64,000 nucleotides of DNA from Candidatus Thioglobus autotrophicus. Its GTDB lineage: Bacteria > Pseudomonadota > Gammaproteobacteria > PS1 > Pseudothioglobaceae. Made by a program: the position numbers and the translations under genes. Below, piece by piece: positions 1-64,000 of this stretch (position 1 is the stretch's first letter; the number at the start of each line of letters is the position of its first letter). The notes under the pieces are model-generated. The model did not search any database. It saw only the letters and a list, made by a program, of their open reading frames with translations, and was not told the origin of the DNA. The stretch spans positions 1-64,000 of the forward strand of contig JAKUUR010000001.1 of NCBI GenBank assembly GCA_022448455.1, written 5' to 3'.

Positions 1-792
1 TCAATTGAAAATATATCGATGCGTTTCCATGTACGTAATGGTAAGTCAATTCAGGCACTTAAAGATATATCTCTGGAGATCGAAGAGGGACAAATTATTA
101 CCGTACTTGGACCATCAGGTTGCGGCAAAACCACACTCCTAAATATTATTGCAGGTTTTTTGTCTCCGACTGAAGGGCAAGTCGTTCTCAACGATCAGAC
201 CGTTCTCGGTCCAGGTGCTGAACGTGGCATGGTTTTCCAGCAGGGGGCACTCTTTGAGTGGATGAATGTACGTTCAAATGTAGCCTTTGGGCCACGAATG
301 AAGGGTATGCCAAAAGCTCAACAAAATGAAAAAGTCAAGCACCTGTTGGAAATTGTCGGGCTTAGCGATTTCGAAGACAAAGCGGTTTACGAACTCTCGG
401 GTGGAATGCAGCAAAGGGTTGCTTTAGCACGCTGTCTAGCAAACGATCCAGATGTCATTTTGATGGATGAACCCCTGGGTGCACTGGATGCACTAACTCG
501 TGAAAAGATGCAGGGCCTGGTACTCAAACTCTGGAAGGATACCGGGAAAACAATCCTATTAATAACCCACTCGGTTGAAGAAGCAGTTTTGCTTGGCGAG
601 CGACTTCTGGTATTGGCTCCAAGACCAGGAAGGGTCCTAAAAGAATATAAACTCCCTTATGCTGAAATGGGTACCGGTAAGGATCTTCGAGAAGTCAAAA
701 AATCTAAAGGCTATATCGAAACTCGAGATGAAATACTTTCCATTATTTGGGAGATGGAAGAAGAAATTATGGGTAGAGTGGAGAACAACTAA
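1..792 (+). CDS. tauB: Taurine ABC transporter ATP-binding protein (5' partial)
   Basis: This is the ATPase subunit of a taurine/aliphatic sulfonate importer (TauABC); it sits on the cytoplasmic face and drives uptake through TauC. The frame is open from base 1, and the six codons before the first ATG (19) read like a normal N-terminal strand, so the true start is probably just outside the window. Counting from that ATG, Walker A is GPSGCGKTT (residues 31-39), followed by the ABC signature LSGGMQQR, Walker B VILMDEP and the switch histidine in LLITHSVEEA. The stop and the tauC start overlap (TAATG), indicating translational coupling. The binding protein tauA should lie upstream of the window. 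A role in nitrate or alkanesulfonate import cannot be excluded by sequence alone, but the tpa-ald-xsc genes nearby favour taurine. Confidence 0.93.
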   Translation, partial: SIENISMRFHVRNGKSIQALKDISLEIEEGQIITVLGPSGCGKTTLLNIIAGFLSPTEGQVVLNDQTVLGPGAERGMVFQQGALFEWMNVRSNVAFGPRMKGMPKAQQNEKVKHLLEIVGLSDFEDKAVYELSGGMQQRVALARCLANDPDVILMDEPLGALDALTREKMQGLVLKLWKDTGKTILLITHSVEEAVLLGERLLVLAPRPGRVLKEYKLPYAEMGTGKDLREVKKSKGYIETRDEILSIIWEMEEEIMGRVENN

Positions 793-2060
793 TGGCCATT
801 TTACTGATCTATATTGTAGTTTTTATTGTCTCTTTTTATGTAGTACACTTAGTGTCAAAGATGATGACTGCTCGGAAGGACTATACGAGTCTTAAAACTG
901 TAACATTTGGCGATGAAAGCGCCGTTTCACCTAACCGACCCGCATCAATTATCTCAGTTCTGGCTATTTTTATGATTTGGGGGGCATTTACGGGCTCAAA
1001 ATTGGTGCCGTTTCACGCGCCAGGTCCATTTATTGGTGAAACTACTTTTACCTATACCGCAATGAATGCAGCGGGTGAGACCGATGACGCACAAGTTTTC
1101 GTTACTGTTTACGATATACAGTCTGGCAAAACACCTCCGGAAATGGAAATTGACCCAGGTACAGGATTTGCAAAAAACGATACTGCCAATATTGTAGCTT
1201 GGCGTAGCGGGTTAATTAAAGTAAAACGTAATGATATTGGTAGTAAAGAGGATGGTTATAAAGTTATTGCTATCGATGGTCAGGAGATCTCCCCTAGTTC
1301 AGAAGTTTTTATAGATGATGCTCGAGTCTATATGACCGCTAAAGGTACACTGAGCTATACTCCAGAAAAAGGTTGGCAAATGCAACCGATCTGGCTACCT
1401 GCACCTGAAGCTGTTTGGTCAAGACTAGTTCTTGTAGCCTCTGAAGGGTATAAAAATTTTAGCTTGGTAGAGCACCTTGGTTGGTCGCTTATTCGTGTAA
1501 TTGTTGGATTTTTGGCGGGAGCCCTTATTGGTATTCCGCTTGGTTACGCGATGGGACTTTCGGGCTGGTTTCGTGGTTGGTTCGATCCAATCGTCGAATT
1601 TATGCGTCCAGTTCCGCCACTTGCGCTTATTCCGCTGGTAATTATCTGGTTTGGGATTGGTGAACAAGGCAAGATAATTTTGCTCTTCCTTGCATCACTA
1701 TGGATCATGACAATTTCTGCCAGAGCAGGCGTTTCTGGAGTCAATATTAGTAAAATTCATGCTGCATATTCTCTTGGGGCATCAAAGGGACAAATTATGA
1801 GACTGATAATTGTGCCTAATAGCCTACCTGAGATATTTACAGGTGCTCGTGTGTCTATGGGTGTTTGTTGGGGTACCGTTGTCGCGGCCGAACTTGTTGC
1901 AGCTCAGAAGGGTGCAGGTATGATGATAATCAATGCTGCAAAATTTCAAATGACCGACCTCGTTATTATGGGAATCGTTCTGATTGGAGTGATAGGATAC
2001 TCTATAGATATTCTCATGCGTATTGCAGAAAATTATCTGGTACCCTGGAAAGGTAAATAG
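792..2060 (+). CDS. tauC: Taurine ABC transporter permease with large extracytoplasmic insertion
   Basis: This is the membrane permease of the taurine importer. The C-terminal half (from about residue 202) is a typical BPD_transp_1 permease close to TauC, with RPVPPLALIPLVIIWFGIGE and the coupling EAA-type loop around AAYSLGASKGQI, ending in VPWKGK. At 422 residues it is about 150 longer than the usual 275. The extra sequence is an N-terminal membrane segment (residues 3-21), a second one (52-66), and then about 130 soluble residues (67-198). Part of the soluble stretch, TTFTYTAMNAAGETDDAQVF, resembles the core of bacterial Ig/cadherin-like (VCBS-type) repeats. The insertion lies between a membrane segment and the permease core, so it should face the periplasm. 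The gene is coupled to tauB by a 1-base overlap. Confidence 0.9.
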   Translation: MAILLIYIVVFIVSFYVVHLVSKMMTARKDYTSLKTVTFGDESAVSPNRPASIISVLAIFMIWGAFTGSKLVPFHAPGPFIGETTFTYTAMNAAGETDDAQVFVTVYDIQSGKTPPEMEIDPGTGFAKNDTANIVAWRSGLIKVKRNDIGSKEDGYKVIAIDGQEISPSSEVFIDDARVYMTAKGTLSYTPEKGWQMQPIWLPAPEAVWSRLVLVASEGYKNFSLVEHLGWSLIRVIVGFLAGALIGIPLGYAMGLSGWFRGWFDPIVEFMRPVPPLALIPLVIIWFGIGEQGKIILLFLASLWIMTISARAGVSGVNISKIHAAYSLGASKGQIMRLIIVPNSLPEIFTGARVSMGVCWGTVVAAELVAAQKGAGMMIINAAKFQMTDLVIMGIVLIGVIGYSIDILMRIAENYLVPWKGK

Positions 2061-2096
2061 CCTTATAATTCTTGGTTTATTAGTTTCGCGTCAATT

Positions 2097-4565
2097 ATGT
2101 CTGATATATTACCTAAAAAGGCACAAGTTGTAATTATTGGGGGAGGTGTTGTTGGCTGCTCGGTAGCTTATCATCTCGCCAAACTTGGCTATACTGATAT
2201 TGTCCTTTTAGAGCGAAAAAAACTTACCTCTGGAACTACATGGCATGCAGCAGGGCTTGTAGGTCAAATGCGCTCATCTTTAAATCTAACTCAAATGGTT
2301 CAGTACTCAGGCAACCTTTATGAGACATTAGAAGCCGAAACAGGTATGGCGACAGGGTATCGTCGTACGGGCTCTGTGAGTATTGCAACTAATGAGGAAA
2401 GGCTAAAAGAATTTAAAAGAAACGCTTCTCTAGCTAAAGTCCATGGCGTTGATGTTCAGATACTGTCACCTTCAGAACTCAAAGAAAAAATTAATCTATT
2501 TAATTTAGATGATGTTGTTGGCGGTGCATGGATTCCTAAAGATGGTAAAGCTGATCCTGCAAACGTTGCGATGGCTCTTGCTAAAGGAGCTAAAAACAAT
2601 GGAGTAAAAATATTTGAAGACGTTAAAGTGACTGGAATCCATAAAGAAGATGGAAAAGTCAAAGGTGTCCAGACTGAATTAGGCGAGATACAATCCAGTG
2701 TTGTTGTTAACTGCGGAGGAATGTGGGCAAGGGAAATTGGAAAAATGGCAGGCGTATCTGTACCACTTCATGCCTGTGAACATTTCTATGTGCTTACCTC
2801 ATCTGTACCAAATTTAGGTGATATGCCTGTTGTAAGAGTGCCTGATGAGTCTGCATATTACAAGGAGGACGCTGGAAAAATTTTGATTGGTTTATTTGAG
2901 CCAAACGCTAAACCTTGGGGACAGAATGGGATACCTGAAGATTTCTGTTTTGATCAATTACAAGATGACTTAGAGCACTGTATGCCTTACCTTGAATTGG
3001 CAATGAAGAGATTACCGGTAATTGAAAACTTAGGTATAGAAACTCTTTTCAATGGCCCAGAAAGTTTCACACCTGATGATAATTTTCAAATCGGCGAATC
3101 ACCTGAATTGAGAAACTTTTTTGTTGCAGCTGGATTCAATTCAATTGGTATTCAGGCTGCTGGAGGAGTAGGCAAATATCTTGCAGAATGGATTGTTGGT
3201 GGGGAACCTCCTTGTGATTTATGGGAGGTCGATATCAGAAGAAACGACCCATTCCAAAATAATAAACTTTACCTAGCTAATCGAGTCACGGAGACGCTAG
3301 GTTATCTATACGAAAATCATTTCCCATATCACCAATATAGCACTGCTAGAGAGCTCCGTCGAACACCACTGTATCAATTCTTTAAAGATCGTGGTGCCTG
3401 TTTTGGGGAGGTAGCAGGATGGGAAAGGGCTAACTGGTTTGTGCCTCAACATTTAATTGGTAAAGTTCGGGCTGAATATGAGTATTCATGGGGAAAACAG
3501 AATTGGTTTGACTTTCATAAATTAGAGCATCAAGCTATCAGAGAAGCTGTTGGCATGTATGAAATGTCATCTTATTCCAAAATCAGAATCAAAGGCTCTG
3601 ATGCAATGGATTATCTTCAACTCATTTGCGCAAACGATGTTGATGTTTCAACTGGAAGAATTGTTTATACGCAATGGTTAAATGAAAAAGGTGGAATTGA
3701 GGCTGACGTCACAATTACACGTTTAGATGTTGATGATTATCTCGTTGTAAGTGGTACGCTATGTGCTAACCGTGATATGAATTGGCTGAAAAAGAATATG
3801 CCTAAGGATGCACACTGCTCTTTATTTGATTCTACAAGCGCAGAAGGTTGTATTGCAATTATGGGTCCTAATTCACGAGAACTTTTACAATCATTAACAG
3901 ACACTGATTTAAGTAATGAAAATCTCCCATTTACCAGTGTCTGTAATCTAGAAATTGGTATGGCAACGGTTCGGGCACACCGTATTACCTATGTTGGTGA
4001 GTTGGGATGGGAATTATATTTTCCCATTGAATTTTCTAACTATATTGCTGAGTTGATTGAGTCAATAGGAGAAAAATTTTCTTTGAAACTTTGTGGAATG
4101 CATTCTGTAGATAGTTGTCGTATTGAAAAGGCTTACAGACATTTTGGTCATGACATTACAGATGAAGATCATGTGCTCGATGCGGGCCTTGGATTTGTTG
4201 TTAAGCCTGATAAAAAACCTTCTAAATATGGAAAATTTATTGGTTATGATGCTGTAAGGAAAAAACAAACTAACGGATGTGAGAAGAGGGTAATGCAATT
4301 CCTATTAATTAATCCAGATATAATGCTCTACCATGACGAACCTATTCTTAGGAATGGCGAGATAATCGGCTATTTAACTAGCGGAGCATACGGACATACG
4401 TTAGGCGGAGCAGTTGGATTGGGTTATATCGACTGTAAACCTGGTGAAAGTGACGAGGACTTGATGACTGCTGAATACTGTATTGAGGTTGAAGGTGTCA
4501 TTGAAAAAGCTAGCACATCACTAAAGCCCATGTACGACCCTCTAAATAAAAAAATTAGAATTTAA
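2097..4565 (+). CDS. FAD-dependent oxidoreductase / GcvT-fold dehydrogenase (dimethylglycine or sarcosine dehydrogenase-like)
   Basis: This is a two-module flavin demethylase of the DMGDH/SDH family. An N-terminal DAO domain (about 9-370) begins with VVIIGGGVVGCSVAYHL, a Rossmann FAD site. A central FAO_M linker follows, then a folate-binding GcvT domain (about 440-720) and a GCV_T_C barrel. His50 in TTWHAAGL aligns with the histidine that carries covalent FAD in mammalian dimethylglycine dehydrogenase. The family oxidises N-methyl groups, passes formaldehyde to tetrahydrofolate and gives electrons to ETF. Its place 36 bases after tauC, in a taurine cluster, suggests an N-methylated substrate imported with taurine, such as N-methyltaurine, but sarcosine, dimethylglycine or another methylamine is equally compatible. 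The etfBA-etfQO genes at 19.6-23 kb would take the electrons. Confidence 0.85.
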   Translation: MSDILPKKAQVVIIGGGVVGCSVAYHLAKLGYTDIVLLERKKLTSGTTWHAAGLVGQMRSSLNLTQMVQYSGNLYETLEAETGMATGYRRTGSVSIATNEERLKEFKRNASLAKVHGVDVQILSPSELKEKINLFNLDDVVGGAWIPKDGKADPANVAMALAKGAKNNGVKIFEDVKVTGIHKEDGKVKGVQTELGEIQSSVVVNCGGMWAREIGKMAGVSVPLHACEHFYVLTSSVPNLGDMPVVRVPDESAYYKEDAGKILIGLFEPNAKPWGQNGIPEDFCFDQLQDDLEHCMPYLELAMKRLPVIENLGIETLFNGPESFTPDDNFQIGESPELRNFFVAAGFNSIGIQAAGGVGKYLAEWIVGGEPPCDLWEVDIRRNDPFQNNKLYLANRVTETLGYLYENHFPYHQYSTARELRRTPLYQFFKDRGACFGEVAGWERANWFVPQHLIGKVRAEYEYSWGKQNWFDFHKLEHQAIREAVGMYEMSSYSKIRIKGSDAMDYLQLICANDVDVSTGRIVYTQWLNEKGGIEADVTITRLDVDDYLVVSGTLCANRDMNWLKKNMPKDAHCSLFDSTSAEGCIAIMGPNSRELLQSLTDTDLSNENLPFTSVCNLEIGMATVRAHRITYVGELGWELYFPIEFSNYIAELIESIGEKFSLKLCGMHSVDSCRIEKAYRHFGHDITDEDHVLDAGLGFVVKPDKKPSKYGKFIGYDAVRKKQTNGCEKRVMQFLLINPDIMLYHDEPILRNGEIIGYLTSGAYGHTLGGAVGLGYIDCKPGESDEDLMTAEYCIEVEGVIEKASTSLKPMYDPLNKKIRI

Positions 4566-4571
4566 TATAGA

Positions 4572-5075
4572 ATGGTATATGTTTTTTTTGGTGTATCTTG
4601 CTCTGGAAAAACCACTATAGGAAAAAAAATATCTATTAAATTAGATGTTCCATTCTATGATGCCGATGACTTTCATTCTGAAGCAAACATTGAAAAAATG
4701 AGTCAAGGGATTCCTCTTGACGATTTTGACCGACTAGCTTGGCTTCAAAAAATTTCCAAAAAAATAGATGAATGTAATGAAAAAGGAAATGCCATTTTTG
4801 CATGTTCAGTATTAAAGGAAGAGTATAGGGAAATATTATCTGATTCATTTCAGAAAAAAGTTATATTTATTTTTTTAGATATTAGTAGGACTGAAGCTGT
4901 AAAAAGATTAAAAATGAGAGCGAACCATTTCTTTCCAATAGAATTACTAGATAACCAGTTTGAAATACTTGAGAGCCCATCTAATGCAATTAAAGTTAAT
5001 GCTAGCAATGATATAGATCTAGTATGTGATGAAATATATATTCAGATAATGGTTGAACCTACTTTAGGAAATTAA
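4572..5075 (+). CDS. gntK: Gluconokinase-like P-loop kinase
   Basis: This 167-residue cytosolic kinase matches the gluconokinase (GntK/IdnK) family in size and motifs. The P-loop GVSCSGKT occupies residues 7-14, followed by FYDADDFHSEANIEKMSQG and the P-L-D-D-x-D-R-x-x-W motif (PLDDFDRLAWL), which is characteristic of gluconokinases. A conserved CSVLKEEYRE segment follows and the C-terminal half has the expected LxIS..xAxxRLxxRxxHFF pattern. It would phosphorylate gluconate to 6-phosphogluconate. It starts 6 bases after the dehydrogenase and its end overlaps the tauR end by 4 bases, so it is the last gene of the plus-strand tau transcript. No gluconate transporter or Entner-Doudoroff gene is adjacent. 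A kinase acting on another small polyol or acid is possible. Confidence 0.8.
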   Translation: MVYVFFGVSCSGKTTIGKKISIKLDVPFYDADDFHSEANIEKMSQGIPLDDFDRLAWLQKISKKIDECNEKGNAIFACSVLKEEYREILSDSFQKKVIFIFLDISRTEAVKRLKMRANHFFPIELLDNQFEILESPSNAIKVNASNDIDLVCDEIYIQIMVEPTLGN

Positions 5076-6553
5076 GATTGAGACATCATTGCCTTAATTT
5101 CATTTACGATGATTTCAATACCCTTGTTTATCTTATTTGTATCAATTGCAGAATAACCAAGATGTAAATAGTTTTTTGGTGAGTCTTGACTAAAGAAAGA
5201 CGCATCTCCAGGCCTTAAAACTACGCCTTTTTTGAGCAATTCTTGACAAAGTTTTGCACTATTAATAGATTCTGGTATTTTAATCCAGAATGTTGATCCT
5301 CCGACCGTCGGTGCACATGACAACAAAGGTTCTTCTTTAATTTTTTCATTAATTAAATTCCATCGCTCTTTATTGGTTCTCTGTATTTTGGTAAACATAT
5401 TGTGGTAATGGCCCAGTCCAATAAACAATGCAACTGAGCGTTGATTGTTTGCAGGTATATGTCTCAACATCAAACGTCTTAAGGCCCTTGCTTCTTTGAT
5501 AAAGCTTTCTGCTGCAACCATATAGCCTAGACGAAGGCCGGGCGCAAAAGCTTTTGAAAAACTACCACAATAAATAACATTATTATGATCATCTAAACTT
5601 TTTAAAGAAGGATGGGGTTTTTCTTGAAAATTAATCTCGGCCTCATAGTCATCCTCTATGATGACTATGTTATTTTGTTGTGCACTTTCTAACAACTGTT
5701 TTCTTCGCTCCATACTCATTGTCACGCCGGTAGGGTACTGGTGACTCGGTGTGGTGTAGATCATATCGATATGAGGTTTGATCTCATCAACCATGATGCC
5801 TTCATGGTCTACAGAAATTGGAATAATATTATCGGTTCTAAAGCTATAAATATTCCTAACATCTGGATATCCAGGGTTTTCGATACCAACAACTGTTTTT
5901 TCCTTAACCAGAAGGCTTGCCAGGATATAAATGGCATTCTGACTACCAGAAGTTATTAAAATTTGATTTTTATTGGCCCAAATTCCACGCTTTGGCAGTA
6001 CTTTGGATTGAATTTGTTGAATTAGAGATGGATCGTCACTGTCCACATGGTCAATATTCCACTTTTTAATCTCTGGAACGGTTGAGGATTGCCTTACCAC
6101 CTCTCGCCATTCATAAAAAGGAATTAGGCTATTGTCAAGCTGACCTACAGTAAAAGAATAAGGCAATTTTTGCCAATCTTCTGATTTTTGAATATTGGTT
6201 TTAAATGACGGTTTTTTTGTAATTAATTGGTCAAGCCATTGTGGTGATTTCTGAGTTACTGATGAAACTTCTTTAGTATCAGAATAATTTTCATAAATTT
6301 TATCGTTTACAAAATAACCCTTCCTCGGTTGAGCAGTAATATAGCCGTCAAACTCTAACTCTTTATATGCAGCTATAACAGTGTTTCTAGCAACTTTTAG
6401 GGATTTCGCCAGGTTCCTCGAAGAGGGCAGAGATTCATTCGGTCCTATTAAGCCATTTGTAATAGCATCTACTAATTGTTGACGAATTTGAAGTTGCAGA
6501 GTTCTTGGTTTATCAAGCCTTAAAGAAAAAAACTGATTCCACATTTCGTTCAT
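5072..6553 (-). CDS. tauR: MocR-family transcriptional regulator of taurine catabolism (GntR-aminotransferase fusion)
   Basis: This is a PLP-binding transcription factor of the MocR/PdxR type. Residues 10-83 form a GntR winged helix (SLPSSRNLAKSLKVARNTVI is the recognition region). Residues about 125-490 form a class I aminotransferase fold, with Lys334 in GSFSKAFAPG as the PLP-anchoring lysine. In Rhodobacter, the homologue TauR activates taurine genes. Here the gene is divergent from tpa across 116 bases and convergent with the gluconokinase (4-base overlap at the 3' ends), which fits control of tpa-ald-xsc. The ATG at 6553 is the first possible in the frame, and its upstream region holds two CTGG-centred repeats. 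GABA regulation (GabR) is the main alternative, but the gene context argues for taurine. Confidence 0.88.
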   Translation of the reverse strand: MNEMWNQFFSLRLDKPRTLQLQIRQQLVDAITNGLIGPNESLPSSRNLAKSLKVARNTVIAAYKELEFDGYITAQPRKGYFVNDKIYENYSDTKEVSSVTQKSPQWLDQLITKKPSFKTNIQKSEDWQKLPYSFTVGQLDNSLIPFYEWREVVRQSSTVPEIKKWNIDHVDSDDPSLIQQIQSKVLPKRGIWANKNQILITSGSQNAIYILASLLVKEKTVVGIENPGYPDVRNIYSFRTDNIIPISVDHEGIMVDEIKPHIDMIYTTPSHQYPTGVTMSMERRKQLLESAQQNNIVIIEDDYEAEINFQEKPHPSLKSLDDHNNVIYCGSFSKAFAPGLRLGYMVAAESFIKEARALRRLMLRHIPANNQRSVALFIGLGHYHNMFTKIQRTNKERWNLINEKIKEEPLLSCAPTVGGSTFWIKIPESINSAKLCQELLKKGVVLRPGDASFFSQDSPKNYLHLGYSAIDTNKINKGIEIIVNEIKAMMSQS

Positions 6554-6557
6554 AAGT

Positions 6558-6590
6558 CTGGTCTATTAATTGCAAGTTTGCTGGATCTAT
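6558..6590 (+). promoter_or_regulatory. Candidate TauR direct repeats between tauR and tpa
   Basis: Two similar decamers, CTGGTCTATT at 6558-6567 and CTGGATCTAT at 6581-6590, lie in direct orientation 23 bases apart, start to start, which is about two helical turns. They resemble the CTGGACTTAA-type direct repeats reported for TauR in Rhodobacter. The first lies only a few bases upstream of the tauR start, so binding could also repress tauR. The match is partial, so the assignment is an inference. Confidence 0.35.
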
Positions 6591-6669
6591 ACATATCTTT
6601 ATTCTATACCTCTTATATTTTACAATTCAATACTCTGAATTGCAGTAAATTTAATATCAAGGATTTATT

Positions 6670-8028
6670 ATGTCTGAAAGCACAATTATACAAAATGATA
6701 AGAAACATGTTTGGCATCATTTAACGCAGCATAAAGCTTTTGAATCGAGTGACCCTCTTGTGGTTTCAGAAGGGAAAGGGATGTATGTCACTGATATCAA
6801 AGGTGATGAATATCTAGACGCAACTTCTGGCGGAGTATGGACAGTCAACCTTGGCTATGGAAGGGATGAAATGGTAGATACTATCAGTAATCAGTTGTCA
6901 AAAATTCCTTACTTTGCAGGTTCTATTGGTAATGAGCCAGCTGCACAATATGCAAAAGAGTTAACCTCAATTATGCCTGGTTTAGATCGTGTTTACTATT
7001 CGAATTCAGGTTCTGAGGCTAATGAAAAGGGCTACAAAATGGTACGACAAATTGCCCATTTTCATAATGAAGGAAAAAAACACAAAATTATATATCGTGA
7101 CCGGGATTATCATGGAACAACCATTGGAGCAATGAGCTCTTCTGGTCAAATTCAAAGAACAAAGCAATATGGACCATTTGCGCCTGGTTTTGTTGAAATG
7201 CCAAATTGCTGTTGTTATCGCTGCCCGTTTGGTAAAAAATATGGTGAATGCAATATTGAGTGTGCTCATGCTCTTGAAGATGTCATTCAAAAAGAGGGTG
7301 CAGATAATATCGGTTCTGTAGTTTTAGAGTCAATAACTGCAGGTGGTGGAGTTATTACCCCTGTGCCAGAATATTTCCCAATCATTGAATCAATCTGTAG
7401 AAAGTATGATGTGTTGCTTCATATTGACGAAGTGGTTTGCGGTCTTGGAAGGACAGGAAAATGGTTTGGTTATCAAAATTATGATGTGCAACCCGATATT
7501 GTTACTATAGCCAAAGGTCTGGCAGCCGGTTATGCAGCGATATCAGTAACAGTTACTACTGATAAAGTTTTTGAAGCGTTTAAAGAGGATCCAAGTAATC
7601 CTGACAGCTATTTCAGAGATATATCTACATTTGGAGGATGCACGGCTGGTCCAGCAGCTGCTTTGGAAACTTTAAATATTATTAAAAGAGATAAGCTTCT
7701 TGACAATGTTAATACTGTTGGTGATTATTTAAAAAGTAAGTTGCATGAACTTGAAGAAAAACATCAAATAATTGGTGAAGTTCGTGGAAAGGGTTTGTTT
7801 TGTGGCGTAGAGCTTGTCAAAGATAGACAAACTAGAGAGCCAGTAGATGAAACAGTTGCAATGTCAATCGTTGGTCATTGCTTAAAAAATAAAGTAATGA
7901 TTGGTAGAATTAATAGATGTTTTGAACATAACAATAATGTATTACTATTTAGTCCCGCTTTTATATGTACTAAGGATGAAGTTGATCTTATTGTTGAAGC
8001 GGTTGACAATGCCCTTGAAGTTAATTAA
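6670..8028 (+). CDS. tpa: Taurine--pyruvate aminotransferase
   Basis: This class III PLP aminotransferase (452 residues, normal family length) transfers the amino group of taurine to pyruvate, yielding sulfoacetaldehyde and L-alanine in the cytosol. The PLP lysine is Lys282 in VTIAKGLAAGYAA, the phosphate-binding stretch is NSGSEANEKGYKM (112-124), and the Asp in HIDEVVCGLGRTG pairs with the pyridine nitrogen. A cysteine-rich patch, PNCCCYRCPFGKKYGEC (178-194), is typical of the taurine/beta-alanine-pyruvate branch. It has a strong context: ald follows at 30 bases and xsc after that. AGGAT lies just before the ATG as a ribosome site. Beta-alanine or hypotaurine could be side substrates. Confidence 0.95.
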   Translation: MSESTIIQNDKKHVWHHLTQHKAFESSDPLVVSEGKGMYVTDIKGDEYLDATSGGVWTVNLGYGRDEMVDTISNQLSKIPYFAGSIGNEPAAQYAKELTSIMPGLDRVYYSNSGSEANEKGYKMVRQIAHFHNEGKKHKIIYRDRDYHGTTIGAMSSSGQIQRTKQYGPFAPGFVEMPNCCCYRCPFGKKYGECNIECAHALEDVIQKEGADNIGSVVLESITAGGGVITPVPEYFPIIESICRKYDVLLHIDEVVCGLGRTGKWFGYQNYDVQPDIVTIAKGLAAGYAAISVTVTTDKVFEAFKEDPSNPDSYFRDISTFGGCTAGPAAALETLNIIKRDKLLDNVNTVGDYLKSKLHELEEKHQIIGEVRGKGLFCGVELVKDRQTREPVDETVAMSIVGHCLKNKVMIGRINRCFEHNNNVLLFSPAFICTKDEVDLIVEAVDNALEVN

Positions 8029-8058
8029 TAGTTAATATATATAAACAGGATATTTGAT

Positions 8059-9177
8059 ATGATTATTGGAGTACCAAAAGAAATTAAAAACCATGAATAC
8101 AGAGTTGGCTTAACACCAAGAAGTGTTAGGGAATGTGTTAGAAACGGCCACAAAGTGATGGTCCAAAATAATGCTGGTAGCGGAATCGGTGCAAGTGATG
8201 ATGATTACATTGATAATGGTGCCGAAATTATAGCGACTGCTGAAGAGATTTTTGCAACTGCAGAAATGATCGTCAAGGTTAAAGAACCTCAAGCAAATGA
8301 ACGCGCTATGCTGAGAGAGGGTCAAATACTTTATACCTATCTTCATCTCGCTCCAGACCCTGAGCAGACAAAAGATTTAGTTAAGAGTGGTGCTACATGC
8401 ATTGCTTACGAGACGGTAACGTCTCCTCGAGGCGGTTTACCATTATTAGCTCCAATGTCAAAAGTTGCTGGGAGAATGGCTATTCAGGCAGGTGCACACT
8501 TTTTAGAACACCCTAATGGCGGCATGGGAGCCTTGCTTGGTGGTGTACCTGGTGTTAACCCACTAAAAGTTGTTATTTTAGGGGGAGGTGTTGTAGGTGC
8601 CCATGCCGCTCATATGGCAGTAGGAATGGGGGCTGATGTTTGGGTGCTTGACAATAATCCTGACGCATTAGAGAAACATTGGCAACAATTTGGTCGCAGT
8701 ACGAATACCGTTTTTTCAACTCAAAGTACAGTTGAAGAATATGTACTAAAAGCTGATTTAGTCATTGGAGGAGTTTTAATACCCGGTGCTGAAGCGCCAA
8801 AACTAGTTACAAAAGAGATGATTAAGGCAATGAAGCCTGGTTCAGTTGTTGTTGATGTTGCAATAGACCAGGGTGGCTGCTTTGAGACTTCTAAAGCAAC
8901 AACGCATGCAGATCCAACATATGTGGTGGATGATGTTGTTCATTATTGTGTAGCCAATATGCCTGGTGGTGTTCCCAAAACATCAACATTTGCGCTTAAT
9001 AATGTAACTCTCCCATTCGCAATTGACATTGCCAATAAAGGGGTTAAACAAGCATTACTTGACGATGAACACCTTAGAGCCGGTTTAAATGTTCATAAAG
9101 GCAAGGTAACATGTCTTGAAGTAGCCGAAGATTTGGGTTATGAATACGTTTCAGCGCTTGAAGCGCTACAAAATTAA
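8059..9177 (+). CDS. ald: Alanine dehydrogenase
   Basis: This NAD-dependent alanine dehydrogenase (372 residues) oxidatively deaminates L-alanine to pyruvate, ammonium and NADH. In this operon it regenerates the pyruvate used by Tpa, making taurine nitrogen available as ammonium. The AlaDh/PNT N-terminal domain starts with [20 protein letters not shown], which contains the substrate arginine and the usual lysine/histidine motifs ([16 protein letters not shown]). The NAD-binding Rossmann site is [20 protein letters not shown] (about 171-190). The C-terminal signature [16 protein letters not shown] is intact. It sits between tpa and xsc with 30 and 20 base gaps, so the three are co-transcribed. 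Confidence 0.96.
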
Positions 9178-9197
9178 TATTAATAGGAGAAGTAAGA

Positions 9198-10970
9198 ATG
9201 GCGAAAATGACTGCAAGTGAAGCCTTTGTTGAAACAATGGTTGTAAATGGTGTTAAGGATATCTTTGGCATTATGGGTTCAGCATTCATGGATGCTATGG
9301 ATATTTTTGAACCTGCAGGCATAAGATTAATTCCAGTGGTTCATGAGCAAGGTGCTGCCCATATGGCTGATGGCTATTCCAGAGTGAGCGGAAAGCATGG
9401 TGTTTGTATTGGTCAAAATGGCCCAGGTATCTCAAACTGTGTGACTGCAATTGCTGCAGCTTATTGGGCTCATAGTCCAGTGGTAATTGTTACGCCAGAG
9501 GCCGGTACTGGCGGTATTGGTTTAGGTGGATTCCAAGAAACCAATCAGCTGCCAATGTTTCAAGAATTTACTAAATATCAAGGTCATGTCGTCAATCCAA
9601 TGAGAATGGCTGAATTTACTGGCCGTTGCTTTGATAGAGCAATGAGCGAAATGGCGCCTACTCAACTCAACATACCGAGGGATTATTTTTATGCTGAGGG
9701 CGAATTTACAATCCCTCAACCTCGAAGAATTGATCGAGGTACGGGTGGCGAAGAAACTTTAAATGAGGCTGTAGCTATAATCGCTAAAGCACAATTTCCT
9801 GTAGTTGTTTCTGGTGGTGGTGTAGTGATGGCCGATGGCGTTCAAGAATGTATAGCATTAGCTGAGCGTTTAGGAGCTCCAGTTGTGAATAGTTATCTCC
9901 ATAACGACTCTTTTCCTGCAAGTCATGACCTTTGGTGTGGACCATTAGGATATCAAGGCTCGAAAGCAGGCATGAAACTGATATCACAGGCAGACGTTGT
10001 CATTGCCCTAGGAACTCGCTTAGGACCGTTTGGAACGTTACCTCAGCATGGAATGGATTATTGGCCAAAAGACGCTAAAATCATCCAAATAGATGCAGAC
10101 CATAAGATGCTTGGACTGGTTAAGTCAATTACTGTAGGTATTTGTGGTGATGCTAAAGCTGTCGCAGAAGCGCTTTGCGAAAAATTAGTTTCTGCAAAAC
10201 TTTCCTGCGATTCTACGAAAGAAGAAAGGGCTAAAAAGATTGCCGATGAAAAAGCGGTTTGGGAACTAGAGCTGGATGAGTGGATTCATGAAACTGACTC
10301 ATATAGCATGGACATGATCGCCAATAAGGAGGAGGGTTGTCTTCACCCTAGACAAGTTTTACGTGAACTAGAAAAAGCAATGCCTGAGGACGTCATGGTG
10401 TCAACAGATATTGGTAATATTAATTCTGTTGCAAATAGTTACCTTCGTTTTGAGAAGCCTCGTAGCTTCTTTGCAGCAATGAGCTGGGGTAATTGTGGAT
10501 ACGCCTTCCCAACAATAATCGGAGCAAAAGCTGCAGCACAACATAGACCCGCTGTCTCTTATGCGGGTGACGGCGCCTGGGCGATGAGTATGGTTGAGAC
10601 GATGACATGTGTTCGCCATGATATCCCTGTCACAGCAGTTGTCTTCCATAACCGCGATTGGGGTGCAGAAAAGAAGAACCAAGTAGACTTCTATGACAGA
10701 CGCTTCGTTGCTGCTGAACTTACAGATCAACACTTTGTGAATATTGCAAAGTCAATGGGCGCTGAAGGCATTCGTGTTGATAAACTTGAGGATGTAGGTC
10801 CGGCACTGAAAAAAGCCGTAGACATGCAAATGAATGAAAGAAAGACAACAATTATTGAAATCATGTGTACTCGTGAACTCGGTGATCCGTTCAGAAAGGA
10901 TGCATTGAGTAAGCCAGTCCGTCATTTGGCTAAATATAAAAACTACAGTAGCGATACAAAACATCGTTAA
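9198..10970 (+). CDS. xsc: Sulfoacetaldehyde acetyltransferase
   Basis: This thiamine diphosphate enzyme cleaves the C-S bond: sulfoacetaldehyde plus phosphate gives acetyl phosphate and sulfite. It has the three-domain TPP fold: a PYR domain with catalytic Glu50 (VVHEQGAAHMADGYSR), a central domain, and a PP domain with the Mg/ThDP motif GDGAWAMSM followed by HNRDWGAEKKNQ, a stretch typical of Xsc rather than acetolactate synthase. The length, 590 residues, is normal. TAGGAGAAG upstream of the ATG is a good ribosome site. The product acetyl phosphate is the substrate of the GntR-Pta fusion at 18.4-19.6 kb. No sulfite exporter or sulfite dehydrogenase is present in the window, so sulfite handling must be encoded elsewhere. 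Confidence 0.97.
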   Translation: MAKMTASEAFVETMVVNGVKDIFGIMGSAFMDAMDIFEPAGIRLIPVVHEQGAAHMADGYSRVSGKHGVCIGQNGPGISNCVTAIAAAYWAHSPVVIVTPEAGTGGIGLGGFQETNQLPMFQEFTKYQGHVVNPMRMAEFTGRCFDRAMSEMAPTQLNIPRDYFYAEGEFTIPQPRRIDRGTGGEETLNEAVAIIAKAQFPVVVSGGGVVMADGVQECIALAERLGAPVVNSYLHNDSFPASHDLWCGPLGYQGSKAGMKLISQADVVIALGTRLGPFGTLPQHGMDYWPKDAKIIQIDADHKMLGLVKSITVGICGDAKAVAEALCEKLVSAKLSCDSTKEERAKKIADEKAVWELELDEWIHETDSYSMDMIANKEEGCLHPRQVLRELEKAMPEDVMVSTDIGNINSVANSYLRFEKPRSFFAAMSWGNCGYAFPTIIGAKAAAQHRPAVSYAGDGAWAMSMVETMTCVRHDIPVTAVVFHNRDWGAEKKNQVDFYDRRFVAAELTDQHFVNIAKSMGAEGIRVDKLEDVGPALKKAVDMQMNERKTTIIEIMCTRELGDPFRKDALSKPVRHLAKYKNYSSDTKHR

Positions 10971-11034
10971 ACTTTAACTATTTGTATTGTTGGGCAGCTT
11001 TTCCTGTCCTGATAAACAAATCTCATCAATAACT

Positions 11035-11571
11035 ATGAATCATTCTGATGTTATTAAATATTGGTTTTCTGAAAAAAGTAGACAACATTGGTTTTCCTCG
11101 ACCTCTGAAATGGACTTTGAAATAAAGCAACGTTATGAGAAGCTCTGGACAAGCGCTGCATCTGGAGAACTTAACGATTGGCAAGATTCTCCTCAAGGTT
11201 GTTTGGCGTTGGTTATTGTCTTAGACCAGTTTCCTTTGAATATGTTTAGAGGTAAATCTAAAAGCTTTCAAACCGAGGAGATGGCTGTTGAAGTGGCTTT
11301 AAAAGCAATTAATAACGGCTATGATGAAATTTTGAATACTGAAGAATTGCTTTTTCTCTTTATGCCTTTAATGCACAGTGAAAATCTTGAACATCAAGAC
11401 ATACAGGTTAAATTTTTTGAGAAATATGATTTCAATGATGAATATTCCAAGCATCATAGGAATATCGTAAAGAGGTTTGGTCGTTTCCCACATAGGAATG
11501 ATATATTGGGTAGAAAAAGTACTCCAGATGAAGTTGAATACTTACTTTCTGACAGCGCATTTAAAGGCTGA
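11035..11571 (+). CDS. DUF924 family protein
   Basis: This is a 178-residue soluble protein of the DUF924 family, a helical, TPR-like fold of unknown function. Recognisable family features are the opening DVIKYWFSEKSRQHW, the core LALVIVLDQFPLNMFRG and the HHRNIVKRFGRFPHRNDILGR segment. I chose the ATG at 11035, because the family begins at the DVIKYWF helix and the TTG start 48 bases upstream would add an unconserved tail. It lies 64 bases after xsc on the same strand and may be read through from the taurine operon. It converges with glcB, 15 bases away. No biochemical role is established and the neighbourhood does not define one. Confidence 0.8.
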   Translation: MNHSDVIKYWFSEKSRQHWFSSTSEMDFEIKQRYEKLWTSAASGELNDWQDSPQGCLALVIVLDQFPLNMFRGKSKSFQTEEMAVEVALKAINNGYDEILNTEELLFLFMPLMHSENLEHQDIQVKFFEKYDFNDEYSKHHRNIVKRFGRFPHRNDILGRKSTPDEVEYLLSDSAFKG

Positions 11572-11586
11572 ATTGGCTTCAGTGAG

Positions 11587-13728
11587 TTAGTCTATTTTTA
11601 AGAATTTCCTTCTGAAATGTGTCAATATTTCTTCAGTGTAACCGTTTGGTTGATCCTTACCTTCAAAAGCAAGAGCCAATGATGCCTGGTAAGCAAAGCT
11701 ATCATAGCTAGGCGCAAGATTTATGTAGTTTAGGTCATGTTTGTTTTGTTCATCAACAACCAGTGCCATATCTTGAAAAGCCTTGTGGACCTGTTCTGGT
11801 GAGCATATATTGTGATGAAGCCAGTTCGCCATGTGCTGAGATGAAATTCGAAGAGTTGCTCGATCTTCCATAAGTCCAACATGATTAATATCCTGAACTT
11901 TAGAACAACCAATACCCTGGTCGATCCATTTAACTACGTAACCTAAAATGCTCTGTGCATTATTATTAATCTCATTGACCACCTTTTCCTCAGATAATTG
12001 CTCTGGCGACTTCAGGAGAGGAATCACTAGCAGTTGGTCTTGGTTTGTTTCTAGCTTTTCTAAAAGTAGCCTTTTTTGTTGCTTAAAAACATCATAACGA
12101 TGGTAGTGCGTTGCATGTAATGTTGCTGCAGTAGGAGAGGGTACCCAGGAACAGCTTGCTCCTGCCTCAAGATGTATCATCTTATTATCAAGCATTTCAC
12201 GCATTTGGTCTGGTTGTGCCCACATACCTTTGCCTATTTGGGCTTTATTGAAAAAACCGCACTCTAGGCCAGTATTCACATTGTTAACTTCGTACGCGAA
12301 ATACCAGTCCTCCTCTTTAATTACGTTTTTACATCTCATTGCTCCAGCCATCATGGAGGTATGAATTTCGTCCCCAGTGCGATCTAAGAAACCTGTATTA
12401 ATAAAAATAATTCTATTTCTTGCTTCATGAATACATGCTTTTAAGTTAAGCGTTGTCCGTCTTTCTTCGTCCATGACACCTATTTTTAAAGTATTCTCAT
12501 CCAAACTAAGTGCCTTTTCAACTAAAGAAAATAGTTTCACTGTAAATGCAACTTCTTCTGGGCCATGAAGTTTGGGCTTGACAATGTAAACGCTACCCTT
12601 TTTTGAGTTTGATTTACTTTTCAAGTCATGAAGAGTAATCAATGTGGTAACCATTGCATCCAAAATACCTTCAGGAGTTGGAGAGCCGTCTGAATTTTTC
12701 ACGAGATCCGTCATCATATGAAGGCCAACATTACGAACTAAGGTCATACTCGTTCCAGGCAAGGTAAAGTTTTGTCCGTTAATGTCAGTATATTGCTTAT
12801 CTATATTCAATGAACGAGTCATTGCCTCTCCACCTTTAGTAAATGAGGCATTGAGCTCTCTCTTCATTAAACCTAAATAGTTTTGATAAGCATGAATCTT
12901 TTCAGAAAAAGTTACCGTTGAAGCAGAGTCCTCGAAGTCAACAATAGTGGTAACAGCTGACTCTAATATGACATCAAAAATACCGCTTTTGTGAAAGCTC
13001 TTTTTTTGGTCTCCAATAATTTCAATATGAAGGTTATTATTATTAAGTAGTACATTCCCTGCATCATCAAAACCTACAAATTGCTCGGGGTTGACCAAGG
13101 TAGCTACTTCGCCATCATTCAAATTAAAAATTAACGCTCCTGTGTACCTTACTCGTGAATTAATCTGTCTGTAAGAGGCGCCTTTTAGAGGTGCAACCTC
13201 ATCCAAGAAATCACAAGCCAATTCAGCTGTTCTATTAACGCGTTGAAGGTTGTGAGCAAAAGATTTTGTCATGCTGCCTCTATTAGGTATGACGTTGGTG
13301 CCATATAAAGAGTCAAATAGACTGCCCCAACGAGAGTTAACTGCATTGAGTACAAATCTTTCATTGGTTATTGGTACGACTAATTGAGGTCCGGCAATAT
13401 TGGCGATCTCATCATCCACTTTATTAACATTAATAGAGAATTTGGGAGGTTCAGGCACAATATAGCCAATATCTTTTAGGAAGTTTTTATAGGCAGCCGG
13501 ATCTATCTCATTGTTTTCTATATGCCATTTATCAATTTGAGTCTGAAGAGAGTCACGCTTTTTTAGAAGTTGAGTATTTTCATCCTGCAAATCATTCAAA
13601 ATATCAGAAAGAGATTGAAAGAAATTTTCGGCAGAAATGTCTAAACCTTCACATACCTCATTTTCAATGAAATCAAATAGGCTTTGTTCAATACTCAGGT
13701 TGCCAACGATACACTGTGTTTTACTCAC
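11587..13728 (-). CDS. glcB: Malate synthase G
   Basis: Malate synthase G condenses glyoxylate and acetyl-CoA to malate, completing the glyoxylate bypass. The 713 residues match the monomeric G isoform (about 720), not the shorter A form. Visible landmarks are PNRGSMTKSFAHNLQRVNRT in the N-terminal alpha-beta region, the barrel stretch VYIVKPKLHGPEEVAFT, the glyoxylate/Mg site region IGVMDEERRTTLNLKAC and FINTGFLDRTGDEIHTSM, and the C-terminal plug with SCSWVPSPTAATLHA. Its ATG overlaps the rraA stop (ATGA), so it is the last gene of the aceA-aceK-rraA-glcB operon. Confidence 0.97.
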   Translation of the reverse strand: MSKTQCIVGNLSIEQSLFDFIENEVCEGLDISAENFFQSLSDILNDLQDENTQLLKKRDSLQTQIDKWHIENNEIDPAAYKNFLKDIGYIVPEPPKFSINVNKVDDEIANIAGPQLVVPITNERFVLNAVNSRWGSLFDSLYGTNVIPNRGSMTKSFAHNLQRVNRTAELACDFLDEVAPLKGASYRQINSRVRYTGALIFNLNDGEVATLVNPEQFVGFDDAGNVLLNNNNLHIEIIGDQKKSFHKSGIFDVILESAVTTIVDFEDSASTVTFSEKIHAYQNYLGLMKRELNASFTKGGEAMTRSLNIDKQYTDINGQNFTLPGTSMTLVRNVGLHMMTDLVKNSDGSPTPEGILDAMVTTLITLHDLKSKSNSKKGSVYIVKPKLHGPEEVAFTVKLFSLVEKALSLDENTLKIGVMDEERRTTLNLKACIHEARNRIIFINTGFLDRTGDEIHTSMMAGAMRCKNVIKEEDWYFAYEVNNVNTGLECGFFNKAQIGKGMWAQPDQMREMLDNKMIHLEAGASCSWVPSPTAATLHATHYHRYDVFKQQKRLLLEKLETNQDQLLVIPLLKSPEQLSEEKVVNEINNNAQSILGYVVKWIDQGIGCSKVQDINHVGLMEDRATLRISSQHMANWLHHNICSPEQVHKAFQDMALVVDEQNKHDLNYINLAPSYDSFAYQASLALAFEGKDQPNGYTEEILTHFRRKFLKID

Positions 13729-14207
13729 AAACTTTCCTTTTCTTTGATAACAATTACACCATCTTCGTCAGCATATAAATACTCACCTGGTGTGAATGTA
13801 ACTCCTGAAAAGTTGACAGTTAAGTTGCTATCACCAGCTCCATTTTTAATACTTTTAAGTGGGCAAACTCCAAGTGCGAGAATACTAATCTCCATCTTAT
13901 TGATTGTTGATGAATCCCTAATCAATCCATGAACTAAAATACCTTCCCATTCATTTTTGATTGCGTCAGCTGCTCTTTTATCTCCTAACATTGCACAATT
14001 CATAGAGCCGCCTGCATCAATTACTAATACTGAGTCCTTGCCATTAGCCTTTAAGGCTTTTTCAACAAGTGAGTTGTCTTCATAGCACTTGATAGTAACA
14101 ATACGGCCTGAAAATGAAGTTTTTGCACCGTAACTTTTATATACTGGATCTAAATACTGTACATCAGGATGTAGCTTATCTGAGATATCACAGGTTGTCT
14201 CATTCAT
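13725..14207 (-). CDS. RraA-family protein with aldolase-type D-X20-R-D motif
   Basis: This 160-residue protein has the RraA fold and aligns end to end with E. coli RraA (161 residues), an inhibitor of RNase E. The start at 14207 is chosen because it gives the family N-terminus and overlaps the aceK stop (ATGAATGA); the longer frame adds an unconserved tail. Unlike E. coli RraA, it has an Asp in MLGDKRAAD followed exactly 20 residues later by Arg-Asp in HGLIRDSS. That D-X20-R-D pattern is the known signature of RraA-like proteins with metal-dependent HMG/CHA aldolase and oxaloacetate decarboxylase activity. Within a glyoxylate operon, an oxaloacetate or pyruvate-releasing activity is plausible. 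A true RNase E regulator remains possible. Confidence 0.85.
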   Translation of the reverse strand: MNETTCDISDKLHPDVQYLDPVYKSYGAKTSFSGRIVTIKCYEDNSLVEKALKANGKDSVLVIDAGGSMNCAMLGDKRAADAIKNEWEGILVHGLIRDSSTINKMEISILALGVCPLKSIKNGAGDSNLTVNFSGVTFTPGEYLYADEDGVIVIKEKESL

Positions 14208-16005
14208 TGTTTTCTCCATAGATTTCAAACATCCTTTTCTCGGAACCATAGGGATAATAATCCATCACACCATTTTTTTTAATATTTTCTTGAATCGACC
14301 CCCAATACTCTGCATCTAGTAATTTTTGATAGCGAGAATTAAATGTCTCTTTCATATGTTTACTTGGCAACATAAAGTATTGAAATTCTTCAGGAAAAAC
14401 ATCATTTGGGCCAACGTAATACCATGGCTCTGATGCCATCTCTTCTTCATAAGTTCTTGATTTTGGTATCTTTTTAAAGACCGGTGTACTCATTAAAGTG
14501 ATTTCATCATAGTCATAGAAAACGACACGATTTTGACGGGTAACACCGAAATTTTTTGTCAACATATCACCGGGAAAGATGTTTGAGTTAATCAACTCAT
14601 CAATCGCTTTACCGTAGTCATTAATGATATGGGTTTGTTGCTTTTTGTTGGCTGTTTCAAGGTAAATGTTAAGTGGAGTCATTTTGTTTTCTATATACAT
14701 ATGTTTGATAATCAACAAATCATCTTCAATCTCTAAATTTAAGCCAGCTTTTTTCTTTAACTCATTAAGCAAAGAGTCATCGATATACTTCATTGGAAAG
14801 GCCACATTGGAAAACTCCCATGTATCTGCAAGTCTTCCAACTCGAACGTGATTTTTAACAAAATAATATTTCTCTTTAACCATTTCTCTTGTGCCCATCT
14901 TTGGTGGCTCAAAATGGTCATTAATTACTTTAAAAACGTAAGGGTACATCGGGAAGGTGAAGACTGACATAACCATACCTTTGATTCCGGGAGCTATTAT
15001 TAGCTTCTCACTGGTGATTTTTGAATATTTTAAAAAGTGTCTGTAGAGTAGAGTCTTGCCCTGTTTATGAAGACCAATAGCGCTATATAGAAGCGCTCTA
15101 GTTTTTCCTGGCAGCAGTTCTTTTAAATAATCAACTATGGCTGCGGGGTAATCAGTAGTAATAAAGAAGTATGACCTAGAGAAGCTAAATACAACTGAAA
15201 TGCTTCCAGTATCAGTGAGCAAACTGTCAACATAAAGTCCACTCTTTTCATCGTTTAGTAGTGCGATTAAAAGTGGTTGGTCGGAGTATAGTTGGGTAAT
15301 AATTTTGCCAACAATATATGCACCTTTACCTCTAATAAAAGGGGTTTTTATTACTTGAATTTCGAAGGTTTGAGATTTTAATTGAGCTATTTGTTTGTAG
15401 AGTTGTTCCTGTAAGCGCTGGATATCTTGATCGAGGTTGCCGAACTTGCAATTAAAAGAAAAGCTTTTAAGGATTTGAGTAAAAGTATCTTTGAGTTGCC
15501 CTTGTTCAACAAAGAAGCTTTCAATTACAGGTTCATCCATGTCAATGTAGCTAAGCGACACGCAGGGCTTGGTAAAAATATATTGATTGTTGTAAAAGCT
15601 TCTAGAAAACAAGCGACAAAACACTGAGTTATAAAAGGTTTCCGCTAATTCCGGCTGTTTATGTTGTGTAATCAGTTCAATGTAGGCAAGTTTGGTGTTT
15701 TTCCAAAATTCAGAATTAAATTTATCCAAATCCGTTTGCTGATGCATTACAACTTTAGCGCCGTAAACACTTTGTTTTTTTAGATTTAAATCAACAGATA
15801 GTTTTTTGCAGAAGGCATTAACTTTTTTGTCATAGAAATTAAGTCTAAGCTTTGAATCTTTTTCAATTTTTTCCCATTCCCTTTCTTCAAAGCACCTTTT
15901 TGCCTCTACCGAGGCTCTTTTAATGTTGCGATAGTGCTGCTCAAAGCCACCCAAAATCTTTTTAGCAATTGTAAGTGACAATGTATCCGAAAAATCATCA
16001 AACAT
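14200..16005 (-). CDS. aceK: Isocitrate dehydrogenase kinase/phosphatase
   Basis: AceK reversibly phosphorylates isocitrate dehydrogenase, closing the TCA step so that isocitrate flows to AceA. The 601 residues are in the family range. The regulatory N-terminal half is helical. The C-terminal kinase-like half carries the ATP-binding loop APGIKGMVMSVF and the conserved PYVFKVINDHFEPPK, followed by DMLTKNFGVTRQNRVVFYDYDEI, the catalytic loop region. The gene follows aceA with a 70-base gap and its stop overlaps the start of the RraA-like gene. Because AceK is mostly confined to proteobacteria with an active glyoxylate shunt, it supports growth on two-carbon units such as taurine-derived acetyl-CoA. 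Confidence 0.95.
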   Translation of the reverse strand: MFDDFSDTLSLTIAKKILGGFEQHYRNIKRASVEAKRCFEEREWEKIEKDSKLRLNFYDKKVNAFCKKLSVDLNLKKQSVYGAKVVMHQQTDLDKFNSEFWKNTKLAYIELITQHKQPELAETFYNSVFCRLFSRSFYNNQYIFTKPCVSLSYIDMDEPVIESFFVEQGQLKDTFTQILKSFSFNCKFGNLDQDIQRLQEQLYKQIAQLKSQTFEIQVIKTPFIRGKGAYIVGKIITQLYSDQPLLIALLNDEKSGLYVDSLLTDTGSISVVFSFSRSYFFITTDYPAAIVDYLKELLPGKTRALLYSAIGLHKQGKTLLYRHFLKYSKITSEKLIIAPGIKGMVMSVFTFPMYPYVFKVINDHFEPPKMGTREMVKEKYYFVKNHVRVGRLADTWEFSNVAFPMKYIDDSLLNELKKKAGLNLEIEDDLLIIKHMYIENKMTPLNIYLETANKKQQTHIINDYGKAIDELINSNIFPGDMLTKNFGVTRQNRVVFYDYDEITLMSTPVFKKIPKSRTYEEEMASEPWYYVGPNDVFPEEFQYFMLPSKHMKETFNSRYQKLLDAEYWGSIQENIKKNGVMDYYPYGSEKRMFEIYGENNE

Positions 16006-16075
16006 AAAGAACCAAGCAACAAAAAAAATTAAACTTCATTTGGTGAAGAAAGCACAATTGTTAGGCAGCCATTTC

Positions 16076-17383
16076 TTAGTTAAACTGCTCTTCTTCTGTG
16101 GAGCCTGTCAATGCGGTCACCGATGACAGGCCGCCCTGAATTACCGTGGTAACATCATCGAAATAGCCAGCCCCAACTTCTTGCTGATGTGATGCAAAAG
16201 TGTAACCCTTTTTGGAAGCTTTAAACTCAGGCTCCTGCACTTTGTTTACGTAGTGCTTCATACCTTCCCCTTTTGCATAGTCATAAGCCAAGTCAAACAT
16301 GTTATACCACATATTGTGAATACCCGCTAAAGTGATAAACTGATACTTATAACCCATTTCTGCGAGCTTCTCTTGAAAAGAGGCAATCTCAGAATCGTTT
16401 AGATTTTTCTTCCAATTGAATGATGGCGAACAGTTGTATGCCAATAATTGATTAGGATTTTCAGCTAAAACTGCTTCCGCGAACTCGCGCGCAAAACCAA
16501 GATCAGGTTTACCAGTTTCGCACCAAACCAAGTCTGCGTATGGTGCATAGGCAACGCCACGAGAAATGGATTGTTCTAAACCATTTTCTACAACATAAAA
16601 GCCTTCCGAAGTGCGCTTGCCTGTTATAAATGAAGCATCGTACGGGTCTACGTCAGAGGTCAGTAGGTTTGCCGCTTCTGCATCAGTCCGAGCTAATAAA
16701 ACGGTGGGCACTCCCATAACATCTGCTGCCAGTCGAGCAGAAATAAGTTTTTGTATTGCTTCTTGAGTGGGTACTAAAACCTTACCGCCCATGTGGCCAC
16801 ACTTTTTAACAGCGGCTAATTGATCTTCGAAATGAACTCCAGATGCACCATTTGCGATCATATTTTTCATCAACTCAAAAGAATTCAATACACCACCAAA
16901 ACCGGCTTCAGCGTCAGCAACAATCGGTAAAAAGTAATCAATATGACCCTCATCACCAGACTCAATGCCTTTTGCCCATTGAATTTCATCTGCTCTCTTG
17001 AAGGTATTATTGACACGCCTTACCATGGTTGGAACTGAGTCATATGCATACAATGATTGGTCTGGATACATTGTCTCAGAGGTATTTCCATCAGCTGCAA
17101 CTTGCCAACCTGATAAGTAGATTGCCTCAATACCTGCTTTTGCTTGTTGCATCGCCTGGCCGGCAGTAATAGCGCCCATACAATTCACATAGCCTTTTTT
17201 AGCGGTGCCATTTACTAAGTTCCAAAGCTTTTCTGCACCACGATGAGCATAGGTACATTCGGGTTGAACTGAACCACGCAAGCGTACAACGTCTTCTGCG
17301 CCATAAGTGCGCTTAACATTTGACCATCGAGGGTTATCTTGCCAATCTTTTTGCAGTGCTTCTATTTGTTCTTGTCTATTCAT
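16076..17383 (-). CDS. aceA: Isocitrate lyase
   Basis: Isocitrate lyase splits isocitrate into glyoxylate and succinate. The catalytic loop KKCGHMGGKVLVP, with the active-site cysteine, is intact, as are the GYVNCMGAITAGQAMQQ and LLARTDAEAANLL segments. I place the start at 17383, because MNRQEQIEALQKDW matches the family N-terminus, gives 435 residues (E. coli 434), and is preceded by AAAGGGG. A frame open to 17476 would add 31 unconserved residues. First gene of the operon aceA-aceK-rraA-glcB and divergent from an IclR-type regulator, which is the classical arrangement for repression and derepression by IclR. Confidence 0.97.
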   Translation of the reverse strand: MNRQEQIEALQKDWQDNPRWSNVKRTYGAEDVVRLRGSVQPECTYAHRGAEKLWNLVNGTAKKGYVNCMGAITAGQAMQQAKAGIEAIYLSGWQVAADGNTSETMYPDQSLYAYDSVPTMVRRVNNTFKRADEIQWAKGIESGDEGHIDYFLPIVADAEAGFGGVLNSFELMKNMIANGASGVHFEDQLAAVKKCGHMGGKVLVPTQEAIQKLISARLAADVMGVPTVLLARTDAEAANLLTSDVDPYDASFITGKRTSEGFYVVENGLEQSISRGVAYAPYADLVWCETGKPDLGFAREFAEAVLAENPNQLLAYNCSPSFNWKKNLNDSEIASFQEKLAEMGYKYQFITLAGIHNMWYNMFDLAYDYAKGEGMKHYVNKVQEPEFKASKKGYTFASHQQEVGAGYFDDVTTVIQGGLSSVTALTGSTEEEQFN

Positions 17384-17542
17384 ATTTTTTTGCCCCTTTG
17401 TAATTATTATTTGTTTTTTAATCCTGGCAGTTTTTAGACAGGTTGCTAGTCTAGCATCAATGTTGTCTTTTTGCATTGATTAGATTTGTTTGTTGTTTTC
17501 ATGATACCAACAATAAATTTTAAATATTCAATAATTTCACTA

Positions 17543-17570
17543 TATAATATTTATTTTTCATAATATGAAA
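17543..17570 (+). promoter_or_regulatory. iclR -10 element and palindromic operator candidate
   Basis: TATAAT at 17543-17548 is followed by the inverted repeat TTTCAT-N3-ATGAAA at 17556-17570, which ends 5 bases before the regulator's ATG. The palindrome would overlap the transcription start, a normal position for autorepression. It has the size of an IclR-family operator (15 bp) but not the E. coli IclR sequence. There is no convincing Shine-Dalgarno, so the leader is short. Whether it also controls aceA, about 170 bases away, is open. Confidence 0.4.
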
Positions 17571-17575
17571 TAATT

Positions 17576-18265
17576 ATGATTTTAAGATCTCTAGACAAAA
17601 AATACAATGCCATTGAAAAATGCCTTCAAATCCTGTCTATATTTTCACTTGATAAAACACAATTTAGCATCAATGAAATTTGTGAAAAATTGGATTTTAA
17701 TATATCTACTACCTATCGCATCTTGAGCACACTTGAGGAATATGGATACGTTTCAAGATTAAAAAATAAAGATTATGTAGTTGGAACACAGGCTCTTTAT
17801 TTAAGTGCTATTTACACTCAAAGTAATCACTTAGAACAAATTCGTCCTATTGTTGATGCAATAAGAGATATATCCGGTGAAACTGCTTCATTCTTTGTAG
17901 AAGAGGATAGCATGCGAATTTGCCTATATAGGGCTCATTCGCGTGATGAAATTCGTCACAATATTGAACAGGGTAGCCGTTTGGAATTGAATCGTGGGGC
18001 TTCTGGAAGAATTATTCTTGCTTATGGCAAAAGAAAGAATGACAAAGCTGGATTTTATAAGGAAATTAGAGATGATGGATATTACCTCTCAATTCATGAG
18101 CATAACCCATCTTTATTCGCTATAGCTATTCCAGTTATTTCAAAAAGCAATATATTTGTTGGTGCTATAGTTGCCTCAGGTCCAATTAGTAGATTTAATG
18201 AAAATAAAAAGAGGTTATTGTTAAATATCTTGAGATCTAACTTAACAAAAATTGTCATGCCGTAA
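17576..18265 (+). CDS. IclR-family transcriptional regulator
   Basis: This 229-residue DNA-binding protein has the IclR layout. An N-terminal winged helix (about 8-68; FSINEICEKLDFNISTTYRI holds the recognition helix) is followed by a GAF-like effector domain (about 80-229) containing ETASFFVEEDSMRICLYRAH, the small-residue stretch NRGASGRIILAYG and FAIAIPVISKSNIFVGAIVAS. It is divergent from aceA across 192 bases, so control of the glyoxylate operon by a small organic acid is the simplest reading. Its other neighbour is the GntR-Pta fusion, which is also in acetyl metabolism. It is shorter than E. coli IclR (274), so orthology is not claimed. Confidence 0.88.
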   Translation: MILRSLDKKYNAIEKCLQILSIFSLDKTQFSINEICEKLDFNISTTYRILSTLEEYGYVSRLKNKDYVVGTQALYLSAIYTQSNHLEQIRPIVDAIRDISGETASFFVEEDSMRICLYRAHSRDEIRHNIEQGSRLELNRGASGRIILAYGKRKNDKAGFYKEIRDDGYYLSIHEHNPSLFAIAIPVISKSNIFVGAIVASGPISRFNENKKRLLLNILRSNLTKIVMP

Positions 18266-18322
18266 TAATTCTTTATTTCAAGGTAAATAGTATTTTTACT
18301 TAATTGCAGAGATCATTAAAAC

Positions 18323-18350
18323 TAGCAATAGTCATATATATGAGTATACT
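18323..18350 (+). promoter_or_regulatory. Promoter and palindromes upstream of the GntR-Pta fusion
   Basis: TAGCAA (18323-18328) and TATACT (18345-18350), separated by 16 bases, form a plausible sigma-70 promoter. The spacer contains a 12-base perfect palindrome, TCATATATATGA (18332-18343). The -10 sits inside a second one, AGTATACT (18343-18350), whose GT-AC arms resemble GntR/HutC-type operators. Binding here would block the promoter, so the fused winged helix could regulate its own gene. Assignment is by position and symmetry only. Confidence 0.35.
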
Positions 18351-18407
18351 GTGAAATTTTAGCGTTGTATTTATATCAAATTAGTTAGTTTTAGTCGAGA
18401 AATGTGA

Positions 18408-19625
18408 ATGAATAAAAAACTTTACCAAACAGTAATTGAGTATATCAATAAGGAAATAAAAAGCGGTAATCTTACTAATGGAGATGCAATTCCTTCTGAA
18501 TCTCAACTATCCAAATTGCTAGATGTTAGTGTTGGTACCATCAGAAAAGCAGTTGACAAATTGGAAAACAACAACACCTTGTACCGCCAACACGGTAAAG
18601 GCACATTCGTTTCCGATTATGGATTCGACAATAGATTACTAAACAAACTAACCAAAAAAGTTCAAAAAAAGTTTCCTCGCATATTACTACCTGAATCAAG
18701 CGATGAAAGAGTTCTACAGGCCGCTATAAATATCTCTAGAAAAAAAATTGCACAAATTGTCCTTCTCGGTGATGAAGCTAAGATCTCTCAACAGATAGCC
18801 AGATTAAATCAAGGCTTGGATAGTGAGTTTAAATATTTAGATACGAAGGATATTCAATTAAAAAATATTTATGCCGAAATCTTTTATAGAAAAAGGAAGC
18901 ATAAAGGGATGTCGTTGGATGAAGCGAAAAAGCTGTTAGAAGACGATACAGTTTTTGCTATGTTAGCTTTAGAAAATGATGATGCGGACGGAGTTGTAAC
19001 TGGAGCCATAACGCCTAGCCAGACAGTTCTTAGTAATGCCCTAAGGATAATTGGGGTTGCTGATAACAGCAAGCTTGTTTCTAGCTTCTTTCTAATGATT
19101 TTTGATGCAAAACATCAAAGCTATGGTAGTGAAATGATATTTTCTGATTGCGCGATGAATGTTGATCCTGATTCTGATGAATTGGCAGAAATAGCAAAAA
19201 GTGCATACAAATCAGCTAAAAGCTATCTTGATATCGAACCGAAAATCGCTATGCTTTCTTTTTCAACTAATAAAAATACAAAACATACTCAGGTAGAAAA
19301 AGTAAGTGTTGCGACTAGCACTTTAAGAAAGAAGCTTCCCGAGGCTGACATTATTGGCAATATTCAGCTTGATGCTGCTTTAGATAGTATTGTTCTTAAA
19401 ACAAAGTCTCCAGAAGCAAATTTTACACCTCCAGCTAATGTCCTTATCTTCCCAAACTTAGATGCTGCGAATATTGGCTATAAGCTTGTTCAACGATTTT
19501 CAGGCGCTAAAGCCATAGGGCCAATTCTTCAAGGGATGGCCAAGCCAGTAAACGATCTATCAAGAGGTTGCAGTGTTGATGAGATATTTAATACAGTAGT
19601 CATTACTGCAAACCAGTGTAAGTAA
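18408..19625 (+). CDS. pta: Phosphate acetyltransferase with N-terminal GntR winged-helix domain
   Basis: This 405-residue chimera joins a GntR-type DNA-binding domain (residues 3-68, with AIPSESQLSKLLDVSVGTIR as the helix-turn-helix and HGKGTFVSDYG as the wing) to a complete PTA_PTB catalytic domain (about 84-402). The latter opens with FPRILLPESSDERVLQAA and contains DADGVVTGAITPSQTVLSNA, SSFFLMIFDAK, the VATSTLRKKLPEADIIGNIQ region and FPNLDAANIGYKLVQRFSGA. It should convert acetyl phosphate from Xsc to acetyl-CoA. Pta is normally either a bare catalytic domain or carries a P-loop/DRTGG extension; a GntR head is unusual. The domains share one frame with no internal start between them. It converges with etfQO, with 1 base between the stops. 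Confidence 0.93.
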   Translation: MNKKLYQTVIEYINKEIKSGNLTNGDAIPSESQLSKLLDVSVGTIRKAVDKLENNNTLYRQHGKGTFVSDYGFDNRLLNKLTKKVQKKFPRILLPESSDERVLQAAINISRKKIAQIVLLGDEAKISQQIARLNQGLDSEFKYLDTKDIQLKNIYAEIFYRKRKHKGMSLDEAKKLLEDDTVFAMLALENDDADGVVTGAITPSQTVLSNALRIIGVADNSKLVSSFFLMIFDAKHQSYGSEMIFSDCAMNVDPDSDELAEIAKSAYKSAKSYLDIEPKIAMLSFSTNKNTKHTQVEKVSVATSTLRKKLPEADIIGNIQLDAALDSIVLKTKSPEANFTPPANVLIFPNLDAANIGYKLVQRFSGAKAIGPILQGMAKPVNDLSRGCSVDEIFNTVVITANQCK

Positions 19626-19626
19626 A

Positions 19627-21246
19627 CTACATACTGATGTAATTTGGACCGCCACCCCCTTCTGGAGGCGTCCAAGTAATATTTTGTGCTGGGTCTTTAA
19701 TGTCACAAGTCTTACAATGAAGACAATTTTGAGCATTTATTTGGAAATAATCCGACCCTTCTTTTTCAATGATTTCATAGACTCCGGCAGGGCAGTATCT
19801 CTGTGCCGGTTCGTCATATTTTTGAAGATTATAATCCAGCGGAATTTTAGCATCAGCTAGTTTTAAATGAACTGGCTGGTCCTCCTCGTGGTTCGTGCCA
19901 GAAAGAAACAAGGAAGAACTAATGTCAAAACTTAAAACATCATCTGGTGCAGGGTAGGATTTTATTTTAGAATCTTTGGAAGGCTTTAAAGAGTCACAAT
20001 CTCGCTCATCATCCTTGATATCAATTGGTAATTTATTACGAAAAATATTGGACTCAATGAAGTTGTAAATTGAGCCTCCATAAAAACCAAACTTATGAAG
20101 TGCGCTACTAAAGTTTCTTGCTTTATGAAGCTCCTTGTAAAGGCCGCTAGACTTAAACATATCGTCAAAATCGCAGACCTCTTCGGTAAGTACTTTATTT
20201 ACATATTCTGCAGCAAGGATTCCAGACTGTAATGCGCAATGACTGCCCTTGATTTTTCCGGGATTCAATGTGCCTGCGTCGCAACCAATAATCATTCCGC
20301 CATCAAAGTCCATTTTAACGAGTGAGTGAAGACCTCCTTTGGTGATAGCTCTTGCACCATAAGAAACTCGTTTGCCGGACTCCAAGAATTCTTTAATCTT
20401 AGGGTGTTTTTTATATTGTTGAAACTCTTGAAAAGGGCTATGGTGAGGATTGTTGTAGTTCAAGTCCACAATCAGTCCAACCGCTATTCGGTTATCGCTA
20501 AAATGATATAAAAATCCTCCACCTGATGTACCCTTATTAAGTGGCCAACCAATTGTATGAAGGACATCGCCTAAGCTATGCTTATCTGTATCAACCTCCC
20601 AAATTTCTTTAAAGCCAATTGCGAAGTGTTGTGGTGTTTTACTTTCATCTAGATTGAATTCTTTAATCAGCTGTTTACCTAAGTGACCCCTTGAACCTTC
20701 TGCAAATATAGTTTGTTTTGCATAAATATCCATACCCGGCGTCCAGTTACCTTTTTGATTTCCCTGCTTATCAAGACCCATATCGCCTGTTGCGATTCCA
20801 CAAACTCTGCCGCTTTTATCAAGTAAATAATTCTGAGCAGGAAACCCTGGAAAAATATCGACACCGAGTTCGATAGCTCTTTCTCCAATCCATTGACAGA
20901 GTTCACCTAGAGAAATTAAATAATTACCATTGTTGTGTAATCCTTTAGGTGTAAGCCAAGAGGGCACTTTGATACTTTTGTTGCTGCCGGTTAGGAGATA
21001 AACATCATCTCTTTTAACAGGAGTATTAAGAGTGGGGCAACTACTTGCCTCTTCAGGAAAAAGGTCAAATAATGTTTCAGGTTCAAAAACAGCTCCTGAA
21101 ATAATGTGAGAGCCTATTTCAGAGCCTTTTTCTAATAGACAAACGGAAAGATTTTGATTAAGTTGTTTTAGTTTGCATGCTGATGCCAGGCCTGATGGTC
21201 CTCCACCAACAACTACAACATCATATTCAATTGACTCTCTTTCCAT
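19627..21246 (-). CDS. etfQO: Electron transfer flavoprotein-ubiquinone oxidoreductase
   Basis: ETF-QO moves electrons from reduced ETF to ubiquinone at the cytoplasmic membrane. At 539 residues it matches the family. Residues about 8-40 hold the FAD site VVVVGGGPSGLASACKLKQ. The membrane-associated quinone region includes LHSLVKMDFDGGMIIGCDAG and LNPGKIKGSHCALQSG. The C-terminal 4Fe-4S domain shows RYCPAGVYEI and NCLHCKTCDIKDP, supplying four cluster cysteines, and ends with the conserved WTPPEGGGGPNY. It lies 20 bases after etfA in an etfB-etfA-etfQO operon. Within this window the likely donor dehydrogenase is the DMGDH-like protein at 2.1-4.6 kb. Confidence 0.96.
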   Translation of the reverse strand: MERESIEYDVVVVGGGPSGLASACKLKQLNQNLSVCLLEKGSEIGSHIISGAVFEPETLFDLFPEEASSCPTLNTPVKRDDVYLLTGSNKSIKVPSWLTPKGLHNNGNYLISLGELCQWIGERAIELGVDIFPGFPAQNYLLDKSGRVCGIATGDMGLDKQGNQKGNWTPGMDIYAKQTIFAEGSRGHLGKQLIKEFNLDESKTPQHFAIGFKEIWEVDTDKHSLGDVLHTIGWPLNKGTSGGGFLYHFSDNRIAVGLIVDLNYNNPHHSPFQEFQQYKKHPKIKEFLESGKRVSYGARAITKGGLHSLVKMDFDGGMIIGCDAGTLNPGKIKGSHCALQSGILAAEYVNKVLTEEVCDFDDMFKSSGLYKELHKARNFSSALHKFGFYGGSIYNFIESNIFRNKLPIDIKDDERDCDSLKPSKDSKIKSYPAPDDVLSFDISSSLFLSGTNHEEDQPVHLKLADAKIPLDYNLQKYDEPAQRYCPAGVYEIIEKEGSDYFQINAQNCLHCKTCDIKDPAQNITWTPPEGGGGPNYISM

Positions 21247-21266
21247 TAAACAAACTCCAATAGAAG

Positions 21267-22193
21267 TTATAAGACATGGTCATTCAATTCTTTTAAGGCA
21301 CCAAATAGATCAGTCTGCCATACTAAATCAGCCATTCTAGCCATTGGTGCATCTGGGTCACTGTTAATGACCACAATCACCTGAGAATCTTTCATGCCAG
21401 CAAGGTGTTGAATAGCGCCCGATATTCCAACGGCTAAGTATAGTTTAGGCGCAACAACTTTACCAGTCTGGCCGACTTGATAATCGTTTGAAATAAAGCC
21501 TGCATCTACTGCAGCCCTTGATGCACCAACCGCCGCATCAAGTTTGTCAGCTAATTGCTCAATTAAAGCAAAATTATCCTTTGATCCAAGTCCACGCCCA
21601 CCTGAAACAATTCTATCCGCTGTTGTTAGTTCAGGTCGCTCTGATTGAGATTCATGAAGAGAAATAAAGTTTGATTTTTGTTCGGGTATGGGCAATGATA
21701 ACTCTTCAACGGTGGCAGAACCTCCGTCACCAGAATGTTCAAAAGCAGTGGCTCTAACTGTCATCACGATAGTGTCATCACTCGACTCAACAGTCGCCAT
21801 GATGTTGCCCGCATAAAGTGGTCTCACAAAGGTGTTATTTGATTTGATTTCACATACATCAGATATTGGTTGAACGTCTAGTAGGGCGCCTACCACTGGT
21901 AAAATATTTTTACTATAGGTGGAAGATCCAGAAAGCAGGTATTTATAATCAGTCATCACCTCTGCCACTAATTTACTGGCAACCCCAACACTTACATGTT
22001 CTAACTTTGAGTCAGCAATAACTTTTACGGTATTAATACTCTTTAGTGAAGCAACCGAGGCGGCATTAGCCGAATCATCTGTCAGCACTAATGCATCAAT
22101 CGTATCTGAAAGTTGAGTTGCAGCTGTTATTGCAGCGCGACTGTTAGAGCTTACTTCAGACCCGTTTAGTTCGATTAATATTAGTGCAGACAT
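21267..22193 (-). CDS. etfA: Electron transfer flavoprotein subunit alpha
   Basis: This is the FAD-carrying subunit of the soluble ETF heterodimer. The N-terminal domain is variable. The C-terminal FAD domain has the family signature VSGGRGLGSKDNFALIEQLA and the cofactor loops VGQTGKVVAPKLYLAVGISG and IQHLAGMKDSQVIVVINSDP. Its 308 residues are typical of group I ETF, the housekeeping electron carrier for acyl-CoA and N-methyl dehydrogenases, not the bifurcating type. Start and stop overlap with etfB by 1 base (TAATG), so the two subunits are translationally coupled. Confidence 0.97.
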   Translation of the reverse strand: MSALILIELNGSEVSSNSRAAITAATQLSDTIDALVLTDDSANAASVASLKSINTVKVIADSKLEHVSVGVASKLVAEVMTDYKYLLSGSSTYSKNILPVVGALLDVQPISDVCEIKSNNTFVRPLYAGNIMATVESSDDTIVMTVRATAFEHSGDGGSATVEELSLPIPEQKSNFISLHESQSERPELTTADRIVSGGRGLGSKDNFALIEQLADKLDAAVGASRAAVDAGFISNDYQVGQTGKVVAPKLYLAVGISGAIQHLAGMKDSQVIVVINSDPDAPMARMADLVWQTDLFGALKELNDHVL

Positions 22194-22954
22194 TACAGGA
22201 CCCCCAACTGGCTGAGTTCGGAAAACAGCTCTTCAGCTGATTGGACTTGTTTTGAAGCCCTATCCTTGGTTCCAGACTCTTCAACACTGATAACTTTGAC
22301 TCTAGGGCTGATATCAATGTCAAAGCTTGATATTTCGATCGTTTCTAAAGGTTTGGATCTCGCTTTCATGATATTAGGCAAAGAGGCGTATCTTGGTTCA
22401 TTGAGCCTCAAATCAACAGTAACAATGGTTGGTAAATTTAACTGTCTAGTTTCAATTCCAGAGTCAATTTCTCGACAAACTTCGACGCTTTTCCCATCAT
22501 CACTTAGTTGAAATTTAGAGATAAAAGTTCCCAGTGAATAATCCAAAAGGCCAGAGAGAATTTGCCCGGTTTGGTTGTTGTCATTATCGACAGCCTGCTT
22601 ACCCATAATGACAAGTTGAGCCTCTTCGCGTTTAACAATATTTGCCAAAATCTTACCTAGATGAAGGGGTTGTAGGTCAAGCTCGGAGTCTGTTTTGACA
22701 AAAATAGCTCGGTCCACACCCATTGCTAAAGCAGTTCTCAGGGTATCTATGGTTTTTTCTGTCCCAATACTGACAGCTATGGTTTCGCTAGCAGCATTGC
22801 TCTCTTTAATCTTTAAAGCTTCTTCAACAGCAATCTCGCAAAAAGGGTTCATTGCCATTTTTGCATTAGTCAAATCAACTAATTGAGTTTGTTTGTTAAC
22901 CCTGGCCTGAGTGTAAGGATCAAGTACACGTTTAATTGGGATAATTATTTTCAT
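22193..22954 (-). CDS. etfB: Electron transfer flavoprotein subunit beta
   Basis: This is the AMP-binding beta subunit of ETF. It starts with MKIIIPIKRVLDP and contains the family core MAMNPFCEIAVEEALKIKES and the recognition-loop region LPTIVTVDLRLNEPRYASLP, the segment that docks to partner dehydrogenases. The length of 253 residues is standard. It is the first gene of etfB-etfA-etfQO. The 128 bases upstream, shared with the end of creC, hold an 11-base direct repeat and an inverted repeat that may belong to its control region. Confidence 0.97.
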   Translation of the reverse strand: MKIIIPIKRVLDPYTQARVNKQTQLVDLTNAKMAMNPFCEIAVEEALKIKESNAASETIAVSIGTEKTIDTLRTALAMGVDRAIFVKTDSELDLQPLHLGKILANIVKREEAQLVIMGKQAVDNDNNQTGQILSGLLDYSLGTFISKFQLSDDGKSVEVCREIDSGIETRQLNLPTIVTVDLRLNEPRYASLPNIMKARSKPLETIEISSFDIDISPRVKVISVEESGTKDRASKQVQSAEELFSELSQLGVL

Positions 22955-22988
22955 ACTCAGTCAAGTTTATCGTTAAAAATCTCGCGAT

Positions 22989-23047
22989 AATACCATATAA
23001 ATTAGTTTTGTCTAGAGATAGAAAAGACAATATTAGAATACCATATA
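22989..23047. repeat. Direct repeat and inverted repeat upstream of etfB
   Basis: AATACCATATA occurs twice in the same orientation, at 22989-22999 and 23037-23047. Between the copies lies an inverted repeat, TTGTCT (23008-23013) and AGACAA (23025-23030). The block lies in the 128-base gap between the ends of etfB's upstream region and creC. Being upstream of etfB, the copies could bind a regulator of the etf operon. No known operator is recognised. Confidence 0.4.
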
Positions 23048-23082
23048 TTGATTGATTTTGTTTTTCTGGAGATTTTTTAATA

Positions 23083-24582
23083 CTAACTCAATGGAAATCT
23101 TAATTTCACCTCAGCTCCCACCTGCAATAATCGGCTTTTTAGAGTAATTTCTCCTCCGTGAAGTTGCATAATCTTCCTTACGAATCTAAGGCCTAGGCCA
23201 GTACCTCTGGATCCTGAATCTGGCCTTGCAACTGAGAAGAAGCGAGTAAACAGTTTGCTTGAAACGTGAGGCGGTATGCCCGGCCCTTCATCGAGTACAA
23301 CGATTGTTACATATGTATTGGACTCAGAAGATTTGATAGTAATGGTGCCAGCCTTAGGACTAAATTCTAGTGCATTTTTTAAGATATTCCCTAAAGCTTG
23401 TTCTAGGAGTATTTTTTCAGCAAAAACTGTGCTTTTCTTTTCTATATCGTCAAGATTTATAGTGATATTTTTACTGACAATTAAACGATTATGAGTAGGC
23501 ATTTTTAAGACATTTTTTATTGTGAACAAGATTTTGAGTGTGTCTGCGTTGGTTAGTTTTTCACGTCTTTCAATTCTGGAAAGATCCAGTAACCTTGTAA
23601 CAAGGAGATCCATTTTCTTATTTTCTTTAAGAATGGTTTTAATCCATTGTTTTCTAACTTTAGCTTCTTCAGTTAATTCTTTATGTTTTTGATCATCTTT
23701 CTCTTCTAGAAGATAATTCTCAATACCCATCGGTATTAACAGATTTTCTGCAGTTAGCCGAATCCCAGTAATGGGAGTTCTTAATTCATGTGCAAGTGTT
23801 TCAATATATTCTTCAACGTCATCCTTAAGTTCAACATCACTTCGAGCATTCTCTAGGGCCATAGCAAGTTTATTAAACTGAACGTTTAAATTAGGAATCG
23901 ATACATCTTCACCCTTGAAAAGCTTTGTAGCATATTTTTCCAGGCGACGAATGTTTCTTGAAATTCTGTAGCTACCTAAGGCACCAAAAAATAAAGAGAG
24001 GAGAAATATATAGAAGATGAACCTATATAAACGGGCTTTATTCATTAGGTCTAACATCGGAGCTACTACGACAAGAACTCCTTGAACTTGTTGTCTGTTG
24101 TCATAAATAGGGCTTGAGACATGTAAGAATTCAGGTTTATAAAAATATTCAATATTTACTCCTCTTGCTTTCCAAGGGCCACGAACAGTTTCGGCAGAAA
24201 TTCTACTTATCCCACGCTGACCTGACAATGCTGAGTCGACCTCTAAATGAGCTCTCATGTCTGTTCCTAGGCTTAAACCACGAGAGTCCAAGATAAGAAT
24301 ACCATCCTTATCAGTAATGTAAATCGCTAGATTCTGTAATCTTTCATCACCATGTGGTGACTGGAAGTAGTCAACAATAACACCTTCAAAAGTAGTAAGA
24401 TCAATTTCAGCGTCTTTGATATTTTGCGAGGCAATTTTGCTAAACATAATTGCTACCTCAACCATGACCTCTTTCGCAGATTCTATACTTGTGCGATGAG
24501 CAAAAAGCCAAACCAGAGTGCTACTGATTACAAAGTAAAGAATAAATAGTTTGGTGCCAATATTTAATTTGAAGTATTTCAT
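23083..24582 (-). CDS. creC: Sensor histidine kinase CreC-like
   Basis: This is a 499-residue inner-membrane sensor kinase. A membrane segment (about 10-28) and a second (about 186-204) bracket a periplasmic sensor (about 30-185, PAS/CACHE-like, with ILILDSRGLSLGTDMR). Next come HAMP-like residues, the HisKA dimerisation helix with phospho-accepting His265 in ETLAHELRTPITG, and a HATPase_c domain with LGNILKNALEFSPKAG (N box), VLDEGPGIPP (G1) and GSRGTGLGLRFV (G2). Periplasmic and kinase sequences are CreC-like (E. coli CreC senses growth and carbon state). Its start overlaps the creB stop by 4 bases. It is slightly longer than E. coli CreC (474). Confidence 0.88.
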   Translation of the reverse strand: MKYFKLNIGTKLFILYFVISSTLVWLFAHRTSIESAKEVMVEVAIMFSKIASQNIKDAEIDLTTFEGVIVDYFQSPHGDERLQNLAIYITDKDGILILDSRGLSLGTDMRAHLEVDSALSGQRGISRISAETVRGPWKARGVNIEYFYKPEFLHVSSPIYDNRQQVQGVLVVVAPMLDLMNKARLYRFIFYIFLLSLFFGALGSYRISRNIRRLEKYATKLFKGEDVSIPNLNVQFNKLAMALENARSDVELKDDVEEYIETLAHELRTPITGIRLTAENLLIPMGIENYLLEEKDDQKHKELTEEAKVRKQWIKTILKENKKMDLLVTRLLDLSRIERREKLTNADTLKILFTIKNVLKMPTHNRLIVSKNITINLDDIEKKSTVFAEKILLEQALGNILKNALEFSPKAGTITIKSSESNTYVTIVVLDEGPGIPPHVSSKLFTRFFSVARPDSGSRGTGLGLRFVRKIMQLHGGEITLKSRLLQVGAEVKLRFPLS

Positions 24583-25244
24583 TCAATAAGACTGTAGCCG
24601 ATACCTCTGTGCGTTTCTATGTAATCGTTCATTTCATCAATTTCGTGTAAACGTTTACGTATAGACTTGATGTGCGTATTGATTGTCTTTTCATCTGAGC
24701 CGTGGGGTCTATCCCATATAATATTCATCAAATATTCCCTTGTATGAACTTGATTAGGGTGCTTTATTAGGTGAGACAGAATTTTGAATTCAGCCGGTGT
24801 TAAGGTCAGCTCTTGATTATGAAACAATACTCTTTGCATGGCTTGATTAATGCTAAATTTTGATTTAGGGTTTTTATCAGCACGATCACGTCTTAGTTGT
24901 GAACGCACATGAGCAACAACTAATCTGGGACTAAAGGGTTTGGTTATGTATCCATTGGCACCTAGCCCCTCTAAACCAAGAACTTGGTCAGACTCATCAT
25001 CCCTGGCAGAAATAATGATGACAGGTAAATTTGATTTGATGCGAACTTTTCGCAGGACATCAAAGCCACTCATATCAGGTAAGCCTACGTCAAGGAGCAT
25101 AAGGTCTACTTCATTGTTCTCTATATAGTCTAGAGTATCACGACCGTTATCAAACCACTGGCAGCTAAAAGAATCCTGTTCAAGAATGAAGGCTATACTT
25201 TCAGCAATCGTTCTATCGTCTTCAACTATCAGAATATGTTGCAT
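24579..25244 (-). CDS. creB: Response regulator CreB-like
   Basis: This OmpR-family response regulator has 221 residues. The receiver domain (1-120) has the acidic pocket VEDD, phospho-acceptor Asp52 in LLDVGLPDMSG, and the switch lysine in YITKPFSPRLV. The winged-helix output domain (about 130-221) ends THRGIGYSL, very like E. coli CreB. One variation is GLGANGY where GxGADDY is usual. CreB binds TTCAC-N6-TTCAC; exactly this sequence lies 63 bases upstream of the start, oriented toward the opposite strand, which supports the CreB assignment and suggests the pair controls the adjacent small-ORF unit. Confidence 0.88.
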   Translation of the reverse strand: MQHILIVEDDRTIAESIAFILEQDSFSCQWFDNGRDTLDYIENNEVDLMLLDVGLPDMSGFDVLRKVRIKSNLPVIIISARDDESDQVLGLEGLGANGYITKPFSPRLVVAHVRSQLRRDRADKNPKSKFSINQAMQRVLFHNQELTLTPAEFKILSHLIKHPNQVHTREYLMNIIWDRPHGSDEKTINTHIKSIRKRLHEIDEMNDYIETHRGIGYSLIE

Positions 25245-25306
25245 GCAAGTAAGCCCCTATAAGAAAAGATATTATTGTAGTGCAAAATTCAATAAAAAAA
25301 ACAATC

Positions 25307-25333
25307 TTCACGCAATCTTCACCAAAACTTCAT
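25307..25333 (+). promoter_or_regulatory. CreB binding tag (three TTCAC-type repeats)
   Basis: TTCAC (25307-25311), TTCAC (25318-25322) and TTCAT (25329-25333) are spaced exactly 11 bases apart. The first two form a perfect TTCAC-N6-TTCAC, the published cre/blr tag bound by CreB and BlrA. Downstream, TATGAT at 25366-25371 could be the -10 of a CreB-activated promoter, with TTGACG at 25345-25350 as a poorly spaced (15-base) -35. The orientation points at the small ORFs at 25.4-25.9 kb, not at creB. Confidence 0.75.
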
Positions 25334-25402
25334 TTATAAAACATTTGACGTCTATCTGTATCACCTATGATGGGGTCATTGTTTTTAGTTAATTAGAGAA
25401 AA

Positions 25403-25630
25403 ATGCGACGACAACCCCTTAAAGTTGCAAATGCCAGTGCTGGGATAGCAAAGCTCAAGGTTGTTATGTTTGATGATATCACAACACGTGTGCCGAAAAA
25501 TTCTCTAATGACTAAAAACAATACTATTGAAACTCAGCGTGTTGACATTAATAATTTAATTCAGGACATGATTTTTCTTTTATTAAGAACCTCGAACACC
25601 CTTACCATTCACTCTCCGTTTGGTAACTGA
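25403..25630 (+). CDS. Small hypothetical protein downstream of a CreB tag
   Basis: This is a 75-codon frame that I do not recognise. It starts 32 bases after the TATGAT element of a putative CreB-dependent promoter, has only a weak GAGA ribosome site, and ends 12 bases before a strong hairpin with a U-tract. The product is basic at its N-terminus (MRRQPLKVANASAGIAKLK) and has one hydrophobic run near residues 53-62 (LIQDMIFLLLR) but no convincing signal peptide. Promoter tag, frame and terminator together form a complete transcription unit, which is the main argument that it is real. It could instead be an RNA whose frame is accidental. Confidence 0.45.
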   Translation: MRRQPLKVANASAGIAKLKVVMFDDITTRVPKNSLMTKNNTIETQRVDINNLIQDMIFLLLRTSNTLTIHSPFGN

Positions 25631-25642
25631 GGTAGCGGCTTA

Positions 25643-25684
25643 TAGCTGGCGGGTTGCTCCTACCAGCCAGCTAAAGCTTTTTTT
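25643..25684 (+). terminator. Hairpin with U-tract (terminator or attenuator)
   Basis: TAGCTGGC (25643-25650) pairs with GCCAGCTA (25666-25673). Inside, GGT (25652-25654) can pair with ACC (25662-25664), leaving a 7-base loop. AAGC and then seven T residues (25678-25684) follow. This is the clearest intrinsic-terminator shape in the window. It separates two small ORFs on the same strand, so it may end the first unit or act as an attenuator for the second, whose AAGGA ribosome site begins at the base after the T-run. Confidence 0.72.
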
Positions 25685-25696
25685 AAGGAACCAAAA

Positions 25697-25858
25697 ATGA
25701 ATCAAGTACAAAATCAATCAATAGTCAAGAATCCAAGCGATAGTAGAACTAGTGCTTATTGCAAAAGAAATAACATTAATGAATATCAATTCAAAAAGGC
25801 CTTAGCCTGGTATCACAGCGCTATACAAGGTTCGAAACAAGGCAAAAGAAAACACTAA
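25697..25858 (+). CDS. Small basic protein with helix-turn-helix-like segment
   Basis: This 53-residue protein is not assigned to a family. It has a good AAGGA ribosome site 7 bases before the ATG. The middle, TSAYCKRNNINEYQFKKALA (residues 19-38), resembles the helix-turn-helix of IS66-type accessory proteins and related small regulators, in which a Cys/Arg-rich helix is followed by an aromatic residue. The C-terminus is very basic (SKQGKRKH). Such features suggest nucleic-acid binding. It follows a U-tract hairpin and lies between a CreB-tagged unit and an exported peroxiredoxin. No transposase or inverted repeat is nearby, so it does not look like an insertion-sequence remnant. Confidence 0.55.
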   Translation: MNQVQNQSIVKNPSDSRTSAYCKRNNINEYQFKKALAWYHSAIQGSKQGKRKH

Positions 25859-25939
25859 AAGTTTTTTTTAAGTCTTATACCCTCAATTTGTCTCTCAATT
25901 AATGTAGATCTTTTGATAAGGCATTATAATGTTCAATTC

Positions 25940-26482
25940 ATGCAACTCAAATCAATCATAACAGCATCTGTAATCGCAGTTCTTTTGACAGCCTCTTCAG
26001 CGTCAATTGCGGGACTCAAGGTTGGTGACAAGGCGCCAAACTTTAGTTTAAAAGACCAAAACAATTTAACCCACACTTTGAGTGATTATGAGGGTCAGTG
26101 GATTATTTTATATTTTTACCCTAAAGATGACACTCCTGGCTGCACAACCCAAGCTTGCGATTTTAGAGATGCAGTAAAACGTATCATTGCAAGTAAAGCT
26201 GAGGTTTTCGGTCTTAGTCTTGATAGTGTTGCATCACACAAACTTTTTGCCGAAAAGTTCAACTTACCGTTCTCATTACTTGCTGATGAAACAGGGGAGG
26301 TATCTAAGTTGTATGATTCGTTACGCAATCTCTGGTTTTATAAAGTGGCAAAAAGAAATACCTTTATCGTTGGCCCTAAAGGAAACATTGCCAAAATATA
26401 TCTATCTGTAGATCCAAAAACCCACTCCGAGATGGTCTTAAGTGACCTTAGTAGCCTCCAAAAAGCAGCTGGCAAGCCATAA
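25940..26482 (+). CDS. Exported peroxiredoxin (BCP/PrxQ type)
   Basis: This thiol peroxidase is predicted to act in the periplasm. I chose the ATG at 25940, since it gives a clean signal peptide (MQLKSIITASVIAVLLTASS, cleavage likely after SIAG or near residue 24). An upstream TTG at 25913 would add an unneeded tail. The AhpC-TSA domain follows, with peroxidatic Cys68 in YPKDDTPGCTTQACDFRD and a second cysteine five residues on (Cys73), the PrxQ arrangement for an intramolecular disulfide. It reduces hydrogen peroxide or organic peroxides using an exported thiol donor. It converges with the GIY-YIG gene (1 base apart). Confidence 0.92.
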   Translation: MQLKSIITASVIAVLLTASSASIAGLKVGDKAPNFSLKDQNNLTHTLSDYEGQWIILYFYPKDDTPGCTTQACDFRDAVKRIIASKAEVFGLSLDSVASHKLFAEKFNLPFSLLADETGEVSKLYDSLRNLWFYKVAKRNTFIVGPKGNIAKIYLSVDPKTHSEMVLSDLSSLQKAAGKP

Positions 26483-26483
26483 T

Positions 26484-26786
26484 CTAACTTGAATCTTCTT
26501 TGAAAGAATTAATAAGAGTTTGTTTTTCAACTTTTGACATTTTTTTTATAATTACCTCTCTTTGCAAAGCTTCACTTCGACTTGATGACTTTTCTTCATA
26601 AACTAATTTGCAAGGCCAATGTGAGCGGGTATATTTAGCTCCACCTTTAATTTCCCCTTTGTGTTGTTTGAGACGTTTCTCTAAGTTATTTGTGATGCCA
26701 CAATAGAGACTGCCGTCTCTACATTCAAGTATATAAATCAGCCAATTATTTTGGGGTGTTGTACCCATAAAAAAACTTTTTACCAT
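26484..26786 (-). CDS. GIY-YIG nuclease domain protein (YhbQ-like)
   Basis: This is a 100-residue stand-alone GIY-YIG domain, the size of the YhbQ/UPF0213 group. The signature is WLIYILECRDGSLYCGITNN, followed by LEKRLKQHKGEIKGGAKYTR with the conserved Arg, and the family end EALQREVIIKKMSKVEKQ. Homologues are small nucleases or DNA-binding proteins of uncertain physiological role. Two in-frame ATGs (26786 and 26768) are possible and neither has a strong ribosome site. I kept the longer one. It is a single gene on the minus strand, convergent with the peroxiredoxin and divergent from the MFS gene. Confidence 0.88.
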   Translation of the reverse strand: MVKSFFMGTTPQNNWLIYILECRDGSLYCGITNNLEKRLKQHKGEIKGGAKYTRSHWPCKLVYEEKSSSRSEALQREVIIKKMSKVEKQTLINSFKEDSS

Positions 26787-26903
26787 GTTTATTAAATTTG
26801 ATAATGAAATATATTAAAATGCGCGTTTTTAAATAAAATATGTCGTGATAAACTAAGCTAGTTTTATTGTGATTTTTGTCTACAGTTAACTCAAAAAATT
26901 GAT

Positions 26904-28160
26904 ATGTTAAGTACCGTGATTCGTACAATTTGGCCATTATTTCTAGGAATATTTTTCATAGGATTAGGAAACGGCCTGCAAGGAACTCTAAGTAGCTGGC
27001 GTGCTGACTTTGAGGGTTTCTCGGTTTTGACAACAGGTCTGATAATGTCAGGGTTTTTTATCGGCGCATTAGCCAGTTCTATGCTGTCACCTAAACTAAT
27101 TAAAAAGACGGGTCAAATTCGGACATATGCTGCATATGCATCGATAGCTTCCACGGCAATTTTAATTCAAATTTTGTTTATTGAGCCGCCAGTATGGTTT
27201 GTAGCTCGATTCTTGTCTGGCTTTTGTATTATTGGCATTATGATTATAGTTGAAGGTTGGTTAAATTCGATTTCCTCAAACGAAAATCGAGGGCAAATAT
27301 TTTCATTTCACATGATTATTGTTTGGGGAGGTTTGGCACTTGGTCAAGGCTTATTTGCCGTCGATGACCCTTCAGGTGTAAGCCTTTTCTTGTTGGCGTC
27401 TATTTTGCTGTCGGTTTCATTAATACCGATACTTTTAACAGAAATTAAAGCACCAGAAACGGATGTTCAAGAGTCACTTGGCCTTCGAGCCTTATGGAAA
27501 GCCTCACCATCAGGTGTGGCAACGATTGGTCTATCTGGACTTGCCTCTGCCGGTTTTTTTGGTGTTGGAACAATCTATGCTATTAAGGCGGGCTTATCAG
27601 TGTCTGAAACAGCACTTTTTATGACACTTTTTATTGGTTTTGGAGCAGCCTCTCAATGGCCCCTGGGCTGGTTGTCAGACAAGATTGATCGAAGAAAAGT
27701 CATTTTGTTGTGTTGTGCCAGTGTTATTAGCATTTGTATCGTTTTGGCATCATTCGAATTTACAAGCACAATTTTTCTAATATTAAGTGCTCTAGTAGGT
27801 GCCTTTACTTTACCGCTATATTCACTTGGTGTGGCACAAGCCAATGATCGTCTGGAACCAAAACAAATGATCAGTGCGAGTGGAACTATCGTTCTTGTGT
27901 TTAGTGTTTTTGCAGCACTAGGGCCCCTTACAATGAGTTATTTTCTTGAACTCTTTGAAATGTTTGGGTTTATGCTCTATATGGGCATTGTTCACTTGAT
28001 TATTGCTGTTACAATGTTAATGATGATGATGATTAACCAAGATGTTGATGAGTCTGAGCAGACAAACTTCCAGGTCATGGGGCAGAGGCCAAGTGTAGTT
28101 GCTATGGAAGTTATTGCCGAAGAGGCGCTGGAATCTCAATCAGACCAAGACACTACTTGA
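26904..28160 (+). CDS. Major facilitator superfamily transporter (YcaD-like)
   Basis: This inner-membrane carrier of 418 residues has about 12 hydrophobic helices. Family motifs are visible: SGFFIGALASSMLSPKLIKK in the loop 2-3 region, VEGWLNSISSNENRGQIFSF (typical of the YcaD/MFS_1 group), and LGWLSDKIDRRKVILLC, the equivalent loop of the second half. The substrate is unknown. The soluble C-terminal tail is acidic. It ends 8 bases inside the cupin gene on the other strand. Nothing in the neighbourhood fixes a substrate; a small metabolite or antibiotic-type efflux role is the usual inference. Confidence 0.85.
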   Translation: MLSTVIRTIWPLFLGIFFIGLGNGLQGTLSSWRADFEGFSVLTTGLIMSGFFIGALASSMLSPKLIKKTGQIRTYAAYASIASTAILIQILFIEPPVWFVARFLSGFCIIGIMIIVEGWLNSISSNENRGQIFSFHMIIVWGGLALGQGLFAVDDPSGVSLFLLASILLSVSLIPILLTEIKAPETDVQESLGLRALWKASPSGVATIGLSGLASAGFFGVGTIYAIKAGLSVSETALFMTLFIGFGAASQWPLGWLSDKIDRRKVILLCCASVISICIVLASFEFTSTIFLILSALVGAFTLPLYSLGVAQANDRLEPKQMISASGTIVLVFSVFAALGPLTMSYFLELFEMFGFMLYMGIVHLIIAVTMLMMMMINQDVDESEQTNFQVMGQRPSVVAMEVIAEEALESQSDQDTT

Positions 28161-28500
28161 TTGGTTTATTTATACCCCTTTGGAAAACCATTAATAAGGC
28201 ACCTTTTTCTGTATATGAAGAATGCTTACTGCCAGGCTCAAAGGTAACAAAGTCGCCTTTTTTAAAAACCGTATTATCTGCATCAATCAGTTCACCCTCT
28301 ATCACCAAAAACTCTTCAAAACCGATATGAGTGTGTGGAGTACTTCTTGCACCAGGATCCATCTTTAAAATAAAGCTACCAAAACCAGTTTTTTCCTCAA
28401 AACTAATCTTGTGCCAACTCATCTTTGGTACGATTGGACCGTATCGGTCGAAAGGTAAAAAATCTACCTTATAAATATCAGTTATTTTTCTTTTTTTCAT
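28153..28500 (-). CDS. Cupin-domain protein
   Basis: This is a 115-residue single-domain cupin. The metal-binding motif is STPHTHIGFEEFLVIEGEL (two His and a Glu) with the second-half EPGSKHSSY histidine, so a metal-dependent barrel enzyme or sensor (ChrR/anti-sigma-like cupin_7) is likely. The start at 28500 (MKKRKITD) is preferred, because it begins just after the end of the PhyH gene and skips an unconserved 17-residue extension. It is the last gene of a dadA-alr-phyH-cupin run. Substrate unknown. Confidence 0.75.
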   Translation of the reverse strand: MKKRKITDIYKVDFLPFDRYGPIVPKMSWHKISFEEKTGFGSFILKMDPGARSTPHTHIGFEEFLVIEGELIDADNTVFKKGDFVTFEPGSKHSSYTEKGALLMVFQRGINKPIK

Positions 28501-28516
28501 ATTGTAGGAGATTCTA

Positions 28517-29335
28517 TTAAAGGCCTGATTGAAGCCAGTTGTCTTTTGCATAATAGCAGTCCTGGTCCACCAAATGTAGACTAAAAGCTTGTCTAGACTT
28601 AGTTGATTTATTGGCGGCGCTATAATGTGGTAATTGGCCGTGCAATATAATCAAGGTACCTGCCTCAACTTCTAGCATATCAAGGGGTTGGTCAGGCCAT
28701 GGAACGTCATCTAAAAGGTCAAACTCTGTGCCTCCGTTTTCTGATAAACGAAATCGTTTTTTGAGTGGAATTTTGTGTCCACCAGTCATTACTTGTAGGC
28801 AGCCATTCTCTTCGTTTGCGTCCTCTAGTGCAAACCAAAAACCAATACAACTCATTGGTTCTGTATACAAAAAACTGGAGTCTTGATGCAGACCTACTTC
28901 ACCTCCAATGCTAGGTTGTTTAAAGATATGCATTGACTGCAAAGCCCTCGGTGTTTTGATACCCAACTGCTTACCTAATTTTGGAAAGTTTAACTCATTA
29001 ATCACTTCTTTGTATACGGGATCTAGAATGTGTTGAGCATGACCTATTTTATTGATAGATTTTTGTTTAGGGACAGTGAAGTTACCGTTTTGATCAATTG
29101 CCTTTTCTTCAAAGAAAAATCTTATTTGATCGCCTGAGTTCAAGAAATATTCGTCACTCGTTCTTTCTTGTTCATCAGTAGAAAACACTGAATGCTTTGA
29201 GGGTGGTGGTTGAAATTCATCAATTAGTTGCTCTGCTCGCTGCATTAAAAGTATTCGTTGACGACTGTTTATAAATTTTTTAATAACCACATAGCCATTT
29301 TGATTGAAAGTTTGTATTTGACTTTTTGTCAGCAT
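28517..29335 (-). CDS. Phytanoyl-CoA dioxygenase family protein
   Basis: This is a non-haem Fe(II)/2-oxoglutarate dioxygenase of the PhyH family, 272 residues. The iron triad is visible as His150 and Asp152 in VGLHQDSSFLY and a distal histidine (His237) in LPHYSAANKS; an arginine in SRQAFSLHLVD binds 2-oxoglutarate. It resembles the PHYHD1-like branch rather than true phytanoyl-CoA hydroxylases. The start at 29335 (MLTKSQIQTFNQNG) is the family start; the frame open to 29524 overlaps alr and is not conserved. It follows alr at 67 bases. A substrate related to D-amino acids or the cupin partner is not established. Confidence 0.82.
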   Translation of the reverse strand: MLTKSQIQTFNQNGYVVIKKFINSRQRILLMQRAEQLIDEFQPPPSKHSVFSTDEQERTSDEYFLNSGDQIRFFFEEKAIDQNGNFTVPKQKSINKIGHAQHILDPVYKEVINELNFPKLGKQLGIKTPRALQSMHIFKQPSIGGEVGLHQDSSFLYTEPMSCIGFWFALEDANEENGCLQVMTGGHKIPLKKRFRLSENGGTEFDLLDDVPWPDQPLDMLEVEAGTLIILHGQLPHYSAANKSTKSRQAFSLHLVDQDCYYAKDNWLQSGL

Positions 29336-29402
29336 AGAGCGAGTCTTTAAATATAAAAAATTGAATTTTAAATAATCTTTATTATATGAGGTTTGTAGTA
29401 GA

Positions 29403-30479
29403 TCAGATGTATGCTTTATAGACTCTTCTTGTGATTTTTGAGAGAATTTCATAAGAGATTGTGTTGCAATATTTAGCAACTTCATCCACAGAGACGTTTT
29501 CACCAAAAAGCTCAACGCGATCACCTATTTGTGGATTCGGAACACCAGTTAAATCTATCGTTATCATGTCCATTGAAACCCTTCCAGCAATTTTACTTTT
29601 AACTCCATTTATGAAAACAGGTGTGCCATCTATTGCGCTGCGTGGATAACCATCAGCATAACCAATAGCCACAACTCCAATTAGTGTATTTTTCTTACAA
29701 ATATAGCGACAACCATAGCCAATCGATTGTCCTGCTTTAAAGCTTTTAATTGATATAAGGACTGAGGACAGCGTCATTGCTGGTGTTAGTTTTTTTAGAG
29801 GGGTTTTTTCTGAAAATGGAGAAGATCCATAAAGCATGATTCCTGGACGGACATATTCTCTATGAGATTCACTCCACTTCAAAATTGCAGCTGAATTTGC
29901 AAGTGAACCCGGGTATTTTTCTGTGTATAGAGTGTTATCAAAGTTGCTGATTTGTTTGGTAGTTAGAGTGCTGCCTAGGTCATCGGCACTTGAAAAATGC
30001 GTCATTAGAGTTATTTCACCAATATTGTTGCTTTTTTCAAGTAAATTTATTGCATGGGTAAATGAATCGTCTTGAAAGCCCAGGCGTCCCATGCCAGAAT
30101 CATATTTAACAAATACATCAATAGGCCTATTTAAATGAGCATCTAGAAGCCATTGAAGTTGTACTGAATTACATACTGTAACAATTAGACTATGTTTTTC
30201 AACAAGAATGAGTTCAGATTTTTCAAAAACTCCTTCCAATAATAGTATTGGGATTTTATCTATTCCAGAGCTTATTAATTCAATAGCCTCCTCGATGCAA
30301 GCCACGCCATAAGCATCAGCTACTTCGTTTAACTCTTTGGCAACTTTAATGGCACCATGACCATAAGCATCAGCCTTAATAATTGCGATGGCTTTTGAGC
30401 TAGGTGCTAAAGATTTTGCGTATAAATAGTTTTCCTTAATTGCGCTAAGATTAATAGAAGCGGTACACTTTCTAGCCAT
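29403..30479 (-). CDS. alr: Alanine racemase
   Basis: This PLP-dependent racemase interconverts L- and D-alanine. The PLP lysine lies in AIIKADAYGHGA, the racemase signature; the second catalytic region includes GYGCRYICKKNTLIG and YADGYPR, with the conserved GRVSMDMITIDLT near the C-terminus. At 358 residues it is a normal Alr/DadX. It starts within the last bases of dadA (8-base overlap), making a dadA-alr pair as in catabolic dadAX operons. With ald in the taurine operon, the cell can drive alanine of either chirality to pyruvate. It may also supply D-alanine for peptidoglycan if no second alr exists. Confidence 0.95.
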   Translation of the reverse strand: MARKCTASINLSAIKENYLYAKSLAPSSKAIAIIKADAYGHGAIKVAKELNEVADAYGVACIEEAIELISSGIDKIPILLLEGVFEKSELILVEKHSLIVTVCNSVQLQWLLDAHLNRPIDVFVKYDSGMGRLGFQDDSFTHAINLLEKSNNIGEITLMTHFSSADDLGSTLTTKQISNFDNTLYTEKYPGSLANSAAILKWSESHREYVRPGIMLYGSSPFSEKTPLKKLTPAMTLSSVLISIKSFKAGQSIGYGCRYICKKNTLIGVVAIGYADGYPRSAIDGTPVFINGVKSKIAGRVSMDMITIDLTGVPNPQIGDRVELFGENVSVDEVAKYCNTISYEILSKITRRVYKAYI

Positions 30480-31758
30480 AATTTAAGAGAGTTTTGTTAG
30501 CATAATTAAAGCGACTCATATCTATACCCTCCATAGAGATTTCAGGCTCAATGCCTGAAATGATGCTTGCCAACAGTTTGCCAGAGCCGAGAGACATTGT
30601 CCATCCTAAAGTTCCATGTCCTGTATTTAGGTATAAATTTGAGTAGGGCGTTTCCCCAATGATAGGGGGGCCATCAGGGGTATTTGGGCGTAGTCCTGCC
30701 CAAAACTTCATGTCATCACATTCTCCTGTTGCATATGGAAAAAGCCTGTTTAATCCGTGTTTCAATAAAGATAGTGACTTTTCTCTTAACTCTAAGTTGT
30801 AGCCCGTTAAATGGGCAGTACCAGCAACTCTAATGTTATTGCCTAGTCTGGTAATGCCAATCTTGAAAGTGTCATCAATAATTGTTGATTGTGGTGCATC
30901 TTCATTATTCAGAACTGGCAATGTAATTGAATAGCCCTTAACTGGGTATACAGGAATATTAATACCAACTTTAGACAGGATTTTTGATGAGTAGCTTCCT
31001 AAAGCTACTATATAACTATCAGAAACAAATTCACCCAGATTTGTCTTTATTGCTGAGACTCTTTCTTTTTCTAATAGAATATCTTCAATATGAGTATTAA
31101 ACTCAAATTTAACGCCCATTTCAAGGCATTTTTTATAAAGCTGATTTGTAAAAAGGTAGCAATTACCTGTGCAATCATTGGCAAATCTCAGGCCGCCAGT
31201 AAATTCGTTCTTAACATGATGAAGGCCGGGTTCTGCTTGGATACATCCATTTAAATCTAGGAGTTCATGTTGAATATTAAGTTTCTCTAAAACAGAAAGA
31301 TCATTTTTAATATTTTCAATCTGTTTAGCGCTCTTAAAAAGGAGCAGAGAACCCTGTTTACGCTGTTCATAAAAGATATCTACATCTTCTTCTAACTCTA
31401 ATAGGCATTTTTGAGAAAAGTTAGACACTCTAACCATGCGGCTTTTATTAATCTCATAGCTTTTTGAATTACAGTTCTTGAGCATTTGATACATAAATTT
31501 GACAGTTTCAGAATTTAGCTTTGGATTAACGATTAAAGGAGGGTACTTGCTAAGCATCCATTTAATTAAACTTAATGGAAGTCCTGGGGTGGCCCATGGA
31601 GAAGTGAATGAATAAGAAAGTTGACCTGCATTGGCATGGCTTGTCTCAAGGGCAACGCTGTTTTGGCGATCAATGACAGTGACATCATGCCCTTGTTTTG
31701 CTAAATAGTAAGCAGAAGTGGTGCCAATAATGCCACTTCCTAAAATTAATACTCTCAT
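30472..31758 (-). CDS. dadA: D-amino acid dehydrogenase small subunit
   Basis: DadA is a membrane-associated FAD enzyme oxidising D-alanine and other D-amino acids to 2-oxo acids, feeding electrons to the quinone pool. The 428 residues fit the family. An N-terminal FAD site (MRVLILGSGIIGTTSAYYLA) is followed by the flavin-contact stretch ETSHANAGQLSYSF and the conserved C-terminal WAGLRPNTPDGPPIIG and NTGHGTLGWTMSLGSG. It is the first gene of dadA-alr-phyH-cupin. It is divergent from glyA across 243 bases. No Lrp-type site was identified by eye. Confidence 0.93.
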   Translation of the reverse strand: MRVLILGSGIIGTTSAYYLAKQGHDVTVIDRQNSVALETSHANAGQLSYSFTSPWATPGLPLSLIKWMLSKYPPLIVNPKLNSETVKFMYQMLKNCNSKSYEINKSRMVRVSNFSQKCLLELEEDVDIFYEQRKQGSLLLFKSAKQIENIKNDLSVLEKLNIQHELLDLNGCIQAEPGLHHVKNEFTGGLRFANDCTGNCYLFTNQLYKKCLEMGVKFEFNTHIEDILLEKERVSAIKTNLGEFVSDSYIVALGSYSSKILSKVGINIPVYPVKGYSITLPVLNNEDAPQSTIIDDTFKIGITRLGNNIRVAGTAHLTGYNLELREKSLSLLKHGLNRLFPYATGECDDMKFWAGLRPNTPDGPPIIGETPYSNLYLNTGHGTLGWTMSLGSGKLLASIISGIEPEISMEGIDMSRFNYANKTLLNYG

Positions 31759-31940
31759 TTACACAATTATAAATCTTAAAAAAACAGAATTTTACCATTC
31801 AGATAAATGATAAAACTTTTCAACGATAGAATCAATCAAAAAAAATATCTACCAGTAATGTAAAAAACTACAGATTGTCTCTAATGAAAATCATTTTATG
31901 GATTATTTTGGTATTATTTGTATCTGTTAACACTAAGAAT

Positions 31941-31970
31941 TTAACTCAATAAATCAATGTGGGTTAAAAT
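31941..31970 (+). promoter_or_regulatory. Candidate glyA promoter
   Basis: TTAACT (31941-31946) and TAAAAT (31965-31970), separated by 18 bases, give a plausible sigma-70 promoter about 32 bases upstream of glyA. The rest of the 243-base dadA-glyA gap is AT-rich. I see no riboswitch (no glycine or purine motif) in it. Confidence 0.3.
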
Positions 31971-32001
31971 TGTCCCTTTTGTCTATATTTAGAAAGAAAT
32001 T

Positions 32002-33255
32002 ATGTTTGAAAAATCTCTAACTTTAGCTGAAGTTGATTCTGATATTGCAAATGCAATTACTGCTGAAGAAGCTCGCCAGGAAGCTCATATTGAATTAATA
32101 GCTTCTGAAAACTATACATCAACTGCAGTAATGATTGCTCAGGGCTCTCAACTTACTAATAAATATGCAGAAGGCTACCCTTACAAGCGTTATTATGGAG
32201 GCTGTGAACATGTTGATGTTGTAGAACAGCTTGCAATAGACCGTGCAAAAGCTTTATTTAATGCTGATTATGCAAATGTACAGCCACACTCTGGTTCACA
32301 AGCAAATGCTGCAGTTTTTCAGGCCTTGTTGGTTCCAGGTGACACTATATTGGGTATGAGTTTAGCTCATGGTGGTCATTTGACTCATGGTGCTGCACCA
32401 TCATTTTCAGGCAAGAATTTTAATGCAATTCAGTATGGCCTTAATGCTGATACTGGAGAAATTGACTATGATGAGGTAGATCGATTAGCGCAAGAACACA
32501 AACCAAAAATGATTATTGCAGGATTTTCTGCATATTCACGTATTGTTGATTGGGATCGTTTTAGATCTATTGCAGACTACGTTGGTGCGTACTTGTTTGT
32601 TGATATGGCACATGTTGCAGGTCTTGTCGTAACTGGTGATTATCCTTCACCAATAGCAATTGCAGACGTAGTGACAACAACTACTCATAAAACTTTAAGA
32701 GGGCCTCGTGGCGGTTTGATTTTAGCGAGAGCCAATGAAGAGATTGAAAAGAAACTCAACTCCGCCATTTTCCCAGGTATTCAGGGTGGACCACTGATGC
32801 ACATTATTGCAGCTAAAGCGGTGGCTTTTAAGGAAGCAATGAGTGATGATTTCAAAGCTTACCAAAAGCAAGTTGTAGTGAACGCAAGGGCTATGGCCAA
32901 TGTTTTCATGAAACGAGGTTATGAAGTCATTTCCGGCGGTACTGATGATCATTTGTTTTTAGTTAGTTTTATTTCACAAGGATTGACAGGAAAAGATGTT
33001 GATGCTGCTTTGGGCTCAGCTCATATTACAGTTAATAAAAATGCAGTGCCTAATGATCCGCAATCTCCTTTTATTACCAGCGGTATACGTGTGGGCACTC
33101 CAGCAGCAACAACTAGAGGTTTTGGTGAATCGGAATGCAGTGATCTGGCTAATTGGATGTGTGACATTTGTGATGACATTAAGAATGAATCTATTGTGGA
33201 TGATGTCAGGGAAAAAGTTGAAAAACTTTGCGCAAAATTTCCCGTTTATAGGTAA
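32002..33255 (+). CDS. glyA: Serine hydroxymethyltransferase
   Basis: SHMT converts serine and tetrahydrofolate to glycine and 5,10-methylene-THF. It is the main source of one-carbon units and works with ThyA (47.4 kb) and the GcvT-type dehydrogenase. The 417 residues are standard. [10 protein letters not shown] and [15 protein letters not shown] are family signatures, and the PLP lysine is in [16 protein letters not shown]. The gene is followed by nrdR at 5 bases, a conserved pairing in gammaproteobacteria. Confidence 0.98.
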
Positions 33256-33260
33256 ATTAT

Positions 33261-33713
33261 ATGCGCTGTCCGTTCTGTCAATCAGATGACACTAAGGTAC
33301 TGGACACAAGGCTTCTAGATGATGGCTCTCAAGTTCGCCGTCGTCGTGAATGTGTCGCATGTGGAGAGAGACACTCAACTCGTGAAACTGTTGATCTAAA
33401 CCTTCCAAGACTAATAAAAAGTGATGAATCGAGGCAAACCTTTAGCGAAGATAAGCTGCGCTCAGGCTTACTAAAAGCTCTTGAAAAGAGGCCCGTTTCA
33501 ATTTCAAAAATTGAAACAGCCATTCAAAAAATACAGCGCAAGTTGATGTCACAAAATGAGCGAGAAGTTGAATCTTCTGTTCTTGGTGAGTGGGTGATGG
33601 AAGAATTACGTGCTTTGGATGAAGTTGCCTATATTCGATTTGCTTCCGTTTACCGACAATTTCAAGACATTGAGGCGTTCAAAAGTGAAATTGATAAACT
33701 GATGAAAAAATAG
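33261..33713 (+). CDS. nrdR: Transcriptional repressor NrdR
   Basis: NrdR represses ribonucleotide reductase genes in response to ATP and dATP. Residues 1-45 hold the zinc ribbon ([17 protein letters not shown] and [12 protein letters not shown]3, C6, C31, C34 pattern), and residues about 49-139 an ATP-cone domain. At 150 residues it is the normal length. It is 5 bases after glyA and probably co-transcribed. The expected targets, NrdR boxes in front of nrd genes, are not in this window. Confidence 0.97.
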
Positions 33714-33836
33714 AATTGCAGCTTAATAGCTAGGCATAATATTTTAGTAGGTTTCCCTTTTTGCTTTTTTCAATAGATTCTTAGAAGCAATGAATTTTTT
33801 TTAGCTCTTTATGAGTTGTAAAATTAATGCACAGTT

Positions 33837-35198
33837 ATGGCTAAAACTAAAATTGAATTTGTTTGCAGAGAGTGTGGAGCATCCCATTATCAGTGGGCAG
33901 GGCAGTGCTTAGAGTGTGAGGCCTGGAATACATTAGAAGAGATTGTTGTCTCTCAAGTCACTTCATCTAGGCCTGAAAGCCTAAAAGACTTGCCGGCATC
34001 AAAAGTTCAAAATTTATCTGAAATATCAACCGAAAATAAAACAAGATTAACGACAGGTTTGAGTGAACTTGATCGTACCTTGGGTGGTGGCTTAGTTGAT
34101 GGTTCAGTGGTTCTTATTGGTGGTGACCCAGGTATAGGTAAATCTACCCTTATTTTGCAAGCTCTGGCAGCTATTAATCGATCAAACGTAACATTATATG
34201 TCAGTGGAGAAGAGTCAGCTGAGCAAGTAAGCGAGAGATCGATTCGGTTAGGCATTAAAGCAGATATATTATTTATAAGTGAGACTCATTTAGAAAAAAT
34301 TCTTAAGATTTCAAAAGAGGTTCAACCCAAAGTTATTGTTATTGATTCAATTCAAACTATGGTTACTGATCTTTCTACTTCAGCGCCAGGTTCAGTCTCT
34401 CAAGTGCGAGACTGTGCAGCTCAACTAACTCAGTACACAAAACAGACTCATACCATTCTTATATTGATTGGTCATGTAACAAAAGGTGGTGCACTTGCAG
34501 GACCACGTATCTTAGAACATATGGTTGATACTGTTCTTTATTTCGAAGGTGATGCAGGTGGTCGTTACAGAGTTATTAGGGCAGTTAAAAATCGTTATGG
34601 TGCGGTCAATGAAATTAGCGTTTTTGCAATGAGTGGAAAGGGTTTGCAACAGGTTAGTAATCCATCTTCTATTTTTCTTTCAAATCAAAAAACACCGTCA
34701 CCTGGTTCGATGGTTATGGTGGTGCGTGAGGCTACCAGGCCGTTACTGATAGAAATTCAAGCTTTAGTTGATCAAGCAAATGGCCCAGCAAAGCGAGTGA
34801 GTGTTGGTTTAGATCAAAATCGACTTTCTCTGCAATTGGCAATTCTTCATAAACATGGTGGAATTGCGACCTTTGATCAGGATGTTTTTGTAAATGTTGT
34901 TGGCGGTATTAAAGTCAGCGAAACGGCTTCTGACCTAGTGGTTATGATGGCAATCGCCTCTAGTTTGAGAGATAAAGTCATTCCGAAAGATTGGATAGCT
35001 TTTGGTGAAGTTGGATTAAGTGGAGAAGTTCGTCCAGTTTTTAATGCCTCAGAGCGTTTATCTGAAGCCCAAAAACAAGGATTTAAAGTGGCTATAATCC
35101 CTAAAGCAAATGCTCCTAAAAAAGCAGATAAAGGTATCAAGATTGTCCCAATAGAGTTCCTAAATCAAGCAATTCGGTATTTAATCGAAAGCACTTAA
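33837..35198 (+). CDS. radA: DNA repair protein RadA
   Basis: RadA is a RecA-like ATPase and branch-migration helicase used in recombination and repair. It shows the N-terminal zinc finger (FVCRECGASHYQWAGQCLEC), Walker A GGDPGIGKST, Walker B VIVIDSIQTM, and the diagnostic loop as KNRYG (usually KNRFG), a mild family variant. A Lon-type C-terminal domain follows. The 453 residues are typical. A separate unit, it converges with cobO (3 bases between the stops). Confidence 0.97.
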   Translation: MAKTKIEFVCRECGASHYQWAGQCLECEAWNTLEEIVVSQVTSSRPESLKDLPASKVQNLSEISTENKTRLTTGLSELDRTLGGGLVDGSVVLIGGDPGIGKSTLILQALAAINRSNVTLYVSGEESAEQVSERSIRLGIKADILFISETHLEKILKISKEVQPKVIVIDSIQTMVTDLSTSAPGSVSQVRDCAAQLTQYTKQTHTILILIGHVTKGGALAGPRILEHMVDTVLYFEGDAGGRYRVIRAVKNRYGAVNEISVFAMSGKGLQQVSNPSSIFLSNQKTPSPGSMVMVVREATRPLLIEIQALVDQANGPAKRVSVGLDQNRLSLQLAILHKHGGIATFDQDVFVNVVGGIKVSETASDLVVMMAIASSLRDKVIPKDWIAFGEVGLSGEVRPVFNASERLSEAQKQGFKVAIIPKANAPKKADKGIKIVPIEFLNQAIRYLIEST

Positions 35199-35201
35199 AA
35201 C

Positions 35202-35792
35202 TTATAAGTCTAGCCCTTTTTGTGCCTTTATATTGGCTCTAAATGCATGCTTAATGTCTAGTATTTCGCTAACAGTGTCAGCAACTTCAATTAAATTATC
35301 ACTGGCAGCTCTGCCAGTAATGACGACGTGTTGATTTGTAGGTCGATTAGCAAGGGCTTTGAGGATTGATTTTTCTTCAAGATATTTATAATTAATCATG
35401 TAGGTAATTTCATCAAGCACTACAAGGTTAAAGTCAGAATTAGAAAGGAATTTTTTAGCTTCGACCCAAGCCTCAAGTGCCTTTCTTTTGTCTAATTCTT
35501 GATCTTGAGTGTCCCAAGTAAAGCCGGTTTCCATTAACACAGTAGAAACATTTTCATGGTTATTTAAGAAGATATCTTCACCAGTAGCTTGTGCACCTTT
35601 TAAAAAACGTACTATACCTACCTTCATGTCATAACCTAGAGATCTGCAAATCATACCCATAGCGGAGGAAGATTTTCCTTTACCATTTCCTGTTAATAAG
35701 ACAATGATTCCTTTGTCAATATTTGCAGCCTCGATACGAGAATCGATATACGCTTTTTTACGTTGCATGCGTTTTTTGTAAGAGCTTTCCAT
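35202..35792 (-). CDS. cobO: Cob(I)yrinic acid a,c-diamide adenosyltransferase
   Basis: This CobO/BtuR-type enzyme attaches the adenosyl group to cob(I)alamin or its precursors to make coenzyme B12. The P-loop IVLLTGNGKGKSSSAMGM and the TFTWDTQD-like stretch (TGFTWDTQDQELDKRKA) and LVVLDEITYMINYKYL are characteristic. The 196 residues are normal. It follows btuB by 89 bases on the same strand and so is likely controlled by the cobalamin riboswitch upstream of btuB. No de novo B12 genes are here, which is consistent with salvage. Confidence 0.95.
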   Translation of the reverse strand: MESSYKKRMQRKKAYIDSRIEAANIDKGIIVLLTGNGKGKSSSAMGMICRSLGYDMKVGIVRFLKGAQATGEDIFLNNHENVSTVLMETGFTWDTQDQELDKRKALEAWVEAKKFLSNSDFNLVVLDEITYMINYKYLEEKSILKALANRPTNQHVVITGRAASDNLIEVADTVSEILDIKHAFRANIKAQKGLDL

Positions 35793-35881
35793 AACTAGTA
35801 TTTGGTTCTGTTCATAAATATTATTATAAAGCTATTTAACTTTTTTAACTAATTTGAAAATTGAATAGCTAAATTTATTTT

Positions 35882-37651
35882 CTAGAAACTGTAAGTTAAC
35901 CCTAAAGTTGATAAACGACCTGGCGTTTTGTAGCCTTGGGCCATTTCATAATTTTTGTTTAAAGCGTTGGTCTGATTAAAATAAACACTCAAATCTTCAT
36001 TGAAGTAATAACTTGTAGTTAAGTTAAGCAAACCATAGCCACCTAACTTTATGTTATTTGTATGAGCATCTTTATCCCAAGCCCATGATTTAGCTGTCCA
36101 ATTAGCACTTCGTTTCCATTTGCCACTTGTTTTGGACACATTGATTCCAATAGAGCGATTAGGTCTTCTGCCTTTTTGTAAGCCGGTCGATTTGTTGATG
36201 GCTTGATTGAAATCAATATTGGCATCAAGCTGCCAGCTAAATAATTCTGTATCAAGAGTCAATTCAGCTCCCTTAATGTCAACAGTGCCATCATTTTTAT
36301 AATAAGCATTATCTGTGAGCCAGTTGTTATCCGGATCTAGATAAGTAAACGCATCACTTACTTTACTTTTATATAGCTTTATTCCAGTTGTACCCCAACC
36401 GTACTCTTTTATTAAGCCCAGTTCAAAGTTTTTTGAGCGCTCAGGCTTAAGATCTGTTTGGCCTTGAGTTATATTTAAATTGTTTTTGTAGTGATCAGGA
36501 AGATTTGTAGCGCTTCCGTAAGAGCCGTTTAATCTTAGGCTGCTGCTGAGATCTTTAGCCCAATTAAAGTTATAAGTATAATGGGTGCTGAACTTGTCAT
36601 GATCAACTATTCTAGCGCCAATTGATAATTCGTTATCAATAATTAATCCCTGCCATTGAGAGAAAAGGTCAGTATGCTTTATATTTTTTGCATTCCCTAT
36701 ATCTTTATCAACGGTATCTGACAATCCAACAGATAATTTACTATGATTAAATTGGAGCTCATTGATAACAGAAACAGTATTGAGCTTGTATTTGTTGCCT
36801 CTGCGCTGAGTATTTTGATTCATATAATCAAAGTTTGTGGTAAATTTATCGCTAAACTTTTGGCTTACACCAATATTAAATTGTCGTAAATTATTATCTG
36901 GCTTAGGGGTACTCCAGGAGTCATCATATTCAATAATAGCCTTGGTATTCATAAAGTTAAGATTAACAGAAGTTTTATCTGAAACTTCAGTGCCGATGTT
37001 TATTCCAACCGTAGTTCTATCAATAGGATCTAGATCGCCGTCTCCAGTAGCATCAATGCCATCTGTATGAAAATCAGTTAAAGAAATATTTGCATAGCTA
37101 GTGTCACCTTTAAAGTAAGAATTAAGGCTAACTTTCTTAGTACCATTGGATCCATATGAAACATCAATCTTGCTGCTACTAATTGAGTTAATGTCTTTAT
37201 CCGTAAATACATGAATAACGCCACCTATTGCGCCTGGCCCATAAAGAGAAGAGAAGGGGCCTTTAGTAATCTCGATACGCTCTATTTGATCTAGCGGTAT
37301 AACGTCAAGGTTAGGTTGACCTCCTGTAATGGTTACTTTGTTGCCGTCTAAAAGTAGCAAAGTGTGGCTTGCCTCATTTCCACGAATTCTCAATGCAGTT
37401 AGATTTCCTTGACCACCCTCGAATGAAACTCCAGGAATAGTTTCTAATAGCCCTGTAAAAGTACTTGCACCGGTTTTCTTAATATCGGATTTATTAAGCT
37501 TTATTGAAGTGGCAATTGGCCCAATTACGGGAGTTGATGTCCTATATTCTGTATTTAATGTGATTTTTATTGGCCCTAGTAAAGCGTTTGCAGTGTTAGA
37601 TATTTGTATAGCTATAAGGATAATAGCCAAAAATAAGTTTTTAAGATTCAT
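35882..37651 (-). CDS. btuB: TonB-dependent vitamin B12 receptor
   Basis: This outer-membrane beta-barrel imports cobalamin using TonB energy. I place the start at 37651, because it is preceded by GGAGGT (37656-37661) and begins a signal peptide (MNLKNLFLAIILIAIQIS). The mature protein (589 residues in all) has a plug domain (LLETIPGVSFEGGQGNLTAL, RIRGNEASHTLLLLDGNKVT) with a TonB-box region just after the signal, and a barrel ending in GLTYSF with the C-terminal Phe required for assembly. The cobalamin riboswitch upstream makes B12 the most likely ligand. Confidence 0.92.
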   Translation of the reverse strand: MNLKNLFLAIILIAIQISNTANALLGPIKITLNTEYRTSTPVIGPIATSIKLNKSDIKKTGASTFTGLLETIPGVSFEGGQGNLTALRIRGNEASHTLLLLDGNKVTITGGQPNLDVIPLDQIERIEITKGPFSSLYGPGAIGGVIHVFTDKDINSISSSKIDVSYGSNGTKKVSLNSYFKGDTSYANISLTDFHTDGIDATGDGDLDPIDRTTVGINIGTEVSDKTSVNLNFMNTKAIIEYDDSWSTPKPDNNLRQFNIGVSQKFSDKFTTNFDYMNQNTQRRGNKYKLNTVSVINELQFNHSKLSVGLSDTVDKDIGNAKNIKHTDLFSQWQGLIIDNELSIGARIVDHDKFSTHYTYNFNWAKDLSSSLRLNGSYGSATNLPDHYKNNLNITQGQTDLKPERSKNFELGLIKEYGWGTTGIKLYKSKVSDAFTYLDPDNNWLTDNAYYKNDGTVDIKGAELTLDTELFSWQLDANIDFNQAINKSTGLQKGRRPNRSIGINVSKTSGKWKRSANWTAKSWAWDKDAHTNNIKLGGYGLLNLTTSYYFNEDLSVYFNQTNALNKNYEMAQGYKTPGRLSTLGLTYSF

Positions 37652-37744
37652 GAATACCTCCATTGATCCATTGATTAAAAAAGGCATCAGAGAAGGCATT
37701 GTAATGGAATACATTGCAACAACTCACCACCCATCGTAGTAGTT

Positions 37745-37870
37745 AATACAAAATTTGGTTATATATCGGACTCATCTTTTTGAAGAAACACCGTTGCGAG
37801 GGCAGTGTTGGATTTGCACCAACTTCAATAATTCAAATTCTCGTGAATTATAGTAGTTTTTTCTATTAAG
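37745..37870 (-). promoter_or_regulatory. Cobalamin (AdoCbl) riboswitch
   Basis: Read on the minus strand, the leader of btuB has GGTGCAAATCC (37820-37810) and then CTGCCCTCGCAACGGT (37805-37790), the conserved core of B12 riboswitches, and GATGAGTCCGA (37776-37766), matching the downstream B12-box side. The hairpin GTTGG-TGCAAAT-CCAAC is intact. The aptamer ends about 90 bases before the GGAGGT ribosome site. It should turn off btuB and cobO when cobalamin is plentiful. The rest of the 335-base gap up to serC is AT-rich, with no other signal recognised. Confidence 0.85.
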
Positions 37871-37986
37871 AGGTTAATTTAAAATTTATTTAAATCTATC
37901 TACAAAATGCTATTCAATGCAATATTTAGTCGTAATTAGGAGTCTTAGGTAAAATGTTGTCAATTTTCACAATTTAGATTAATTCG

Positions 37987-39066
37987 ATGAACAAAGTTTA
38001 TAACTTTAGTGCAGGTCCTGCAGCATTGCCGAGAGCTGTATTAGAGCGTTTAAAAATTGAATTACCAGAATTTAGAGATGCTAAGGCATCTGTTATGGAA
38101 ATCTCTCATAGAGGGGTAGACTTCCTGGTGCTAGCAAAAAAAGCTGAACAAGATTTGAGAGACTTAATGAGTATTCCAGATAATTACAAGGTTTTGTTTT
38201 TACAGGGTGGTGCTTCCCAGCAGTTTTCTATGGTTCCAATAAACCTTTTAAGAGGTAAAAAAATTGCTAATTACGCCAACACAGGTCATTGGTCTGAGAA
38301 AGCAATCCTTGAAGGATCAAGATATTGTGACGTTAACGTGTGTACAGATAGTACAAAAAATGGCTTTACTGATATTGAAGACTATTCAAGTTGGAAGATT
38401 GACCCTGATGGCGCCTATCTACATTACACTCCCAACGAAACTATTGCAGGTCTAGAGTTTGATTATATTCCTGAGATTGATATGCCATTAGTGGCAGACA
38501 TGTCATCATCTATTCTTTCTAGACCGATTGATGTTTCAAAGTTTGGTGTGATCTATGCTGGTGCTCAAAAAAATATTGGAGTTTCTGGTTTGACAATCGT
38601 GATTGTTAGAGAGGATTTAATAGGGAAAGTTGTTCAACATCAACCAGTTTTATTTGATTACTCTACTCAAGCAAATAATGACTCTATGTATAACACCCCT
38701 TGCACTTTTGCATGGTACACGGCAGCGCTTGTTTTTGAGTGGTTAAAAGAGCTAGGTGGTATTGAATCAATTACTCAACATAACAAGAAGAAATCTCAGT
38801 TACTATACGAGGCAATTGATTTAAGTGATTTTTATTCTAACAATGTAGCCACAAGGTTTCGCTCTAGAATGAATGTACCTTTTTTTACGCCTAACCCTGA
38901 ACTGGACAAGTTGTTTATTCAAGATGCTTTAAATGAAAACCTTTTGGCCCTTAAGGGACATAGAGCTATTGGTGGTATTCGAGCTAGCATATATAACGCA
39001 ATGAGCATGGAAGGGGTTGAAGCTTTAGTATCATTTATGGGTGATTTTGAAAAAAATTCTTGTTAG
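37987..39066 (+). CDS. serC: Phosphoserine aminotransferase
   Basis: This class V PLP aminotransferase makes 3-phosphoserine (serine synthesis) and 3-hydroxy-4-phosphohydroxythreonine transamination products for pyridoxal phosphate. The opening VYNFSAGPAALPRAVLER is diagnostic, as are LFLQGGASQQFSMVPIN and the PLP lysine in IYAGAQKNIGVSGL. At 359 residues it has the standard length. It leads the serC-pheA-hisC-tyrA-aroA cluster, an arrangement common in gammaproteobacteria, with pdxJ also in the window. Confidence 0.97.
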   Translation: MNKVYNFSAGPAALPRAVLERLKIELPEFRDAKASVMEISHRGVDFLVLAKKAEQDLRDLMSIPDNYKVLFLQGGASQQFSMVPINLLRGKKIANYANTGHWSEKAILEGSRYCDVNVCTDSTKNGFTDIEDYSSWKIDPDGAYLHYTPNETIAGLEFDYIPEIDMPLVADMSSSILSRPIDVSKFGVIYAGAQKNIGVSGLTIVIVREDLIGKVVQHQPVLFDYSTQANNDSMYNTPCTFAWYTAALVFEWLKELGGIESITQHNKKKSQLLYEAIDLSDFYSNNVATRFRSRMNVPFFTPNPELDKLFIQDALNENLLALKGHRAIGGIRASIYNAMSMEGVEALVSFMGDFEKNSC

Positions 39067-39129
39067 AAGTATTAGTAATCTTAATGATTGACCTCTAACC
39101 CACTAAATCTAATAAAATTTACAATTAGA

Positions 39130-40209
39130 ATGAAAGAGAAAACACTTAAAAAACTAAGATCAGAAATTGATGCTTTGGACAATGAGATCCAATTGCTTAT
39201 AGCTTCTCGTGCTGATCTCGCAGCTCAGGTAGCTAAAGCAAAGAAAGAATCAAACACGCAAAGCGCCTTTTATCGACCTGAAAGGGAGGCTCAGGTTCTG
39301 AGTCGAGTTATTGGAAGAAACCAAAGTTTATTAAAAGATAAAGATGTTGCTCTTATTTTTAGAGAAATAATGTCTGCCTGTCTAGCAATTGAACAACCTC
39401 TCAAGGTTGCCTTTCTTGGGCCCGAAGGTACATTCACACAAGAGGCAGCATTAAAACATTTTGGCCATGGAGTGTCAACACTAGACTGTGGCACTATTGA
39501 TGAGATTTTTCATCAAGTAGAGACTGACAACGTTCATTATGGCGTCGTGCCTATAGAAAACTCATCAAATGGTGTAATAGGAACCTCCCTCGACATGCTA
39601 TACAGTCATGACCTTAATATTTGTGGTGAAGTTGAGATTGCTGTTGCCCATCACTTAATGATGCAAGATCAGTCTCAAGAAATTAATATAATTTATGCTC
39701 ACCAACAAGCATTTGACCAATGCCATCGATGGCTGTCAAACCATTACCCTCATACAGAGCTACGTCCCGTAGCATCAAATGCACTTGCTGCTCGAATGGT
39801 GAAAGATGAAACCAATGCTGCGGCTATAGCTTCTAAGGCTGCGCTGAATCTTTATGGCCTCCAGCGTGTAGCAAAAAATATTGAGGACAGGGCTGGCAAC
39901 GTTACTCGTTTTATTGCCATTGGTAAAGATGAGATTCCTCCTGGAGTTGAAGACAAAACTTCCTTATTGGTTGTTACAAAACATGAGCCTGGAGCCTTGT
40001 TTGATTTGTTGGAGCCATTTAAGAGTCGTAAAATAAATATATTGCAGTTGGCCAGGCACCCAATTCCTGGGGTGAAATGGGAGTACTTGTTCTTTATCGA
40101 TATTGAAGGTCATCAAACTGACAAAAACGTTAGAGAAGCTATCTCTGAAGTTGAGAAGCAAGCTTTAAAACTAAATATTCTTGGATCTTATCCTGTAGCA
40201 ATTTTATGA
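39130..40209 (+). CDS. pheA: Chorismate mutase / prephenate dehydratase (P-protein)
   Basis: This bifunctional enzyme makes phenylpyruvate. The AroQ chorismate-mutase domain (residues 1-85, with LRSEIDALDNEIQLLIASRA) is followed by the prephenate dehydratase domain (about 92-275; KVAFLGPEGTFTQEAALKHF and ENSSNGVIGTSLD), then an ACT regulatory domain (about 285-359; TSLLVVTKHEPGALFDLL, KINILQLARHPIPG). The ATG at 39130 is preferred over a TTG 42 bases upstream, because it gives the family N-terminus. Its TGA overlaps the hisC ATG. Confidence 0.96.
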   Translation: MKEKTLKKLRSEIDALDNEIQLLIASRADLAAQVAKAKKESNTQSAFYRPEREAQVLSRVIGRNQSLLKDKDVALIFREIMSACLAIEQPLKVAFLGPEGTFTQEAALKHFGHGVSTLDCGTIDEIFHQVETDNVHYGVVPIENSSNGVIGTSLDMLYSHDLNICGEVEIAVAHHLMMQDQSQEINIIYAHQQAFDQCHRWLSNHYPHTELRPVASNALAARMVKDETNAAAIASKAALNLYGLQRVAKNIEDRAGNVTRFIAIGKDEIPPGVEDKTSLLVVTKHEPGALFDLLEPFKSRKINILQLARHPIPGVKWEYLFFIDIEGHQTDKNVREAISEVEKQALKLNILGSYPVAIL

Positions 40210-41270
40210 ATGCATGTGAATCTATTCTTGGCTTGAGTCCATACCAAGGAGGCAAGTCGATTGAAGAGCTTGAGCGTGAGTTAGGAATAAAAAATGTAAT
40301 TAAGCTCGCTTCAAACGAAAACCCTTTAGGTGCTAGCCTGAAAGTAGTTGAGGCTATGAAACTTTCGCTCAAAGAGGTTCATAGATACCCAGACGGCAAT
40401 GGCTATGAATTAAAAAAAGCTATAAGTGAATACTTAGATGTAGCTACAGAAATGATTTCATTGGGTAATGGTTCTAATGAATTATTGGAATTGATCGCTA
40501 GAGTGTTTGTTTGCAAGAAGACAGACGAAGTGATTTTTTCACAGTATGCTTTTGTTGTTTACCCATTAGTTACTCAGGCGTTGGGTGCAACTGCAAAAGT
40601 AGCCCCCGCAAAAGAATACGGCCACGATTTAAATGCTATGCTTGAGTTAATTAACAATAACACGAAACTCATCTTTGTTGCCAACCCCAATAACCCTACA
40701 GGAACAATGGTAAGCGACGAAGAAATATATAACTTTTTAATTAAGGTGCCTAGCCATATACCAGTGGTTTTGGATCAAGCATACTTTGAATATTTGAATA
40801 TTAATGATCAGGCTATTGACTGGTTAAAAGTATTTGGCAATTTAATCATAACTCGTACCTTTTCAAAGGCTTATGGCTTGGCTGGTCTAAGAGTTGGATA
40901 CTCTATTTGTAGCCCAACAATCGCGGATTTTATTAACCGAATTAGGGAGCCATTTAATGTCAATCATACAGCTCAAATAGCTGCAATTTGTGCCTTGTCA
41001 GATTTAGACTATTTAAAGGAGTCTAGAAAGGTGAATGATAGTGGTTTAAAGCAGCTAGAGCAGGGCTTTAACCGCCTTAAATTAAACTACATTCCTTCTC
41101 ACGCTAATTTCATTGCAGTTAAATTTTCTAATGCAATGAAAATATATAATAGTCTACTTAAAGAGGGTGTTATTGTGCGTCCTGTGGAGATGGATAATTT
41201 TCTTAGAATTTCGATTGGCACTACTAAAGAAAATACTTACTTGCTTCGAGCACTGGAAAAAATATTATGA
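40206..41270 (+). CDS. hisC: Histidinol-phosphate / aromatic aminotransferase
   Basis: This is a class I/II aminotransferase of 354 residues, HisC type. LASNENPLGAS, ANPNNPTGTMVS and the PLP lysine in TRTFSKAYGLAGLRVGY are typical. The location between pheA and tyrA suggests that it acts as the aromatic aminotransferase for phenylpyruvate and hydroxyphenylpyruvate, as well as or instead of in histidine synthesis; hisC homologues in this cluster are known to do both. It overlaps pheA and tyrA by 4 bases at each end, so the whole cluster is coupled. Confidence 0.94.
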   Translation: MNACESILGLSPYQGGKSIEELERELGIKNVIKLASNENPLGASLKVVEAMKLSLKEVHRYPDGNGYELKKAISEYLDVATEMISLGNGSNELLELIARVFVCKKTDEVIFSQYAFVVYPLVTQALGATAKVAPAKEYGHDLNAMLELINNNTKLIFVANPNNPTGTMVSDEEIYNFLIKVPSHIPVVLDQAYFEYLNINDQAIDWLKVFGNLIITRTFSKAYGLAGLRVGYSICSPTIADFINRIREPFNVNHTAQIAAICALSDLDYLKESRKVNDSGLKQLEQGFNRLKLNYIPSHANFIAVKFSNAMKIYNSLLKEGVIVRPVEMDNFLRISIGTTKENTYLLRALEKIL

Positions 41271-42118
41271 TGAAAAAGGTTTGCATAATTGGTATTGGGT
41301 TGATTGGTGGGTCGCTGGCGAAGGCGATTAAAAAAACTCATCAGTCTGAGATTGTCTTTGGTTTTGGAAGAGATAGAACTCGTCTTGAAAAAGCACAAAA
41401 AGGCAACGTCATTGACCAATATTCAACAGATATAGGTGAGGCCCTAGATGGTGCGAATATGGTAATTATCGCTATACCAGTTGGAAGTTATGAGTCAATA
41501 CTTAAGGAAATGAAACCTCATATAGCAGAAGACATGGTTATTAGTGATGTTGGTAGCACTAAAGTTAGTGTTATTGAAGCCGTCAAGGCAGTGTTTGACG
41601 GTGCTCTTGATAACTTTATCCCAGCACACCCAATTGCTGGCAAAGAGAAGAGTGGCTTTGAAGTGAGTGGTGCCGATTTATTTGTAAACAAAAAAGTTGT
41701 TATTACTCCTCTAGAAAATAACAATCCTGAATCAATAAAAATGCTTACAAAGATGTGGAAAGGGGTAGGGGCTGAAGTTGATTTTATGACTCCACAATCG
41801 CACGACGACTTGTTAGGTATGACTTCACATTTGCCCCATATGTTGGCCTTTTCTTTGGTTAATTACCTCATCAGTCAACACCCTGAAGCGTCCGTATATG
41901 CGGCTGGTGGTTTTAAAGACTTTTCTAGGATAGCTTCTGGCGATGCGATCATGTGGCGGGATATTTGTCTTCATAATCGAGATGCAATCGTTGCACACAT
42001 TAAGGGCTACCAAGAATCATTGAATGTTCTAGTTGATGCCATTGATAGTCAAAATAAAGAACAACTTGAGTCATTGTTCCGTGAAGCGAAAAACACCCGT
42101 GATTCATGGATAGATTGA
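41267..42118 (+). CDS. tyrA: Prephenate (arogenate) dehydrogenase
   Basis: TyrA oxidatively decarboxylates prephenate to 4-hydroxyphenylpyruvate in tyrosine synthesis. The NAD(P) site is VCIIGIGLIGGSLAKAIKK at the N-terminus. The catalytic stretch ISDVGSTKVSVIEAV and the substrate region FIPAHPIAGKEKSGFE (catalytic His) and MTSHLPHMLAFSLVNYL are present. At 283 residues it is the stand-alone form, without a fused chorismate mutase. It is coupled to hisC by a 4-base overlap, with aroA 9 bases on. Confidence 0.96.
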   Translation: MMKKVCIIGIGLIGGSLAKAIKKTHQSEIVFGFGRDRTRLEKAQKGNVIDQYSTDIGEALDGANMVIIAIPVGSYESILKEMKPHIAEDMVISDVGSTKVSVIEAVKAVFDGALDNFIPAHPIAGKEKSGFEVSGADLFVNKKVVITPLENNNPESIKMLTKMWKGVGAEVDFMTPQSHDDLLGMTSHLPHMLAFSLVNYLISQHPEASVYAAGGFKDFSRIASGDAIMWRDICLHNRDAIVAHIKGYQESLNVLVDAIDSQNKEQLESLFREAKNTRDSWID

Positions 42119-42127
42119 GGCATCTTG

Positions 42128-43429
42128 ATGACTAGTTTTAAGGCTTATTCCTGCCACTCATTAAATGGCTCAATTAAAGTGCCTGGTGATAAATCAATTT
42201 CTCATCGATCAATTATGTTGGGATCGATTGCTAATGGCGTTACCAATGTATCTGGTTTTTTAGAAGGTGAAGATAGCCTTGCCACTTTGAAGGCGTTTCA
42301 ACAGATGGGTGTCCAAATTGAAAGAACGGTCTCTAATATTGCTATTCGTGGTGTAGGTAAACACGGCTTAAAATCTCCATCGGAACCCCTTGATTTAGGC
42401 AATTCTGGGACCTCCATTCGACTCATGTTAGGCCTTCTCAGCGCCCAAAGCTTTAATTCTCAGCTTTGCGGAGACGAGTCTCTATCAAAAAGACCGATGG
42501 CAAGGGTGATTGAGCCGTTAAGTATGATGGGAGCCCTAATTGATAGCTACGAATCAAAACCACCTTTATCTATAACTGGCAATCAGAAATTATCAGCGAT
42601 TAATTACACTCTTCCTGTTGCCTCTGCCCAAATTAAATCGTGCTTATTGTTGGCAGGGTTATATGCCGAGGGAGAAACTTGCATTGTTGAGAACAGCACA
42701 ACGAGAGATCACACCGAGAGGATGCTGAGAGGTTTTGGTTACCCTGTCAATACTTCTAATGGCCAAATTTCGTTAATGGGTGGTGGTGAATTACATGCTT
42801 GCGATATAGAAGTGCCGAGTGATATTTCTTCAGCCGCTTTCTTTATCGTTGCTGCCAGTATTGCCAAAGAGGCAGATATAACACTGAATGCAGTAAACAT
42901 TAACCCTACACGAACAGGAATCCTTGATATTCTTGACTTGATGGGCGCCAATATTACACTCACTGATGAGAGGATTGTTGCTGGTGAGTTGGTTGCTGAT
43001 ATTCGTGTCTGTTCAGCTGAACTCCGTGGAATCGATATACCGCAGGAGCTTGTACCCTTAGCGATTGATGAGTTTCCAGTTATTTTTATTGCTGCAAGCT
43101 GTGCAACAGGTGAAACCCTATTGACGGGCGCAAAAGAGCTACGCGTTAAAGAGTCTGATCGTATTCAAGTTATGGCTGATGGTTTGACAATTTTAGGTAT
43201 TAAAAATGAGGTTCTTGAAGATGGAATTCGAATTCAAGGCGGTGAATTTAGTAAGCAAAATTTGGTAATTAAATCTCACTATGACCATCGTATCTCAATG
43301 TCATTTGCAATTGCCTCAAGTAGATCTGAATATGACATCAAGATAGAAGGTGTCGATAATGTTCAGACATCCTTTCCAAATTTTGTAGAGCTGGCTAACA
43401 GAATTGGCATGAATATTGAAGAAATTTGA
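42128..43429 (+). CDS. aroA: 3-phosphoshikimate 1-carboxyvinyltransferase (EPSP synthase)
   Basis: EPSP synthase joins shikimate-3-phosphate and PEP in the shikimate pathway. GSIKVPGDKSISHRSIMLGS and LGNSGTSIRLMLGLL are class signatures and KELRVKESDRIQ the C-terminal one. The 433-residue protein has the standard two-domain size. I chose the ATG at 42128; a TTG one codon earlier is an unlikely start. Residues around LGNSGTSIRL lie at the glyphosate pocket; the LGNSGTSxR spacing is closer to class II than to the class I LGNAGTAMR form. Confidence 0.96.
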   Translation: MTSFKAYSCHSLNGSIKVPGDKSISHRSIMLGSIANGVTNVSGFLEGEDSLATLKAFQQMGVQIERTVSNIAIRGVGKHGLKSPSEPLDLGNSGTSIRLMLGLLSAQSFNSQLCGDESLSKRPMARVIEPLSMMGALIDSYESKPPLSITGNQKLSAINYTLPVASAQIKSCLLLAGLYAEGETCIVENSTTRDHTERMLRGFGYPVNTSNGQISLMGGGELHACDIEVPSDISSAAFFIVAASIAKEADITLNAVNINPTRTGILDILDLMGANITLTDERIVAGELVADIRVCSAELRGIDIPQELVPLAIDEFPVIFIAASCATGETLLTGAKELRVKESDRIQVMADGLTILGIKNEVLEDGIRIQGGEFSKQNLVIKSHYDHRISMSFAIASSRSEYDIKIEGVDNVQTSFPNFVELANRIGMNIEEI

Positions 43430-43475
43430 CGATATGTAGTGTTATATAAATCTTCAAAACCTGGCTCAGGGTAAT

Positions 43476-43484
43476 TGCTATAAT
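43476..43484 (+). promoter_or_regulatory. lepB: Extended -10 promoter of lepB
   Basis: TGC-TATAAT (TATAAT at 43479-43484) is an extended -10 element 26 bases before the lepB start, in the 81-base gap after aroA. A poor -35 (TTCAAA, 43453-43458) is at a 20-base spacing, consistent with an extended -10 that needs no -35. Confidence 0.45.
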
Positions 43485-43510
43485 ACGTTTTTTTTATAAA
43501 GAGAAAAAAT

Positions 43511-44413
43511 ATGACAATTGAAAATGCCGAATCTTTCTTTGCCTGGGATGTATTGAGTTGGCTTTTTTTAGCAATGCTCTTGGCAATCGTCATTGTATTG
43601 ATTGATCTACTATTTTTCTCAAAACCTCAACCTGAAAGCGACATCAAAGTAACTGAAAAGAGATCAACTTTTAGAAAAGTTTGTTACTTTCTAATCTTCT
43701 TAAAGTTTTCAAAATCTGAAAAATATAGCCATCGACCTAAAGTTGTTCAGTGGTCAATTGAGCTCTTCCCGGTACTGTTGTTGGTTTTAGTCTTTCGAGG
43801 CTTTATCTTTGAGCCCTTTCGAGTGCCTTCGAATTCAATGATGCCAACACTATTAACTGGTGATTTTATCTTAGTTAACAAGTTTAACTATGGCTTCAGA
43901 TTGCCGATAGTAAACTCTAAAATTATTGATTTTTCAAAGCCAGAAAGGGGCGATATTATTGTTTTCAGGTACCCCAATTATGAGCATAGCGCTGCCTATT
44001 CTGGCGTAGATTTCATTAAGAGAGTGGTGGCTCTTCCAGGTGATACTATTAGTTATGAAAAAGATCAACTAACAGTCAATGGTGAGACTGTTGATTATAG
44101 AAAAATTGGTGCTTATCAAGGCGTTGATTCGGGTAAAGCGATGAGCGGTTATCGTCACATTAGGGAGTTAATTGATCAGGCCGACCATGACATCTTGCTT
44201 CACCCTTTAGGACACTCTAGAGAGCTTTCTAAAACAACTGTTCCCGAAGGCCATTACTTTGTCATGGGCGACAATAGACCTCATAGTAGTGATTCTCGGT
44301 TCTGGGGTTATGTGCCAGAAAATTACATTCTTGGCAAGGCAATTGGTATCTGGATGCATTGGGATTGGAATCATAACACCATGCAGTTCAGCCGAATAGG
44401 TGGGTTCGACTAG
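43511..44413 (+). CDS. lepB: Signal peptidase I
   Basis: This membrane serine protease removes signal peptides. It has two N-terminal membrane segments (about 14-35 and about 79-95) and the periplasmic S26 domain. The catalytic serine is in RVPSNSMMPTLLTGDF, the general-base lysine in FIKRVVALPGDTI, and the late motif GHYFVMGDNRPHSSDSR is complete. Of 300 residues, normal for gammaproteobacteria. In most relatives lepB lies directly before rnc-era-recO; here it follows aroA, and rnc is 4 kb away behind thyA. Confidence 0.96.
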   Translation: MTIENAESFFAWDVLSWLFLAMLLAIVIVLIDLLFFSKPQPESDIKVTEKRSTFRKVCYFLIFLKFSKSEKYSHRPKVVQWSIELFPVLLLVLVFRGFIFEPFRVPSNSMMPTLLTGDFILVNKFNYGFRLPIVNSKIIDFSKPERGDIIVFRYPNYEHSAAYSGVDFIKRVVALPGDTISYEKDQLTVNGETVDYRKIGAYQGVDSGKAMSGYRHIRELIDQADHDILLHPLGHSRELSKTTVPEGHYFVMGDNRPHSSDSRFWGYVPENYILGKAIGIWMHWDWNHNTMQFSRIGGFD

Positions 44414-44490
44414 TTGGCTGATTGCCATTAGTGTTAATCGTCAGAGCCTGTCTTTGAATGCTTAAATGACAGTCACAGCTTCCTGGTTAT

Positions 44491-45831
44491 TTATTTGTTG
44501 GTAATAACTTTTAAAGCTTTGAGGACATTGATGGCTTCGTGAACAAAGTAGTCTTCCCTGAGTAGCTCTATATATTCCTTGTCTCTGTTCTCAGTGATTT
44601 CATCCTGCATTTCAAGGATGTCTTCTTCGGATAGTTCAGAAGGGCTCTCTGCCAATAAATGATTTTTTAAGTCTTTTTCTTGAGAACTTAAGTTAATTGC
44701 GTCTTCAAAACTGCTTAGAGTGATATCCTCTAAATAAATATCAGGAGCAATGCCTTTGGCCTGAATAGATCTTCCGGAAGGTGTATAGTAACGCGCTGTG
44801 GTTAACTTGAGGCCAAACCCATCCTCTAAACTTAATATTGACTGTACAGAGCCCTTGCCAAATGACTCTTGACCCATAATAATAGCACGTCTGTGGTCTT
44901 GCAGTGCTCCAGCAACAATCTCTGAAGCCGAAGCAGAACCTTTATTCATCAACACAATAATAGGGGCCCCATTTAGGATATCTCCTGCTTCAGTTGGGAA
45001 GGAAACGTCAGATTTCGAGACTCTACCTTCTGTGTAGACAACAATGCCATCGCTATCAATAAATAAATTGGCGACATCAATTGAAGAGTTTAGCAAGCCA
45101 CCCGGGTTATTTCTTAGGTCAAGAATTAAGGAATCAAGCTTCGTTTCATTCTCTGTGACAAGCTCTGAAACAATATCGTCCACTAATTCTGCAGTTGGGT
45201 TTTGAAACTGTGAGATTCGAATATAACCAATACCTTCATCCAAAAGAAGACCTTTAGCAGAAACAATAGTAATAATTTCTCGAGTTATTTCAACAACAAA
45301 TGGTGCGATATCGGGTCTACCAATAGTCAATTTAACTTTCGTCCCTGGGGCGCCTCTCATTAATTTCACGCCTTCTTCAAGGTTGATTTGATTAACATTT
45401 TGATCACCAATTTGTAGAATGATGTCACCGGCTTGAAGACCTGCACGGTATGCCGGTGTGTCATCTATGGGGGAGATAATCTCAATAAAACTACCCTTAG
45501 TACCAATAACAATACCCACGCCGCCAAATCTGCCCATTGTACTTTCATTTAAATCAGATTGATCTTCTGGATCAAGAAAGCTTGAATGCGGATCAAGCCC
45601 TTCAACCAGCCCCTTAATGGCGTTCTTAAACATTGTTTCATCATCAATCTCATCGACGTATAGTTGTTTGATTTGTGAATAGACAGCTGTAAAAGTGTTT
45701 AATCCTTCAAAAAATTCTGGAGAATCCAAGGGGGAATAATTGCCATCTGCAAGACAAACATTGGAGATGCTTGAAAACATAAATAAAGTAAATAGACAAA
45801 TAGTTTTTAATAAATTTTTTAGAGATGACAT
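44491..45831 (-). CDS. ctpA: Carboxy-terminal processing protease (S41 family)
   Basis: This is a periplasmic tail-processing serine protease. The ATG at 45831 gives a signal peptide (MSSLKNLLKTICLFTLFMFS, cleaved near CLADG); a TTG 15 bases earlier is less likely. A PDZ domain (about 95-175; GGVGIVIGTKGSFIEIISPI) binds substrate tails. The S41 core has the catalytic Ser in NKGSASASEIVAGALQDH and Lys in GQESFGKGSVQS. The 446-residue size fits CtpA/Prc of the short type. Probably involved in envelope protein and peptidoglycan-hydrolase turnover. It converges with lepB. Confidence 0.95.
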   Translation of the reverse strand: MSSLKNLLKTICLFTLFMFSSISNVCLADGNYSPLDSPEFFEGLNTFTAVYSQIKQLYVDEIDDETMFKNAIKGLVEGLDPHSSFLDPEDQSDLNESTMGRFGGVGIVIGTKGSFIEIISPIDDTPAYRAGLQAGDIILQIGDQNVNQINLEEGVKLMRGAPGTKVKLTIGRPDIAPFVVEITREIITIVSAKGLLLDEGIGYIRISQFQNPTAELVDDIVSELVTENETKLDSLILDLRNNPGGLLNSSIDVANLFIDSDGIVVYTEGRVSKSDVSFPTEAGDILNGAPIIVLMNKGSASASEIVAGALQDHRRAIIMGQESFGKGSVQSILSLEDGFGLKLTTARYYTPSGRSIQAKGIAPDIYLEDITLSSFEDAINLSSQEKDLKNHLLAESPSELSEEDILEMQDEITENRDKEYIELLREDYFVHEAINVLKALKVITNK

Positions 45832-46008
45832 GATTAAACTATTCAATGCTGTAATATTGGAATTAGTAGGATTATATTAATGAGCTAGATTGTACTTTGT
45901 TTTGTTTTATTAATTATGGAGAAATAAAAAAGTTTTTGTGGAGAAAAAACAATGATTTTTTCATACAATCTCTTGTAATTGTTAAAATCATCCATTGATA
46001 TATATATT

Positions 46009-46085
46009 GCGTCCGTAGCTCAGATGGATAGAGTGTCGGCCTCCGAAGCCGAATGTCGGGTGTTCAAATCACCTCGGACGCACCA
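46009..46085 (+). tRNA. tRNA-Arg (anticodon CCG)
   Basis: The acceptor stem GCGTCCG (46009-46015) pairs with CGGACGC (46075-46081), followed by A and an encoded CCA. The D arm (TAGCTCAGATGGATAGAGT), anticodon stem TCGGC/GCCGA with loop CTCCGAA, and T arm with GTTCAAATC are canonical. The anticodon CCG reads CGG arginine codons. It lies in the gap between ctpA and the DUF1643 gene, on the plus strand. No integrase or attachment duplication was seen at its 3' end. Confidence 0.97.
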
Positions 46086-46115
46086 GTTTACTAAATATTT
46101 CAAATGTTGAGGTAA

Positions 46116-46595
46116 ATGACATTTATTTATAAAAACGCAACCTTTTCAAGTTGTCGTACATATAGATACTCACTTTCCCGTATTTGGGATAAGAAAAAGA
46201 AGTTTGTTTTGTTTATAGGGCTTAATCCATCAACCGCTGACGAAAAAGTGGATGATCCTACGATACGAAGATGTGTTAATTATGCAAAAAACTGGGGATA
46301 TGGTGGCTTTTTAATGGTGAATCTTTTTGCTTATAGAACAACATTACCTTCCAACCTTAAAAAAGTAAAATATCCTATTGGAAAGGACAATGATAAATAT
46401 ATTGTGACACTATCAAAAAAAGCTGATATAACTGTCGCTGCTTGGGGAAATAATGGAAATCTCTATAGTAGAGACAAACAAGTATTGAGCCTCGTTCCAA
46501 GCCTTATGTGTTTGAAGGTTAACAAATCAGGTCAGCCAGCTCATCCTTTGTATTTAAAAAAAGATTTAAAGCTAACTAAATTTGCTAGATTATGA
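46116..46595 (+). CDS. DUF1643 domain protein
   Basis: This is a 159-residue soluble protein of family DUF1643, function unknown. Family landmarks are FVLFIGLNPSTADEKVDDPT, RRCVNYAKNWGYGGFLMVNL, and AWGNNG followed by the conserved ending SGQPAHPLYLKK. DUF1643 proteins are often found in accessory or defence-island surroundings, but here the gene is the head of a housekeeping operon: its stop overlaps the lgt ATG by 4 bases. It starts 30 bases after the tRNA-Arg gene, a common insertion hot spot, so it may have been acquired. Confidence 0.85.
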   Translation: MTFIYKNATFSSCRTYRYSLSRIWDKKKKFVLFIGLNPSTADEKVDDPTIRRCVNYAKNWGYGGFLMVNLFAYRTTLPSNLKKVKYPIGKDNDKYIVTLSKKADITVAAWGNNGNLYSRDKQVLSLVPSLMCLKVNKSGQPAHPLYLKKDLKLTKFARL

Positions 46596-47380
46596 AATAT
46601 ATCGTTATTGATCCCGTAATTCTGGATTTGGGTATTGTAAAAATACATTGGTATGGTGTAATGTATTTATTGGCTTTTCTGCTTGCCTATTTACTCGCTA
46701 AATACAGAGCAAATTTGAGTCATGAATGGAGTACTCAGCAAGTTGATGATCTCATTTTTTATGGAGCTTTGGGCGCAGTTTTGGGCGGTCGCTTAGGCTA
46801 TATGGTGTTTTACAGTTTGCCAAGTTTTTTAGCCAACCCTTTAATTTTTTTAGATTTTCAAAATGGTGGAATGTCTTTTCATGGTGGTTTTCTTGGCGTT
46901 TTGCTTGCAATACTTTTATTTAATCGCAAGTCAAAAAAAAGCTTTTTTCAAACAACCGACTTTATTGCTCCATTAGTCCCTCTTGGTTTGGCCTTTGGAA
47001 GGATTGGTAATTATATAAATGCTGAGCTTTGGGGTAAGGTTACTACTAGTGCTTGGGGTGTATATTCACCTGACCAAAGCGGTATGTGGGCTCAGCGCTA
47101 CCCAACACAACTCTTTGAAGCTCTACTCGAGGGTGTTGTGCTATTTGTCATTTTGTGGATTTTTAGCAAAAAAAATCGACCATTGATGGCTACATCTTCC
47201 CTATTTTTGATTTTCTATGGATTCTTTAGATTTATAATTGAGTTCATCAGAGTGCCAGACGCTCAATTAGGGTATTTGGCTTTTGAGTGGTTAACGATGG
47301 GGCAGTTATTAAGCTTTCCGATGCTCGTTATTGGTATTTATTTATTTTTTAGGTCTTACTATTCAGAGAAACAGTTATGA
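46592..47380 (+). CDS. lgt: Prolipoprotein diacylglyceryl transferase
   Basis: Lgt is a polytopic inner-membrane enzyme that transfers diacylglycerol from phosphatidylglycerol to the lipobox cysteine. It has about seven membrane segments in 262 residues. Diagnostic are [14 protein letters not shown] (His/Gly-Gly) and [14 protein letters not shown], the Lgt signature. Its clients in this window include BamD and Pal. It overlaps both the DUF1643 gene and thyA by 4 bases; lgt-thyA pairing is common in gammaproteobacteria. Confidence 0.97.
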
Positions 47381-48171
47381 AGCAGTATTTAGATTTTTTG
47401 AAGCTCGTAAGGGATCATGGCTCGATTAAAACCGACAGAACAGGTACGGGCACGGTAAGTGTTTTCGGTCATCAGATGCGATTTAATCTTAAAGATGGGT
47501 TTCCCTTGGTTACAACTAAACGTATCCATCTTCCGTCGGTCATCCATGAATTGTTGTGGTTTTTGAGTGGTGAGACTAACATTAAATATTTACAGGAAAA
47601 TAAAGTTAATATTTGGAATGAATGGGCAGATGAGAATGGTGAATTAGGACCAGTATATGGTGCACAGTGGCGTCATTGGAAGAATGCTGATGGTGAAGTG
47701 ATAGATCAAATCTCAGAGGCGATGGAATTAATCAAAAATTCACCGGATTCTAGGCGAATTCTTGTTTCAAGTTGGAACGTTGGAGAGCTTGAAAGTATGG
47801 CCTTGCAGCCCTGTCACGTGATTTTTCAATTTTATGTAGCTAACGGGCAATTATCATGCCAACTCTATCAAAGAAGTGCTGATATTTTCCTTGGAGTGCC
47901 GTTCAATATTGCATCTTATGCGCTTTTAACTCACATGGTTGCTCATCAATGCAATCTTGAAGTGGGTGACTTTATATGGAGTGGTGGCGACTGTCACGTT
48001 TATTCGAACCATTTTGAGCAGGTTAATATTCAACTAGAAAGAACTCCAAAATCTTTACCAAGGCTTATTATCAAAAGAAAGCCTAACAGTATCTTTGATT
48101 ATCAATTTGATGACTTTGAATTTTATAATTATGTTCATGACGACGCAATTAAGGCGCCAATTGCAATTTGA
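47377..48171 (+). CDS. thyA: Thymidylate synthase
   Basis: ThyA methylates dUMP to dTMP with methylene-THF. The 264 residues equal E. coli ThyA in length and nearly in sequence. [18 protein letters not shown], the nucleophile region [14 protein letters not shown] with catalytic Cys, and [14 protein letters not shown] are conserved. It is coupled to lgt (ATGA overlap) and followed 23 bases on by rnc. Methylene-THF is supplied by GlyA (32 kb) and possibly the GcvT-type dehydrogenase. Confidence 0.98.
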
Positions 48172-48194
48172 TCATCATTCCTTGAATTCGCTGT

Positions 48195-48860
48195 ATGGAT
48201 AAATTACAAAAAAATATTTCTTATCAATTTAACAATGTTGAGTTACTTAAACAGGCTCTGACTCACCGAAGTGTTAGTAAAAAAAATAATGAAAGATTAG
48301 AATTTTTGGGAGATAGTATCCTTGGCTGTATTATTTCTCGTGAACTCTATCAACGCTTCCCATTAATTGATGAAGGACAGTTGTCAAGGCTCCGTTCTCA
48401 CCTAGTAAGAGGGCAAACCTTAGCAAAACTAGCAAAAACAATCAATTTATCTGAAACCCTTGTTTTGGGTCAAGGCGAGTTAAAAAGTGGCGGTTTTCGA
48501 CGTGAATCGATTCAGGCAGATGCTTTTGAAGCAATTCTGGGAGCAATATTTCTTGATTCTGACTATTTGACTGTTAGTGGCGTGGTTTTAAAGCTTTATG
48601 AAGACTTACTAAATGATGCTAGCCCTGAAGATTCATTAAAAGATTTTAAAACTCAGCTTCAGGAGTTATTACAAAAAAAAGGGTATTCTCTTCCTCAATA
48701 CGAACTAATTAAAACGAAGGGTCAGGATCATGACGCTATTTTTTATGTACGTTGCATTGTCAGTGAGTATGACCTTGAGGTGGAGAGAGAAGCAAAAAGT
48801 ATCAAAAGGGCAGAACAAGCCTGTGCCGAGTCTCTTTTAGAAAGACTGACTTCCTCATGA
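48195..48860 (+). CDS. rnc: Ribonuclease III
   Basis: RNase III cleaves double-stranded RNA in rRNA maturation and mRNA turnover. The signature NNERLEFLGDSILGCII with catalytic acids, and QADAFEAILGAIFLDS, define the RIIID domain (about 1-150); a dsRNA-binding domain (about 155-221) follows, with FKTQLQELLQKKG and the KxxAEQxAAxxLL-like end. At 221 residues it is a normal bacterial form. It overlaps era by 4 bases. Confidence 0.97.
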   Translation: MDKLQKNISYQFNNVELLKQALTHRSVSKKNNERLEFLGDSILGCIISRELYQRFPLIDEGQLSRLRSHLVRGQTLAKLAKTINLSETLVLGQGELKSGGFRRESIQADAFEAILGAIFLDSDYLTVSGVVLKLYEDLLNDASPEDSLKDFKTQLQELLQKKGYSLPQYELIKTKGQDHDAIFYVRCIVSEYDLEVEREAKSIKRAEQACAESLLERLTSS

Positions 48861-49741
48861 ACTTTCAGTCAGGTTTTATTGCAGTCGTAGGTCGGCCGAA
48901 TGTTGGTAAATCAACGCTCATTAATGAATTGATTGGTCAAAAACTTTCAATCACTTCTCATAGGCCACAAACCACTAGACATCGCATCCACGCCATAGAC
49001 ACTCAGATCAACTACCAAATGATTTTTGTTGACACCCCAGGTATTCATATTGGCAATAAGAAGGCAATCAACTCCTATATGAATAAAACTGCAAGCTCAA
49101 GCCTTTCAGGAGTGGATATGATACTTTGGTTAGTTGAAGCTCTTAAATGGACCAAAGAAGATGAACGTGCAATGGAGCATTTAACGAAAATAAAAGTTCC
49201 AATTATTCTTTGTGTGAATAAAATTGACAAATTAAACACTAAAGATGAAATACTTCCTTACTTAGAAAATTTAGGAGAAAAATTTCAAGCTAACGAAGTT
49301 TTCCCATTATCGGCATTTAAAAAAAATCACACCAATGACTTAAGGCAACTAATTCTGAAGTATTTACCACAACAAGAAGCATTATTTGAATCTGACTATG
49401 TGACCGACCGATCACAGCGATTTGTAGTTGCTGAGTTTATTCGTGAAAAATTGATGCGCAATCTTTCGGACGAACTACCTTATGATTTGACAGTTGAAAT
49501 TGAAAAATTTGATTTGGATGGTCAAATGTATCGAATTGCAGCTAGAATTTTTGTTGAAAAACCATCTCAAAAAAAGATTGTAATTGGCGACAAAGGTAAA
49601 ATGCTTAAACAAATAGGTGAGGAGTCTCGTGTTAGTATTGAGGGATTTTTAGAAAGGAAAGTTTTTTTAGAATTATGGGTTAAAGTGCGACAAGGTTGGT
49701 CTAATGATAAAAGGGCCTTAGCCTCTTTGGGTTATGACTAA
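48857..49741 (+). CDS. era: GTPase Era
   Basis: Era binds 16S rRNA and is needed for 30S maturation. G1 GRPNVGKSTLIN, G3 DTPGIH and G4 NKID are present, and the C-terminal KH domain (about 205-294) has GDKGKMLKQIGEESRVSIEG. The length, 294 residues, is standard. It is in the conserved rnc-era-recO order and overlaps recO by 8 bases. Confidence 0.97.
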   Translation: MNFQSGFIAVVGRPNVGKSTLINELIGQKLSITSHRPQTTRHRIHAIDTQINYQMIFVDTPGIHIGNKKAINSYMNKTASSSLSGVDMILWLVEALKWTKEDERAMEHLTKIKVPIILCVNKIDKLNTKDEILPYLENLGEKFQANEVFPLSAFKKNHTNDLRQLILKYLPQQEALFESDYVTDRSQRFVVAEFIREKLMRNLSDELPYDLTVEIEKFDLDGQMYRIAARIFVEKPSQKKIVIGDKGKMLKQIGEESRVSIEGFLERKVFLELWVKVRQGWSNDKRALASLGYD

Positions 49742-50420
49742 AATAGAATTGACACCAGCATTTTTAATTCATCGGAGAATGTATCAGGACAGCTCCCTTT
49801 TGTTAGATTTTTTTACCCGTAACTATGGAAAAATTCGTCTCGTTGCCCGTGGTGCTCGTAGCAATAAGACCTCGTTGCAAATGTTTCAACGTCTGAATAT
49901 TTCTTTTAAAGGTAGAAGTGAACTCAAAAATCTAACCAACTGGGAATCTAGTGACCAGCCACGCAGATTTTTAGGCAATGATCTAGTTCTTGCAATCTAT
50001 ACAAATGAACTTCTTTCAAGGCTATTACCGGAAGCTGAAAAACACCAAAAGGTATTTGATGGGTACTGGCACTACTTAATAATGATTAATGAACAATCAG
50101 ATGCTGAAAAAGAATACTCCCTCAGATTGTTTGAAAACCTGTTGTTAGAGGAGCTTGGCTATGGTTTAGAATTTAATAAGGACTCTACAGGAAGTCCTAT
50201 TGATTCTGAACTTGAGTACCAGTTTCAGGAGCACGAAGGCTTTGTTGCAAAAGTAGATGGTAACATACCCGGTGAAGTTCTGTTAGTGGTTAATGATGAT
50301 GACAATGACCGTTTAAGTGTCGGTCATTTAGCTATATTAAAAAAATTAAATCGAAAGCGCCTAAGGTCAATCCTTGGCGAAAGGCCACTGAAAAGTAGGG
50401 AATTATTTTTTGCAAACTAG
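49734..50420 (+). CDS. recO: DNA repair protein RecO
   Basis: RecO helps load RecA on SSB-covered DNA via RecFOR. The N-terminal OB fold (about 1-80) has [18 protein letters not shown] and [12 protein letters not shown], and the C-terminal helical part includes the [15 protein letters not shown] motif. At 228 residues it is normal for gammaproteobacteria; the zinc cysteines of Gram-positive RecO are absent, as expected. It is coupled to era, and ssb, its partner gene, lies 1.2 kb away on the other strand. Confidence 0.95.
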
Positions 50421-50431
50421 TTAAAAAAATT

Positions 50432-51163
50432 ATGAGTATTTATTTGGGTGTTAATATTGACCACATTGCGACACTAAGGGAAGTAAGAGGTACTACATAT
50501 CCCAGTCCACTAGAAGCTGCACTCATCTGTGAAAAATCGGGTGCTGACAGCATCACCCTTCATCTCCGTGAAGATAGGCGTCATATTCAAGATAAAGACG
50601 TTGAAGAGATAAAAGCAACACTAAAAATAAAAATGAATTTAGAGATGGCTGCAACCGATGAAATGCTAAAAATTGCTTCTCAAATTAGTCCTCAAGATTG
50701 CTGTCTAGTTCCAGAAAAAAGAGAAGAGTTGACGACTGAAGGTGGTCTAGATGTAGCCTCTCAATTACCACGTATGAAGGAAGTTTGTTCTCAACTAGAG
50801 GACAATAATATAAGAGTTTCACTTTTTATAGATGCTGATAAGAAACAAATAGATGCAGCAATGGCTTGTGGCGCACCTGTAATCGAAATCCATACAGGAA
50901 AATATGCTGATGCAATTAATCTTGCCGAACGTGAATTAAAATATAATGAAATAAAAGGGGCTTGTGAATATGCACACAGTTTGGGTCTTCAGGTTAATGC
51001 AGGACATGGTTTAACACTTGAGAATACTTTTGCTATTGCAAAAATTGATTCAATTGTTGAACTCAATATTGGTCACTCAATTATCTCCAGGGCAGTTTTT
51101 GTAGGCCTAGCGAATGCGACAGCTGAAATGAAAGCCTTAATGTTGGAGGCAAGGGGTTTATGA
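50432..51163 (+). CDS. pdxJ: Pyridoxine 5'-phosphate synthase
   Basis: PdxJ condenses deoxyxylulose 5-phosphate with the amino-acetone phosphate derivative to form pyridoxine 5'-phosphate. [17 protein letters not shown], the C-terminal GHGLT and [17 protein letters not shown] are diagnostic. Its 243 residues form a TIM barrel. PLP is used by many enzymes in this window (Tpa, TauR, GlyA, SerC, HisC, Alr). It overlaps acpS by 4 bases. Confidence 0.97.
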
Positions 51164-51546
51164 TATATGGTGTAGGAACTGATATTGTTAACATCGACAG
51201 GGTAAAAAAGATCCTTTCAAAAAATCGAGATGGCTTTGTTAAAAGAGTTTTAAGTGAGCATGAACAAGCCTTGTTTGCAAACAAGGCTGACAGTGCGGCA
51301 TATTGTGCAAAGCGCTTTGCAGCCAAAGAAGCCTTTGCTAAAGCTCTAGGGACTGGAATCGGTCGTGTAGTTAGCTTTCAAGATTTAACCGTTCGAAATA
51401 ATGAGAACGGTAAACCGCACTTCATTCCCAGTGAAAAATTAAGACAGTTCTTGGTAGAAAAGAAAATTAAACAGGCTCATTTAAGTATCTCTGACGAGAG
51501 TCAAAATGCGATTGCATTTGTAGTTTTGGAGACGTTTGACTTGTAG
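51160..51546 (+). CDS. acpS: Holo-[acyl-carrier-protein] synthase
   Basis: AcpS transfers phosphopantetheine from CoA to apo-ACP. Its magnesium-binding Asp lies in [16 protein letters not shown] and the second motif in [18 protein letters not shown]. The 128 residues are normal. It is the last gene of the DUF1643-lgt-thyA-rnc-era-recO-pdxJ-acpS operon and converges with ssb across 52 bases, which show no convincing hairpin. Confidence 0.97.
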
Positions 51547-51598
51547 CTCAAGATTAATTCAAGGCTTCATTATTAAAAAACACATTGCAATTTAAAAA

Positions 51599-52054
51599 CT
51601 AAAAAGGTATGTCATCCTCAAATTCATCTTTTGAGACTGGGGTAATGCTTGGTTCTGTTTGATCCTTTACAGTTACATCCTCACTTGGGGCGCTAGAACT
51701 TGAATCGTCACGACGATCAAGCATCTGCAAAGTTCCATTAAAACCACTGACAACAACTTCTGTTGTCCATCTTTCGATCCCATCCTTGTCAGTATATTTT
51801 CTTGTTTGTAATTTTCCTTCGACATAGACTTTTGAGCCTTTGTCTAAATATTGACCCGCAATCTCTGCTAGTTTGCCAAATAAGCTGACACGATGCCATT
51901 CAGTTCTTTCTTGTTTCTGGCCAGTGCTTTTATCTGTCCAAGATTCACTTGTAGCAACAGATAAGTTACTAATTGCATTACCATTAGAGGCGTATTTTAC
52001 TTCTGGCTTTGCGCCAAGATTTCCAACTAGTATTACTTTATTAATGCCTGCCAT
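51599..52054 (-). CDS. ssb: Single-stranded DNA-binding protein
   Basis: SSB coats single-stranded DNA in replication and repair. The OB fold (about 1-108) has [40 protein letters not shown] and the [20 protein letters not shown] segment. A short glycine-poor linker leads to the acidic tip DDIPF (family consensus DDDIPF), the docking site for partner proteins such as RecO. The length of 151 is a little short for a proteobacterial SSB (about 178) because of the brief linker. Third gene of bamD-MFS-ssb, 2 bases after the MFS stop. Confidence 0.96.
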
Positions 52055-52056
52055 AT

Positions 52057-53223
52057 CTACTCCTGTAATGTTTCTACTTTATGTCGCAAAGTTATCATGA
52101 AAAACCACCAGATAATTGCCACAAATATGCTCAATAAGAATACACTATTTAAGTCATAAATGCTATAAATAAGACCACCAATAGCGCCACCAAAAAAAGT
52201 CCCTAAGAACTGAGAAGTTGAAAAAATACCCATTGCAAGTCCGCGCTTGGAGGTGCTTGCAGTTCTGGATAAAAGCGAAGGTAATATAGCTTCGATTGAG
52301 TTAAAGGCAACAAAGAAAATAGTCAAAATTACAAGAAACACTGTGAAGTTTAAGTTTAAGGTAAAAAACATTCCCTGACTCAATATCAAAAGAGCAATAC
52401 AAAAAAGCAATATAGGTTTGGTTTTTTTATATCTCTCAGAAAGAATAATTAATGGCAACATACCAACAAACGAAAGCAACATTGCTGGAATATAGAGTTG
52501 CCAATTATCAATCATGTTGACAATGTTATTTTCAACAATCAATAGAGGCATTACAATAAAGCCGCTAGACAGTATCATGTGCAAACTAAACACACTGAAA
52601 TCAAGGCGTAATAAGTCGGGGTTTAGAACTTCTCTGAAAGCAGAAATGGATAAACGGTAATATTTTTTTGGCTTGGCATAAGGCAGAGTAAAAACAAACA
52701 AAATAGCAATAATTGAAAGTAAGCCAATAACCCAGAAAAGTCCAGACAATCCTACCGATGATGCAATTATGGGTCCAATAATAAGCGACAGCATGAATGC
52801 AAGGCCAATTTGAAAGCCGACAAAGGCGTTGGCTTTTGCACGACTCTGTTCAGACACTGAGTCAGCTAAAAAAGCCATCAGTACAGCTGAAATAGCACCG
52901 CCTCCTTGGAGAGCTCGACCGATCACCACAAAGATAATGTCTGTCGAATTAGCTGATACAATACTTCCAATAAAAAAAATGCACAAGCCTAAAATTAGTA
53001 GTGGTTTTCGACCATATCTATCAGACAGATAACCGAAAGGTATTTGAAAAAAAGCTTGTGTTAAACCGTATATTCCAATCGCCAGACCTATCATAAAAGG
53101 TGATGAATTATCGTACTCACTGGCATAAACACTCATGACTGGAAAAAGCATGAAAAGTCCCAACATTCTAACCCCCATAATTAATGAAACCTTGAAGGTA
53201 AAAAGTCTTTCAGTTGTATTCAT
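52057..53223 (-). CDS. Major facilitator superfamily transporter (YajR-like, no C-terminal domain)
   Basis: This inner-membrane carrier has 388 residues in 12 hydrophobic helices. The loop motif [16 protein letters not shown] between helices 2 and 3 is a perfect MFS signature, and [20 protein letters not shown] is the antiporter-type motif C region. Sequence and placement next to ssb resemble YajR, but the C-terminal YAM domain of YajR is missing. Substrate unknown; drug or metabolite efflux by proton antiport is the likely class. Confidence 0.88.
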
Positions 53224-53240
53224 ATTTACCTAAAGAAAAA

Positions 53241-54014
53241 CTATCTATCTATTTTGTAGTTAGGAGAGTAGTTAGGGTAACTTGCATAAAGCACAGTTCT
53301 TGCATCTTGGGCTAGTTCTTCAGCATTGATAGCTTCATAATTGTGAGCCATTAAGTGAAGTCCGTCAGCCACAGAAGGACTGTTAGGGTAGTTCTCAATG
53401 ATGTACTTTGAACGATTGATTGCAGCTATATGTGATCCATTGATTGTGTAGTATAGTGCTACGTAGAATTCATGCCTTGCAAGGATGTTCTTAAGTACTA
53501 CTAGTTTCTTTGACGCTTCTTCAGAATATTTTGAATTGGGAAATTTATCAATTAACAAGTAGAAATAACTATAGGCATCGTGTACACTTTGAACATCTCT
53601 TTGTGCACTATCGGTGATTATTTCATCGAGAATTGATGCAGATTTTTCTTCTGCAATGACTCCTCTTAAGTAATAAGCATATGGGGTAGAGGGAATGGCA
53701 GGGTATCGCTCAATAAATTCATTTAATGCAAGTATAGCGTGGTTATATTTTTTGCGCTTAAACAAGTTATATGCAATGTCTAGTCGTGCCTGTATCGCAT
53801 ACTTTGAGCCAGGATAAGCAGCAAGTATAACTTCTAACTGCTCGATTCCTTGCTCAATGGAACCAGCGCTAAACTTATCTTCAGCAAGCTCATATAGCGC
53901 CTTTGGGGAGAGTCCATCAGCAACCGGCCCTCTTCTTTCTTTGTCACCTCCAAATAGTGAGCAGCCGCCAAGGAGAATTGAAAATGAAATAAATAAAATT
54001 AATGACCTGGTCAT
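53241..54014 (-). CDS. bamD: Outer membrane assembly lipoprotein BamD
   Basis: BamD is an essential component of the BAM complex that folds outer-membrane barrels. A lipoprotein signal peptide ends in LLGGCSLFGG (lipobox LGGC, Cys about 18), followed by tetratricopeptide repeats: ALYELAEDKFSAGSIEQGIE, YNHAILALNEFIERYP and YSYFYLLIDKFPNSKY. At 257 residues it is typical. It reads away from spoT and is followed by the MFS gene (17 bases). Confidence 0.95.
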   Translation of the reverse strand: MTRSLILFISFSILLGGCSLFGGDKERRGPVADGLSPKALYELAEDKFSAGSIEQGIEQLEVILAAYPGSKYAIQARLDIAYNLFKRKKYNHAILALNEFIERYPAIPSTPYAYYLRGVIAEEKSASILDEIITDSAQRDVQSVHDAYSYFYLLIDKFPNSKYSEEASKKLVVLKNILARHEFYVALYYTINGSHIAAINRSKYIIENYPNSPSVADGLHLMAHNYEAINAEELAQDARTVLYASYPNYSPNYKIDR

Positions 54015-54114
54015 ATAAAGTTGCTTGGTTATTTTTTATAAAAAGGCATTATACTTGGGTGCAGTGTTAATAGAAACCTTTGTATAAACAACCTTGCTTG
54101 GTTTATAACTTGCT

Positions 54115-54120
54115 TATAAT
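54115..54120 (+). promoter_or_regulatory. Candidate spoT -10 element
   Basis: TATAAT at 54115-54120 lies 29 bases before the spoT ATG. A weak -35, CCTTGC (54092-54097), sits 17 bases upstream. On the other strand, TATAAT at 54053-54048 is the best -10 candidate for bamD. The 135-base gap therefore appears to hold two divergent promoters. Confidence 0.35.
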
Positions 54121-54149
54121 TATCTGACTATATTTATATTTTTTAACCA

Positions 54150-56255
54150 ATGGCAATTGCTTTCTTTCATAAAAAAACTCAAATTGGAGATCTGACTTCA
54201 GTACTCGAAGATTATCTGACTGATGATGAAGTTGTTCTTGTCAAAAAGGCCCACAAATTAGCGGAAAAGGCTCATGAAGGACAATTGAGAAAATCTGGTG
54301 AGTCTTATATACATCATCCCTTAGCGGTAGCCCTAATACTTGCAGATCTTAAGCTGGATTATTATTGCATTGTTGCTGCAATTTTGCATGATTGTATCGA
54401 GGATACCCCTGTAACAAAAGATGAAGTCGAACAAGAGTTTGGGAGTCAGGTTGCTCATATCGTAGAAGGAGTATCAAAGTTGACAAATTTGGAGTTTACT
54501 TCGAGCTCACAAAAACAAGCTAAAAATTTTCAGAAACTAGTTTTTGCGATGTCAAAAGACATGAGAGTAATGATCATTAAGCTCGCAGATAGACTGCATA
54601 ATATGCGTACTCTTGAGTCTATGAGTGATGAAAAGAAGATTCAAAAAGCCAAAGAAACTTCAGAGCTTCATGCCCCTATTGCAAGGCGACTTGGGTTACA
54701 TAGTATTAGGGTAGAGTTGGATGACTTGTGTTTTCAAACACTTCATCCTAGGAAATACTTGATACTTAAAAGAAAAATCAAAAAACAATATGGCAATCAA
54801 AAGAAAATGATTGCACTCACTCAAACAGAAATTGAAAACCGGTTAAAACTTGAAGGTATTAATGCTGAAGTTAAAGGTCGTCAAAAACAACCTTTTAGTG
54901 TTTATCACAAAATGAAAACCAAATCTTTAAAGTTTTCCGAAGTGCTGGATATGCACGCCTTTCGAGTTATTGTTGATAGTACTAGTGCATGTTATCAAGC
55001 GCTAGGTCAACTTCACAGCTTATACAAACCTTTACCATTAAAGTTCAAAGACTATATTGCAGCTGCAAAACCTAACGGTTATCAATCAATTCATACGGTT
55101 TTATTGGGCCCAAGAAAAATGTTTATTGAGGTTCAAATTCGTTCTCAAGAGATGCATTTCATTTCAGAGTATGGAATTGCTGCACATTGGCACTATAAAA
55201 GTACTGACAAGCCGAGTGAAAAGCTCGCTCAAAATTGGCTTGGCTCCTTGCTCGACATTCAACAAAATTCAGACTCTTCGATTGATTTTCTTGAAAGCAC
55301 GAAGGTCGATTTATTTCCGGATGAAGTTTTTGTATTTACTCCAGCTGGAAAAATCATACAATTGCCGCAAAGGGCAACGGTGCTTGATTTTTCTTATGCA
55401 GTTCATACAAACGTTGGCAAGAGAACTCAGAAGGCAACTATTAATGGAAATGAAGCTGGCCTAGCGACAGAACTAAAATCTGGTCAAACTGTAGAAATAA
55501 CTACCAGTCGTTTGGTCAAACCAAAGCCGGATTGGTTAGATATGGTAATTACCTCTAAAGCTAAAACAGCTATAAAAGCCCAACTTAAGGAAAACTCCAA
55601 AGTTGAGTTGTCCAAACTGGGTAAGCATTTAATTTCTGACGCCCTTAAATATCAAAAAATAGACATTAATGATATTCCCAAAGAGAAATGGAAGGAATGT
55701 TTTAAAGAGTTGCATTGTTCAAATTTTCATGATTTATACATTAAAGTTGGTTTGTCAGAAATATTTGTTGCAGTTGTTATCAACAAACTGCTTAAAGATA
55801 TTAGCAAAGAAACAATAAATACGATAACAATTAATAAAACAAAAGGTATGGCAATTAACTTTGCACACTGCTGCTACCCGATACCTGGAGACGAAGTAAC
55901 AGGCGTCTTAACTATCTCTAAAGGTATGGTGATGCATCGTTCAAATTGTGCAAACCTGGCCCACATTAAGGAGAAAAATGCACAATGGATGGAGATCGAC
56001 TGGAAGTCAGATGATAGTGAACTATTCGAGGTTAGTATAAGCTGTTTGGTGGAAAATCGTAGTGGCACTTTGGCAACTATGGCTAATATATTGGCAAACT
56101 TAGGAGTAAACATTGAAAACATAGAACAACGCGATAAACCCAATGCAAAAAAATTAATTGGCATGGTTATAGTTGTTGCAAATATTATCCAACTTAATAA
56201 TGTATTGGATAAATTAAAAGGTCTTCCTCATATCGTTTCGGCATCAAGATATTAA
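54150..56255 (+). CDS. spoT: Bifunctional (p)ppGpp synthase/hydrolase
   Basis: SpoT makes and degrades the stringent alarmone (p)ppGpp. The N-terminal HD hydrolase site is intact (SYIHHPLAVALIL and ILHDCIEDT), so it is bifunctional, unlike RelA. The synthetase domain has KQPFSVYHKMKTK and DMHAFRVIVDS, followed by TGS (EVFVFTPAGKIIQLPQ, FSYAVHTNVG), a helical and zinc-finger-like region (INFAHCCYPIPGDEV), and an ACT domain (SISCLVENRSGTLATMANIL). The 701 residues are typical. rpoZ is not upstream as it is in E. coli. Confidence 0.96.
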   Translation: MAIAFFHKKTQIGDLTSVLEDYLTDDEVVLVKKAHKLAEKAHEGQLRKSGESYIHHPLAVALILADLKLDYYCIVAAILHDCIEDTPVTKDEVEQEFGSQVAHIVEGVSKLTNLEFTSSSQKQAKNFQKLVFAMSKDMRVMIIKLADRLHNMRTLESMSDEKKIQKAKETSELHAPIARRLGLHSIRVELDDLCFQTLHPRKYLILKRKIKKQYGNQKKMIALTQTEIENRLKLEGINAEVKGRQKQPFSVYHKMKTKSLKFSEVLDMHAFRVIVDSTSACYQALGQLHSLYKPLPLKFKDYIAAAKPNGYQSIHTVLLGPRKMFIEVQIRSQEMHFISEYGIAAHWHYKSTDKPSEKLAQNWLGSLLDIQQNSDSSIDFLESTKVDLFPDEVFVFTPAGKIIQLPQRATVLDFSYAVHTNVGKRTQKATINGNEAGLATELKSGQTVEITTSRLVKPKPDWLDMVITSKAKTAIKAQLKENSKVELSKLGKHLISDALKYQKIDINDIPKEKWKECFKELHCSNFHDLYIKVGLSEIFVAVVINKLLKDISKETINTITINKTKGMAINFAHCCYPIPGDEVTGVLTISKGMVMHRSNCANLAHIKEKNAQWMEIDWKSDDSELFEVSISCLVENRSGTLATMANILANLGVNIENIEQRDKPNAKKLIGMVIVVANIIQLNNVLDKLKGLPHIVSASRY

Positions 56256-56331
56256 TATTGAAAAAATGTACCTAGCCACTTAATCAATTGATTAAAATTG
56301 CGTTTATCATTTACTTCGCCTATTTAACAAA

Positions 56332-56526
56332 ATGATCAGCTGGACTGACTCACTCGAAATTGCTATTTCACTTGAAGAAGCTCACCCAGATATTGACCCT
56401 ATAACTATCAATTTTGTTGATTTACGTGAACTCGTAATGGCCCTTGAAGACTTTAATGAAGGCGACACTCAATGTGGAGAGAAGATATTAGAAGCCATTC
56501 AAATGTGTTGGATTGACGAAAAATAA
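56332..56526 (+). CDS. iscX: Iron-sulfur assembly accessory protein IscX
   Basis: IscX is a 64-residue acidic helical protein that binds IscS and iron and tunes Fe-S assembly. SWTDSLEIAISLEEAHPDID, FVDLRELVMALEDFN and the ending EKILEAIQMCWIDE match the E. coli protein throughout. It is normally the last gene of the isc operon. Here it stands apart, 76 bases after spoT, and its stop overlaps the tolB start, so it has been separated from the isc genes. Confidence 0.95.
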   Translation: MISWTDSLEIAISLEEAHPDIDPITINFVDLRELVMALEDFNEGDTQCGEKILEAIQMCWIDEK

Positions 56527-57806
56527 TGAAATATCTTAAAGCACTGATTCTATTTTCAGTTTTATTATCTTTTTCGGCTAACGCTCTTTTAGAAATCAAC
56601 ATTATAAAGTCGAAAGAAGAACTCTTTCCTGTTGTAATTGCTCCTTTTGAGGTTATCGGAGATGCTCAACAGGGAGCCGAAATTGCAAACATTATCAGAG
56701 ATAATTTGAATCGTTCTGGACAATTTAATGCACTCAGTACAAATGAATTAGTTACAAATCAAATTGATTTTAACTTTTGGCAAGAACACAAAAAAGATGC
56801 CGTTATTTTTGGAAAGATTGAACAAGTCAGTAGCAAAGTTTTTAATGTCTATATCTATATTTATGATGTATTCTCCGAAAAGAGTCTTTATGCTAAAAAG
56901 ATTGCAGTTCACAATAGCGGTATAAGACGAATCGCACATTACTTAAGTGATAAAATTTATTATGTTCTACTTGGACAAAAAGGTTCGTTTGATACTAGAT
57001 TGTCTTACGTCACTGTTTCTGAGGGCAAAAAAGGTAATCGAACCTACAGACTTCAAATTTCTGACTCGGATGGTTACAACCCTCAAACGGTTGTAAAGTC
57101 TTCTCATCCTATCTTGTCTCCTGTCTGGTCATCTGACCAGAACAAGTTGGCCTATGTGTCATTTAAAAATAATCGTTCAGAGGTCTTTGTTATTTATCCT
57201 TTTTTAAAAATAAAATCTACAAAGTTACCTAAATTTGATGGTATCGCTTCCTCTCCAAGTTGGCATCCAGACGGAGAAAACATTGCACTAACTATTTCAA
57301 AAAAAGGCAACAAAGACATTTATTTGTATAACCTTAAAACTAAAGAACTTAAAAGGTTGACAACAAATACTGCTATCGACACTGAAGCTAACTTTTCACC
57401 CGATGGCAAAAGTATCGCTTTCACTTCGAATCGAACAGGGCAAGTTCAAATTTATATTAAAAATTTAAAAACAGGCAAGATAAGTCGCGCTACTTTTGAA
57501 GGTTCATATAACGCAAAACCTGTTTTTTCTCCTGACGGTAAAGAGCTGGCTCTGATTCATCGTGTTGGTAAAGATTACAGATTGGCTTTGCTTAACATTG
57601 CAACTCGAGACTTGACAATTATGACACAAAATAAATCAGACGAGTCACCCTATTTTTCCCCAAATGGTGGTATGATTATTTTTGCAACCAATCGTGACAA
57701 CAAAGGAATATTGTCTATAATTTCACTACATAACAATCAAATAGTTGAACTTACACAAAAAGATGGTGTGATTAGAGAACCAAGTTGGTCAAATTATTCA
57801 AATTAA
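56526..57806 (+). CDS. tolB: Tol-Pal system protein TolB
   Basis: TolB is a periplasmic protein linking the Tol inner-membrane motor to Pal. A signal peptide (MKYLKALILFSVLLSFSANA) is followed by the N-terminal domain (about 25-165) and a six-bladed propeller (about 170-425) whose blades show WD40-like FSPDGKSIAFTSNRTGQ, WHPDGENIALT and FSPDGKELALI. The 426 residues are normal. It is coupled to iscX by a 1-base overlap, and pal follows after 10 bases. The motor genes tolQRA are not upstream as in E. coli and must lie elsewhere. Confidence 0.96.
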   Translation: MKYLKALILFSVLLSFSANALLEINIIKSKEELFPVVIAPFEVIGDAQQGAEIANIIRDNLNRSGQFNALSTNELVTNQIDFNFWQEHKKDAVIFGKIEQVSSKVFNVYIYIYDVFSEKSLYAKKIAVHNSGIRRIAHYLSDKIYYVLLGQKGSFDTRLSYVTVSEGKKGNRTYRLQISDSDGYNPQTVVKSSHPILSPVWSSDQNKLAYVSFKNNRSEVFVIYPFLKIKSTKLPKFDGIASSPSWHPDGENIALTISKKGNKDIYLYNLKTKELKRLTTNTAIDTEANFSPDGKSIAFTSNRTGQVQIYIKNLKTGKISRATFEGSYNAKPVFSPDGKELALIHRVGKDYRLALLNIATRDLTIMTQNKSDESPYFSPNGGMIIFATNRDNKGILSIISLHNNQIVELTQKDGVIREPSWSNYSN

Positions 57807-57816
57807 GGAAATAAAA

Positions 57817-58821
57817 ATGTCAAAAAAACTATTGCTAATAACAGGTGTAATTTTTTTAAGCTCTTGCGCAACTACTAATATTCAGGAGTTAGGAGATAAA
57901 TTTTTAGACTTGATTAATCCGTCTGACTCCCCTGCAGAAGTTGCTGATCTGAGCGAACAGGTATTGGTTTTGAGTGCTGAAAGTGGAGGATTTACTGAAG
58001 AAGAACTTGAAACCTTATCAAACGACGAGTTAATTGAGTTAGCCATAGAAAAAGGTTTGGGAGACATATTGGTTCTAGATGCTGATGGTAACCTTCAGAA
58101 CAGAGATGAAGTAATCAAAGCCCTAGTTGAGAGTGATGAAAGTGGAGGCTTTACCGAAGAAGAACTTGAGGTGTTATCTAACGATGAGTTAATTGAGATT
58201 GCTAAAGAGAAAGGTTTAGAAGGCATATTGCTTCTAGATTCTGATGACAACCTTCAGAACAGGGATCAAGTAATCAAGACACTGGTTGAGAGTGAGTCTC
58301 TAATGGAAAGTGCAACCCAAGAACTTAAATCACTATCAGACGATGCACTAATTGAGATAGCTCAGACAAAAGGCATGGAAGATGAAATAATTCTAGATGA
58401 CGATGGTAACCTTCAGAACAGAGATGAACTAATTAAAGCACTAGTCGAGGGAGCTGCTGAAACTAAGGCAGCTGTTTTGGTACTAGAAAGTTCTGGAATT
58501 CCGTCCACTCTTTATTTTGCTTATGATGACACTGAAATCGATGAAGCAGCCACCAGAGTGATTATTGAACATGCCAACTTTATGCAAAACAACCGTTCCG
58601 TTAGGCTTCGTCTTGAAGGCCATGCGGACGAAAGAGGTACTCGAGAATACAATTTAGCGCTGGGTGAAAATCGTGCTCTGAGCGTTAAAGAGGTACTAGG
58701 TCTCTATAACCTTGAGGATAGAGTTGTTGTTGTCAGTTACGGTGAAGAGCAACCTGTCGCAATCGAACATAACGAAGAGGCTTGGGAAAAGAACCGTCGG
58801 GTAGAGTTCGTATACTATTAA
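57817..58821 (+). CDS. pal: Peptidoglycan-associated lipoprotein Pal with triple acidic repeat
   Basis: Pal anchors the outer membrane to peptidoglycan. The lipobox is FLSSC (Cys17) and the OmpA-type peptidoglycan domain (about 220-334) has LEGHADERGTREYNLALGEN with the Asp and Arg that bind diaminopimelate. At 334 residues it is about twice the usual 160-175. The extra part is three copies of a 53-residue acidic repeat (residues about 56-214) with LSNDELIELA...NLQNRDEVIKALVE, which looks like the SAP/Rho-N helical fold. The insertion lies between the lipid anchor and the peptidoglycan domain. It is in the tolB-pal-cpoB order. Confidence 0.92.
   Translation: MSKKLLLITGVIFLSSCATTNIQELGDKFLDLINPSDSPAEVADLSEQVLVLSAESGGFTEEELETLSNDELIELAIEKGLGDILVLDADGNLQNRDEVIKALVESDESGGFTEEELEVLSNDELIEIAKEKGLEGILLLDSDDNLQNRDQVIKTLVESESLMESATQELKSLSDDALIEIAQTKGMEDEIILDDDGNLQNRDELIKALVEGAAETKAAVLVLESSGIPSTLYFAYDDTEIDEAATRVIIEHANFMQNNRSVRLRLEGHADERGTREYNLALGENRALSVKEVLGLYNLEDRVVVVSYGEEQPVAIEHNEEAWEKNRRVEFVYY
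57982..58458 (+). repeat. Three 53-residue tandem repeats in Pal
   Basis: The serine of LSNDEL/LSNDEL/LSDDAL falls at residues 68, 121 and 174, an exact 53-residue (159-base) period. Copies 1 and 2 are nearly identical at the protein level and the third is more diverged. Their DNA differs at many third positions, so they are an old duplication under selection, not an assembly artefact. Each copy holds LxNRDxxIKxLVE, resembling a SAP/Rho-N-like helix-extended-helix. Confidence 0.9.
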
Positions 58822-58865
58822 ATTAATGCCTCTGCCAAGCATCAACATATGCCTTTTGACGTCTG

Positions 58866-59846
58866 ATGAAAAAGACTCTATTTAAAGTTATCGTTTATAT
58901 TTTCTGTGTTTTTTCTATCGTTGAACTATGTGCGGAAGAGGGCATGGATGATCTTGAAAAGAAAAATTTTTTCAAGATCGAGCGTCTTGAGGCTGAGATC
59001 ATAGTGCTGAAAGATCAATATAAATTGCTCACAGAGCAACAAAGATTAAATATTCAAAAAAAATCTGAATCGGAAGAGGCGCTAAATCTTGGGACGGTTA
59101 TGGATCTTGCTGCAGGTATCTATTCCGCATTAAATACAAAAATTAACTCTCTAAATAAAGACATTCTCATCCTGAAAAATCAATTCAAATTACTTGCAGA
59201 AGAACAAGTAATAAATACCCAAGAACAATCTGAATCAGAAGGGGGACTAGATCTTGAGGTGGCATTTTTTAAGCTTAATGCGAAAGTTAACTCTCTAAAT
59301 GATGATATTCTCGCACTAAAAGACCAATACGAATTACTCACAGAGCAGCAAAGATTAAATACTCAAAAAATCACTGAATTTTTTGATATGCTTGAGTTAA
59401 AGTACACTAAAGAGGCTGTCAAAGAAGTGGTTCTTGACGATAAAGAAAACGAAAAAAAGGCTTATCAAATTTATACTGATGGAAGAAATCAGTTTATTGC
59501 TGGAGAGTATGATAAAGCTATTGCACTATTTAAAAGCTACTTAGATAGCTTTCCTAATTATAAAAATGTCGCTGATGCAAAATTGTGGCTAGGGCGCACG
59601 TATTTTGCCAATGAGCTATACTCTCAATCTAATGCTATTTATTTAGAGTTTCAATCTGAAAACCTTCAACATGCCAAATATCCTGATTCTATGTACGAAT
59701 TGTCTCGTGCGCTTTTTGAGCTTGGAGAGCTAGATGCAGCTAAAAAATTGTTAACAAAAATGATAGAAAAGTTTCCAACACATGATCTATACAAAAAAGC
59801 CAAACAAATGCTTACAGAGCTTGAAGAGTTAACTATCGACGCTTGA
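58866..59846 (+). CDS. cpoB: Cell division coordinator CpoB (YbgF) with expanded coiled coil
   Basis: CpoB links Tol-Pal constriction to PBP1B peptidoglycan synthesis in the periplasm. It has a signal peptide (MKKTLFKVIVYIFCVFSIVE), an extended coiled coil (about 35-180) and C-terminal TPRs (about 205-320) with AYQIYTDGRNQFIAGEYDKA, AKLWLGRTYFANELYSQS and MIEKFPTHDLYKKAKQML. The coiled coil contains three copies of a block around LKDQYKLLTEQQRLN, at residues 48, 103 and 151, longer than the single one in E. coli YbgF (263 residues in all). It comes 44 bases after pal and 4 bases before the pabB start. Confidence 0.9.
   Translation: MKKTLFKVIVYIFCVFSIVELCAEEGMDDLEKKNFFKIERLEAEIIVLKDQYKLLTEQQRLNIQKKSESEEALNLGTVMDLAAGIYSALNTKINSLNKDILILKNQFKLLAEEQVINTQEQSESEGGLDLEVAFFKLNAKVNSLNDDILALKDQYELLTEQQRLNTQKITEFFDMLELKYTKEAVKEVVLDDKENEKKAYQIYTDGRNQFIAGEYDKAIALFKSYLDSFPNYKNVADAKLWLGRTYFANELYSQSNAIYLEFQSENLQHAKYPDSMYELSRALFELGELDAAKKLLTKMIEKFPTHDLYKKAKQMLTELEELTIDA
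58986..59366 (+). repeat. Imperfect triple repeat encoding the CpoB coiled coil
   Basis: LKDQYKLLTEQQ, LKNQFKLLAEEQ and LKDQYELLTEQQ begin at residues 48, 103 and 151 (spacings 55 and 48). The DNA of the outer two copies is strongly alike but with synonymous differences. The repeat unit carries one heptad-rich trimerisation segment each, so the coil has grown by duplication. Confidence 0.8.
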
Positions 59847-59850
59847 AAAA

Positions 59851-61143
59851 GTGAAAATTCTAGAAATAGGCAAAGTTGATTTAGCTTCACTTTGTTATCT
59901 CAACAAAGAACGCTATCCCTTTTTACTTGAAAGTGTCAATCATAATGATAATAATAGATATTCGATTTTGTTTGCTTTTCCAGGAAAAAGTATTGTTCTT
60001 GACAACTTTTCTGACTTTAACTTCCTAAGCGAACTTGAGAAACAATTTAAATTAAACAACCTAAAAACAAATCTGCCTTTTTCGGGCGGCTGGTTTGTTT
60101 ATCTCTCTTATGAGCTTATTGGTCAAATAGAGCCAATTTTGTCTGAAGAACTTCACACTTCTGAATTACCAATTGCTTATGCAGTCAAAATACCCTCTGC
60201 AATCATCATTGATCACCAATTAAATACTACTTATCTTATTGATCAAGATAACGACCAAAATCGTATTGATACTATTTTGTCAGATATAGATGCAATTAAA
60301 CCGATTCCAGAAGCAGGTGTTTTAGGGGAATTGGACCAAGAAAATGAAGATAAATTTTTAAGTGGCGTAAAAGCTTGTCTAGACTACATTGTGGCAGGTG
60401 ATGTGTTCCAGGTCAACCTCTCAAGACAGTGGCAATATAAATTAACCAAAGAAATAGACTCAACAATTATCTATCACGCCTTAAAAAATTCAAATCCAGC
60501 ACCATTTTCAGCGCTTATTCAATATGAAAATTTCAGTATAGTATCATCTTCACCGGAACGACTTTTTAGTGTTCAAGACGGTATTTTACAAACCAGACCT
60601 ATTGCAGGAACTCATCCAAGAGGACAAGGTTCTGAGGATGAAGCCCAAAAAGAAGGTTTAATTAGTCATCCAAAGGAGATAGCAGAGCATGTCATGCTTC
60701 TTGACCTAGAGCGTAACGATATGGGTAGGGTGTGTGAATACGGTAGTGTGTTTGTCAATGAAGTTATGACACTAGAAACCTATCCTTATGTTCATCATAT
60801 CGTTTCCAATATAAAGGGAAAACTTAAAGAAAGGGTGACTATAAAAGGTATAGTTCAGGCTCTCTTTCCTGGAGGCACTATTACTGGCTGTCCAAAAGTG
60901 CGATGTATGCAAATCATTAGTGAGCTAGAACAAATGCCAAGAGGTCCTTACACAGGCTCTCTTGGTTACCTTAGCCAGGATGGAAAAATGGACTTCAATA
61001 TTCTTATCCGCAGTTTTGTCCACACTGGTAAAAAGCTGACTTTTCGAGCTGGAGCAGGAATTGTATATGACTCAATCCCTGAAAGAGAATTGGCAGAAAC
61101 TAAGCATAAAGCTGCTGGATTGGTTAAGATTTTTCAAGATTAG
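59851..61143 (+). CDS. pabB: Aminodeoxychorismate synthase component I
   Basis: This chorismate-binding enzyme most likely makes 4-amino-4-deoxychorismate for folate. The start is GTG at 59851. The N-terminal domain (about 1-160) has FSGGWFVYLSYELIGQIEP, typical of PabB, and the catalytic domain (about 165-430) has GDVFQVNLSRQW, SSSPERLFSV, LLDLERNDMGRV and FPGGTITGCPKVRCMQII. The active-site motif is RPIAGTHPRG, with Ala where E. coli PabB has a catalytic lysine (PIKGT). The length of 430 is nearer PabB (about 450) than TrpE (about 500). TrpE-like activity cannot be excluded. Confidence 0.85.
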   Translation: MKILEIGKVDLASLCYLNKERYPFLLESVNHNDNNRYSILFAFPGKSIVLDNFSDFNFLSELEKQFKLNNLKTNLPFSGGWFVYLSYELIGQIEPILSEELHTSELPIAYAVKIPSAIIIDHQLNTTYLIDQDNDQNRIDTILSDIDAIKPIPEAGVLGELDQENEDKFLSGVKACLDYIVAGDVFQVNLSRQWQYKLTKEIDSTIIYHALKNSNPAPFSALIQYENFSIVSSSPERLFSVQDGILQTRPIAGTHPRGQGSEDEAQKEGLISHPKEIAEHVMLLDLERNDMGRVCEYGSVFVNEVMTLETYPYVHHIVSNIKGKLKERVTIKGIVQALFPGGTITGCPKVRCMQIISELEQMPRGPYTGSLGYLSQDGKMDFNILIRSFVHTGKKLTFRAGAGIVYDSIPERELAETKHKAAGLVKIFQD

Positions 61144-61159
61144 GTTGTTTGATAACAAC
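61144..61159. terminator. Weak bidirectional hairpin between pabB and nadE
   Basis: GTTGTT (61144-61149) pairs with AACAAC (61154-61159) around a TGAT loop in the 33-base gap between the two convergent genes. No T-run follows on either strand, so it is a weak candidate. Confidence 0.3.
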
Positions 61160-61176
61160 TAAATCAGCAAGCACGA

Positions 61177-63054
61177 TTAGGGTTGAAATTTTGATGTCAT
61201 AGGGTAACGTCTTTCTCTACCGAAGGCATTGCTACTTATTTTTGGACCTGGAGCTGATTGTCGTCGCTTGTACTCATTTTTAAGAATCATTGAAGTAATC
61301 TTGTTAACCAAGTCTAAATCATGTCCTTGTTCAGTTATTTTACTAACAGATTGCTTCATTTCAACGAATCGCATTAATATATCATCCAAGATTTCATAAG
61401 GTGGTAGGGAATCTTGGTCGAGTTGATTTGGTGAAAGTTCAGCAGAAGGTGACCTTGTTATAACACGATCAGGAATGACCCTGGATAATGTATTACGATA
61501 ATTCGCAAGTTGATAGACCATAGTTTTCGAGATATCCTTAAGAGGAGCAAAGCCACCACACATGTCACCATAAAGAGTTGCATATCCTACGGCCATTTCA
61601 GATTTATTGCCAGTTGCTAAAACAATTTTATGATGCTTGTTTGATAATGCCATCAACAATACTCCACGAACTCTTGCTTGAATATTCTCCTCAGTAATAT
61701 CTCTAAAAGAATCTTCAAAAAAATCTTTTAAAGATAAATTAAATGCATCAACCATAGGATGAATATCAATACTTGAAAAGGTAACACCCTGGCTGAGAGC
61801 CTGTAATTCAGAGTCTTCTAGGCTCATAGTAGAAGTGAATTGATATGGCATCATTACGGCATGAACATTTTCTGGACCAACAGCATCAACAGCAATTGCA
61901 AGAGTTAATGCAGAATCAATGCCACCAGATAGACCAATAAGGGCTGCTTCAAAAGAATTTTTTTGAATATAGTCACGAGTAGCTAAAACTAAAGCCGAGT
62001 AAATGGATTCCTCTAACATAACAGGTTGAAAGTTTTTTAATGATTCTGTATGAAGACAGAAATATTCCTTAAATTCAGGTAACTGCTGAATTAGAGTTCC
62101 TTCAGAGTCAGTAACAAAAGAGTTACCATCAAAAACCACTTCATCCTGGCCACCAACCATATTTACGTAAATATATGAAACTTCAAACTCAGCAGCATAC
62201 TTTTTACAAATATTCAACCTATCTTTATGCTTTTCAGCTTGAAAGGGAGACGCATTAATGCTAATCACAATATCTACATTTAATTGACAAAGTTTAGAGA
62301 TAGGACCATCAATCCACTGGTCTTCACAAATCAAAACACCAATTCTAGTTTGTTGGCACACAAACACAAAAGATTTATTTCCTGATGAAAAATAGCGCTT
62401 TTCATCAAATACACCATAATTAGGTAACTCTTGTTTATGATAAATATTCGAAATTCGATTCTTTTGAATACAATAAGCGCTGTTAAACAAGGAATCATCA
62501 TTTCGAGAAGGCGCACCAAACAAAACACTTATGGAAGAAGGAATTGAGTCACAAAGGTAATTAATTTGTTCTTCAACTTGAATCATAAATCCATCTCGAA
62601 ATAAAAGATCCTCAGGAGGATAACCAGTAAGAGCCATTTCTGGGAAGACAATCAAGTGAGCTCCAGCACCATCTGCTTCTGTGATCAAAGTTAACATTTT
62701 TTGGGTGTTTATTCTAACATCACCAACAATTGCATTAAATTGGGCGATTTGAATCTTAATAGGCTCAGATGAGGAAAAAATATTATTAAGCTGTTCTTGC
62801 CAAAATATGGCCTTCTCTTTATTGGCAGTATTAATAGCATGCTCATATTTAGTATGAGCAACAACTTCAGCAGGGTCAATATCAAGAATATTTGCGAATA
62901 ACCAGGCATGCGTCTCGCTTAAAGCAGCCTTACCAGAGCTATATTTACTTAAATTTGACTGATTAATAGCATATTTTTTAGCAATTTTATAATCCGATAA
63001 ACCCGTTTTTTCACGCACCATTACAAGGTATTCAGTTGTTTTTTTATTCATCAT
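61177..63054 (-). CDS. nadE: Glutamine-dependent NAD+ synthetase with N-terminal helix-turn-helix
   Basis: This enzyme amidates nicotinic acid adenine dinucleotide to NAD using ammonia from its own glutaminase domain. The nitrilase-type glutaminase (about 99-350) has Glu139 in VFPEMALTGYPPEDLL, Lys207 in YHKQELPNYGVFDE and Cys243 in VLICEDQW; the synthetase domain has LSGGIDSALTLA (about 375-386). In front is a 90-residue extension with a lambda-Cro/DUF3693-like helix-turn-helix (about 8-62; GLSDYKIAKKYAINQSNLSK). No ATG, GTG or TTG lies between the HTH and the glutaminase domain, so the fusion is real. Usual NadE is about 540 residues; this has 625. It starts with ATG-ATG at 63054 and has no good ribosome site. 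Confidence 0.93.
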   Translation of the reverse strand: MMNKKTTEYLVMVREKTGLSDYKIAKKYAINQSNLSKYSSGKAALSETHAWLFANILDIDPAEVVAHTKYEHAINTANKEKAIFWQEQLNNIFSSSEPIKIQIAQFNAIVGDVRINTQKMLTLITEADGAGAHLIVFPEMALTGYPPEDLLFRDGFMIQVEEQINYLCDSIPSSISVLFGAPSRNDDSLFNSAYCIQKNRISNIYHKQELPNYGVFDEKRYFSSGNKSFVFVCQQTRIGVLICEDQWIDGPISKLCQLNVDIVISINASPFQAEKHKDRLNICKKYAAEFEVSYIYVNMVGGQDEVVFDGNSFVTDSEGTLIQQLPEFKEYFCLHTESLKNFQPVMLEESIYSALVLATRDYIQKNSFEAALIGLSGGIDSALTLAIAVDAVGPENVHAVMMPYQFTSTMSLEDSELQALSQGVTFSSIDIHPMVDAFNLSLKDFFEDSFRDITEENIQARVRGVLLMALSNKHHKIVLATGNKSEMAVGYATLYGDMCGGFAPLKDISKTMVYQLANYRNTLSRVIPDRVITRSPSAELSPNQLDQDSLPPYEILDDILMRFVEMKQSVSKITEQGHDLDLVNKITSMILKNEYKRRQSAPGPKISSNAFGRERRYPMTSKFQP

Positions 63055-63082
63055 TAACTATTAATAAAAGTATATATTAGTT

Positions 63083-63123
63083 ATTTTATACCACTACAGG
63101 TAATTAATAACTATATATAGTTA
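63083..63123 (-). promoter_or_regulatory. nadE promoter with 16-base palindrome at the -35
   Basis: On the minus strand, TGG-TATAAA (63093-63085) is an extended -10, putting the transcription start about 20 bases before nadE. The -35 position (63113-63108) coincides with one arm of a perfect 16-base palindrome, TAACTATATATAGTTA (63108-63123). A protein bound there would block the promoter. The HTH of NadE is an obvious candidate. Confidence 0.45.
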
Positions 63124-63406
63124 AATAATAACAAATAAATAGTTGTAATTAATAACTATTAAACTTGTAAAACATTGATTTAACAATAAATAATGATATT
63201 TGTTAAAATAATCTAAATTGATCAAATTAAATTAATAATAACGACTGAACTGTGAATTTAATAGATTGATTGGATATACGTAAATTGAATTTAATTAAAT
63301 TAACTTATTGTTAATTCTGAACAATCAAACGCTCTATATTTGACTTTAGAACAAAGTTTTCAAAGCTTATCTTGATTTGAATTAATTTCAGTTTTTTAAA
63401 AAATAA

Positions 63407-63436
63407 TTCAACATAGTCATAAACTAGTGATAAAAT
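63407..63436 (+). promoter_or_regulatory. Candidate promoter of the amino-acid binding-protein gene
   Basis: TTCAAC (63407-63412) and TAAAAT (63431-63436) are 18 bases apart, and the TGA before TAAAAT gives an extended -10. Transcription would start near 63443, leaving a leader of about 57 bases with the AGGAG ribosome site at 63489-63493. Confidence 0.4.
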
Positions 63437-63499
63437 TTCCGTAATCCTCATTCAATTGTGATGGATTGAGATACTTTAGATACTCATTAGGAGAAATAT

Positions 63500-64000
63500 A
63501 TGAAACAATTATTAAAATTGTCTGTCGCATCATTCTTGATCGCTGGCGCACTAGCTGTGCAGGCATCTACGTTGAGTGATGTTCAAAGTAAAGGCTACCT
63601 TAGTTGTGGTGTTTCCAAAGGTCTTGCAGGGTTTTCTGCTGCTGACTCTTCTGGTACTTGGACAGGCGTTGATGTTGATGTTTGCCGTGCTGTTGCTGCT
63701 GCAACGCTTGGTGACGCGACAAAAGTTCAATTTGTACCATTAACTGCTAAAGAAAGATTTACCGCACTTCAATCAGGTGAAATCGATATGTTGTCTAGAA
63801 ACACTACTTGGACAATTACTCGTGATGCATCTCTTGGATTAAACTTTGCCGGTGTTAACTATTACGACGGTCAAGGTTTTATGGTTAAGTCTTCTTTAGG
63901 TGTTTCAAGTGCTCTAGAGCTTGGTGGAGCGGCTATTTGTATCCAGGCGGGTACAACAACTGAGCTTAACCTAGCTGACTGGGGTAAGCAATTTGGTATT
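63500..64000 (+). CDS. aapJ: General L-amino acid ABC transporter substrate-binding protein (3' partial)
   Basis: This is the periplasmic binding protein of an AapJQMP/BztABCD-type importer; the first 167 residues are in the window and the frame runs off its end. The start at 63500 follows AGGAG with 6 bases spacing. A signal peptide MKQLLKLSVASFLIAGALAV (cleavage after VQA) is followed by the family start STLSDVQSKGYLSCGVSKGL, and typical WTGVDVDVCRAVAAATLGDA and LSRNTTWTITRDASLGLNF. It likely binds glutamate, aspartate, glutamine or other L-amino acids. Transporter membrane genes should follow beyond the window. Confidence 0.93.
   Translation, partial: MKQLLKLSVASFLIAGALAVQASTLSDVQSKGYLSCGVSKGLAGFSAADSSGTWTGVDVDVCRAVAAATLGDATKVQFVPLTAKERFTALQSGEIDMLSRNTTWTITRDASLGLNFAGVNYYDGQGFMVKSSLGVSSALELGGAAICIQAGTTTELNLADWGKQFGI

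Follow-up and report, generated by a model that had tools for sequence, protein, structure and literature searches.

A SarDH/DMGDH-like dehydrogenase lies in a taurine locus

The DNA analysed here (the window) is a 64,000-nucleotide stretch from Candidatus Thioglobus autotrophicus (contig JAKUUR010000001.1). It opens with a taurine locus in the order tauB-tauC-DH-(gntK-like)-[tauR]-tpa-ald-xsc, where DH is the dehydrogenase gene under study. ORF calls and domain profiles mark tauB as an ABC ATPase (1..792, + strand, 5' end beyond the contig) and tauC as an ABC permease with a long N-terminal extension (792..2060, +); tauA is absent because the window begins at a contig end, and is present in relatives. 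The DH gene (2097..4565, +) starts 36 bp downstream of tauC, the spacing claimed in the sequence-only reading and borne out by the ORF coordinates. Next come tauR (5072..6553, −), a TauR-type MocR regulator with a GntR and an aminotransferase-like domain, 35–38% identical to MocR genes of taurine clusters elsewhere; tpa (6670..8028, +), a class-III aminotransferase assigned to the taurine:pyruvate type from domain profiles and context; ald (8059..9177, +; TIGR00518 above cutoff), an alanine dehydrogenase for pyruvate regeneration; and xsc (9198..10970, +), a sulfoacetaldehyde acetyltransferase scoring 1012 bits against TIGR03457 (cutoff 676).

Further downstream the window encodes a phosphate acetyltransferase, Pta (18408..19625, +; TIGR00651 above cutoff), likely acting after Xsc, an ETF:quinone oxidoreductase (19627..21246, −; domains Fer4_ETF_QO and ETFQO_UQ-bd) as the putative electron route, and etfA (21267–22193) and etfB (22193–22954), a pair (21267..22954, −; ETF and ETF_alpha domains) that would supply the electron acceptor. 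GlyA (32002–33255) and ThyA (47377–48171) are encoded as well. The sequence-only reading had sent electrons to this etf operon and one-carbon units to GlyA and ThyA; the genes are indeed there, but they are generic and show no linkage to the taurine operon.

Two details of the locus deserve mention. A gluconokinase (GntK-type) gene (4572–5075) sits 6 bp after the DH gene and before tauR; the sister locus L020 lacks it, and it looks like a local insertion. The N-terminal extension of TauC, ~190 amino acids (window positions 792–1380), is missing in the E. coli TauC model and common to Rhodobacterales TauC.

By ORF, Pfam and phmmer, the DH gene encodes an 822-aa SarDH/DMGDH-like, FAD- and folate-dependent dehydrogenase, the proposed N-methyltaurine demethylase. 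Pfam places DAO at residues 11–365, FAO_M at 369–422, GCV_T at 425–701 and GCV_T_C at 730–814, confirming the DMGDH domain order reported earlier. In phmmer searches of the PDB the nearest entries are mammalian dimethylglycine dehydrogenase (DMGDH; 4pab/5l46, E 3e-140, residues 8–784), and Arthrobacter globiformis (A. globiformis) dimethylglycine oxidase (DMGO, 1pj5) also matches over nearly the full length; given this full-length homology to solved structures, the fold can be taken as already fixed. The flavinylation histidine, His50 (codon 2244..2246, +), again agrees with the sequence-only reading and lies in a GTTWHAAGL motif aligned with mammalian DMGDH. Three further equivalences were read through an alignment of an orthologue to 1pj5 and then positioned in the window protein: His229 (codon 2781..2783, +) and Tyr254 (2856..2858, +) correspond to His225 and Tyr259, the His/Tyr catalytic dyad of DMGO (PMC5082570), and Asp537 (3705..3707, +) to the folate-domain Asp552, the residue changed in 3gsi. 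In domain order, flavinylation histidine, dyad and folate-site aspartate the protein thus belongs with the DMGDH/SarDH family.

The motif at the flavinylation histidine reads HAAG in the window protein and in human DMGDH, and HAPG in DMGO. A near-flavin alanine/isoleucine versus proline/valine has been tied to dehydrogenase versus oxidase behaviour (PMC5082570). If, as we infer, the HAAG/HAPG residues are those near-flavin residues, the HAAG motif would suggest a dehydrogenase rather than an oxidase.

Conservation in Pseudothioglobus and predicted control by TauR

Across Pseudothioglobus the gene and the taurine locus show tight linkage. The gene is kept in place at 75–94% identity, and the order tauABC-DH-tauR-tpa-ald-xsc is conserved. 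Among the named relatives are single-cell gammaproteobacteria, Candidatus Thioglobus and Candidatus Pseudothioglobus aerophilus. Among 29 genomes of the genus, 22 carry the gene (one copy truncated), 21 carry xsc and 19 carry both; in the two genomes with xsc and without the gene, the contig stops inside the operon ahead of the gene position. In the lineage of loci L023 and L137 tauABC is not adjacent, yet the gene still stands beside tauR-tpa-ald-xsc. There (L023, 497–3819) a second DMGDH-like gene, 43% identical, and a choline/ethanolamine-kinase-like gene lie divergently beside the demethylase, in the place that tauABC occupies in other lineages. The truncated orthologue comes from one single-cell genome (L031, 7101–8360, and L054): it ends near residue 419 and is followed by unrelated genes, reflecting either truncation or misassembly.

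Between tauR and tpa we find a predicted TauR operator, a 34-nt direct repeat (6558..6591, +) located by pattern match and kept in relatives; it resembles the Rhodobacter capsulatus (R. capsulatus) TauR consensus CTGGACYTAA (PMC5320631). The double-box TauR-like pattern matches only here in the window and 0 times in shuffles, while single-box matches were no better than chance; only the double-box pattern is informative. In relatives the same 34-nt element stands upstream of tauA. Since the repeat occurs at tauR/tpa and, in relatives, before tauA, the demethylase gene would fall within a predicted TauR operon.

The window genome holds one further double-box match (L214, G000:C34, ~6273–6306), downstream of sat and upstream of a gene for a 264-aa protein followed by aprB and aprA; this box is also present in G006 and G021. 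Its position suggests that sulfite oxidation by the reverse APS route may also be TauR-induced. TauR probably controls uptake together with the demethylase, transamination and desulfonation, plus sulfite oxidation.

Orthologues are recurrently linked to taurine genes

We refer to orthologues 51–60% identical to the window protein as DH55, and to a paired second enzyme, 30–34% identical to it, as DH33. DH55 is common in Alphaproteobacteria: 201 of the 298 genomes of one Rhodobacterales-type family contain a match at E <= 1e-230. Orthologues are recurrently linked to tauABC, tpa and xsc, in at least six phylogenetically separate cases, so the linkage to taurine uptake and breakdown genes extends beyond one lineage. 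On a Paracoccus seriniphilus plasmid (L155) tauABC (orthologues 59/71/62% identical) is followed by a cupin gene, DH33, DH55, etfBA, folD and purU, and then by xsc on the opposite strand. L217 and L161 taken together run from xsc through ackA, citrate synthase, a molybdopterin/Fe-S/DmsC-type complex, an XRE-cupin regulator, DH33, MttB, DH55 and purU to tauR, tpa, a further DMGDH-like gene and tauABC. DH55, DH33, an XRE gene, tauR, tpa and tauABC lie together in L160; in L162, DH55, DH33 and XRE are followed by xsc, tauR, an AptA-like aminotransferase and tauABC. L112 and L113 combine xsc, pta, an AptA-like aminotransferase, DH55 and tauR; a Tpa orthologue adjoins DH55 in L168 and L196; and DH33, DH55 and xsc are found together in L024. 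In the alphaproteobacterial islands the demethylases are bordered by the XRE-cupin regulator and not by TauR only.

On a maximum-likelihood tree (a larger FastTree was also made) the Pseudothioglobus proteins form their own branch, and 8 changes of the taurine label are required, of which starred branches force at least 6, gains and losses not being distinguished. Loci L160–L164 had been chosen because TauC lies on the same contig. In 66 loci chosen otherwise, Tpa or Xsc occurs within 10 kb in 4, classified by hand, against ~0.5 expected on the rough assumption of 1.5 Tpa/Xsc loci per 4 Mb (Poisson p 0.002; treating L112 and L113 as a single case raises it to 0.014). TauC within 20 kb gives a weak signal (4 of ~115 genomes of one family, ~1.2 expected). 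L163 and L183 were left out of the taurine-context count, since BHMT as well as taurine genes lies close by.

Substrate and reaction

Because the pairing of demethylase and taurine genes recurs in unrelated bacteria, the substrate is probably a methylated taurine. Many orthologues at similar distance are nevertheless found in glycine-betaine clusters, where they probably carry out the sarcosine step: DH55 is often paired with DH33 and an XRE-cupin regulator, GFA, BHMT, GbcA or MttB, that is, with betaine demethylation. Of the tandem pair it is DH33, not DH55, that lies closest to characterised DMGDH (542 versus 443 bits to mammalian 4pab), which makes DH55 the better candidate for the monomethyl, SarDH-like step, rather than a dimethylglycine dehydrogenase proper. 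The family is SarDH-like, its clade holds betaine-cluster members, and taurine specificity rests on context. Clear clustering in a substrate-specific clade had been named as the finding that would speak against N-methyltaurine; the clade does look SarDH-like, yet its members occur in more than one substrate context. No residue separating taurine-linked from betaine-linked members, and none specific to a sulfonate substrate, was found among those aligned. Pro238, considered as a marker of taurine linkage, was dropped since Rhizobiales and Paracoccus members that lack a taurine context have it too.

These betaine contexts, together with the close spacing of the dimethylglycine and sarcosine dehydrogenase genes SPO3400 and SPO3396 in Ruegeria pomeroyi (R. 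pomeroyi; PMC4744692), are what one would expect if the enzyme were a conventional sarcosine or dimethylglycine dehydrogenase from glycine-betaine catabolism, still acting on glycine derivatives although its gene lies in a taurine operon. We consider this unlikely: the operon contains no betaine gene, glycine would feed nothing in it, and the linkage to taurine genes is tight within the genus and reappears in other bacteria. The window genome, moreover, has three more DMGDH-like genes and two separate sets of SoxAB sarcosine oxidase, and these probably serve sarcosine.

A different N-methylated substrate, such as N,N-dimethyltaurine only, N-methyl-beta-alanine or N-methyl-GABA, would be in keeping with the acceptance of omega-methylamino acids by related flavoenzymes (MabO, listed in PMC10590968), with the overlap of TauR regulons and GABA-type genes (PMC5320631) and with the window operon having just one member of the tandem pair. 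That Tpa and Xsc are encoded directly downstream indicates taurine as the product instead, and the enzyme closer to DMGDH is the paired DH33, not the window enzyme, which makes such a substrate quite unlikely. Action on taurine itself, in place of TauXY, was rejected: the locus encodes Tpa, and with its folate half intact the enzyme needs a substrate that can donate a one-carbon unit.

Oxidation could also take place on the other side of the nitrogen, yielding methylamine and sulfoacetaldehyde and bypassing Tpa. Weinitschke and colleagues reportedly found in 2006 that Alcaligenes faecalis and Paracoccus versutus release methylamine when they break down N-methyltaurine. PbfC and PbfD, encoded beside PhnW, convert N-methyl-AEP to phosphonoacetaldehyde and methylamine (PMC10590968). 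The window enzyme, by contrast, retains an intact folate-binding half with its aspartate, and the folD and purU genes that accompany orthologues support transfer of the methyl carbon to folate over release of methylamine; we regard this route as very unlikely.

The best reading, to which we assign a probability of roughly 0.7, is that the enzyme catalyses N-methyltaurine + THF + oxidised ETF -> taurine + 5,10-CH2-THF + reduced ETF. At the level of sequence it is founded on the fold, the cofactor and folate residues, the operon, the repeat element and the recurrent context. A SarDH-like FAD/THF dehydrogenase would have been recruited into the taurine regulon. TauABC may import N-methyltaurine and perhaps dimethyltaurine; the covalent FAD would oxidise the N-methyl group, and the GcvT half would hand the one-carbon unit to THF, so that taurine and 5,10-methylene-THF are formed. 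The taurine would proceed via Tpa, Xsc and Pta, the flavin would be reoxidised by ETF and ETF-QO, and TauR would induce uptake, demethylation and taurine breakdown jointly. ETF as the acceptor is supported by etfBA next to orthologues in L155, L114 and the Pseudomonas locus L027, the last with ETF-QO too. The original proposal, in which N-methyltaurine becomes taurine to feed Tpa while carbon goes to folate and electrons to ETF, stands as the best explanation, short of proof: in its favour are the genus linkage, the TauR-type operator before tauA in relatives, the recurrent alphaproteobacterial linkage to tauABC/tpa/xsc, and etfBA, folD and purU by orthologues.

Relation to known systems

Mitochondrial DMGDH (4pab, 5l46) and SarDH share with the window enzyme the domain order, flavinylation histidine, His/Tyr dyad and folate domain, and an ETF acceptor is expected; the window gene differs in its TauR-type taurine operon, its proposed sulfonate substrate and a bacterial clade only about one third identical. 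A. globiformis DMGO has full-length homology and shares the dyad and the Asp552 equivalent, but carries HAPG where the window protein has HAAG. The Roseobacter DMGDH and SarDH (SPO3400/SPO3396, PMC4744692), which probably fall in the same clades as DH33 and DH55, have BHMT nearby, whereas the window copy lies in a taurine operon without a betaine gene. PbfB, PbfC and PbfD by PhnW (PMC10590968) likewise funnel an N-methylated analogue through a flavoenzyme into a transaminase-initiated pathway; their substrate, unlike that of the proposed enzyme, is N-methyl-AEP, methylamine is released, and neither taurine nor sarcosine is oxidised. Rhodobacterales TauR regulons resemble the window in having tauABC, tpa, xsc and pta under CTGGACYTAA direct repeats, and some include an unnamed COG0665 oxidoreductase for which no role in demethylation was proposed (PMC5320631).

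A literature search that lacked most subscription journals yielded nothing linking a DMGDH-type enzyme to taurine, nor, in the literature searched, any genes for methylated-taurine breakdown. The kind of enzyme and its chemistry are known; the substrate and the position in a pathway appear to be new. Tri-, di- and monomethyltaurine co-occur with taurine in a red alga (PMC10538540), and N-methyltaurine is among the dominant osmolytes of vent and seep tubeworms, going by the title of Yin et al. 2000 as cited in PMC4158864. Methylated taurines from algae and animals are probably turned into taurine in a widespread ocean bacterium by a previously undescribed route. If so, the gene would serve as a marker, in a widespread lineage, for a hidden branch in the marine cycles of organic sulfur, nitrogen and one-carbon compounds, and the enzyme is open to direct testing.

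More tentatively, and at somewhat less than even odds, marine Proteobacteria may possess a hitherto undescribed folate-linked pathway covering all the methylated taurines, in which MttB-family enzymes act on trimethyltaurine, DMGDH-like enzymes on dimethyltaurine and the SarDH-like window enzyme on N-methyltaurine, leading to Tpa, Xsc and sulfite oxidation; Pseudothioglobus would keep the last demethylation under TauR.

As to the other DMGDH-like genes of the window genome, one (L144, 8806–12788, G000:C70) adjoins an MttB-family methyltransferase gene, and the pair probably serves a quaternary amine such as glycine betaine. Another (L143, 5132–10515, G000:C45) lies near a MATE transporter and a match to the DMSP lyase DddP that falls below the curated cutoff.
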